Source: Verrucomicrobiaceae bacterium
GTDB taxonomy: Bacteria > Verrucomicrobiota > Verrucomicrobiia > Verrucomicrobiales > DEV007
DNA length: 34,852 nucleotides
Assembly: GCA_012719225.1 (NCBI GenBank)
Contig: JAAYAT010000391.1
Coordinates: 1 to 34,852, forward strand
Direction: 5' to 3'
Shown: in pieces, positions 1 to 34,852 of the stretch
Position numbering within the stretch: position 1 is the first letter of the stretch
Layout: each line of letters begins with the position of its first letter
Notes under the pieces: model-generated
Database searches by the model: none
Told to the model about the DNA's origin: nothing
Seen by the model: only the letters and a program-made list of their open reading frames with translations
Position numbers and translations under genes: made by a program

Positions 1-1458
1 CCCGACGCGGATCTTTTCACCAACGTCTATGTCGTGCCCCCGACCTTTCTTTCCACCGCCGGCGGCGGCGGTGGCGGCGGCGGTGGCGGCGGTGCCGCTG
101 CGGCAGATCCCTTCGCCGATCCGGTGGCTGCGGGAGGAGGCGCGGGAACGGTTGGTCGCCGCACCGCCAAGGAGATTCTCGAAAGCGCTGGAATCACCTT
201 CACCGGTGGTGCCAGTGCGATTTACAACGCGGCGACTTCCCAGTTGATCATCCGCAACACCTCGGATCAGATGGAACTGGTCGAAGCGTATATCGATTCG
301 ATCAAACAGGGGGTCGAGAAACAAATCTACATCACCTCCCGCTTCGTGGAGATCAGTGAAGAAGACGGGGAGGAACTCGGCTTCGATTGGCTCCTTGGTC
401 CCTTCAACCTCGGCTCCACCCCCCGCGTCTTCGGTGCGGGCGGCACCGTGGGCAACGCGGTGGGGGCCGGAAACGCCGCCGACTACAGTTTCGTGAACCC
501 TGCCAACCAGCTCCCCATTGGATTCAACAATCTCACCGCCGGGCTTCGCTCCGGGTCGCGCGCCATTGACGGAAACTCCATCGACGCCCTCATCGCGGAA
601 GCGGCCGGTGGCGGCGACGGCCTCTCGGCCATGGCCCCCGCGGTCTTCGGGATCTCCGGTGTCTTCACCGACCCGCAGTTCCAGGTCATGATCCGCGCCC
701 TCAGCCAGAAGAAAGGCGTGGACCTGCTCTCGGCCCCGTCGGTGATGGCCCGCAGCGGCCAGCGCGCCAAGATCGAGGTCATTCGTGAGTTCATCTATCC
801 CACCGAATACGATCCGCCGGAAATTCCGAACCAGTTCGGTGGCTCCATCGGATTCGGTGGTGGTGGCGGCGGTGTTTCCACCAGTGGTGGGTTCCCCGTG
901 ACTCCGGCGACTCCGACGGCGTTCGAGACGAGAAACACTGGGGTGACCCTCGAAGTGGATCCGGTGCTCGGTGCCGACGAGTTCACCATCGACCTGAACC
1001 TCGCCCCTGAAGTGGTGGAGTTCGACGGGTTCATCAACTACGGCAGTCCCATCCAGACTTCGTCGGTGAACGCCCTCGGCATCGTGACCCCTGTCGTAGT
1101 GACGGAAAACCGCATCGAGATGCCCATCTTCAACACCCGGAAAGTGACCACACAGGTGACGATCTGGGACGGCCAGACCGTGGCCTTGGGTGGTCTTATC
1201 CGCGAAGACATTCAGGATGTGGAAGACAAAATCCCCTTCCTCGGCGATCTGCCGGCGATCGGGCGTCTCTTCCGCTCCAGTGTGGAACTCCACCTGAAGC
1301 GCAACCTGACCATTTTCGTGAAGGCCCAGTTGATGGATCCCTCCGGCATGCCGATCAACGGCGGCATCGTCGACGAGCCGCTCCCCGAGCCGGTTCCGCG
1401 GCCCCCCATCACCACACCGGCGGCCTTTGCCCCCGGACCGATTCCCTACCAGAAATGA
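1..1458 (+). CDS. Amuc_1098-family type IV pilus outer-membrane secretin (5' partial)
   Basis: The frame is open from base 1, so the true start lies upstream; a GTG at 34 is only the first start codon inside the window. About 485 codons remain. They begin with a short segment (DLFTNVYVVPPTF), a run of 11 glycines, then a small-domain region (about residues 50-110) followed by the secretin core. The core shows DPQFQVMIRALSQKKGVDLL, an IEVIREFIYPTEYDPP segment, NLAPEVVEFDGFINYGSPI, and the secretin signature TVALGGLIRED followed by KIPFLGDLPAIGRLFRS. These features match the verrucomicrobial Amuc_1098 family, whose members form the outer-membrane channel for type IV pili. A second glycine-rich loop lies between IPNQF and TPTAFE. 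The C-terminal tail is proline-rich. It is the last gene of its transcript, given the terminator directly after it. Confidence 0.9.
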   Translation, partial: PDADLFTNVYVVPPTFLSTAGGGGGGGGGGGAAAADPFADPVAAGGGAGTVGRRTAKEILESAGITFTGGASAIYNAATSQLIIRNTSDQMELVEAYIDSIKQGVEKQIYITSRFVEISEEDGEELGFDWLLGPFNLGSTPRVFGAGGTVGNAVGAGNAADYSFVNPANQLPIGFNNLTAGLRSGSRAIDGNSIDALIAEAAGGGDGLSAMAPAVFGISGVFTDPQFQVMIRALSQKKGVDLLSAPSVMARSGQRAKIEVIREFIYPTEYDPPEIPNQFGGSIGFGGGGGGVSTSGGFPVTPATPTAFETRNTGVTLEVDPVLGADEFTIDLNLAPEVVEFDGFINYGSPIQTSSVNALGIVTPVVVTENRIEMPIFNTRKVTTQVTIWDGQTVALGGLIREDIQDVEDKIPFLGDLPAIGRLFRSSVELHLKRNLTIFVKAQLMDPSGMPINGGIVDEPLPEPVPRPPITTPAAFAPGPIPYQK

Positions 1459-1492
1459 GTTGGGTGAAATTGAAGAGATAACTTCAACGGAG

Positions 1493-1526
1493 ACGCGGCT
1501 CGCTGAGCCGCGTTTTTTGTTTTTTT
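1493..1526 (+). terminator. Rho-independent terminator after the secretin gene
   Basis: A perfect 9-bp stem (acgcggctc / gagccgcgt, 1493-1501 and 1505-1513) with a 3-base loop is followed by a T-rich run, TTTTTTG then TTTTTTT. This is a textbook intrinsic terminator. Its T-tract overlaps the only usable start codon of coaE (TTG at 1525). Confidence 0.85.
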
Positions 1527-2148
1527 GAGAGACTTCTTACAGATCGCGGTGACGGGCGGGGTGGCCTGCGGCAAATCGTCGGTGGCGCGCCGCTTGCTAG
1601 AGGGCCTCCCGGGGGGGACTGCCTCCTACATCAGCTGTGACGAAGAGGTGCGGGCGCTCCTGGAGATGCCGGAAATCCAGCGGGACATCGACGAATTGGG
1701 CCGCGTCCACGGGCGGGAACTGCTCCGGGAGGGGAGCCTGGACCGGAAAGAACTGCGAGAACTCTTGTTTGAAAATTCTGTTTTCCGTGGAAAAGTGGAA
1801 GCAATCCTGCACCCCCTCGTTCTGGATCGTGTGAACGCGCGGTCGGAGACGTGGTCCGACCTGGTTCGGATTTCCATCGTTGAGGTACCGCTCCTCTACG
1901 AGGTGGAATTTCCCCTGGATCGGGATATCGATCTGGTGGTGGCCTCCTCCCGGGCAACGCAGAAGAAACGCCTCACTTTTGACCGAAATCTTGAGGAAGG
2001 GGTGGCAGAGAAAATCATCGGGGCTCAGATTCCGATAGAAGAGAAAATACAAAGGGCAAATATAGTCGTGTGGAATGATGGGGCCATCGAGACCCTCTTC
2101 GCCCAGACGGATCACCTTGTTTCGCGTTGTGATAGAATGTTTAACTGA
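1525..2148 (+). CDS. coaE: Dephospho-CoA kinase
   Basis: CoaE phosphorylates the ribose 3'-OH of dephospho-CoA with ATP, the last step of coenzyme A synthesis in the cytoplasm. The 207-residue length is normal for the family. The N-terminus has the first beta strand and a P-loop (residues 9-18, VTGGVACGKS), then the CoA-domain region with ELLREGSLDRKELRELLF, the LHPLV motif, and VEVPLLYE, all typical of CoaE. The start is TTG at 1525: an in-frame TGA at 1504 blocks extension and the next start codon (GTG 1549) would cut off the P-loop strand. This start lies inside the T-tract of the upstream terminator and has no Shine-Dalgarno. The stop TGA abuts the rho ATG (TGAATG), so the two genes are probably co-transcribed. 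The 3' end of the gene is AT-richer than the rest. Confidence 0.92.
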   Translation: MRDFLQIAVTGGVACGKSSVARRLLEGLPGGTASYISCDEEVRALLEMPEIQRDIDELGRVHGRELLREGSLDRKELRELLFENSVFRGKVEAILHPLVLDRVNARSETWSDLVRISIVEVPLLYEVEFPLDRDIDLVVASSRATQKKRLTFDRNLEEGVAEKIIGAQIPIEEKIQRANIVVWNDGAIETLFAQTDHLVSRCDRMFN

Positions 2149-3534
2149 ATGACTGATAACTCCACTGTGGACTCGGAAGAGTCGAATCCCGGAAACGACC
2201 CGATCGACGCGGTCGCGGTGAGCGTCCCCGAGCGGGTCAATCTGAACGAGTTCCAGCAGCATCCGCTCCTCCGCCTGCATGAGATCGCGCAGGAGCTGGA
2301 CCTGCGGGTGGCCGGGATCCGATCCCGACACCAGCTCGTTTTCGAAATTCTGAAATACTACGGCAGCCGCGGCACCGTGCTGGAGGCGGAAGGCTATCTC
2401 GATTACTCGGGCGACAATTGCGGATTCCTGCGTTGGCCTGCCTTCAGCTTCGCCTCCAACGCCGACGATGTGTATCTCGCGGTGCGTTTCATCAAAAATC
2501 ACGATCTGCGCGGTGGCCAGTGGATCAAATGCCTCGTGCGTCCGCCGCGCGACAAGGAGAAATTCCTCACCGTCGAGGAAGTGCTCGAAGTGGAGGGACG
2601 CCCCGTGGACGAATGGAAATCGCCCCCGCATTTCGACGGCCTCACCGCGATGTTCCCCTCGGAACGGATGATCCTTGAAACCACCGCCGCCAAGTCGCCC
2701 TCGCCCCGGGTGATCGACCTCGTCGCACCGCTCGGGAAAGGCCAGCGCGGGCTGATCGTGGCCCCCCCGCGGGGAGGGAAGACCATTCTCCTGAAAAATA
2801 TCGCCATCTCGATCCGGGAAAACAATCCGGATGTGGAACTGATCGTTCTCCTCCTCGACGAGCGCCCCGAAGAAGTCACCGACTTCCGCGAGACGGTGGA
2901 GGCCTCGGTCTACAGCTCCACCTTCGACGAGAGCGCGAACCGGCACATCGAAGTCGCCGACATGGTTCTCGACCGCGCCAAGCGACTCGTCGAGACCGGC
3001 AAAGATGTCGTCGTGCTCCTCGACAGCCTCACCCGGCTCGCCCGTGCCCACAACTCCGCCCGCCAAGGGGGAGGGGACGGCGGCGGCGGCCGCCACAAGC
3101 GCGGCGGCGGCGGTGGGGGCGGAGCGATCGGGAGCGGAGGCATCTCCCCGAAAGCGCTCGAACGATCCCGCCGCTTCTTCGGTGCGGCCCGCAATGTGGA
3201 GGAAGGCGGCAGCCTCACCATCCTCGCGACCTGTCTCATCGAGACCGACAGCCGCATGGACGACGTGATCTTCGAAGAATTCAAAGGCACCGGGAACATG
3301 GAGATCACCCTCGACCGCGAGATGGCCGAGTCGCGGATCTTCCCCGCGATCCACCTGCTCAAGAGCGGGACCCGCAAAGATGAACTGCTCTATCATCCCG
3401 ACGAATACCAGCGCATCAACTCCCTGCGGAAACAGATGGCGCAGCGCCCCGCCCCCGAGGCCATGGTGGTTCTCCTGAAACTGATCCAATCCACCGGATC
3501 GAATGCGGAACTGCTCCTTCGCGGGATTCAGTGA
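2149..3534 (+). CDS. rho: Transcription termination factor Rho
   Basis: Rho is a hexameric RNA-dependent ATPase/translocase that ends transcription. An N-terminal Rho_N helix bundle (about residues 32-75) is followed by the cold-shock-like RNA-binding domain with [12 protein letters not shown], the Walker A APPRGGKT (205-212), [12 protein letters not shown], Walker [14 protein letters not shown] (about 284-297) and the C-terminal [16 protein letters not shown] / [11 protein letters not shown] / FPAI / SGTRKDELL blocks. Length 461, slightly above the E. coli protein (419). The Q-loop, which contacts RNA in the central channel (secondary site), is replaced by a glycine-rich, basic stretch at residues 305-331: about 16 Gly with R305, R315, H316, K317 and R318. 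Start ATG directly abuts the coaE stop; rnd follows after 13 bases. The function is certain; the effect of the altered loop is not. Confidence 0.97.
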
Positions 3535-3547
3535 GAATACAGCGGCG

Positions 3548-4684
3548 ATGAGTCAGACACCCATGACATCCCTCGACTCGGCTTCCGAGACCTACATCGA
3601 TCGGATCGAGGATCTCCATGCCTTTGTCGCGAAAGCCGAACACGCCGGAGATTTCCGCGCCTGCTCGATCGATACCGAGGCGGACAGCATGCACTCCTAC
3701 GAGACGAAGCTGTGTCTCATCCAGTTTTCGCTGCCGGGAGCACTCGCCATCCTCGATCCCCTCTCGATCGGGATCGCCGGCCTGACAGATTTCGTCACCT
3801 TCGTGGATCGCTTCGACGTGGTCTGGATGCATGGAGCCGACTACGACATATCCCTCTTCAACAGCACCTTCAACTGGGTTCCCCGGACCATATTCGACAC
3901 CCAGGTGGCGGCCCGCTTTCTCGGCAAGAGCAAGTTCGGCCTCGCCAATCTGCTGGAGGAAGAATACGGAGTGAAACTTTCCAAACAATCCCAGAAAGCC
4001 GATTGGAGCCGCCGCCCGCTCAGCGACAAAATGCTCGCCTACGCCTACAACGACGTGCGCTACCTCCTCGATCTCGGTGGGAAATATCTCGACCGCCTCG
4101 ATGGCATCGGCCGTCTCGAATGGTTTTACGAAAGTTGCGACGCGGCGAAGGAATCCGTCCTCGGGCGCAGCGGCAAATCCGAGGACGACCTCTGGCGCAT
4201 CTCCGGTTGGGGGAAACTTTCGCCGAAAGGCTTGCACTTTCTCCGGCACCTCTGGCTCTGGCGGGACGAAGAATGCCGCCGCCTCGATCGCCCCGCCTTC
4301 AAGTTCTTGGGCAACCAGGAGATCATGACGATGGCCGCGCAGCTCGAAGAGGGGCGGAACGTGAAGCCGCCGCATTATCTCCGCCCCGGCCCGGTCAAAC
4401 GGCTCCATGCGGCGATCGAAGCGGCCCGGGCCGAGAAACCCTCGGAGTATCCCGTCAAACACCGCCGCGGCGACGGTCCCCGCCTCGACATCGATGAAGC
4501 GCGATTCGAGAAAATCCGCCGCCTCCGAGACCAACAAGCCCGACAACTCGGGATCGAACCCACCGTGATCGCCACCCGCACAGTGATGGAGCGCCTCGCC
4601 GCCAACAACTTCCCCGAGGAAGAAAAAAACGGTTTGTTGCTCTCCTGGCAGCAGTCCTTGCTCGACCGCGGAGTAGCGGAGTAG
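3548..4684 (+). CDS. rnd: Ribonuclease D-like 3'-5' exoribonuclease
   Basis: A DEDD-family exonuclease expected to trim 3' ends of tRNA precursors and other stable RNAs. With the ATG at 3548, the metal-binding residues are D42 and E44 (IDTEAD, Exo I), D100 (HGADYDISLF, Exo II) and Y165/D169 (YAYNDVRYLL, Exo III). An HRDC-type helical domain follows (roughly 210-300), including LSPKGLHFLRHLWLWRDEE, and a second helical part near the C-terminus. The length, 378 residues, fits RNase D. An in-frame ATG at 3503 would overlap rho by 32 bases and add unsupported sequence, so 3548 is preferred; 3563 is also possible. The TAG stop falls inside a five-copy 8-bp tandem repeat, so copy-number change would alter the last residues. 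Probably co-transcribed with coaE and rho. Confidence 0.9.
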   Translation: MSQTPMTSLDSASETYIDRIEDLHAFVAKAEHAGDFRACSIDTEADSMHSYETKLCLIQFSLPGALAILDPLSIGIAGLTDFVTFVDRFDVVWMHGADYDISLFNSTFNWVPRTIFDTQVAARFLGKSKFGLANLLEEEYGVKLSKQSQKADWSRRPLSDKMLAYAYNDVRYLLDLGGKYLDRLDGIGRLEWFYESCDAAKESVLGRSGKSEDDLWRISGWGKLSPKGLHFLRHLWLWRDEECRRLDRPAFKFLGNQEIMTMAAQLEEGRNVKPPHYLRPGPVKRLHAAIEAARAEKPSEYPVKHRRGDGPRLDIDEARFEKIRRLRDQQARQLGIEPTVIATRTVMERLAANNFPEEEKNGLLLSWQQSLLDRGVAE

Positions 4685-4710
4685 CGGAGTAGCGGAGTAG
4701 CGGAGTAGCG
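4671..4710. repeat. Tandem repeat, 5 x 8 bp (gagtagcg), spanning the rnd stop codon
   Basis: Five perfect head-to-tail copies of gagtagcg run from 4671 to 4710. The rnd TAG stop (4682-4684) lies in the second copy. Because the unit is not a multiple of three, gain or loss of copies before the stop changes the reading frame. Each copy contains a TAG trinucleotide. Confidence 0.95.
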
Positions 4711-4852
4711 CTTCGTCTCGTGTATTCCCTCGAACGGTGTGCAGGAAGCGATTTCGGTGATACTCCTGCAATCATCGCATCCTTACTTCTGGAGTTCGTT
4801 GCGCTTTATCTTATCAGGATTTCCACCATTTCACGTTGATTAACAAGCATAT

Positions 4853-5215
4853 ATGAATGCGCGCGCCTTCTCTCTGGGGCTTATTTGCGGGCTAGTGCCC
4901 CTTTTGGCCATCGTGGCACTGCACTCCAGAAAGCTACATCGAATAGAAGAGAGTTCGCTGCATCGCGCCCGGCTGATGTCACAGTTTGTCGCAATCTTGC
5001 ATGAGGAAGGCTACATTTTGAATGAGGATCAAGGATCGGCACTCAAAAACAAAATTTACTCAAGTTTAACCTCCGAATTGAGAGTTCTTCAGGAAGAGCT
5101 AGACGTGAGCCTGCCTCAGCTCGACGACTCCGACATTGATCGAGGAGTCTCCCTCGTGAATGATTATTGGAGTGTTCCCGTGTTGCCGATCAATGGTAAT
5201 CCGAAATTCAAATAA
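4853..5215 (+). CDS. Small membrane-anchored protein of unknown function
   Basis: A 120-residue open frame that I do not recognise. The N-terminus (residues 5-23, about FSLGLICGLVPLLAIVALH) is one hydrophobic segment flanked by R4 and R26/K27. It fits a signal anchor with the rest of the protein outside the cytoplasm. The soluble part is charged and probably helical (residues 28-105), with no cysteine and no recognisable catalytic motif. Base composition is clearly less GC-rich than the neighbours and codon choice is looser, which suggests recent acquisition or weak selection. There is no Shine-Dalgarno before the ATG; a second ATG-like option is absent nearby. It sits between rnd and the convergent response-regulator gene, followed by a weak hairpin. 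It may be a real lineage-specific gene, but a chance frame cannot be excluded. Confidence 0.5.
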   Translation: MNARAFSLGLICGLVPLLAIVALHSRKLHRIEESSLHRARLMSQFVAILHEEGYILNEDQGSALKNKIYSSLTSELRVLQEELDVSLPQLDDSDIDRGVSLVNDYWSVPVLPINGNPKFK

Positions 5216-5249
5216 CCGCCCCTTAGCTCAGTTGTGAGGCCCCACCCCA

Positions 5250-5275
5250 ACCTCAGCGGGAGGTGATTTTTTCTT
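5250..5275 (+). terminator. Weak candidate terminator between convergent genes
   Basis: A short 5-bp stem (acctc / gaggt, 5250-5254 and 5260-5264, loop agcgg) is followed by GA and a T-rich run ending in TTTCTCT. It could end transcription of the small gene 4853-5215. It overlaps the last codons of the convergent gene. The stem is short, so support is modest. Confidence 0.35.
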
Positions 5276-6626
5276 TCTCTAGTTTCAGGCCCATTTTGCG
5301 GTAGAGCGTGGCGATGCTGACGCCGAGCATGCTGGCTGTTTTTTCGCGGGAACCTCCGTTGTATTTGAGGGTTTCGCGGATGAAGAGCTTCTCCTGTTTT
5401 TTCACGTAGTCCGAGAGCCCCACTCCGATGGGGAGGTGGTGGGTGGTCTTTTCGTCGTCGTCGGTGATTTCGACCTTCTGGGTCACCTTGGGCGGGAGAT
5501 CGACGGGACGGATGCGACCCGCTTCGGCGAAGGCGCAGGCGCGCTCCATGGCGTTCTGCAGTTCCCCGACATTGCCCGGCCAACTGTATCCCTCGAGGAG
5601 ACGTCTGGCGTACTTGTCCACTTCGGGGACCTTGGTGCCGGTGCGTTCGGCGTATTTGTTGAGGAAATAATCGGCGAGCAGCTCGATGTCCTCGACCCGA
5701 CTGCGCAGGGGCGGAACTTCGATGGGGATGATGGAGATTTTGTAAAAGAGGTCTTCCCGGAAGGTGCCGGCTTCGACGCATTCCTGCAGGGGTTTGGCGG
5801 AGGAGGCGATGAAACGCACATCCATTTTCACCGGCAGCTCACCCATGATCCGGCGGGTATTGACCTCCTCCAGGTAGGTCTCCAGCTTGGACTGGAGCCG
5901 GACCGGAAGCATGTGGATTTCTTCCAAGAGGACGGTTCCACCGGCGGCGCGGGAGAAGATCGTCTCGGTGCGTCCTCCGGCGGTGCCGAAGAGTTCCGCC
6001 TCGAGGAGATCTTCGGGTAGGGCGGAGCATTGCAGCACTTTGAACGGAGCGTGATTCCGACGGCTGGCGTTGTGGATGCTGCGGGCCACCATTTGTTTGC
6101 CGGATCCGAATTCGCCTTCGAGGAGGACCGGCGAGTCGTTGTCGGCGATTTTGTCGATGATTTTCAGAATCTCCTGAATTTTGGCGCTGTTTCCGATCAT
6201 GCCGCCCGAGGCCTGGGCGATGGCGGAGAGTTGGAAGGCTTCGCCGGGAAAATTGGCCGGAGGGGTTCGCTGCTGCAGCCCGAGTTCCACGGTGCGCTGG
6301 AGGTCGGCGAGCTCAAAGGGCTTGGTGAGATAGTCGAAGGCTCCCAACCGCATCGCCTCGACCGCCGTCTCGATGGAGCCGTGGCCGGTGACCATGATCA
6401 CCTGGGTGTCGGGATGGGATTCGTTGCTGTGGCGGATGATGTCCAGGCCGTTCATGTCTCCGATCATGAGATCGACGATCATGAGATCGGGTTTCAGGAG
6501 ATCGAGGGCTTGGAGACCTTCCCGCCCGGTTTGCACCGCGGTGACATCGTGCCCCTGCTGGGTGCAGGATTTCGACATCAGTTTCAGGATGGAGGCTTCG
6601 TCGTCTATGAGAAGTATTTTTGCCAT
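5253..6626 (-). CDS. NtrC-like response regulator lacking the GAFTGA loop
   Basis: A 457-residue three-domain regulator. The receiver (1-120) keeps the acidic pocket D8/D9, phospho-acceptor D52, T80 and K102. The central AAA+ domain (about 140-375) has Walker A GEFGSGKQ (171-178), a Walker B-like VLLEEI (232-237) and an arginine-finger region FREDLFYKISIIPIEVPPLRSR-like segment. The C-terminus has a Fis-type helix-turn-helix (SREKTASMLGVSIATLYRK). The loop between ELFG (211-214) and GGTVLLEEI is about seven residues shorter than usual and carries no GAFTGA, the motif that contacts sigma54; the Walker B aspartate is glutamate. The family name suggests sigma54 activation, but these losses argue for a role like TyrR or HupR, acting with sigma70. 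No sensor kinase gene is adjacent. Transcribed divergently from the ECF sigma gene. Confidence 0.9.
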   Translation of the reverse strand: MAKILLIDDEASILKLMSKSCTQQGHDVTAVQTGREGLQALDLLKPDLMIVDLMIGDMNGLDIIRHSNESHPDTQVIMVTGHGSIETAVEAMRLGAFDYLTKPFELADLQRTVELGLQQRTPPANFPGEAFQLSAIAQASGGMIGNSAKIQEILKIIDKIADNDSPVLLEGEFGSGKQMVARSIHNASRRNHAPFKVLQCSALPEDLLEAELFGTAGGRTETIFSRAAGGTVLLEEIHMLPVRLQSKLETYLEEVNTRRIMGELPVKMDVRFIASSAKPLQECVEAGTFREDLFYKISIIPIEVPPLRSRVEDIELLADYFLNKYAERTGTKVPEVDKYARRLLEGYSWPGNVGELQNAMERACAFAEAGRIRPVDLPPKVTQKVEITDDDEKTTHHLPIGVGLSDYVKKQEKLFIRETLKYNGGSREKTASMLGVSIATLYRKMGLKLEKEKITSR

Positions 6627-6713
6627 AACAGCGGGAAGGTGGAGTGGTTGAGCGATCGGCGTTTTTTGATTAAGCTCATCAAATACTACGGAAAGGTTAA
6701 GTATTGCAAGCCT

Positions 6714-6816
6714 AAAATCTCATTTTTGCAAAAAAGGATTCTCAATGCTGGATGGCGCTTCCTTGCTCATTTTTCTCTCTTTTCGCGGGGGTGGGCAGAA
6801 GCCTGTGATTGAGAAT
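6714..6816. promoter_or_regulatory. Palindromes in the divergent control region
   Basis: The 277-bp gap 6627-6903 between the response regulator and the ECF sigma gene holds several symmetric elements. They are AAAAT-N3-ATTTT at 6714-6726, the perfect 12-bp palindrome TTTTTGCAAAAA at 6723-6734, and an inverted pair ATTCTCAAT (6738-6746) / ATTGAGAAT (6808-6816). The second arm of that pair overlaps the -35 box of the sigma70-type promoter. Such spacing (about 70 bp centre to centre) would suit a repressor or activator binding two sites. The binding protein is unknown; the neighbouring response regulator is one candidate. Confidence 0.45.
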
Positions 6817-6837
6817 TGGGAAAATTCGATTTATATT
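6809..6837 (+). promoter_or_regulatory. Sigma70-type promoter for the ECF sigma/anti-sigma pair
   Basis: TTGAGA (6809-6814), a 17-base spacer and TATATT (6832-6837) match the -35 and -10 consensus at 5 of 6 positions each. Transcription would start near 6844, giving a leader of about 60 bases before the ATG at 6904. The spacer contains the inverted repeat GAATT-N5-AATTC (6813-6827). Confidence 0.65.
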
Positions 6838-6903
6838 CTGGAGAAGTTTTTTTACTAAGAAGTCTCACGGTGGGGCGTTGTAAGCGTTGTAGTCATCGCA
6901 CTC

Positions 6904-7446
6904 ATGTCCGCCGTACCGCTCCAGATCATGGAAGTTTCGCCTCGCGAACTCGTGGAATCCGCCCAGGCGGATTTCGAAGGTCCCTTGACGGGCTACGCTG
7001 CCGGACTCCTCGGCGGTGACTGGGACCGCGCCCGCGATGTGGTGCAGGACACGTTCATCAAACTGCACCGGCAGGACCCTGAAATGATCCGGGGCCGCCT
7101 CAAGAGCTGGCTCTACACCGTCTGCCGGAATCGCTCCATCGATGTGCTGAGGAAGGAAAACCCGATGCTCTCTTCCGCCGGAGAGGCCTTTGAGAATCTC
7201 AACGACTCGGCCCCCGATCCGTCTCTGGCGATGGAGCAGCGCGAGCGCCACGCCGAAGTGATGAGTTTCCTCGACCGGCTTCCCGAGAACCAGCGCGAGG
7301 TGATCCGCCTGAAATTCCAAGGGGACCTGAGCTACAAGGAAATCTCCGACGTCACCGGGCTTAGCGTGAGCAATGTGGGATTTCTCATTCACACCGGGAT
7401 CAAAAGACTGCGCAACCTCATGGGAGTGGAGATCCAACCCAACTGA
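6904..7446 (+). CDS. ECF-type RNA polymerase sigma factor
   Basis: A 180-residue sigma70-family protein with only regions 2 and 4, the hallmark of extracytoplasmic-function sigmas. Region 2 (about 25-85) includes DWDRARDVVQDTFIKLHRQ and the promoter-melting segment LKSWLYTVCRNRSIDVLRK. Region 4 (about 120-175) includes LPENQREVIRLKFQGDLSYK, then EISDVTGLSVSNVGFLI, a helix-turn-helix that reads the -35 box. ATG 6904 is the first start; ATG 6928 is an alternative and neither has a Shine-Dalgarno. The gene after it, 32 bases downstream, has the properties of a membrane anti-sigma factor, so the two are likely an operon. The promoters it recognises cannot be told from the sequence. Confidence 0.93.
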   Translation: MSAVPLQIMEVSPRELVESAQADFEGPLTGYAAGLLGGDWDRARDVVQDTFIKLHRQDPEMIRGRLKSWLYTVCRNRSIDVLRKENPMLSSAGEAFENLNDSAPDPSLAMEQRERHAEVMSFLDRLPENQREVIRLKFQGDLSYKEISDVTGLSVSNVGFLIHTGIKRLRNLMGVEIQPN

Positions 7447-7478
7447 AAATTTCAACAACTGCCAACCTGCCAAACCGT

Positions 7479-8495
7479 ATGAATCGTGAACCAATCAATC
7501 CGGATGATCCGCAGATGACGGCCTACGCCTTGGGAGAACTCACCGCGGCGGAAACGGCGGAGTTCGAAGCCCGCTTGCAGTCGTCGCCGATGGCGCGAGC
7601 GGAACTCGCCTCGATGCGCGAAGTCATGGATCTGCTCAGCGACGGTCTGCGCGGAGAATGGGTCTCCGAACAGAAGCAGCCCGAGTTGACATTGCTGGAA
7701 CCCCTCGCTCCGACCGACAGGGTGGTGGAAGGGCGTTTTCGTCCGGTGCGCCGCCACTATCATGCCGCTGCGGCGGCGGTGGTGGGGATGCTCTTGGTCG
7801 GTGGAATCATCGCCACCAGCCAGAAGAGCGGCGAAGGCGTGGCGGAAACCGGCACGGGGGACACGGTCGACGCGATTTCTTTGGCTGCGGTGGGGGCGGC
7901 TCCTTCGGTGCATGTGCCGCAGTTGTTCCTCGCGGAAGAGGTGGACGACGTTTCCCGACTGGACCTGGCCGATGAGAGCGCGATGTTTTCTTCGATCGAC
8001 GCGAGTTATCTCGACGCCGGATCGGCCATCCCGGTCTCCGCGACGTCCGGGAACGGACCGCTGCAGGCGGCCTCGGAGCGGGGCGGACTGGAGCGGGTGG
8101 ATTCCTACCTGCCGCCTCTCCCGGATTCCCATTTCGGTCGTTTCTTCAAAACCGGCATGATCGAAAAACGTCTCCGGAGCGGTTCGCTGGCGAAGGCGGA
8201 TACCCGCAGCCAGGACAGTGTGCTCGTGAGCGGATACGTGACCATGGGCGGGGCCGCCCATCCGGAAAACAACCGGGTCCTCGCCGGATTCCAACCCGTT
8301 TCCATCAGCGGAAATCCCGTCGTCAACGAAGAGGCGGACCTGCAACTCCTCGCCGACCTGCACGGTCTGCAGAAAGATTTGTCCGAGGTGATCGGCGGAA
8401 TGTCGGTGGACGCCGCCGAGAGGAGCACGCTCGAAAGCATTCTGGAAGAAAATCGTCGCATCATTTCGCAGTTGAAGCGGGAATTGACGCGATAA
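7479..8495 (+). CDS. Probable membrane anti-sigma factor
   Basis: A 338-residue protein directly after the ECF sigma gene. Residues 9-50 (DDPQMTAYALGELTAAETAE and following) match the short helical N-terminus common to planctomycete/verrucomicrobial anti-sigma proteins. They contain no zinc-binding HxxxCxxC. A single membrane segment lies at about 96-114 (AAAAAVVGMLLVGGIIATS). This leaves an N-terminal cytoplasmic domain to hold the sigma factor and a 220-residue periplasmic part. That part is low in recognisable motifs and ends in a charged helix (about 285-338) likely to form a coiled coil. The call rests on position, topology and the N-terminal motif. The signal that would release the sigma factor is unknown. 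Confidence 0.7.
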   Translation: MNREPINPDDPQMTAYALGELTAAETAEFEARLQSSPMARAELASMREVMDLLSDGLRGEWVSEQKQPELTLLEPLAPTDRVVEGRFRPVRRHYHAAAAAVVGMLLVGGIIATSQKSGEGVAETGTGDTVDAISLAAVGAAPSVHVPQLFLAEEVDDVSRLDLADESAMFSSIDASYLDAGSAIPVSATSGNGPLQAASERGGLERVDSYLPPLPDSHFGRFFKTGMIEKRLRSGSLAKADTRSQDSVLVSGYVTMGGAAHPENNRVLAGFQPVSISGNPVVNEEADLQLLADLHGLQKDLSEVIGGMSVDAAERSTLESILEENRRIISQLKRELTR

Positions 8496-8521
8496 CCCCG
8501 AAAGAAACCCTTTTTCCCTTT

Positions 8522-8590
8522 CGACCGAACAGTGTTTGGTCGTGGACGTAATACCGGGGAGCCAGGCGGAGAGATCCGCCTGGCTCTTTC
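8522..8590 (+). terminator. Terminator after the sigma/anti-sigma operon
   Basis: Two hairpins follow the anti-sigma stop. The first (8522-8530 / 8534-8542) has 9-bp arms with one G-T pair. The second is an 11-bp perfect stem (8559-8569 / 8576-8586, gagccaggcgg and its complement, 6-base loop) followed by TTTCCATTTT. The second is a strong intrinsic-terminator candidate. The rest of the 203-bp gap up to 8698 shows no gene. Confidence 0.75.
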
Positions 8591-8698
8591 CATTTTCCCA
8601 GGGAGCGGGCGGGTCCGCGCAATTTCTTTTCGTAGAAGTTGAAAATTCAGGATGTTTGGTGAAGGTGCCCCTCGTCCGCCCCAAGCCGCCCCGTCGTT

Positions 8699-11308
8699 TT
8701 GAATTCGTCCTCCACCGAACCTCCGCCCCGGTTCCCTCCCTCCGATCCCAATGGCGGAGGTGTCCTCGGACAGATCGTCCTGCACGAGCGGCCTTTTTGT
8801 GACGAGATTTTCTCCCGTGAATCGCTCCAGAAAGGGCGCTGGCTGGTCGAAAACGGTGCGGTGCGCGTGGTCACGGCGAACGTGCAGGGACGCTTCGCGG
8901 GGATCTTTGGTCAGATCGCCGACGACGAGGATGGGCCCCGGGCGGAGGTGAGCATCGTGATCCACCGCAGCGACGAGGGATGGAAAGTGGACGGGCGCAG
9001 CGACCGGTCGACCGAGGCCAACGACGCGCATGTGGCCGCTCTCCTCATGGCGGCCATGCGGGAGAAAGGGGCCGTCGCGGACCTCTCCTTCGGCCTGGGC
9101 CAACTGCGCAGCGGGATCCACCTTTTCTCCGTCGATGTCCGGGCGGGGATTCTGCACTGGGACGATTCCGACGCGCGCGCCGTGCTGGAGAACATGCCGC
9201 TCGCCCGACTCGACGGGGAGGACCCGAAAGTGGAGACGCGTCTCCGCGCGATGGGCCTGAAGCGTCTCGTCGAACTCTATCCCTGGGACGAGATCGTGCC
9301 CGAGTACCGCCAATGCTACGCGTATTCGGCGATTCGCCGGGGGATGCAGGAAGTTTTTTGGGCCGACTTTCTTTCGAATCGGCGCGGTGAACTCGAGGCC
9401 CTCGACTGCGAGATCACGATCGATCCGGATTTCGGACTCCAGGTCATCGAGCCGCTCGATTATTACGGCGAGATCCACGCCGAAGAGGAGGCGGTGGATT
9501 GGTTCGGTTTCGAATACGGGATGCGGCGGGGCGAGGAAAAAATCAACCTGCTTCCCTGTCTGGTGCGCTATCTGGAGAGCAAACCAGCCGGTTTTCGCCT
9601 CGCGAATCTCGGGAAGGGAGCGGAGGAGAAAAAGATCCCTATTCAGCTCGGTGATACCGGGCAATTTGTGGCGATCCCGGCGCGCAAGCTCCAGACCATC
9701 CTCGGGCTGCTCACGGAACTGTTCGACCTGCAGCCCATCTCGGAGGAGGGGACGGTGCGCCTCCACCACGTGCGGGCGGCGCAGTTGACCCGCTTCCAAG
9801 GCGAGGAGGCTCTCGTCGACACCGCCCCCGAGGATTTGAGAAAACGGGCCGCCGAGATCGAGGCCTTGCGGCCCAAAGAAAATCCCGAAGCGCCGCAGGG
9901 ATTTCTCGCCTCGCTGCGGCCCTACCAGCAGGATGGCTTCGAGTGGCTTCAGTTCCTTCGCGAACAAAGACTGGGCGGTATCCTCGCCGACGACATGGGG
10001 CTGGGGAAAACCGTGCAGACCCTTTGCCATCTGCACTGCGAGAAAGTAAACGGGAGGGCCGACCTGCCCAGTCTCATCCTCGCTCCGAAAAGCGTCGTGC
10101 CAAACTGGGAGAAAGAAGCCAAAAAGTTCGCTCCGTCGCTCAAGGTGATCGCCCTCCAGGGGCCCCAGCGGAAAAAGTATTACCCCGTCTTGCAACACTG
10201 CGATCTGGTTGTGACGTCCTACCCGGTTCTCTTTCGCGACGCCGAGGAACTGCTCAATCAGCCCTTCCACTACGTCGTCCTGGACGAGGCCCACACCATC
10301 AAGAACACCGCATCACAGATCACCAAAGTCGCCTACCAAATCGACGCGCGGCATCGCCTCTGCCTGTCCGGGACCCCCATTGAAAACCATCTCGGGGAAC
10401 TCTGGTCGCTCTTTCATTTCCTCACGCCGGGGTTCCTCGGCAGCGAGGAGAGCTTCAACCGCTGTTTTCGCATTCCCATCGAGAAACACCGCGACGAAGG
10501 ACTCCGCAAGCGCCTCGCCGAACGCGTCGCGCCCCTCATGCTGCGCCGCACCAAAACGCTGGTCGCCCACGATCTGCCGCCGAAGACGGAGATCGTCAGA
10601 ACGGTCGAGCTGCACCCCAAACAAGTCGAGCTCTACGAGGCGGTGCGGGCGGCGGTGAGCCGCGAGGTCCACGAAGAGATCGCCCGGCTCGGCGCGGAAA
10701 AGAGCAAGCTCCTCGTGCTCGACGCGCTCCTGAAGCTGCGGCAGGTCTGCAACCATCCGCACCTGCTCCAGCTTCCCTCGGCCCGGAAAGTGAAACGCTC
10801 GGCGAAGATGGATCTGATCATGGACTGGATTCCCTCCATGGTGAAAGAGGGGAGACGCATCCTCGTTTTCTCCCAGTTCACCGGGATGCTCTCCATCATC
10901 GAGCAGGCTCTCACGAAGGAGGGGGTGCGCTTTCTCACCCTCACCGGACAATCAAAAGACCGCGGACAGCTCTGCGATGATTTCCAGGCGGGGAAGGCGC
11001 CCGTGTTTCTCATCAGTCTCCGCGCCGGAGGAACGGGACTCAACCTCACGGCGGCGGACACCGTGATCCACTTCGATCCCTGGTGGAATCCCGCCCTCGA
11101 ATCCCAGGCGACGGACCGGGCCTATCGCATCGGGCAGAAAAATCCCGTGTTCGTCTACAAGCTCATCACCGCGGGGACGATAGAGGAAAAAATCCTCCTG
11201 CTGCAGCAGAAAAAGAGGGCGCTCTTCGAAGGTATTCTCGAGGGGACGCCGCAAAAACTGTCCTTTTCCGAGGACGAACTCGACGATCTCCTCGCGCCGA
11301 TGAAGTGA
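8699..11308 (+). CDS. SNF2/HepA-family DNA-dependent ATPase
   Basis: An 869-residue superfamily 2 ATPase of the Snf2 type, which moves along DNA or remodels protein-nucleic acid complexes. An N-terminal region of about 400 residues, acidic and without a visible SWIM zinc site, precedes the motor. The motor shows RPYQQDGFEWLQFL (Q-like region), Walker A DDMGLGKT (431-438), ILAPKSVVPNWEKE, the DEAH box at D529-H532, LSGTPIENHLGELWSL, and LRRTKTLV. The C-terminal lobe has ILVFSQFTGML, LRAGGTGLNL and ATDRAYRIGQ. The start is uncertain: an in-frame TGA at 8660 limits extension, the first start codon is TTG 8699, and no Shine-Dalgarno is seen. The gene stands alone and is convergent with the next one, with 9 bases between stops. 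Bacterial members are implicated in RNA polymerase recycling or defence; nothing here points to defence. Confidence 0.92.
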   Translation: MNSSSTEPPPRFPPSDPNGGGVLGQIVLHERPFCDEIFSRESLQKGRWLVENGAVRVVTANVQGRFAGIFGQIADDEDGPRAEVSIVIHRSDEGWKVDGRSDRSTEANDAHVAALLMAAMREKGAVADLSFGLGQLRSGIHLFSVDVRAGILHWDDSDARAVLENMPLARLDGEDPKVETRLRAMGLKRLVELYPWDEIVPEYRQCYAYSAIRRGMQEVFWADFLSNRRGELEALDCEITIDPDFGLQVIEPLDYYGEIHAEEEAVDWFGFEYGMRRGEEKINLLPCLVRYLESKPAGFRLANLGKGAEEKKIPIQLGDTGQFVAIPARKLQTILGLLTELFDLQPISEEGTVRLHHVRAAQLTRFQGEEALVDTAPEDLRKRAAEIEALRPKENPEAPQGFLASLRPYQQDGFEWLQFLREQRLGGILADDMGLGKTVQTLCHLHCEKVNGRADLPSLILAPKSVVPNWEKEAKKFAPSLKVIALQGPQRKKYYPVLQHCDLVVTSYPVLFRDAEELLNQPFHYVVLDEAHTIKNTASQITKVAYQIDARHRLCLSGTPIENHLGELWSLFHFLTPGFLGSEESFNRCFRIPIEKHRDEGLRKRLAERVAPLMLRRTKTLVAHDLPPKTEIVRTVELHPKQVELYEAVRAAVSREVHEEIARLGAEKSKLLVLDALLKLRQVCNHPHLLQLPSARKVKRSAKMDLIMDWIPSMVKEGRRILVFSQFTGMLSIIEQALTKEGVRFLTLTGQSKDRGQLCDDFQAGKAPVFLISLRAGGTGLNLTAADTVIHFDPWWNPALESQATDRAYRIGQKNPVFVYKLITAGTIEEKILLLQQKKRALFEGILEGTPQKLSFSEDELDDLLAPMK

Positions 11309-11317
11309 ATCGCCCGA

Positions 11318-12259
11318 TCAATAGATCAGGCCGGGAATCTTGCCGTGGGCGATGAGACGACCCTTCTGCTGGTTCAGTTCGAAGATATCCACGCCACATC
11401 CGGTGAGACCCTTGACCGATTTGCCGCGTGCGCCGAAGATGTAGTGCTTGTCCCTTTCCGCGTTGTAGCCCAGATAGAGCATCACATGGGAGACGCGGTG
11501 GCCCGAGTTGTAGGTGCCGCCCCAGAAAATGAGATCGCCGGGAGAGAGCTTCTTGAACAGCTTCTTGTGGGCGGATTTCCCGTAGACGTCGTCGAGGGTT
11601 TTGTTCTTCTTGAGCCAAGCGTATTGGTCGTAGGAGGTGCGGGGGACGCCTTTGACACCGATCTTTTGGAGCAAGTACTGGATCGTTGCGGAACAATCGA
11701 GTCCGCCCGAATCGGGATCGTCCGCGCCGAAGATGTAGGTCAGTTTTTGCTCGGCGAGGGCGTGGGCCTCGGCCCGGAGACGGTCTAGGGTAGGGCCGTC
11801 GATGGTTTCCTTTTTCTCCTCCTTCTCATCGTCTCCGGCGGTGGCCGGTTCGGGCGGGCTGTCGGTGCTGTCCACTGGCTTCTCCGAAAGAGGTTTCTCC
11901 TCCGACTTCGGTTCCGGAGGGAGGTTCGCTTGGTCGGCTTTCGAGAGCGGGATGTCGGATTCCAAGGACGTCTCTTCCGCCAGCGAGGCGTCTTCGCCAG
12001 CGGGCGGGACGGGAGCCGGATCGGGGGCGGGGAGGGAGAGATCCACGACGGGAGGATGCTCCGGGATGGGAGGAGGCGGGATCTGCACCGAAACCGTCTT
12101 GCTTTTCATCCTGTCCATACCGCCGCGCACGTTCTGTTTGATCGGCACGATGGGGCGGAACGAACGGATCCGGGGTTTCGGCTCCGCCTGAACCTCGACA
12201 AAACTGCCACCCGAGACAACGAGGGCGGCCAGAAACGCAAAAGCTCTTGGAAAGGACAT
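11318..12259 (-). CDS. Secreted NlpC/P60 peptidase with disordered linker
   Basis: A 313-residue exported protein. Residues 1-25 (MSFPRAFAFLAALVVSGGSF, then VEVQA) form a signal peptide. Residues about 30-150 are proline-, serine- and glutamate-rich and look disordered, a tether or spacer. The C-terminal domain (about 155-313) is NlpC/P60: catalytic C189 in GGLDCSATIQ, H258 in RVSHVMLYLG, and the fold-typical SPGDLIFWGG segment. Members cut gamma-D-glutamyl-diamino acid bonds of peptidoglycan peptides in the periplasm. The third catalytic residue is not assigned with confidence. The upstream 100 bases are very AT-rich, which suggests its own promoter, but clear -35/-10 pairs are not evident. 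No neighbour indicates a particular process. Confidence 0.88.
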   Translation of the reverse strand: MSFPRAFAFLAALVVSGGSFVEVQAEPKPRIRSFRPIVPIKQNVRGGMDRMKSKTVSVQIPPPPIPEHPPVVDLSLPAPDPAPVPPAGEDASLAEETSLESDIPLSKADQANLPPEPKSEEKPLSEKPVDSTDSPPEPATAGDDEKEEKKETIDGPTLDRLRAEAHALAEQKLTYIFGADDPDSGGLDCSATIQYLLQKIGVKGVPRTSYDQYAWLKKNKTLDDVYGKSAHKKLFKKLSPGDLIFWGGTYNSGHRVSHVMLYLGYNAERDKHYIFGARGKSVKGLTGCGVDIFELNQQKGRLIAHGKIPGLIY

Positions 12260-12399
12260 AGCGGTAAATTTAATATTAATTTATAAAAAAGAAAACTTAA
12301 TTATTTAGGATTTGTTTAAATTTTTATAAATTTATTAGCTCGAATGGGTTCCGATTCTCCCGCCCGCGGGGGATGAGCTGGTCGATCGACGGTCGTCGG

Positions 12400-12438
12400 G
12401 ATCTCCGTAGAACGGGTCTCCAGGCCCGTTTCGGTGGC
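12400..12438. repeat. Direct repeat copy 1 with internal hairpin
   Basis: A 39-base unit that recurs at 12691-12729 with one mismatch (T/C at the 33rd base). It contains the hairpin AACGGGTC-TCCA-GGCCCGTT, an 8-bp stem with one G-T pair. It resembles short dispersed palindromic repeats of bacterial intergenic DNA. Confidence 0.85.
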
Positions 12439-12489
12439 GGAGCGGCACGGGGATTTCGGCCCATGGAGATCCGGATGCGCAATCGGCTT

Positions 12490-12637
12490 ACCGGGACGGT
12501 TCGCCCTACCTTCGTCGAAGATGCGATGGAGAGCGGAAGAACACACTTCATTTCCCATCGAAATCGATTCGCGGGGCGATCTGTGTCCTTCGATGTAAGA
12601 AACCATAGACAAAATGGTAGGGCGAACCGTCCCCGGT
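12490..12637. repeat. Inverted repeat, 21/22-base arms
   Basis: The left arm (12490-12510) and right arm (12616-12637) are inverted copies that differ by one extra C in the right arm. Each contains GGTAGGGCGAACCGT or its complement. They enclose about 105 bases without a recognisable gene and lie between the two direct repeats. The arrangement suggests a small non-autonomous element or a REP-like cluster. Confidence 0.8.
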
Positions 12638-12690
12638 GAGCCGCCGGACGGACGTTCGATCCCGATTTCGATTTCGATTTGGGCCGCCGA

Positions 12691-12729
12691 GATCTCCGTA
12701 GAACGGGTCTCCAGGCCCGTTCCGGTGGC
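12691..12729. repeat. Direct repeat copy 2, abutting the NirV-SCO1 stop
   Basis: Second copy of the 39-base unit, ending one base before the stop codon of the minus-strand NirV-SCO1 gene. Its internal hairpin lies just after that gene in the direction of transcription, so it could protect the mRNA 3' end or help termination, although no T-tract follows. Confidence 0.85.
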
Positions 12730-14055
12730 TCACGGTGCCAGGAGCTTGCGGAGCGCCTCCACCGTCGGGGCGATGTCGGCGCCGAGGGAATCCTCGCGAT
12801 GCACGAGATTGCCGTTGGCGTCGAGGACGGCGATGAGGTTGGAGTGGGCGAAGGCATCCTGCACCTGCTGAAATTTGAAATCGAGGACGACGGCCAGTTC
12901 CCGGGCGTCGTCGTCCGGAGCGGTCAGAAAGGTCCATCGCGACGGGTCCATTTTCAGATCGGCCATCTTCTTGGTCATCGCCTCGGGGGTGTCGTGGAGC
13001 GGGTCGATCGAGAAAAAAGTGAATCCGACTCCGGAGGCGTCGGGGCCGAGCGCGGATTCGATCCGCTGCATGTCCGCGAAGATCCGGGGGCAGGAGTATT
13101 CGCAGCGGGTGAAACCCAGAGTCACGACGCGGGGTTTCCCGCGGAGTTGTGTGAGGGAAACGGCTTCTCCGTCCTGGGTCCGCCAGATCCCCGGCAGTTC
13201 GTAGAGGGTGGAGAAGCTCCGGGACGGGGTTGCTTCGCGGTCGGGGACGAGGGAGCGGGCTCCGCGAAAGCCGAGGCTGCCCACGCAGTAGGTGCCCTTG
13301 AGGCTGGAGCGGAAGGCGTAGCGCATGAAGGCCGCGTAGTTGCTCACATCCGACGCGAAGAGGGAGTCGCCGCCGCAGAAGAGTCGCCGCTCGAGCGCGC
13401 CGTCGCCGCGCGAATCACCCACGACCATGCTCGAGTTGAAGTCCTGGACCCATTCCCAGACGAGACCGTGGAGACCGCGGACGCCGTGGAAGTTCGGCTC
13501 GGCCGCAGCGGCGGACGGGAGGAGGCCGCCCGAGGGCTGCGAGTACCACTGCAGGAGTTTTTTGAGAAATTCCTGATCCTTGCTCGCGTCGGGACGGGTC
13601 GCGTCGGCGAGGGCGACGAACTCCCATTCGTCCTGGGTGGGAAGCCGTTTCCCCCGCGCCTCGCAGTAGGCTTTGGCAGCGAACCAGGAGATGTGGGTGA
13701 CGGGCGATTCGAGCAGTGCCTCGTCGCCGGGGTCGAGGTCGCCCCGCCAATGCGAGAGATACATCGCGTCAGCCCGGGTCGGTTCCATGGCGGATCGTCG
13801 CCATTCGGGGTGTTCCTCGACGAAGGCGAGGAACTCGCGGTTCGTGACCAGGGTTTCGTCGAGGAAGAAGGGGGCGACTTTACGGGGCTGCGCTTCCTTG
13901 GAGTAGAGGGGTGTGTAGCTCCCTCCGGGAACGGAGAGCATGCCCGCGGGCGGAGCGACCTGGTCCTCCGCCGCCACCGCAGGGGTGCCGACGAGGAAGG
14001 CGAGCCAGAGAAGTCGGGTCGGGAGACCGGGGAGGGGAGGGGTGGAGGCTTTCAT
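12730..14055 (-). CDS. NirV/FGE-like domain fused to SCO1/SenC copper chaperone
   Basis: A 441-residue exported fusion protein. A signal peptide (about 1-28) ends near AVAAE. Residues 35-275 form a formylglycine-generating-enzyme-like (SUMF1) domain: MLSVPGGSYTPLY, FFLDETLVTNREFLAFVE, SPVTHISWFAAKAYCEARGK with RLPTQDEWEFVA, GLVWEWVQDF and SLGFRGAR. The usual catalytic cysteine pair near the end of this domain is missing (GGDSLFASDVSNYAAFMRYA). Residues 280-441 form a SCO1/SenC thioredoxin-like domain with copper ligands C318 and C322 (CEYSCP) and H404 (FAHSNLIAVLD). NirV, found beside nirK in several bacteria, is an FGE-like protein of unsettled role; SCO proteins deliver copper to cupredoxin/oxidase sites. 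The gene follows nirK by 34 bases on the same strand, so copper loading of NirK is the likely job (inference). Confidence 0.88.
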   Translation of the reverse strand: MKASTPPLPGLPTRLLWLAFLVGTPAVAAEDQVAPPAGMLSVPGGSYTPLYSKEAQPRKVAPFFLDETLVTNREFLAFVEEHPEWRRSAMEPTRADAMYLSHWRGDLDPGDEALLESPVTHISWFAAKAYCEARGKRLPTQDEWEFVALADATRPDASKDQEFLKKLLQWYSQPSGGLLPSAAAAEPNFHGVRGLHGLVWEWVQDFNSSMVVGDSRGDGALERRLFCGGDSLFASDVSNYAAFMRYAFRSSLKGTYCVGSLGFRGARSLVPDREATPSRSFSTLYELPGIWRTQDGEAVSLTQLRGKPRVVTLGFTRCEYSCPRIFADMQRIESALGPDASGVGFTFFSIDPLHDTPEAMTKKMADLKMDPSRWTFLTAPDDDARELAVVLDFKFQQVQDAFAHSNLIAVLDANGNLVHREDSLGADIAPTVEALRKLLAP

Positions 14056-14089
14056 CGCGGGGCCGGGAGGAGAGCGGTGGGAAAATGAA

Positions 14090-15769
14090 TCAGTGGTTCG
14101 TGCCCACGGGAGGCGGGGCGGGCAGGGCGCGGATTTCCTTGACCATATCCGGAACCACTTCGGTGCCGTTGTTCTCCCAACTGTTGTAGACGTAGGTGAG
14201 CACGTTGGCGACCTGTTCGTCGTCGAGACCGAGCTGGGGCATGATGCTGTTGTAGACCTGTCCGTTGACGGTGATGGAGCCCTCCAGCCCGTGGATCACC
14301 GTCGAGATGGCGCGGTTCACGTCTGCGTTGAGGTAATCGGACGAGGCGAGCGGAGGAAAGGCCTGGAGGATGCCCTGGCCTTCGGGTTGGTGACAGGCCA
14401 TGCAGACCTGGGTGTAGACCATCTTGCCGCGCTCGATGCGCTCCTGCTTGTTCGCCGCCGCCGGCTGTTGGGTGGATTGCTGAGGGATGGTCTGGACGGT
14501 CGCACCTTCGAGCATGTAGACGCGGTCGTGCTGTTTGCCGGAATAGGTCAGCAGGTCTTCCTTGCCCGTGACGGTGATCGTGGCGATCGCGCCCTTGTTG
14601 AAGGCCCGGAAGATGGAGTGATCGACGAGGGTGATATTTCCGGGCACATTCAGTTCGAACTCGGTGATGGTGGCACCGCCGGCGGGGATCAGGGTTGTCT
14701 GGACCTGATTCTGGTTCGGTCGGATACCGCCCTCGCCGTAGACGGTGTCGAAAATCTCGCCGATCGCGTGGAAAGAGGAGACCAGGTTCGGACCGCCGTT
14801 GCCGACGAAGAGGCGCACCGTCTCGCCAACCTGGGCGTTGACCGAGTTGTCTCCGGCCATCGCTCCGACGGCGCCGTTGAAGACGACGTAGTCGGGGATT
14901 TCGGTGAGGGCTTTCTCCATGCTGAAGGCCTGCAGCCCGCCCTCGCCGTAGCTGCCTTCGGTGTAGAATTCGGACTGCATCAGATAGAATTCCTTGTCGA
15001 CCTCGGGCAGTCCGCCGATGGGTTCGACGAGGATGAGGCCGTACATTCCGTTGGCGATGTGCATGCCGACGGGGGCGGTGGCGCAGTGGTAGACGAAGAG
15101 CCCGGGGTTGAGGGCCTTGAAGGAAAAAACGGAAACGTGTCCGGGCGTGGTGAAGGAGGCGGCCGCCCCGCCGCCGGGTCCGGTGACGGCGTGCAGGTCG
15201 ATGTTGTGGGGCATCTTGCTGTCGGGATGGTTGATGAGGTGAAACTCGACCTCGTCGTTTTGTCGGATCCGCATGAACTTGCCCGGCACGCTCCCGCCGA
15301 AGGTCCAGAAGGTGTAGTCCACCCCGTCGGCGAGGCGCTTGACCACCTCGATGCATTCGAGTTCGATTTTCACCTTGGTGGGGTGATCGCGCGTGAGCGG
15401 AGGAGGCACGTGCGGGGCGTCGGTCAGGATCGCCACCTCTTGTCCCGTGACGGGTTTGTCGGGTTGCCGGGTGGAACGGGCGTAGAACTCATGGGATCGA
15501 TCCGCGGGTGGAGTGGCGGCATCGGAAGGTGCTGGCGCGGCGACGGATGGGGCCGGAGCGGACGGAGCGGCGGGTGGCGCGGCCGCCGCCACGGCTTGGA
15601 TTTCTTCGGAGAAACTCTCCTGGGACATTTTCTCGTTGGGACTGAGTTCGCGTTGTTCACACTGGACGAGGAAAACGGCGAGTCCGGGAAGGAGGAGGCG
15701 GTAGGGGAGAGCCATGCGCTTTTTGAGGTGCGGTGTTGAGAGATGGTTCGGAAGATAGGGGGATTTCAT
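14090..15769 (-). CDS. nirK: AniA/NirK-type copper nitrite reductase lipoprotein with C-terminal cytochrome c
   Basis: Reduces nitrite to nitric oxide. Two starts are possible: 15769, or ATG 15715, which gives a compact lipoprotein signal (MALPYRLLLPGLAVFLVQC) with the cysteine after FLVQ. An Ala/Pro-rich linker (about 40-85) follows, then two cupredoxin domains. Type 1 copper ligands are seen in MPHNIDLH and YHCATAPVGMHIANGM. Type 2 ligands are the second His of the first motif, the His before the Cys, and the His of VDHSIFRAFNKGA. The catalytic Asp (NIDLHA) and His (FHAIGEIFD) are kept. Wording around these sites resembles Neisseria AniA. A C-terminal cytochrome c domain has VCMACHQPEGQG (CxxCH) and a likely Met ligand in SIMPQLG, an electron entry for the enzyme. 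Located on the outer side of a membrane. First gene of a two-gene unit with NirV-SCO1. Confidence 0.95.
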   Translation of the reverse strand: MKSPYLPNHLSTPHLKKRMALPYRLLLPGLAVFLVQCEQRELSPNEKMSQESFSEEIQAVAAAAPPAAPSAPAPSVAAPAPSDAATPPADRSHEFYARSTRQPDKPVTGQEVAILTDAPHVPPPLTRDHPTKVKIELECIEVVKRLADGVDYTFWTFGGSVPGKFMRIRQNDEVEFHLINHPDSKMPHNIDLHAVTGPGGGAAASFTTPGHVSVFSFKALNPGLFVYHCATAPVGMHIANGMYGLILVEPIGGLPEVDKEFYLMQSEFYTEGSYGEGGLQAFSMEKALTEIPDYVVFNGAVGAMAGDNSVNAQVGETVRLFVGNGGPNLVSSFHAIGEIFDTVYGEGGIRPNQNQVQTTLIPAGGATITEFELNVPGNITLVDHSIFRAFNKGAIATITVTGKEDLLTYSGKQHDRVYMLEGATVQTIPQQSTQQPAAANKQERIERGKMVYTQVCMACHQPEGQGILQAFPPLASSDYLNADVNRAISTVIHGLEGSITVNGQVYNSIMPQLGLDDEQVANVLTYVYNSWENNGTEVVPDMVKEIRALPAPPPVGTNH

Positions 15770-15787
15770 GAACGCGTCACATTGCCG

Positions 15788-15819
15788 GAAAAATGCGATT
15801 TTTCAGGGGCTATTGTCAA
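15788..15819 (-). promoter_or_regulatory. Candidate nirK promoter element and operator palindrome
   Basis: On the minus strand, upstream of nirK, a perfect TTGACA (15819-15814) is followed by the palindrome GAAAAAT-CGC-ATTTTTC (15804-15788), with 7-bp arms. The palindrome sits where a -10 box would be expected and no good -10 is visible, as in promoters that need an activator or are blocked by a repressor. It could also be a weak transcription stop for the aldolase gene upstream. The binding protein is unknown. Confidence 0.45.
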
Positions 15820-15853
15820 AGCTTTACGACGCTTTCGCAAGTTCGGACGGCTT

Positions 15854-16915
15854 TCAGGGCGAGGTTCCGCCGGGAGGGTGCAGAACCCTCACCGAACCGG
15901 CTTCGGATTCCGCGATTGAGGCGGTGTAGAAGGCTCCGATATCGCCTCCCGGTTCGGCGGCGTTGTAGGCGATCGCGCTGCGGGGATGGAGGTTGCGCAG
16001 CCCGGTGATCATGTAAGGAAGGTCGAAGCCCCATCCCAGTTCGGCCCGCATCGGTTCAATCGTTTCGGCGACACACCGGAGCACGGGCGGCAACCGGTAT
16101 CTCGGATCGTCGAGGAACCCGAGGAGGAGTTCCATGGGGCAGTTGCCGGCCCCGCGTCCGAGTCCGCCCATCGTCGCGTCGAGCCAGGTCGCGCCGGCGG
16201 CGTGGGCTTCGAGGGTGTTGGCGAAGGCGAGTTGCAGGTTGTTGTGGGCGTGGATGCCCACCCGGATGCCGGACGGGGAGAGCGCGGCGAGATATTTTTC
16301 CACGAGTCGGCGGGTCTCGGCCATGTGGAGCGCGCCGAAACTGTCGACGACGTAGACGGCGTCGGCCTCGGAGTCGGCGAGGAGCGGGAGTGTCTCGTCG
16401 AGTTCGGAATCCCGGATCGTGGTGACGGCCATGAGGTTGAGGGTGGTTTCGTAGCCCTTGTCGCGGGCGTCCTTCACCATCTCGAGGGCGAGGGGGAGCT
16501 GGTGACGGTAGCAGGCGACGCGGACGAGATCGACGACGCTCTCGGTCCGTCGCGGGATGTCCTCGCGAAAGTCGCATTTCCCGGCGTCGGCCATGATGGA
16601 GAGTTTGGGAGCGTCGTCTCGGTCTCCGACGATGCGCCGGATGTCCTCCTCGAGACAGTATTTCCAGCAGCCGTTCCGTCCGGTCGCGATGTCTTTGCGG
16701 GAGGCGCGGTAACCAATCTCCATGTAGGCGATCCCGGAGGCGGCGCAGGCGGCATGAACCGCCGCGACGACGCGGTCCTCGAAACGATGGTCGTTCATCA
16801 GCCCGCCGTCGCGGATGGTGCAGTCGAGCACGTGGAGGGCGGGCGGCGTCGCTGCCGGTGTTTCCCGACCGCATGGTTCGTCGGGGAGCGGGCCGTTGTC
16901 ATTGATCGATTTCAC
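15854..16915 (-). CDS. HMGL-like (DRE-TIM) aldolase
   Basis: A 353-residue TIM-barrel aldolase related to 4-hydroxy-2-oxovalerate aldolases and HMG-CoA lyase. The family signature is LDCTIRDGG (30-38), whose R35/D36 bind substrate and metal. The second metal site is HAHNNLQLAFANT, followed by the glycine-rich GGLGRGAGNCPMELL. These enzymes cleave or form a C-C bond next to a 2-oxo acid, usually pyruvate or acetaldehyde; the substrate here is not known. The start is GTG 16915, overlapping the stop of the PPC gene as GTGA, which signals translational coupling. A much longer upstream frame to 17416 only runs antiparallel-frame through the PPC gene and is not credible. There is no signal peptide, so it is cytoplasmic, unlike the exported genes before it. 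Confidence 0.85.
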   Translation of the reverse strand: MKSINDNGPLPDEPCGRETPAATPPALHVLDCTIRDGGLMNDHRFEDRVVAAVHAACAASGIAYMEIGYRASRKDIATGRNGCWKYCLEEDIRRIVGDRDDAPKLSIMADAGKCDFREDIPRRTESVVDLVRVACYRHQLPLALEMVKDARDKGYETTLNLMAVTTIRDSELDETLPLLADSEADAVYVVDSFGALHMAETRRLVEKYLAALSPSGIRVGIHAHNNLQLAFANTLEAHAAGATWLDATMGGLGRGAGNCPMELLLGFLDDPRYRLPPVLRCVAETIEPMRAELGWGFDLPYMITGLRNLHPRSAIAYNAAEPGGDIGAFYTASIAESEAGSVRVLHPPGGTSP

Positions 16916-18936
16916 GGGAGGGGTGGCCGGGGGCCGGTGCGGGTTGGGTTCGGGGCGGCATTTTCGGGCGGGGTGCGCACGTCGATCAGGAGCGCATCGA
17001 CCGGCACGAGATGGCGGTAGGCGAAGGCCTGCATCATGTCTTCGGCGGGCACGGCCTCGACGACGACGGTCTCGCCTTCGATCTCGGCGACGCCCTCGAC
17101 ACGCAGCGCGACGGGTCGGTCCGTGTCGCCATCGGGCACGGAGAGGTAGACGTCGACCTTTTCCCCGCCCTCCGGCACGGGGCCGCCGCTGAGGGCGAAT
17201 CCCTCCGGCGGGTCCTGGAGCCGAAGGTGGATGGGGCCGTCGAAGCCGTCGACGCGCAGGGCGTGGACGGTGAGGCGGGCGGAGGAACCGGGTCTGGTGT
17301 TCAGTGTTCCCGGGGTGGCCCGGAGGACGAATCCGGGGACGGCCGGGGCGATGCGGAGACGGTAGCTGTAATCGTAGCCGTAGCGGTTCTGGGTGTCGGC
17401 GACCCGGACGAAACAACGCCCGTTGGCGGGCAGGATCACGGTGACGCGGGCGTCGGCGTGGTGGGTGGTCAGCCCGGCGGCGGGATCCTCGTAGTCGTCG
17501 TTGTAGGCGAGCATCGCGCCATCGTCGTCGAAGACGGTCAGGTTCGCGTCGAGCGGGGAACCGAGGCGACGGGCGAAGATCTCGAAGCTCATGGGCTTGT
17601 TCCCGGGACCTTGGACCCGGTAAAAATCGACGTCGCCGGGGACCGAGATGGTTCCGTTGACGAGGGTGGGCACAGTCACCGGATTCGCCGTCCCGAGCCG
17701 GTTGTTGTCCTCCCGCTCCGCGTCTTCGGGAAAGGACTCGACGTGGAAGGCGACGGGATTGGAGCGACCGCCCGGACCGCTCGCGACCAGTTCGACGATA
17801 CCGGGTTCCCGGGGCACGGGGTGGCGAGGAAAATAATGTTCCGTCAGGTTCGCGCCGTGGAAGGTCAGGTCGATCTCCGATCCGGCCTGACCGCCGAGCG
17901 GAGTGACCGCGGTGAGGAAGGGCAGTTCGCCGAGACGGATTCGGTAGACGAAGTCCTCCCGTCCCCGGTAAATGGCGTCCCGGATGCGGAGGCGGTATTC
18001 CCCCTCTCTCGGGATTTGGTAAAAAATGACGGGGTCCGGGTCGAACTGGTGGTCGTCCGCGAAAACCAGCTCGCGTCCCCTCGCGTCGTGCAGGGAGACG
18101 ACCGCCTGAAACCAGCCCGGCACCGCGTCGGCGAGATAGGGGATGAGGGTGCGGGCTTGCAGAGAAACCACGAGCTTTTCGCCCTCCTCCGCGCGAAAGA
18201 CGAACTCGTCGACCTCGCCGGGGAGAATCCGGCCGTTCAGGGTGGCGGGCGGGACGACCGGCTCGGTTTTGGGAAGCTGCGAACGGCCCGGGGGTACGTC
18301 GGGGACGAGACCGACTTGCTGGAGCAGGTCGAAGCGATGCGGCTCGGGTTCGAGCACTTCGGGGAGATTCCCGACGACGAAGCGCAGGGGATTGCTCAGG
18401 CCGGAGACGGTTCGGAGACGCCAGTGGTGGATCCCGGGCTCCGCGTCCCCGGCGATGGTCACGCGCACTCGCACCCTCTCGCCGATCTGGGTGTTGAGTT
18501 GCTGTTTCGGATCGCTGCGGCGGCGGTAGTATTCGCTCATGAGGCGGAGCTTTTTCTCGTCCAGCCCGGCGTCGGCGAGGATCCGTCGGACCTCGGGGAG
18601 AAGATCGGCATCCCCGTCCACGACGCGCTCTTTCAGCGTCTCCAGTTCGGGGCGGAGTTCGCGGAGTTTGCTGCGGTGGTCGTCGGCGACCTGGGCGATG
18701 GGGATCTTGTCATGCTCGAGGATCTCCACCCGGATTCCTTCGTCCGAAAGGATCACGCCGACAGGATCCTCGAGGGACTGGCCGCCCACGCTGACTTCGA
18801 AGGTGGTGCCGACCTGTCCTCCGGCGGGGTAGAGAAAGCCGATGCGCGGCGGCGCGGCGATGGCATCGGTGGCGGCCAACGCCATCGCTCCCGCGAGGAG
18901 GCGGTGGAAGAAGGAGAAGGGTGGGCATCGGTCCAT
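16912..18936 (-). CDS. Secreted PPC-domain protein, set A
   Basis: A 674-residue exported protein with a signal peptide (1-27, cleavage near AIAAP). The N-terminus contains FLYPAGGQVGTTFEVSVGG, an Ig/IPT-like opening also found in the set B paralogue (23490-25619). A charged helical stretch (about 75-150) is followed by beta-rich domains. Two PPC (pre-peptidase C-terminal) type repeats are seen around 235-345 (PGEVDEFVFRAEEGEKLVVS) and 410-530 (PGDVDFYRVQG, YNDDYEDPAAG). PPC domains are beta-sandwich modules of secreted proteins; no enzyme motif is visible. Starts 15 bases after DUF1501 and ends in a GTGA overlap with the aldolase. Probably a cell-surface or periplasmic binding component working with the DUF1501 and DUF1549 proteins (inference from gene order). 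Confidence 0.85.
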   Translation of the reverse strand: MDRCPPFSFFHRLLAGAMALAATDAIAAPPRIGFLYPAGGQVGTTFEVSVGGQSLEDPVGVILSDEGIRVEILEHDKIPIAQVADDHRSKLRELRPELETLKERVVDGDADLLPEVRRILADAGLDEKKLRLMSEYYRRRSDPKQQLNTQIGERVRVRVTIAGDAEPGIHHWRLRTVSGLSNPLRFVVGNLPEVLEPEPHRFDLLQQVGLVPDVPPGRSQLPKTEPVVPPATLNGRILPGEVDEFVFRAEEGEKLVVSLQARTLIPYLADAVPGWFQAVVSLHDARGRELVFADDHQFDPDPVIFYQIPREGEYRLRIRDAIYRGREDFVYRIRLGELPFLTAVTPLGGQAGSEIDLTFHGANLTEHYFPRHPVPREPGIVELVASGPGGRSNPVAFHVESFPEDAEREDNNRLGTANPVTVPTLVNGTISVPGDVDFYRVQGPGNKPMSFEIFARRLGSPLDANLTVFDDDGAMLAYNDDYEDPAAGLTTHHADARVTVILPANGRCFVRVADTQNRYGYDYSYRLRIAPAVPGFVLRATPGTLNTRPGSSARLTVHALRVDGFDGPIHLRLQDPPEGFALSGGPVPEGGEKVDVYLSVPDGDTDRPVALRVEGVAEIEGETVVVEAVPAEDMMQAFAYRHLVPVDALLIDVRTPPENAAPNPTRTGPRPPLP

Positions 18937-18951
18937 GGCGGATAGGGGAGG

Positions 18952-20343
18952 TCAAACCAGTTCGGTGAGGAGTCCGCCGGTGGGGACTCCCTCGGATGTG
19001 TCGGGGACGACCTTGGTGGGGGTGCCCTGTGGATGTGGCAGCGGCGCGTCGGAGGGGATGCCGAGCTGACCGTAGATGCTCCCGATCACGTCGGCGGGGT
19101 AGACGGGGCGGTCGCTCACCTCCTCGCCCTTCGCGTCGGAGGCACCGACGACGTGGCCTCCGTGGAAGCCGCCGCCGGCGATGAGGCAGGAGAAAACCTT
19201 GCCGTAGTGGTGGCGACCGCCGTTCCAGGGAGATTCGTTCGCCACTTTCGGGGTGCGGCCGAATTCCCCGGTACACCAGACGACGGTGCTATCGAGCAAC
19301 CCCCTGCCGTCGAGGTCGGTGAGGAGGGCGGCGAGCCCCCGGTCCAGCTCGGGCAGTTTCCGGTTCATGATTTGGAAGTGCTGCTTGTGCGTGTCCCAGC
19401 CCTGGTAGTTGATCGTGATGTAGGGCACGCCTTTTTCGACGAGGCGTCGAGCCATCAGGCAGGATTGGCCGAAGGTGTTGCGTCCGTAGAGGTCGCGGAT
19501 TTCGTCCTTCTCCTGACCGAGGTCGAAGAGCTTGCCCGCGTCGCCGAGGATGAGTTCGTAGGCTTGCGTTTCCGAATCGACCACCGTTTGGATCGCCGCG
19601 TTGCCGGGCAGGGCTCCGCCGAGGGTGTTGAGCCGACCGAGGAACTTGCGGCGCTCCCTTTGGCGTGCTTCCTCGATGCCGGGGGCGACGATGCCCTCCA
19701 CCGCAAAAACCTTCGCGTTGGGATCTCCGCCAGTGGCGAAGGGCTTGTAGCGAGGTCCGAGGAAACCCGCCTCGGAGAAGCGGCCTTGTGGCTGGGTCAG
19801 GACGACGTAGGGCGGGACGAGTCCGCTGTAGCCGGCCTCGTAGCCTTTGAAGTAGGAAACCACCGCGCCGAGTCCGGGGAAGACATCGCGCTCCGAGGTC
19901 CGCCCGGTTTGCACGAGGTAGGCGGCGGTCTCGTGTCCGTTGTTGCCGTGGGTCATGCTGCGGATCAGCGAATATTTGTCGGCTTGTTTGGCCAGTTCGG
20001 GGAGGAGCTGGCCGATGCGGATGCCACTGACGTTCGTCTCGATGGCACCGTCGAGAGCGCCGGTGTAGTCGCGCCCGGCGTCCGGTTTCGGGTCGAAGGT
20101 GTCGATGTGGCAGGGACCGCCCCAGAGCCAGATTTGGATGACGGACTTCGCCTTTCCGCCGGCCGGAGGCGGGGCCGGTTCGGCACGGAGGGCGAAGGGT
20201 TCGCAGAGGAGGAGACCGGCGGAACCGTAGACGGAGCGGCGGAGGGCCTCTCGTCTGGAAAGCGGGGCACCGCCGAGGGAGTTCGTCACCCGGGCGAGGT
20301 CTCGGGCGAGTCGCGGGGAAATCGGAGGAGTGGTTCTGCTCAT
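18952..20343 (-). CDS. DUF1501 protein, set A
   Basis: A 463-residue member of the DUF1501 family, an alkaline-phosphatase/sulfatase-like fold of unknown activity, expanded in Planctomycetota and Verrucomicrobiota. The N-terminus has SRREALRRS followed by a short hydrophobic stretch, consistent with a Tat-type or similar export signal. Family hallmarks are IQIWLWGGPCHIDTFDPKP, SLIRSMTHGNNGHETAAYLV, PPYVVLTQPQGRFSE, NYQGWDTHKQHF, VVWCTGEFGRTPKV and AGGGFHGGHVVGASD. The DTFDPKP, H-rich and EFGRTP motifs correspond to metal-site regions of the superfamily. The gene follows DUF1549 (39-base gap) and precedes PPC (15-base gap). The paralogue at 25677-27092 shares every hallmark. Substrate unknown. 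Confidence 0.9.
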   Translation of the reverse strand: MSRTTPPISPRLARDLARVTNSLGGAPLSRREALRRSVYGSAGLLLCEPFALRAEPAPPPAGGKAKSVIQIWLWGGPCHIDTFDPKPDAGRDYTGALDGAIETNVSGIRIGQLLPELAKQADKYSLIRSMTHGNNGHETAAYLVQTGRTSERDVFPGLGAVVSYFKGYEAGYSGLVPPYVVLTQPQGRFSEAGFLGPRYKPFATGGDPNAKVFAVEGIVAPGIEEARQRERRKFLGRLNTLGGALPGNAAIQTVVDSETQAYELILGDAGKLFDLGQEKDEIRDLYGRNTFGQSCLMARRLVEKGVPYITINYQGWDTHKQHFQIMNRKLPELDRGLAALLTDLDGRGLLDSTVVWCTGEFGRTPKVANESPWNGGRHHYGKVFSCLIAGGGFHGGHVVGASDAKGEEVSDRPVYPADVIGSIYGQLGIPSDAPLPHPQGTPTKVVPDTSEGVPTGGLLTELV

Positions 20344-20382
20344 GGCGGGCGTGGGGTTGGGGTCAGGGGAAAAGGATTTTTT

Positions 20383-21978
20383 TCAATGGTTGTAAAAGAA
20401 CTCGGGCTGGTTGATCAGCGCCCAGACGAGGTCGGCGGCGAGGGCGCGTCCCGGGGTGGCACCGGATTCGGCGTAGGCGCGGACTTCGGCGATCTCCTCC
20501 GCCGTGGGATGCCGTGAGAGGACTGTCAGGTAGGCGTCCTCGGCGAGCGCGGCGGGATCGTCGGAGGAGGCTCTGGAGACGAGCGGGCTGGCTTCGATTT
20601 TCTTCTGGATGTGACTGGAGTTGAGAAAATGGAGGCGTTGTGCGGCGTTGGTCTCGAGGCTGCGTTCGGACTGATGACCGGTGTCCCTCGGGGGGCGTCC
20701 GAAGAGTTCGAGGAAGGAGCTGGTGATGCTGCCGTCGGGCAGGGCGATGCCGCGGACATCCTCGGGAACGAAGGTGAAGGGCTCGGGCGTCGCGCTGCTG
20801 TAGGCTTCCCTCGTCTCCGTGATTTGGTTGAGGGCGTCGATGAGAACCTCGGCCTCGAGCCTCCGCATCGGATAGTGGGCGAATTGAGCGGCGGCTTCGG
20901 GCGTGTCCTGCGCCGGGATGGGGGAGAGGGCGAAGGTCCGGGAGTTCAGGATCACCCGGACGAGGTGCTGGATGTCGCAGCGCGAGGCGATGAATTCGCG
21001 TTCGAGAAAGGCGAGCAGCTCGGGATTCGAGGGCGGGTTGTCCGGGCGGAAATCGTCGGGTTCGTGGACGATGCCGCGGCCCATCAGCCAGGTCCAGACA
21101 CGGTTGACGGCGCAGCGGCTGAACCAGGGATTTTCCGGTCGGAGGAGCCAGTTCGCGAAGACGGCCCGGGGATCGCGCCTGCCGGGATCGAGCTTCGCCG
21201 GGGTGCCGTCGGGGAAAATGGCGTCCTTGTGGAGACCGTCCCGGTCGGCGTTGGGGTCGAAGTAGACGATCTCCTCTTTCCATTCGGCGGTGGGTTTGAA
21301 GGCCACGTTGGCGAAGAATCCGGCCATGGCGTCGAGTTTCCGCTCGGGCCATTTTTCGGCGCGTTCGCCCAGGAAGGTCAAGGCGACGGTCGCGGCGATG
21401 CCTCGGGGGGCCCGGTCTTGCATCGCCCGGTAGAAGTTCACCTGACCTTCGCGGAAATTGCTGCCCGTGCCCACGAGCAACTCCTGGGCGAACTGGTGGT
21501 AGGGCTTGTTCTCGCGGACGCTTCCAAGAATCCACTGATGGTAGGCCTGCACCGCGTTGGGCCAGAGGTTGATGGGAAACTCGGCCTTCACCCGGAGCAC
21601 GTCGGCCCACCGCATCGCCCAGTAGTCGGCGTATTCCGGTCGCGAGAGGAGATGCTCGACGAGGAGGACGCGCTTGCTTTCGTCCTGCGAAGCGAGAAAA
21701 TCCCGCGCTTCGTCCTCGCGCGGCAGGGTGCCGATCGTGACGAGATAGGCGCGGCGCAGGAAGACCGCGTCGGAGCTGTCCCGCGCCGCTTTCAGGCCCA
21801 GTGCGTCGAGTTGCGCGAAGACGATCCGGTCGAGCTCGTCGCTGGGATTTTCCGATTTCCCGGGAGGAGGCGCGACCGGCCCGGATTCGAAAACCGGATG
21901 GACGCCGTCGCCCGCCGCTTCCCACGCAAGACCGCATGCGGCGACCAGAAGGAGAGGACGGAGACGGGCGGGGTTCAT
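20383..21978 (-). CDS. DUF1549/DUF1553 (PSCyt2-PSD1) protein, set A, without cytochrome domain
   Basis: A 531-residue exported protein. The start ATG 21978 is chosen because a signal peptide follows (MNPARLRPLLLVAACGLAWE); the frame continues upstream to 22209 but only across the preceding gene. Residues about 40-260 are DUF1549/PSCyt2: DAVFLRRAYLVTIGTLPR, FPINLWPNAVQAYHQW, FYRAMQDRAPRGIAATVALT. Residues 290-515 are DUF1553/PSD1: NPWFSRCAVNRVWTWLMGRG, HEPDDFRPDNPPSNPELL, YPMRRLEAEVLIDALNQIT. Many family members carry a cytochrome c-like PSCyt1 domain in front; this one has no CxxCH. The gene begins five bases after the Rid gene stop and shares motif order with its paralogue 27132-28970. Function unknown. 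Confidence 0.9.
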   Translation of the reverse strand: MNPARLRPLLLVAACGLAWEAAGDGVHPVFESGPVAPPPGKSENPSDELDRIVFAQLDALGLKAARDSSDAVFLRRAYLVTIGTLPREDEARDFLASQDESKRVLLVEHLLSRPEYADYWAMRWADVLRVKAEFPINLWPNAVQAYHQWILGSVRENKPYHQFAQELLVGTGSNFREGQVNFYRAMQDRAPRGIAATVALTFLGERAEKWPERKLDAMAGFFANVAFKPTAEWKEEIVYFDPNADRDGLHKDAIFPDGTPAKLDPGRRDPRAVFANWLLRPENPWFSRCAVNRVWTWLMGRGIVHEPDDFRPDNPPSNPELLAFLEREFIASRCDIQHLVRVILNSRTFALSPIPAQDTPEAAAQFAHYPMRRLEAEVLIDALNQITETREAYSSATPEPFTFVPEDVRGIALPDGSITSSFLELFGRPPRDTGHQSERSLETNAAQRLHFLNSSHIQKKIEASPLVSRASSDDPAALAEDAYLTVLSRHPTAEEIAEVRAYAESGATPGRALAADLVWALINQPEFFYNH

Positions 21979-21983
21979 GGCGG

Positions 21984-23372
21984 TCAGTGGTCGGGAATTT
22001 CGGAGACCCCTCGGGGAAGGGCGGAAAAGGCGACTCCCTCGATTTCGACGAGGAGGTCGGGGCGGCACACGTCCGCCAGGGCGTAGATCGCGGGGATGGC
22101 GCCGAGGCGTCGCTCGCAGACCGCGCGGCAGGTTTCGTAATCCTCGGGACGCTTCACATAGACGCGCACCTTGGCCAGGTCCCGCAGGCTCGCCCCGGCG
22201 TCCGCCCATCCATGGCGGGCGAAGTTTTCCGGAGCGATCAGTTTCTCAATGTTGTCGAGAGTCTGCTCGGTCTGCCTGGCGGCGTCGCCGGGATGGACCG
22301 TCGCGGCGTTGACGATGCTGGCCGTCCCGGAGATCCAGGTGGTGAGATGGTCGCCGATGCGGAGGGCCATGGCCCGGGAGAATTTGGGACTCTTCCTCGA
22401 ATACTCCTTCGGGTAGTCGAAGGCGGAGGTCTGTCCGGGGTTTTCGAGCGAGAGGAGGCGCACGTCCTTCCGGTCCGTGCGGAGGGCGAGGCAGGCGGTG
22501 ACGAGACCGTGGCCGAGGGTGCCGATCCCCGTGCTCGCCGGGTAGATGGCGTGACCGTGCGGTGCGTCGGCGAGGGGATTCGAGCGGAAATCGGTGTCCT
22601 CAAAGTAGTCGGTCCGCGCCCGGTTCAGTTCCCGGTAGCGTTCGATGCCATTTTCCTCCTCGGTGATGTTTCCTTGGTAGAGCCATACCCTGGCCACATC
22701 GCGGAAGGAAGCATCCACGGCGGAGAGGACCTTGCCGAGCGACTCGAAGGCTTCGGCGGACTGCTCGTAGGCGCTGCGCCGACCGAGACCGAGCGATCCG
22801 GCCGAGGCGTGAATCCAGCGGATTCCGTCGTGCTCGACGGTGACGAGATGCGGGCCGTGGTAGCCCACACTGACGGTCCGGGTGCTGATCGCCCAGGCCT
22901 CGATGGCGAGGGCGGAGCCTCCGCAGGGGGGGTGCACGACAAAGAGCGTCAGAGGCATCTCCTCGCCGTAGTAGGCTTCGAATAGCCGCAGGGCGTCGGG
23001 GGCGTCGTCCGCGTCCGCGAGGAAGACGGTCTGGACGGTCAGCGCCATCGGTTCGCCTTGTTGGCGGAGGATGGCCCGTATCGTGGACATCGACTCCCAG
23101 ACCTGATCACGGAAACTTCCGCCGCCGTCCGGCGTCACCATCATCGCGACGCGCCGCAATCCGTCGTATCCGAGGGTGGTGTGGTGCTGCTGGCCGAGCA
23201 GGCAGGGCGGGATCTCGTGGAGCGCCTCCACCGCGTCGGTCGGCGAGCAGTGTTCGCAATCGACCAGATCGCAGTCGCCATCGAGGAGGTGCCGGTCCGG
23301 CGCGAGGTGATAGCAGATCGTCTTGGTGGAGCGATCTGGACGGAGGGTGGGCGAGATCGTAGTGGCGCTCAT
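21984..23372 (-). CDS. Rid-superfamily protein related to FkbO/Hyg5 chorismatases
   Basis: A 462-residue cytoplasmic protein with no signal peptide. Three Rid (YjgF)-like segments can be traced: about 75-165, 170-345 and 380-455. The middle part has the wording of the chorismate-converting FkbO/Hyg5/XanB2 group: IERYRELNRAR, IYPASTGIG, SLENPGQTSAFDYPKEYSRK, SPKFSRAM and TWISGTASIVNAATVHPGD. Those enzymes convert chorismate to a dihydroxy acid or hydroxybenzoate. The N-terminal 70 residues are unusual, with clustered Cys/His (CDLVDCEHC and GQQHH) that could bind a metal. It is longer than typical chorismatases (about 330-390). The first gene after a 117-base gap; a possible leaderless promoter lies just upstream. 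It leads directly (5 bases) into DUF1549 set A. Activity on chorismate is inferred by family and not demonstrated here. Confidence 0.8.
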   Translation of the reverse strand: MSATTISPTLRPDRSTKTICYHLAPDRHLLDGDCDLVDCEHCSPTDAVEALHEIPPCLLGQQHHTTLGYDGLRRVAMMVTPDGGGSFRDQVWESMSTIRAILRQQGEPMALTVQTVFLADADDAPDALRLFEAYYGEEMPLTLFVVHPPCGGSALAIEAWAISTRTVSVGYHGPHLVTVEHDGIRWIHASAGSLGLGRRSAYEQSAEAFESLGKVLSAVDASFRDVARVWLYQGNITEEENGIERYRELNRARTDYFEDTDFRSNPLADAPHGHAIYPASTGIGTLGHGLVTACLALRTDRKDVRLLSLENPGQTSAFDYPKEYSRKSPKFSRAMALRIGDHLTTWISGTASIVNAATVHPGDAARQTEQTLDNIEKLIAPENFARHGWADAGASLRDLAKVRVYVKRPEDYETCRAVCERRLGAIPAIYALADVCRPDLLVEIEGVAFSALPRGVSEIPDH

Positions 23373-23378
23373 GCTGGT

Positions 23379-23409
23379 ATCATATTAAGCGGTTTTCGGG
23401 AGCATACAA
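23379..23409 (-). promoter_or_regulatory. Possible leaderless promoter of the Rid gene
   Basis: On the minus strand, TATGAT (23384-23379) ends six bases before the ATG at 23372, so transcription would begin at or next to the start codon. A weak TTGTAT (23409-23404) lies 19 bases upstream of that box. The 117-bp gap is AT-rich compared with its surroundings. Supports a separate promoter for the Rid to aldolase segment. Confidence 0.4.
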
Positions 23410-23489
23410 GAAAAAAAGATAATTAATTCGTTATTTGGCGCGTCACTCGAAACTACGTCGAGGATGGCAAGTGGGCGGCGGGAGATTTG

Positions 23490-25619
23490 TCAGGGCGAGA
23501 CGCTGCATTCGGCGATTCGCTTGGCAGCGAAGGCGTCCGTCAGCAACTCCTCTTGATAGAGTTGGTTGATCCGCCTCATCCGTCCCGCGATCTGGCTTTC
23601 GGTGAATTTGGCGTCCGCGGCTTTCGTGGCGGCGAGGGTCTCTGGATCGGGCGGCGGCAGGGGGCGCTCCGCCGGAGGTTTCGCCCCGGGATCCGGCACG
23701 AGGACGCGGAGGTTTGCGGCCGGAACGAGATGACGCCAGAGGAAGGCCTGCATGCGGTCCTCCGTCGGAACGACCGGGCGTTGCACGGCTTTTCCGGCTA
23801 TCGTCGCGGTGCCGGTGAACTCGAGCGAGAAGGATTTTCCAAAGGCTTCGGGTTCGGCTTTGAGGACGATTCTCGCGGTCGTCTTGCCCGGAGCCAGCGT
23901 GACCGGAGCGCAGAGGAGACCGGGCGGTGGATCTTTCAGGGCGACTTGGATCGGTCCTTCGTAGCCGTCTCGGCGCGCCGCGTGCAGGGTCAGGGCGGCA
24001 CCCGACTTGGCGGTGACCGTGGCGCTCGAAGGGGTGATGCGCAGGTCGAAAGAGGGTTGGGCCGGCGCGAGGCGGAGTCGATAGGTGTATTCACTGCCGC
24101 CGGAGCGCGTTGCCTCGCTCAGGTGCAATTGATAGTGTCCGTCCGCAGGCAGCGTCGCGAGGAGACGGGAGTCGGCGTGATGGGTGTTGGTCCCCGCCGC
24201 GAGATCCTCGTGGTCGTCGTTCAGGGCGAGGAGGGCACCGTCGGGACCGACGAGTTGAATCACGGAATCGACCGGGGAATCGAGTCGGCGCGCGGAGACT
24301 TCCGCGGCGACTGCCTGGTTCGCCTTGCCCTCGAAGGCGAAGACGTCCCGGTCGCCCGGCGTCCCGATCCGCCCGTTCACGATCACGGGCAAAGTCACCC
24401 GCTGGGGTGCGCCCGGGGGATCGTTCGGCTCCACTTCGAGCCATTCCGGAAGGGTGTCGAGCACGAAGGGGAGCGGGTTCGAGAGCTGCCCGTCGCGCTT
24501 CGCCGAGACGAGGTGCAATCCCGGTGCGTCCTTCGCCGTGGGATGGAGGATCACGGCTCCGTCGAGATTCCAGCCTTGGACCTGGACCGAGGGCGTCGCT
24601 CCCGCGATGCCGCCCAGGGGAAAAACACCCGTGAGGTAGGGCAGCTCGCCAATGGTCAGGCGGTAGAGGAAATCCTCGCGGCCCCGGTGGATCGCGTCGG
24701 TGATCTCGGCCACGTATTCCCCGTCGGCGGGAACCTCGAAGAGGAGGACCGGATCGGGCTGGAAGCGGAAATCGTCCTCGGAGGCGATCTCGCGTCCTTT
24801 CGCGTCGCGCAGCACGAGGACCGGCTGGAACCAGCCCGGCACCGCGTCGGCGATGAAGGGGACGAGTTCCCGGGCGAGGACGGAGAGCACGATCCGCTGG
24901 CCTTTGCGCGCCGGAAAGCGATAGCGGTTGACCTCGCCCGAAGCGATCTGGCCGTTCACGGTGCAGGGCGGCTCGACGCGGCGCTCGACTTCCTCTTCGG
25001 GCCGTTTGCGGAGGGAAAGCGCCTCTTTACCGAGAACTTGGAAGGGAGAGGTGAGCATGGGTTCCCGGCTCGATTCGGGGAGCTGTCCGACGTGGAAAGC
25101 CACGGGATTGGTGATGCCGGTGGCGGTGGCGAGCCGGATCTCCCGCCGCCCCGGTGCCGCGTCGGGGGCGATGCTGACCTCCAGGAAGACGAGGTCGGCG
25201 AGGGCCGCGCTGGCGGGGCGGTTGCAGTATTCCTCGAGGCGTCGTTCGATCCGGGTCATCAGGGCGTCCGTCTCCGCGTCCGGCGTCTTTTCCCCTTCTT
25301 GACCTTCCTTGCCTTCCTTTTTCAATCCTCCCTTCAGCTCCTTCAATTGATCTCGCAGCAGGGTGATCTCCTGGGGACCGATCCGCTTGTAGCATTGGAC
25401 GACCTTGGCGGAGACGCTCTTTCCGGTGACCTCGACGCCCGTCACCGTGGCGAGGGCCTGCCCGCCCACCTTCACCGGAAAGGTGGTGCCCTGCTGCCCT
25501 CCGGCAGGATAGACGTAGCCGGTGTAAGGCCGCGCCTGGGCGCAAACGACGAGCGGTGCGAAGACGGCGGCGGCGCTCAGGAGCGCGAGCCGTCGGCGGG
25601 GGCGGGGGCGGGAATCCAT
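23490..25619 (-). CDS. Secreted PPC-domain protein, set B
   Basis: A 709-residue exported paralogue of the set A protein. Signal peptide 1-28 (basic MDSRPRPRRR, then LALLSAAAVFAPLVV, cleavage near CAQA). It opens with YVYPAGGQQGTTFPVKVGG, followed by a highly charged helical stretch (about 75-125). PPC-type beta domains are seen around 215-330 (ASGEVNRYRFPARKGQRIVL) and 390-515 (PGDRDVFAFEG, LNDDHEDLAAG). Compared with set A, it has a C-terminal extension of about 50 residues after the RHLVPAANLRVLV segment, with a P-rich part and a helix ending in FAAKRIAECSVSP. No catalytic motif is visible. It follows DUF1501 set B by 57 bases and ends 117 bases before the Rid gene. Role inferred only from gene order. 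Confidence 0.85.
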   Translation of the reverse strand: MDSRPRPRRRLALLSAAAVFAPLVVCAQARPYTGYVYPAGGQQGTTFPVKVGGQALATVTGVEVTGKSVSAKVVQCYKRIGPQEITLLRDQLKELKGGLKKEGKEGQEGEKTPDAETDALMTRIERRLEEYCNRPASAALADLVFLEVSIAPDAAPGRREIRLATATGITNPVAFHVGQLPESSREPMLTSPFQVLGKEALSLRKRPEEEVERRVEPPCTVNGQIASGEVNRYRFPARKGQRIVLSVLARELVPFIADAVPGWFQPVLVLRDAKGREIASEDDFRFQPDPVLLFEVPADGEYVAEITDAIHRGREDFLYRLTIGELPYLTGVFPLGGIAGATPSVQVQGWNLDGAVILHPTAKDAPGLHLVSAKRDGQLSNPLPFVLDTLPEWLEVEPNDPPGAPQRVTLPVIVNGRIGTPGDRDVFAFEGKANQAVAAEVSARRLDSPVDSVIQLVGPDGALLALNDDHEDLAAGTNTHHADSRLLATLPADGHYQLHLSEATRSGGSEYTYRLRLAPAQPSFDLRITPSSATVTAKSGAALTLHAARRDGYEGPIQVALKDPPPGLLCAPVTLAPGKTTARIVLKAEPEAFGKSFSLEFTGTATIAGKAVQRPVVPTEDRMQAFLWRHLVPAANLRVLVPDPGAKPPAERPLPPPDPETLAATKAADAKFTESQIAGRMRRINQLYQEELLTDAFAAKRIAECSVSP

Positions 25620-25676
25620 GGCTGGGGTTCGATGAGGGGAACGTCGGAATGTCGGGAGCTTCGCCGGGCGATGTCC

Positions 25677-27092
25677 CTACATGATTTCGGTGAGGAGACC
25701 GCCGGAGGGGGCTTTCCCCGGATCTTTGGGCAAAATGTGCGCCTCCAGCCCCATGGGATGGGGCAGGGACGCCTTGCTGTCGATCCCGGCGAGTTGGTAG
25801 ATGCTGCCGAGCAGATCGGTCGGAGAGACGGGGCGCTCCGCGACTTCCATGGCCTTCTCGTCGGATGCGCCCACGACGTGGCCGCCTTTGAATCCGCCTC
25901 CGGCCACGAGCACGGAGAAGACCTTCCCGTGGTGGTTGCGGCCGCCGTTCCAAGGCGGCTGCCAATCCACCTTGGGGCCGCGCCCGAACTCGCCGCAGCA
26001 CCAGACCAGGGTGGTGTCCAGCATTCCCCGGTCGTGCAGGTCGGCGAGGAGGGCGGCGAGCCCTTGGTCGAGTTGGGGCGCTTGCCGACCCATGGTCTGG
26101 AAGTGGTTGCTGTGCGTGTCCCATCCGCCGGGGTAGTTGATGACAATGTAAGGGACGCCGGCCTCGGCCATGCGCCGCGCCGCGAGGCAGTCCTGCCCGA
26201 AGGTGTGGCGACCGTAGCGGTCCCGGAGTTCGGGCTTTTCCTTGGAGAGGTCGAAAACCTCGCGGCCCTTGCCGAGAATCATCTCGTAGGCCTCGGTCCG
26301 GGCGGCCTGCGAGGCCCGCACGAGGGGATCGTCGCCCGCCGACTTTCGCAGGGTGTCGAGACTCGCGAGCAGATCGCGCCGGGCCTCCTGACGGGCGTCC
26401 GCGACGCGGCGCGAGACGATTCCCTCGACTTCGAAGCGCGAGGCGTTGGGATCGCCTCCGGTGGCGAAGGGCTTGAGCCGGGCTCCGAGGAATCCCTCCT
26501 CCGAGAAACGTCCTTGCGGTTTCGTTAGGACGACGTAGGGCGGCAGGCTGCCTTTGTATTCCTGCTCCTTCATGTGGGCGAAGACCGCGCCGACGCTGGG
26601 GTAGGCGAGGCGGTCGCCCGGCGCGTGGGCCGTTTGCACGAGGTAGGCCGCGGTCTCGTGGCCGTTGTTGCCGTGCGTCATGCTGCGGATGAGGGAGTAT
26701 TTGTCGGCCTGCTTGGCCAGCTCCAGGAACCATTCACTGAGCTGGATGCCGGGAACGTTCGTGGAGAGGAATTTTTTCAGCGGTCCGTTGTAGTCGTATC
26801 CGGCGTCGGGCTTCGGATCCCAAGTGTCGGAATGGGACATGCCGCCCCAGAGGAAAATTTGGATCACCGTGGTGGCCTTGGCGCTGGGCTTGGTTTTTTT
26901 CGCCGCGGCGGCGGCGTCCGGCGGAGCGGCGGGTGGAGTCGATCCCATGGCACCGCCGCGTCCGAGGAATCCGAGGGTGCTGAAAAGTCCGATCTGCATG
27001 GCGCCGCGTCGGTCGATGGATCGGCTCAGGCTCATGCCGAGGTGGTTCGGATGGGTGGGGAGGGACCAGATGGGAGGATTGGGAGGGATCAT
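25677..27092 (-). CDS. DUF1501 protein, set B
   Basis: A 471-residue DUF1501 protein, paralogue of 18952-20343. ATG 27092 is used; ATG 27035 is also possible. The N-terminus has basic residues (SRSIDRRGAM) before QIGLFSTLGFLGRGG, an export-signal-like stretch. Hallmarks: IQIFLWGGMSHSDTWDPKP, SLIRSMTHGNNGHETAAYLV, PPYVVLTKPQGRFSE, GGWDTHSNHFQTMG, VWCCGEFGRGPKV and GGGFKGGHVVGASD. Against set A, EFGRTPKV has become EFGRGPKV and DTFDPKP has become DTWDPKP. An Ala-rich linker (residues 50-70) precedes the domain. Separated from DUF1549 set B by 39 bases, the same spacing as in set A. Confidence 0.9.
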   Translation of the reverse strand: MIPPNPPIWSLPTHPNHLGMSLSRSIDRRGAMQIGLFSTLGFLGRGGAMGSTPPAAPPDAAAAAKKTKPSAKATTVIQIFLWGGMSHSDTWDPKPDAGYDYNGPLKKFLSTNVPGIQLSEWFLELAKQADKYSLIRSMTHGNNGHETAAYLVQTAHAPGDRLAYPSVGAVFAHMKEQEYKGSLPPYVVLTKPQGRFSEEGFLGARLKPFATGGDPNASRFEVEGIVSRRVADARQEARRDLLASLDTLRKSAGDDPLVRASQAARTEAYEMILGKGREVFDLSKEKPELRDRYGRHTFGQDCLAARRMAEAGVPYIVINYPGGWDTHSNHFQTMGRQAPQLDQGLAALLADLHDRGMLDTTLVWCCGEFGRGPKVDWQPPWNGGRNHHGKVFSVLVAGGGFKGGHVVGASDEKAMEVAERPVSPTDLLGSIYQLAGIDSKASLPHPMGLEAHILPKDPGKAPSGGLLTEIM

Positions 27093-27131
27093 GGCTACGA
27101 GGGGTGAGGGGGTGGCGGGGGAGGGGAGCAG

Positions 27132-28970
27132 TCAGTGGCGGAAGAGGAATTCATGGGTGTTGAGCAGAGCCCAGGCGAGGTCGTTCCAATGTTCGGGGCG
27201 CACGGGCTTCTGGTCGGGCTTGTCGTCCGCGCCGAGACCGCAGTAGGCCCGGGCGGTGACGATTTCCTCCGGGCCGGGGTGGCGCGAGAGGATCGCGAGA
27301 TAGAGTGCTGTGATGGTCTCGTTCACGGGACGCTTCGCCGAGACGAGGGCCTTGATGCCGGGGCCGTTTTCGAGCTTTTCCTGGATGTGGCTCGAGTTGA
27401 GGAGATGAATCCACTGGCCGGACACGACCTGGCCGGTCCGCTCGCTCTCGGTTCCGGTGGCTCTGGCGGAGCGACCGAAGAGCGAGAGAAAAGGACTCGT
27501 GATGCTGCCGTCGCCGATGGAGACGGCGGGTTGCCCCTGCGGAATGTAGGTAAAGGGCTCGGGAATGGGGCTGGTGTAGAGCTCCGTGGTTCCGGTGATC
27601 CGGTTGATCGCGTCGATCAAGACCTCCGCTTCCAGGCGACGCATCGGATAGGCGGCGAAGAGCGCTTCGGCTTCCGGCGACGTCGATCCCGCGACGGAGG
27701 CGAACTGGTAGGCCTCGGAGTTGAGGATGAGCCGGTAGAGGTGCTTCAGATCGTATTCCGCGCCGATCAGTTCCTTCTCCAGGTAGGCGAGCAACTCGGG
27801 ATGAGAAGGCGGATTGTCGTCCCGGAAATCGTCCGCCTCGTGGACGATGCCGCGCCCCATCAGCCAGAACCAGACCCGGTTCGCGATGGCGCGGGTGAAC
27901 CAGGGATTCTCCGGTGAGATCAGCCAGTCGGCGAAAATCTCGCGCGGGTCGCGGTCGGTGGAGAGGGTGACTTTGGTTCCGTCAGGGAAAACGGCTTCCT
28001 TGGGAAAGGCTGCCGGGTTGGCCGTCGCCGCGAGCCCCGCGTCCTCGAAGGGCGTTCCGATTTCGGCGATGGAGGGGCGTCCCGGCGCGGCGTTGCCCGC
28101 GATGGCGTGGGAACCGGTCGGATCCCAGAAGACGTATTCCTCCTTCCACTCGCTGGTGGGCTTGTAGCCGACTTGAGAGAAAAAGGCCGCCATCCCGGCG
28201 AGTCGGTCCTGCGGCCAGGCTTCGGTGCGGCTGCCCAGGAACGTGAGGGCCACGCCCGAGGCGATCCCTTCGGGCGTGCGGCTTGGCAGGGCGCGGTAGA
28301 AATTGACCGGACCGACGCGGTAGTTGCTCCCGCTCGAGGTCAGCAGCTCGCGGACGAACTGGTCGTAGGGCTTGTTCTGCCGGAGCGAGTCGACCACCCA
28401 GCGGTGGTAGAGCTGGGCCGCGTTGGGCCAGAGGTTGATGGGGAACTCCGCCTTGATGCGGAGGAGATCGCCCCACTTCATCGCCCGGTAGACGCTGCAT
28501 TCGTCGCGGGAGAGCAGTTGCTCGGTCAAGGCCTTGCGCTTGTTGGCGGCATCGGGATTCGCGATGAAGGCCCGCGCCTCCTCCGCCGTCGGCGGGATGC
28601 CGATGAGGTCGAGGTGGACGCGCCGAACGAAGACCGCGTCCGAACAGAGCGCAGGTTGGATGCCGAGCGGGCGGAGCTTCGCCATGACGAGCCGGTCGAT
28701 CCGGCTTTCCGTCTTCAGGGGGAGGGGACTGGTGAAGAGATCGGAAGAACGCGGCGGCGTCGGCTTCTCCGCGACCTTGGGTTTCGCGGGTGGAGGCGTC
28801 GGGGGTTCCGCCGAGCGCAGGTCCCAAGCCGGTCCGAGCAGGAGCGCCAATGCGATCCCATACCGCAGACCAATGCCCGGATACGAGGCGAGCTTTCCGA
28901 TTCGAGCACGCTGAGTCCATTCGGAAAATCCCGTGCGGAGACAGTCGGAAAACTCACCGATCCAGCTCAT
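27132..28970 (-). CDS. DUF1549/DUF1553 (PSCyt2-PSD1) protein, set B
   Basis: A 612-residue exported protein, paralogue of 20383-21978. ATG 28970 is preferred over an upstream TTG at 29006. The N-terminus has a hydrophobic stretch (about 30-50, GIALALLLGP) after a basic region, then a Pro-rich linker. DUF1549: DAVFVRRVHLDLIGIPPTAE, FPINLWPNAAQLYHRW, NFYRALPSRTPEGIASGVAL. DUF1553: NPWFTRAIANRVWFWLMGRG, HEADDFRDDNPPSHPELL, YPMRRLEAEVLIDAINRIT. It has no CxxCH. An insertion of about 30 residues around DPTGSHAIAGNAAPG distinguishes it from set A. This is the first gene of the minus-strand block; the divergent gene is an Rrf2 regulator 209 bases away. Confidence 0.9.
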   Translation of the reverse strand: MSWIGEFSDCLRTGFSEWTQRARIGKLASYPGIGLRYGIALALLLGPAWDLRSAEPPTPPPAKPKVAEKPTPPRSSDLFTSPLPLKTESRIDRLVMAKLRPLGIQPALCSDAVFVRRVHLDLIGIPPTAEEARAFIANPDAANKRKALTEQLLSRDECSVYRAMKWGDLLRIKAEFPINLWPNAAQLYHRWVVDSLRQNKPYDQFVRELLTSSGSNYRVGPVNFYRALPSRTPEGIASGVALTFLGSRTEAWPQDRLAGMAAFFSQVGYKPTSEWKEEYVFWDPTGSHAIAGNAAPGRPSIAEIGTPFEDAGLAATANPAAFPKEAVFPDGTKVTLSTDRDPREIFADWLISPENPWFTRAIANRVWFWLMGRGIVHEADDFRDDNPPSHPELLAYLEKELIGAEYDLKHLYRLILNSEAYQFASVAGSTSPEAEALFAAYPMRRLEAEVLIDAINRITGTTELYTSPIPEPFTYIPQGQPAVSIGDGSITSPFLSLFGRSARATGTESERTGQVVSGQWIHLLNSSHIQEKLENGPGIKALVSAKRPVNETITALYLAILSRHPGPEEIVTARAYCGLGADDKPDQKPVRPEHWNDLAWALLNTHEFLFRH

Positions 28971-29179
28971 AATAGAAAAGCCTACGCCCCGGATCGGGGA
29001 ACGCAAGTTAAAAAAGAAAAAACTCTCTTTTATTCTGTATTTGGATAAGAAGAGAAAACATTCTTTCTTTCTTGATATGGCGGGCCTTGGGCTGCACCGT
29101 ATTCATCGGGGCCAGGTCGCCGGCTCGCGGCCTCTTCTTTCCGCGCCGCTCGCGCGTCCGAGCCAAACCCGTCGCATTC
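28971..29179. promoter_or_regulatory. Divergent control region between set B and the Rrf2 gene
   Basis: A 209-bp gap between oppositely oriented genes, with an AT-rich core (29006-29080) likely to hold promoters for both. A near-perfect palindrome CCCCG-GAT-CGGGG lies at 28987-28999, about 17 bases before the DUF1549 ATG, and is a candidate operator. I do not see a confident -35/-10 pair on either strand. Confidence 0.4.
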
Positions 29180-29638
29180 ATGTATCTCTATGGAAAAACC
29201 GCATCGAACGCCATCGCGATCATGAGCTACCTTGCGGAACGACCCGACGAACTGGTGGGGTCGTCGGAGATCGCGGCGGCGAGACGGATTTCGCGTGCGC
29301 TCACCGCGAAACTGTTGACGCAACTGTCGGCGGCCGGTTACGTGCGGGGACAGCCGGGTCCCGGTGGCGGTTACATGCTGGCCAAGGACGCTTCCGAGAT
29401 CAATCTGCTCAGTATCGTGGCCCTCTTCGAGCAGACCGAGGGACCCTCGCTCTGCCCGTTCGGACAGGGCTGGTGCGGCATCGAAGAACCCTGCCCCCTC
29501 CACGACACCTTGCTGTCGCTGCAGGAGCGCAGCGCGGAATTCCTGGAAAACACGCGGTTCTCCGTCTTTCGCCCCGAACCAGCGGGAGCGGTGGATGGGG
29601 CCGAGGAGGATTCCGATCCCGGCGAGCTTTCCGGATAG
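29180..29638 (+). CDS. Rrf2-family regulator with Fe-S ligand cysteines
   Basis: A 152-residue winged-helix regulator. The start ATG 29180 is chosen because the family begins at this MYLYGKTASNAIAIMSYLAE. The recognition helix region is ARRISRALTAKLLTQLSAAG and the wing is GQPGPGGGYML. The cluster ligands are C92, C99 and C105 with H108 (C-x6-C-x5-C-P-L-H), almost the spacing of IscR/NsrR. These proteins bind [2Fe-2S] or [4Fe-4S] and sense cluster supply, redox state or NO. The C-terminal 25 residues are acidic and probably disordered. It is divergent from the minus-strand block, which includes nirK 13 kb away, so an NO-responsive role is attractive but unproven. Convergent with the aldolase/SDR gene (15 bases between stops). 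Confidence 0.9.
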   Translation: MYLYGKTASNAIAIMSYLAERPDELVGSSEIAAARRISRALTAKLLTQLSAAGYVRGQPGPGGGYMLAKDASEINLLSIVALFEQTEGPSLCPFGQGWCGIEEPCPLHDTLLSLQERSAEFLENTRFSVFRPEPAGAVDGAEEDSDPGELSG

Positions 29639-29653
29639 GCTTTGCCTTTTCCC

Positions 29654-31627
29654 TCAAATGACGCGGTCGTTGCCGCCGTCCACCGGGACCTGGGCGCCGG
29701 TGGTTTTTCCGAAGACGGGGCCGGCCATCGCCGAGACCATCTCGCCGACATCCCGCGAGGTGATCTCCGCCTTGAGCAGATTGCGGGTCTTGTATTCCTC
29801 GACGGTCATGCCGTAGCGCTCGGCGGAACGCCGCAGATTCTCGGGAGTCCAGAGTTTCGTGTCAAAGACGGCGTCGGGATGGATGATGTTGCAGCGCACG
29901 CCGAAGGGGGCCAGTTCCAGCGCGGCGACGCGGCAAAGTTGGGTGAGCCCGGCTTTGGCGCAGGAGTAGCTGGCCGCCCCGGCGCCGGGAGCGTTGACAT
30001 TGCGGGAGCCGACCAGAACGATGGCGGGATCGATGCCCTGCTTGAGGTAGGGGATGGTGTGCTTGAGTAATTTTTGGTGGCTCGTCAGGTTCACCGCGAG
30101 AGATTTGTCCCAGTTGCTTTCTTCGAGATCTTCCAGATAGGCCCCGGCGGTGAAAATGCCGGCGTTGCTCACGAGAATGTCGATGCCGCCGAAGCGGCGT
30201 ACCACGCTCTCGACTGCGGCGAGGACCTTGGCGTCGTCGGTCAGGTCGGCGAGAATGCCGATGCCGCCGATGTCCGCCATCCGCTCTGCGATGTCGGGAC
30301 TGAGATCGATCCCGATGACCTTGGCACCCGCGTCGGCGAGGGCGGCGGCGCAGGCGAAGCCGATGCCCGCGGCGGACCCTGTCACGATGGCCACCTTACC
30401 CTGATGGGTCGGGGCGGAGCCGCTTTTTTTCAGCTTGGCCTGTTCGAGTTCCCAGTATTCGATGGCAAAAAGTTTCGAGGCGGGGAGGGCTTTCCATCCG
30501 CCGTCAAAAGCGGCTTCGGTCTGCTGGATGGTGCGCCGGGTATGGGTCGCGATGTCGCGGAGGGCCTCGGCCTCGGCTTCGCTCGCGCCGAAGCTGATGA
30601 CGCCCTGTCCCTGCCAGACCGCCCAGCGCGGATCGGGCGGCAGCATCGTCTCGCCCTGCTGATATTTTTCAAAATAGGCCTCGTAGTCATCGGCGAATTT
30701 CGCGAGGGATTTGCCGGAATCGGCACCGATGATCGCCGGGACGCGTTTGGTCCGGATGGTGTGGTCGGGGGTGAGGGGGCCCCGGGTGGCGAGCTTGGCG
30801 ATGTCCTCGCGGCTGGCGAATCCGACCGCCTCCTCGGACTGGTCGAGCGAGGCGATCACCGGCGCGCCGCGCAGGGAGGAAACCTGCCGACGGATCAGGG
30901 CGAGACCGGGGAGATCTTCCCGGGCCTTCGCCTTGGGAAAGGAAAAGGATTTCCCCAGTCGTCCCGAGAGAACGATCTCGGCCTCGGTCACGAGTTTGAT
31001 CATGAGCTCGTAGCTCTCGCGGGCGTCGTCGTGCATCGTGAAGATGCCGTGGTTCAAGAGGATGAGCCCCTCCAGCCCGAAGGGATCGACTTTGGCGAGG
31101 GCCGCCGCGACCGCTTTGGCGAGATCGAAGCCGGGCATCACGTAGGGAATGATCGCGACGCGGTCTCCGTAGAGGTCGGCGATGGTCTTGCGTCCGTCCT
31201 TGTGATTGGTCAGGGCGACGACGGCGTTGGCGTGGGTGTGATCGACGTATTTCTGCGGGATGACGGCGTGCAGGATCGCCTCGATGCTCGGATTGGGAGC
31301 GGCGGGATGGAGCATCGCGACGCGCTGCTGCCGGACCATTTCGGCGTCGCTCAATTCGTCGAACTCCGCCAAGCGGAGGAGAGCCTGCCGACGCACCGGC
31401 GCGAACCCCGCCGCCTCGATCGTCCCGAGATCCCAGCCCGATCCCTTTACGTAGATGACCTCGGTGGGGTCGCCGAAAAAGTCCTTTTCCGATACCTTCA
31501 CCGAGGTGTTGCCGCCGCCGTGGAGGACCAGTTCGGGATTCGTCCCGAGGAGGCGCGAGGTGTAGACCCGCTTGGCGAGCGGTCCTTTGTATTTGCGGGC
31601 GTCGGAGTCGGACCAGAGAGATTTCAT
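29654..31627 (-). CDS. Bifunctional class II aldolase / short-chain dehydrogenase
   Basis: A 657-residue fusion known as bifunctional rhamnulose-1-phosphate aldolase/short-chain dehydrogenase. The aldolase half (1-400) has LVLHGGGNTSVKV, the metal site HTHANAVVAL and LLNHGIFTMHDDARESYE. The dehydrogenase half (about 415-657) has the NAD(P)-binding GKVAIVTGSAAGIGFA, ILVSNAGIF, and the active site YSCAKAGL (Tyr-x3-Lys) with Ser in GSRNVN. In deoxysugar breakdown, such proteins split a ketose-1-phosphate to DHAP and lactaldehyde and oxidise the lactaldehyde. No kinase, isomerase or sugar transporter is adjacent, so the sugar (rhamnose, fucose or other) cannot be fixed. Located 58 bases downstream of hisI on the same strand. 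Confidence 0.92.
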   Translation of the reverse strand: MKSLWSDSDARKYKGPLAKRVYTSRLLGTNPELVLHGGGNTSVKVSEKDFFGDPTEVIYVKGSGWDLGTIEAAGFAPVRRQALLRLAEFDELSDAEMVRQQRVAMLHPAAPNPSIEAILHAVIPQKYVDHTHANAVVALTNHKDGRKTIADLYGDRVAIIPYVMPGFDLAKAVAAALAKVDPFGLEGLILLNHGIFTMHDDARESYELMIKLVTEAEIVLSGRLGKSFSFPKAKAREDLPGLALIRRQVSSLRGAPVIASLDQSEEAVGFASREDIAKLATRGPLTPDHTIRTKRVPAIIGADSGKSLAKFADDYEAYFEKYQQGETMLPPDPRWAVWQGQGVISFGASEAEAEALRDIATHTRRTIQQTEAAFDGGWKALPASKLFAIEYWELEQAKLKKSGSAPTHQGKVAIVTGSAAGIGFACAAALADAGAKVIGIDLSPDIAERMADIGGIGILADLTDDAKVLAAVESVVRRFGGIDILVSNAGIFTAGAYLEDLEESNWDKSLAVNLTSHQKLLKHTIPYLKQGIDPAIVLVGSRNVNAPGAGAASYSCAKAGLTQLCRVAALELAPFGVRCNIIHPDAVFDTKLWTPENLRRSAERYGMTVEEYKTRNLLKAEITSRDVGEMVSAMAGPVFGKTTGAQVPVDGGNDRVI

Positions 31628-31685
31628 GGAGGGGGCGGTTTTGCTTTCCTGTCGGTTGCGACGGGGAGGGAGCGCGCTCTCAATC

Positions 31686-32138
31686 TCAGTGGTAGACTTT
31701 TTCCGGGTCGTAGGACGGATCGGCGATTTCCCGGCCCAAGGTTACGGGGCGGCCCGGCTCCTGTATATTTCTGTAAAAGCAGGATCTATATCCGGCATGG
31801 CAGCATCCCGGACCCTGTTGGCGCACTTTCAGGACGAGGGCGTCCTGATCGCAGTCGGTCAGGATTTTTTCGACGATCTGGGTGTGTCCCGAGGTCGCGC
31901 CCTTGTGCCAGAGCTGCTGCCGGCTGCGGGAAAAATACACCGCCTCGCCGATCTCGAGAGTCTGGCGGAGCGATTCCTCGTTCATGTAGGCGACCATCAG
32001 CACCTCGTTGGTTTCCGCATCCTGGGCGATCGCGACGATGAGTCCGTGGTCGTCAAATTTCGGAGAAAAGGTGAGACCGTTTTCGAGAGCTTTCCGGTCC
32101 TCGCGGGAGCCGAAGGTGATTGCAGTTGAACTGGACAT
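31686..32138 (-). CDS. hisI: Phosphoribosyl-AMP cyclohydrolase
   Basis: Opens the adenine ring of phosphoribosyl-AMP in histidine synthesis, a zinc- and magnesium-dependent cytoplasmic step. The start ATG 32138 gives a 150-residue protein; an ATG at 32192 would add 18 residues not expected in the family. The signature includes VAYMNEESLRQTL, YFSRSRQQLWHKGATSGH, the magnesium ligands DCDQD, and the zinc cysteines in GPGCCHAGYRSCFYR. There is no HisE domain, so it is the monofunctional form. Divergent from tmk (60 bases between starts); no other his gene is present. Confidence 0.95.
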   Translation of the reverse strand: MSSSTAITFGSREDRKALENGLTFSPKFDDHGLIVAIAQDAETNEVLMVAYMNEESLRQTLEIGEAVYFSRSRQQLWHKGATSGHTQIVEKILTDCDQDALVLKVRQQGPGCCHAGYRSCFYRNIQEPGRPVTLGREIADPSYDPEKVYH

Positions 32139-32198
32139 GGAATAGGTGTTTGAAATGGTGTGGCGGAGGTCGGGACCATCCCGCTCCGCCATTCTTGA

Positions 32199-32858
32199 AT
32201 GAAATCAGCACGGATGCAACGCGGGAAATTCATCACTTTTGAGGGCTCGGAGGGCTGCGGCAAATCCACCCAGATCCACCGTCTCGTCGAGGCGCTGCGC
32301 GAGCGCGGTCTCGATCCTGTTCTCACCCGCGAACCGGGCGGCACCGTCATCGGGGAAAAAATCCGCCATTTGCTGCAGTACGACTCCGAGGCGGCCCGAC
32401 TCACCGCCGAGAGCGAATTGCTGCTCTTCGCCGCGAGCCGCGCCCAACTGGTGCGCGAGCTCATCCTGCCCGCGCTGGAGGCGGGCCGATGGGTCGTGGC
32501 GGATCGATTTCTCGACTCCACCACGATCTATCAGGGGGTGGGGCGGGGACTCGATCCGGAGGCGGTGCGGCGGATCAACGCGTTTGCCGTCGGCCCGGCC
32601 CGTCCCGATCTCACCATTCTCCTCGATCTCGATGCCGCGACCGGTCACGCCCGCGCGGTGCGGGCGAGCGGGGCAAAGGAAGACCGCATGGAAGCCCAGC
32701 CCCTTGCTTTTTTTGAGGCGGTCCGCCATGGTTACCTCGCCTTGGCGGAGGCCGAGCCGGACCGCATCGCGGTGATCGACGCCTCCACTGGAATCGCGGA
32801 GATCGCCGCCGCCATCACCGCCTTGCTGGAGAGCCGGTTCCCCGGATACGTGACATGA
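32199..32858 (+). CDS. tmk: Thymidylate kinase
   Basis: Phosphorylates dTMP to dTDP with ATP, feeding DNA synthesis. 219 residues. P-loop EGSEGCGKST (15-24), REPGGTVIGEKIR for dTMP binding, the DRF-type motif VVADRFLDSTTIYQG, and a lid region around RASGAKEDRME. ATG 32199 is used; ATG 32214 is also possible and neither has a Shine-Dalgarno. The stop overlaps the holB start as ATGA, so the two are translationally coupled, a common tmk-holB arrangement. Confidence 0.96.
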   Translation: MKSARMQRGKFITFEGSEGCGKSTQIHRLVEALRERGLDPVLTREPGGTVIGEKIRHLLQYDSEAARLTAESELLLFAASRAQLVRELILPALEAGRWVVADRFLDSTTIYQGVGRGLDPEAVRRINAFAVGPARPDLTILLDLDAATGHARAVRASGAKEDRMEAQPLAFFEAVRHGYLALAEAEPDRIAVIDASTGIAEIAAAITALLESRFPGYVT

Positions 32859-33838
32859 GTTTTCCCTACGAAAAAGCCATCGAATTGCTGGAGTCGGCCC
32901 ACGCCAACGGACGCCTCGCCCATGCCTATCTCATCATCGGGCCGCCCGGCAGCGGAAAAGAGCGCCTCGCCATCCGCACCATCGAGATGGTCAACGAGCG
33001 GGATAGGGAAAAAGCCGCCACCTCGCTGGAGGAACTGCGCTCCAGCTCCACCACTGTGATCGCCCCCGAATCGAGATCCCGGCGCATCGGCGTCGAAGCG
33101 ATCCGAAATGTCGAACACGTCCTGCAGATGGCCGCCCCCGCCGGTGTGACCAAGTTCGCGGTGGTCAAAGACGCCGACCGAATGGGACAGGAGGCCGAGA
33201 ACGCCTTTCTCAAAACCCTCGAAGAGCCTCCTCCGGCCAGTCGGCTCCTCCTCCTCACGGCGCGCCCCGAGATGCTCCTCGAGACCATCCTCTCGCGCTG
33301 CGTCCGCGTGACCCTCTCCGGCTCCCCCGTGCCCGCCGTCTTCAGCGAAGCGGAGAACCGCTTCCTCGAGACCCTGCGCGAGCATTCCGAAAAGGGGAGG
33401 AAAGGCATATCCGGCGCCTTTGGGTTGATGTCTGGTTTTTCGAACATTCTCAAGCAGGAAAAAGCGGGGATCACCAAACAGAACGAAGCCGCCGAGAAAG
33501 CCGAAGCGGCTCTGTATAGGAACAAAACCGAGGGCGACTATCTCAAGCGACGGGAAAAATACTACGAGGCGCTGATCGAAGCCGAGTACCTGGACCGCCG
33601 CAACCGGCTCATCGAGTATCTCGTGATGTGGTTCGGTGACGCGATGCGGCAGCAGCACGGGGCCAAACACCTCGATCTGCCGGACTTCGCCGCCGCCACC
33701 GGAGCGCTCGCGAAGCGTCTCACCAGCGAGGACCTCGGCCGCCGTCTCGACGCGATCGAGGAATTGCGGGACAACCTCAACACCAATGTCTTCGAAGCCC
33801 TCGCCCTCGAGGTCGGGTTCATCCGCGCCTTCGCCTGA
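32855..33838 (+). CDS. holB: DNA polymerase III delta' subunit-like AAA+ protein
   Basis: Clamp-loader subunit of the replicative polymerase. 327 residues. Walker A GPPGSGKE (29-36), VVKDADRMGQEAENAFLKTL, the LEEPPP motif and the SRC trigger (S147-R148-C149), which sits next to a partner subunit's ATP. The usual zinc module after Walker A is missing: no cysteines occur there and the region is short. A charged helical segment (about 185-240) replaces the normal link to the C-terminal collar domain. ATGA overlap with tmk supports the identification. It could be another DnaX/HolB relative, but the position after tmk favours holB. Confidence 0.88.
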   Translation: MSFPYEKAIELLESAHANGRLAHAYLIIGPPGSGKERLAIRTIEMVNERDREKAATSLEELRSSSTTVIAPESRSRRIGVEAIRNVEHVLQMAAPAGVTKFAVVKDADRMGQEAENAFLKTLEEPPPASRLLLLTARPEMLLETILSRCVRVTLSGSPVPAVFSEAENRFLETLREHSEKGRKGISGAFGLMSGFSNILKQEKAGITKQNEAAEKAEAALYRNKTEGDYLKRREKYYEALIEAEYLDRRNRLIEYLVMWFGDAMRQQHGAKHLDLPDFAAATGALAKRLTSEDLGRRLDAIEELRDNLNTNVFEALALEVGFIRAFA

Positions 33839-33901
33839 GCCGGTCGCACCGCCCGCCTGCCACCGCCCCGTTTCGACACCCGGAAGGACAGAAAAAAGCG
33901 A

Positions 33902-34852
33902 ATGGATTTTGCATTCTCGGACGGAGTAGCCCTCGGAGGCGAGTGTCGGCGGGTCGCGGGGGAGGAAGTGGCCGCGGCGATCTCCCGACTCGCCGACTTC
34001 CACGAGGATCCCGACCTCGCGATCCACGAAGTGCGGAAACACAACAAACGGATCCGCAGCGTCCTGCTCCTCTCCGGCTCCGCCCTCGACCCGGACGACT
34101 TGGCTCGGACGAACCGCCTCGTCCGCGATGCCGCCCGCCTTTTCTCCGGAGCACGGGATGCCTTTGTGCTCCAGGACACCTGCGACAAACTCGCCGCCCG
34201 CTTCCCGGAGGACGCCGGGGACGTGCTGCATCTGCTGCAAAAGGTCCGCGACACCTTCGCCGAGCGTCACGCGGCATGCCTGCACGACCGGGAACTCCCG
34301 GGGAAAATTGCCCGGGCGTGCGAGCATTTTCGCGAAGCCGGCGAGAACATCGCGCGGTGGGATTGGGAGCAGGTCACTCGCGAAGAAATCTTTCGTGCGA
34401 TTCTCTCCCACTATCAGCGCGGATTCTCGGATTTCGAAACCGCCCGCCGCTCCCGCGATCCCGAAGATTGCCACGATTGGCGCAAACGGACCAAAGCGCT
34501 TTCCTACCACCTCACCCTCCTCGCCCCGCTCGATGTGGAGGGGAGGGAAGGCGTGGAAAAACAGGCGCTCGCCGCCGGCGAATTGGCCTCGTCACTCGGC
34601 GAGCATCACGATCTCGCGGTTTTTGAAGAAGCAGTCGGGGAGGGGGTGGACCGCGGAGTGTTTCCCGAGGCCGCCCGTCTCCTGCCCGCCCTCGCGGCGA
34701 AACGGCGCGACGAACTGGAGGAAGGGATCTTTGCCAGCGGCCGCGTCCTCTATCGCGACTTCGCGCCCTCGCTGCGCCGCTTTCTCCACTGCCTCCTCGC
34801 CGGGATGGTGATGATCTGCGTGGGAGGATGCGAGAGCTTTCTCTCGCCGGAC
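33902..34852 (+). CDS. CHAD-domain protein (3' partial)
   Basis: An open frame of 317 codons from ATG 33902 to the end of the window with no stop, so the gene continues to the right. It is a helical CHAD (conserved histidine alpha-helical) domain: IHEVRKHNKRIRSVLLLSG at about 46-64 and, in the second half, DCHDWRKRTKALSYHLTLL with LGEHHDLAVFEEA. The conserved His/Lys/Arg residues of these helices bind polyphosphate in characterised members. No CYTH domain is seen. The last visible residues (LLAGMVMICVGGCESFLSPD) are unusually hydrophobic and Cys-bearing for a CHAD end. A purine-rich AAGGA lies 17 bases upstream of the start, too far for a normal Shine-Dalgarno. Confidence 0.85.
   Translation, partial: MDFAFSDGVALGGECRRVAGEEVAAAISRLADFHEDPDLAIHEVRKHNKRIRSVLLLSGSALDPDDLARTNRLVRDAARLFSGARDAFVLQDTCDKLAARFPEDAGDVLHLLQKVRDTFAERHAACLHDRELPGKIARACEHFREAGENIARWDWEQVTREEIFRAILSHYQRGFSDFETARRSRDPEDCHDWRKRTKALSYHLTLLAPLDVEGREGVEKQALAAGELASSLGEHHDLAVFEEAVGEGVDRGVFPEAARLLPALAAKRRDELEEGIFASGRVLYRDFAPSLRRFLHCLLAGMVMICVGGCESFLSPD

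Follow-up and report, generated by a model that had tools for sequence, protein, structure and literature searches.

The verrucomicrobial stretch analysed here (34,852 nucleotides, called the window below) holds a gene for a chorismatase-like protein between two trios of genes of the PSD1, DUF1501 and PPC-type families, an arrangement that raises the question of what such a protein would make and what its product would have to do with its neighbours. The gene (21984-23372, minus strand) is an intact open reading frame of 462 amino acids plus a stop codon and is present as a single copy in its own genome. According to the excerpts available from PMC5615132 and PMC4452313, nothing is known of the function of PSD1/PSCyt and DUF1501 proteins, and the window's own 4-Mb genome contains 37/38 PSD1 and 36/37 DUF1501 matches over the cut-off, some of which are pieces of one gene. 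We favour, at somewhat better than even probability, a reading in which this protein of the chorismatase fold works in the cytoplasm as a lyase that converts chorismate, its product being tied to an exported PSD1-DUF1501-PPC module. With this gene, the range of chorismatase-like enzymes is no longer limited to polyketide and pigment clusters.

Three Rid units on a chorismatase fold

Three stretches of the protein match PF01042 (Rid/L-PSP), and residues 199-296 match PF21168 (FkbO_Hyg5-like_N) at 35.1 bits, over the cut-off of 27. An AlphaFold model made from an input alignment of 20 sequences (mean pLDDT 79.6, pTM 0.83) consists of three successive Rid-type folds, whose boundaries we read from the model's list of strands and helices as about residues 61-163 (22884-23192), 168-299 (22476-22871) and 304-451 (22020-22463), all on the minus strand. 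They are preceded by a tail of 60 residues (23193-23372, minus strand) that carries a CDLVDCEHC motif and an ‘[LM]xPDRxLL’ stretch and is mostly disordered in the model. All four motifs quoted in the earlier note on this DNA are present, namely CDLVDCEHC at residues 34-42, GQQHH at 60-64, YPASTGIG at 277-284 and ISGTASIV at 347-354. The first of the two chorismatase-type motifs lies in the middle unit, as had been claimed, but ISGTASIV, assigned to the same unit, belongs to the third.

The best full-length fold matches in the PDB are Hyg5 and FkbO, followed by single Rid domains with Z of about 16. In the VIA-align comparison, 318 of the 333 residues of Hyg5 (5ag3, residues 8-340) aligned to model residues 69/70-449 with a Z of 31.3, and FkbO (4bps) matched with a Z of 30.5, which places the window protein in the chorismatase fold superfamily along the whole chain. 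The same two structures were matched by sequence (5ag3, 1.6e-35; 4bps, 2.1e-32). The earlier note had set three Rid-like segments in this protein against two in known chorismatases. The count of three stands, but since Hyg5 and FkbO align over model residues 69/70-449, the known chorismatases reach across all three. What they have of the first unit is a shortened remnant, about 30 residues less in Hyg5, where it spans 58 residues (8 to Glu66) against 90 in the window protein (69 to Glu158) when Glu66 is paired with Glu158 by eye.

In the window protein, unit 1 is complete in the predicted model, with both helices present, and on its own it resembles RidA (profile match to human p14.5, E 1.6e-6, positions 69-150). 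Because the same three-unit layout recurs in 21 shorter relatives of the phylum (profile-profile comparison, 349 columns, positions 62-453), an intact first unit is a trait of the wider lineage and not peculiar to the window protein. The shortened first unit of Hyg5 and FkbO becomes easier to understand against a lineage whose three Rid units are all intact. Within unit 1, Cys150 (codon 22923-22925) and Glu158 (codon 22899-22901) are invariant in 20/20 rows of the window protein's family, here called A1. The pair parallels Cys436/Glu443 of unit 3, while Hyg5 has Thr60/Glu66 there by eye, and a second site around Cys150/Glu158 is possible.

The earlier note had also proposed a metal site in the Cys/His-rich N-terminus. 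The C-x4-C-x2-C cluster occurs in 7/39 distinct relatives, the window protein included, and the QHH/QQH stretch is wider spread (28/39). Residues 1-20 and 33-56 of the window protein have a pLDDT below 50 in the model. Because the Cys cluster is restricted to 7/39 relatives and lies within a disordered tail, we rejected a metal site as a family-wide feature; a site limited to one lineage may exist in the tail. No signal peptide was seen by eye at the N-terminus, and judging by sequence the protein is most likely cytoplasmic.

A conserved operon with PSD1, DUF1501 and PPC-type genes

The chorismatase-like gene is the first of four consecutive genes on the minus strand (cassette b). Its stop codon is separated by 5 bases from the ATG of a PSD1/PSCyt2 gene (DUF1553/DUF1549; 20383-21978; PF07587 and PF07583), a family kept downstream in relatives, which is followed by a DUF1501 gene (18952-20343; PF07394) and a gene for a PPC-type exported protein (16912-18936), named from its conserved place in the order and from a match to PF04151 of 18.5 bits, below the cut-off of 25.9. 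Upstream on the same strand lies the second trio (cassette a), with a PPC-type gene (23490-25619; PF04151 21.5 bits, below the cut-off), a DUF1501 gene (25677-27092; PF07394) and a PSD1/PSCyt2 gene (27132-29006, start codon tentative; PF07587 and PF07583). This operon context was missed by the earlier reader, and we regard it as the more important finding compared with the sequence observation.

The operon of chorismatase-like, PSD1, DUF1501 and PPC-type genes is kept in nearly all Verrucomicrobiales relatives. The PSD1, DUF1501 and PPC families were each found in 25 of 27 sources, counting the window, 26 loci and the near-duplicates among them. Of the 288 genomes examined in the order, 32 contain the chorismatase-like gene (counted above 250 bits) and 31 an ortholog of the cassette b DUF1501 protein (76% identity or more), with both in 30, the gene without the ortholog in two and the ortholog without the gene in one. 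The three discordant genomes are G024, G218 and G178; in G178 the contig ends on the side of the cassette where the chorismatase-like gene is expected. 

For the shorter sister proteins, 10/40 loci adjoin a PSD1-DUF1501-PPC trio, nine after the PPC-type gene and one before PSD1; the profile used there for PPC-type proteins was pooled from the cassette a and cassette b homologues. Complete cassettes also occur with no chorismatase-like gene adjoining, in at least three cases (L160, L161, L162), and several members lack the cassette (L090-L094, L096, L058 and L052, the last of these a short contig). Mapped on the tree described below, the presence of the cassette needs at least 9 changes. Upstream genes vary among the 14 loci examined, and no shared one was seen in them.

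The PSD1, DUF1501 and PPC-type partners have signal-like N-termini by eye. The heme motif CxxCH was found in none of 29 PSD1, 29 DUF1501 and 28 PPC-type cassette proteins. Reading a function from the structure of the PSD1 partner was tried and set aside, its model being middling (mean pLDDT 67.6) and a Foldseek search of the PDB giving no match at E <=0.001 (best 1.4). The DUF1501-containing genomic module of PVC bacteria (Kamneva et al., 2012) has the same DUF1501 partner family, and the available passages of PMC4452313 and PMC4960237 report signal peptides for several of its proteins; unlike for the window cassette, those passages name no chorismatase-like partner for the module. A search of the open-licence literature for DUF1501 together with DUF1553 gave no match.

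Because the gene comes first in an operon with PSD1, DUF1501 and PPC, its product, or a derivative of it, is most likely tied to the exported module, which would need that product or have it made alongside. This makes the operon a first chemical clue to three exported protein families, and with a fixed partner whose active site can be recognised and whose substrate is common, the function of PSD1 and DUF1501 proteins becomes testable.

Active site, lineage and the likely reaction

We compared 21 active-site positions in an alignment of 80 rows (92 before near-identical and partial rows were removed), of which 31 belong to A1. This comparison with Hyg5 and FkbO, which the earlier note had proposed, found the catalytic and signature residues of Hyg5 in every A1 row. 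Gly282 (codon 22527-22529), Gly349 (22326-22328), Cys436 (22065-22067) and Glu443 (22044-22046), the first in unit 2 and the others in unit 3, correspond to Hyg5 Gly173, Gly240, Cys327 and Glu334 and are kept in 31/31. Thirty rows, the window protein among them, equal Hyg5 at the compared positions except for Lys in place of Arg at 407, and the remaining row (L049) matches Hyg5 at all 21. In the accessible part of PMC7170507, Gly164, Gly231 and Cys318 of Nat-hyg5 are given as the type II signature residues, together with the catalytic Glu; we converted this numbering to that of Hyg5 with an offset of 9. The type II (Hyg5-like) signature is thus present as Gly282, Gly349 and Cys436 throughout A1, as is the catalytic Glu, and the loss of catalytic residues that the earlier note considered fatal to its reading is not seen.

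A protein with these residues could plausibly convert chorismate to a hydroxybenzoate, and by analogy with Hyg5 (a type II chorismatase and 3-hydroxybenzoate synthase; PDB 5a3k, 5ag3) the product would most likely be 3-hydroxybenzoate. A single chain with three Rid units would mimic the Rid trimer, with active-site residues mainly in the third unit. As in Hyg5, Glu443 would protonate the methylene of chorismate, and Cys436 and Gly349 would shape the route of pyruvate exit and 3-hydroxybenzoate formation. Chorismate synthase is present in the window's own genome. The dihydroxy acid that the earlier note had entertained as a product is disfavoured. FkbO, the type I chorismatase that makes such an acid (PDB 4bps), has the fold and the catalytic Glu in common with the window protein but carries Ala at both positions where the latter has Gly349 and Cys436. 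These two residues are common to every row of the alignment except FkbO and, being universal outside it, argue against an FkbO-type product and not for the 3-hydroxybenzoate type specifically. In an alignment with 2dyy, plain Rid proteins also have Glu at the Glu443 position, and Tyr430 of the window protein stands at the place of the conserved active-site Arg of RidA.

In a quick maximum-likelihood tree of the 80 rows, rooted at the midpoint, the window protein and 58 others lie on one side of a branch with an SH-aLRT of 100; on the other side are Hyg5 and FkbO, the short verrucomicrobial chorismatases and four proteins from plasmids whose annotation is FkbO/Hyg5 chorismatase. The TIGR04444 model (FkbO/Hyg5 chorismatase) matches all 20 A1 members, with a best E of 1.1e-56, and the window protein, for which the cut-off was compared, scores 176.5 bits against 325. 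Because of its tree position and the missed cut-off we call the protein chorismatase-like and not a member of FkbO/Hyg5; its lineage is sister to the clade of FkbO, Hyg5 and the short chorismatases and not inside it. The new subfamily foreseen in the earlier note is supported in this form, with the fold and residues of Hyg5/FkbO kept in a protein that stands outside the clade of characterised enzymes and below the TIGR04444 cut-off. Compared with Hyg5, the window protein is 25% identical in the fold alignment, has a complete first Rid unit and an N-terminal tail, and is encoded in the operon with PSD1, DUF1501 and PPC instead of a polyketide cluster. The open-licence literature yielded no match for chorismatase together with Verrucomicrobia.

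So deep and separate a lineage would also fit a kept fold with a changed reaction, in which the substrate is a different enol-pyruvyl or aromatic metabolite, or the protein binds a ligand as sensor or regulator, and no hydroxybenzoate results. The complete unit 1, with an invariant Cys150/Glu158 pair in place of the Thr60/Glu66 of Hyg5 (by eye), points the same way, as does the fusion of four relatives to an FHA domain, which suggests signalling. We consider such a change unlikely, although it is the best of the alternatives, given that all checked Hyg5 catalytic positions are unchanged in 31/31 rows and that two members lie beside a gene for DAHP synthase, the entry enzyme of the chorismate pathway. 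In L165 that gene shares the strand of the adjoining chorismatase-like gene and lies about 165 bases from it, and in L177 the two neighbours are divergent (2/39 distinct proteins, with none in the window), and the chorismatase of a Pseudonocardia plasmid has the same kind of neighbour.

We think it decidedly improbable that chorismate is converted, as by XanB2, to 4-hydroxybenzoate or to a mixture of 3- and 4-hydroxybenzoate for a quinone or pigment. A sister protein in Acidiphilium encoded after UbiT, UbiU and UbiV would fit the supply of a ubiquinone precursor, and some short verrucomicrobial chorismatases lie near MMPL exporters, which are expected in aryl polyene clusters. These short proteins (the L140-L157 group, XanB2-like by context) share superfamily and phylum with the window protein, but they have Ala at the Gly282 position in 14/15 rows where A1 has Gly in 31/31, they group with Hyg5 and FkbO in the tree while the window protein stands apart, and the PSD1/DUF1501/PPC cassette was found in 0/16 loci of their cluster. 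The window cassette yielded no recognisable quinone or polyketide gene.

It is very improbable that the protein is an ordinary RidA-type imine/enamine deaminase of three fused units, as in the 3x-RidA proteins such as EF_0115 (three Rid units in a single chain, according to the available text of PMC4433059), which resemble it in unit count but are fused RidA domains, whereas the window protein has Tyr430 instead of the RidA Arg, scores 37.8 bits against a cut-off of 106.25 with the general Rid model TIGR00004 and keeps, with its family, the chorismatase-type stretch ENPxQxxAxxYP...PxFxRA.

Nitrite and nitric oxide reduction genes and relatives in other contexts

The gene after cassette b encodes an HMGL-like aldolase (15854-16900, minus strand, start tentative; PF00682), of the 4-hydroxy-2-oxovalerate aldolase kind at a score below the cut-off; homologs follow the cassette in seven other loci (L032, L033, L034, L036, L097, L098, L164). 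Further 3′ lies the gene for a NirK-type copper nitrite reductase whose C-terminus carries a cytochrome c domain (14090-15769, minus strand; TIGR02376, 361.6 bits against 296.3; PF00034). Upstream of the tandem cassettes are an Rrf2-family regulator (29072-29638, plus strand; PF02082, 92.5 bits) and a fused class II aldolase and short-chain dehydrogenase of 657 amino acids (29654-31627). No hydroxybenzoate-using gene was recognised next to the chorismatase-like gene.

Genomes with the module often also carry genes for nitrite or NO reduction. A NirK match of 60% or more lies near the cassette in L032, L033, L034, L035 and L098, and L102 and L103, apparently the same genomes as L034 and L032, also carry NirK. 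A NorB-like gene is found near the cassette in L036, L041 (with its near-duplicate L042), L097 and L164; the NorB name is ours, from COX1 with NorQ-type and VWA neighbours, NCBIfam giving no name over its cut-off. NirK or NorB occurs in 23/32 genomes with the chorismatase-like gene against 17/256 without it, a comparison inflated by kinship, and within the window's genus in 6/10 with the gene against 1/22 without. The open-licence literature gave no match for nirK, DUF1501 and Verrucomicrobia together.

As a conjecture, a redox or metal-binding small molecule would fit these denitrification neighbours. A surface or quinone-like product, as the earlier note supposed, is conceivable; the partners are of exported type, and the Acidiphilium sister protein is encoded beside UbiT, UbiU and UbiV. 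A broader proposal, which we advance tentatively and think rather doubtful, is that the chorismatase supplies a hydroxybenzoate-derived molecule (a redox carrier, a metal ligand or a surface modification) that is handled outside the cytoplasm by the exported PSD1-DUF1501-PPC module, in Verrucomicrobia often within nitrite/NO respiration; that chorismatase-like proteins of several subfamilies came to be paired with the module, or stayed so, more than once; and that the FHA-fused relatives have also come under phospho-signalling control. If true, the proposal would give the first enzymatic hint at the role of a protein module that is among the most numerous unexplained ones in PVC bacteria.

The FHA domain (PF00498, 57-66 bits) is fused ahead of three Rid units in four relatives from genomes of other orders (L090:2973-4733, L091:4136-5815, L092:9151-10851 and L093:2942-4636), and the fusion suggests signalling with phospho-dependent regulation. 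In these and some other relatives the protein occurs without the PSD1-DUF1501-PPC cassette. Chorismatase together with FHA domain gave no match in the open-licence literature.

On the Acidiphilium cryptum plasmid pACRY03 (L171, 1138-4927), the sister protein, a ‘Rid family hydrolase’, is encoded directly after UbiT, UbiU and UbiV, all of which score over their NCBIfam cut-offs. In bacteria that lack both UbiC and XanB2, this protein may be the missing source of 4-hydroxybenzoate from which ubiquinone is made independently of oxygen; a gap in 4-hydroxybenzoate supply is described for Hyphomicrobium in the accessible part of PMC12423496. On two Aureibacter plasmids (L170:989-4730 and L172:1811-5560), the chorismatase-like protein is preceded by a beta-propeller/MauG-like/cytochrome c protein and followed by a 233-amino-acid protein without a Pfam match. 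In a genus of small genomes (g19), some genes for shorter chorismatase-like proteins have a peptidase U32 gene no more than 10 kb away (L122, L123, L124).
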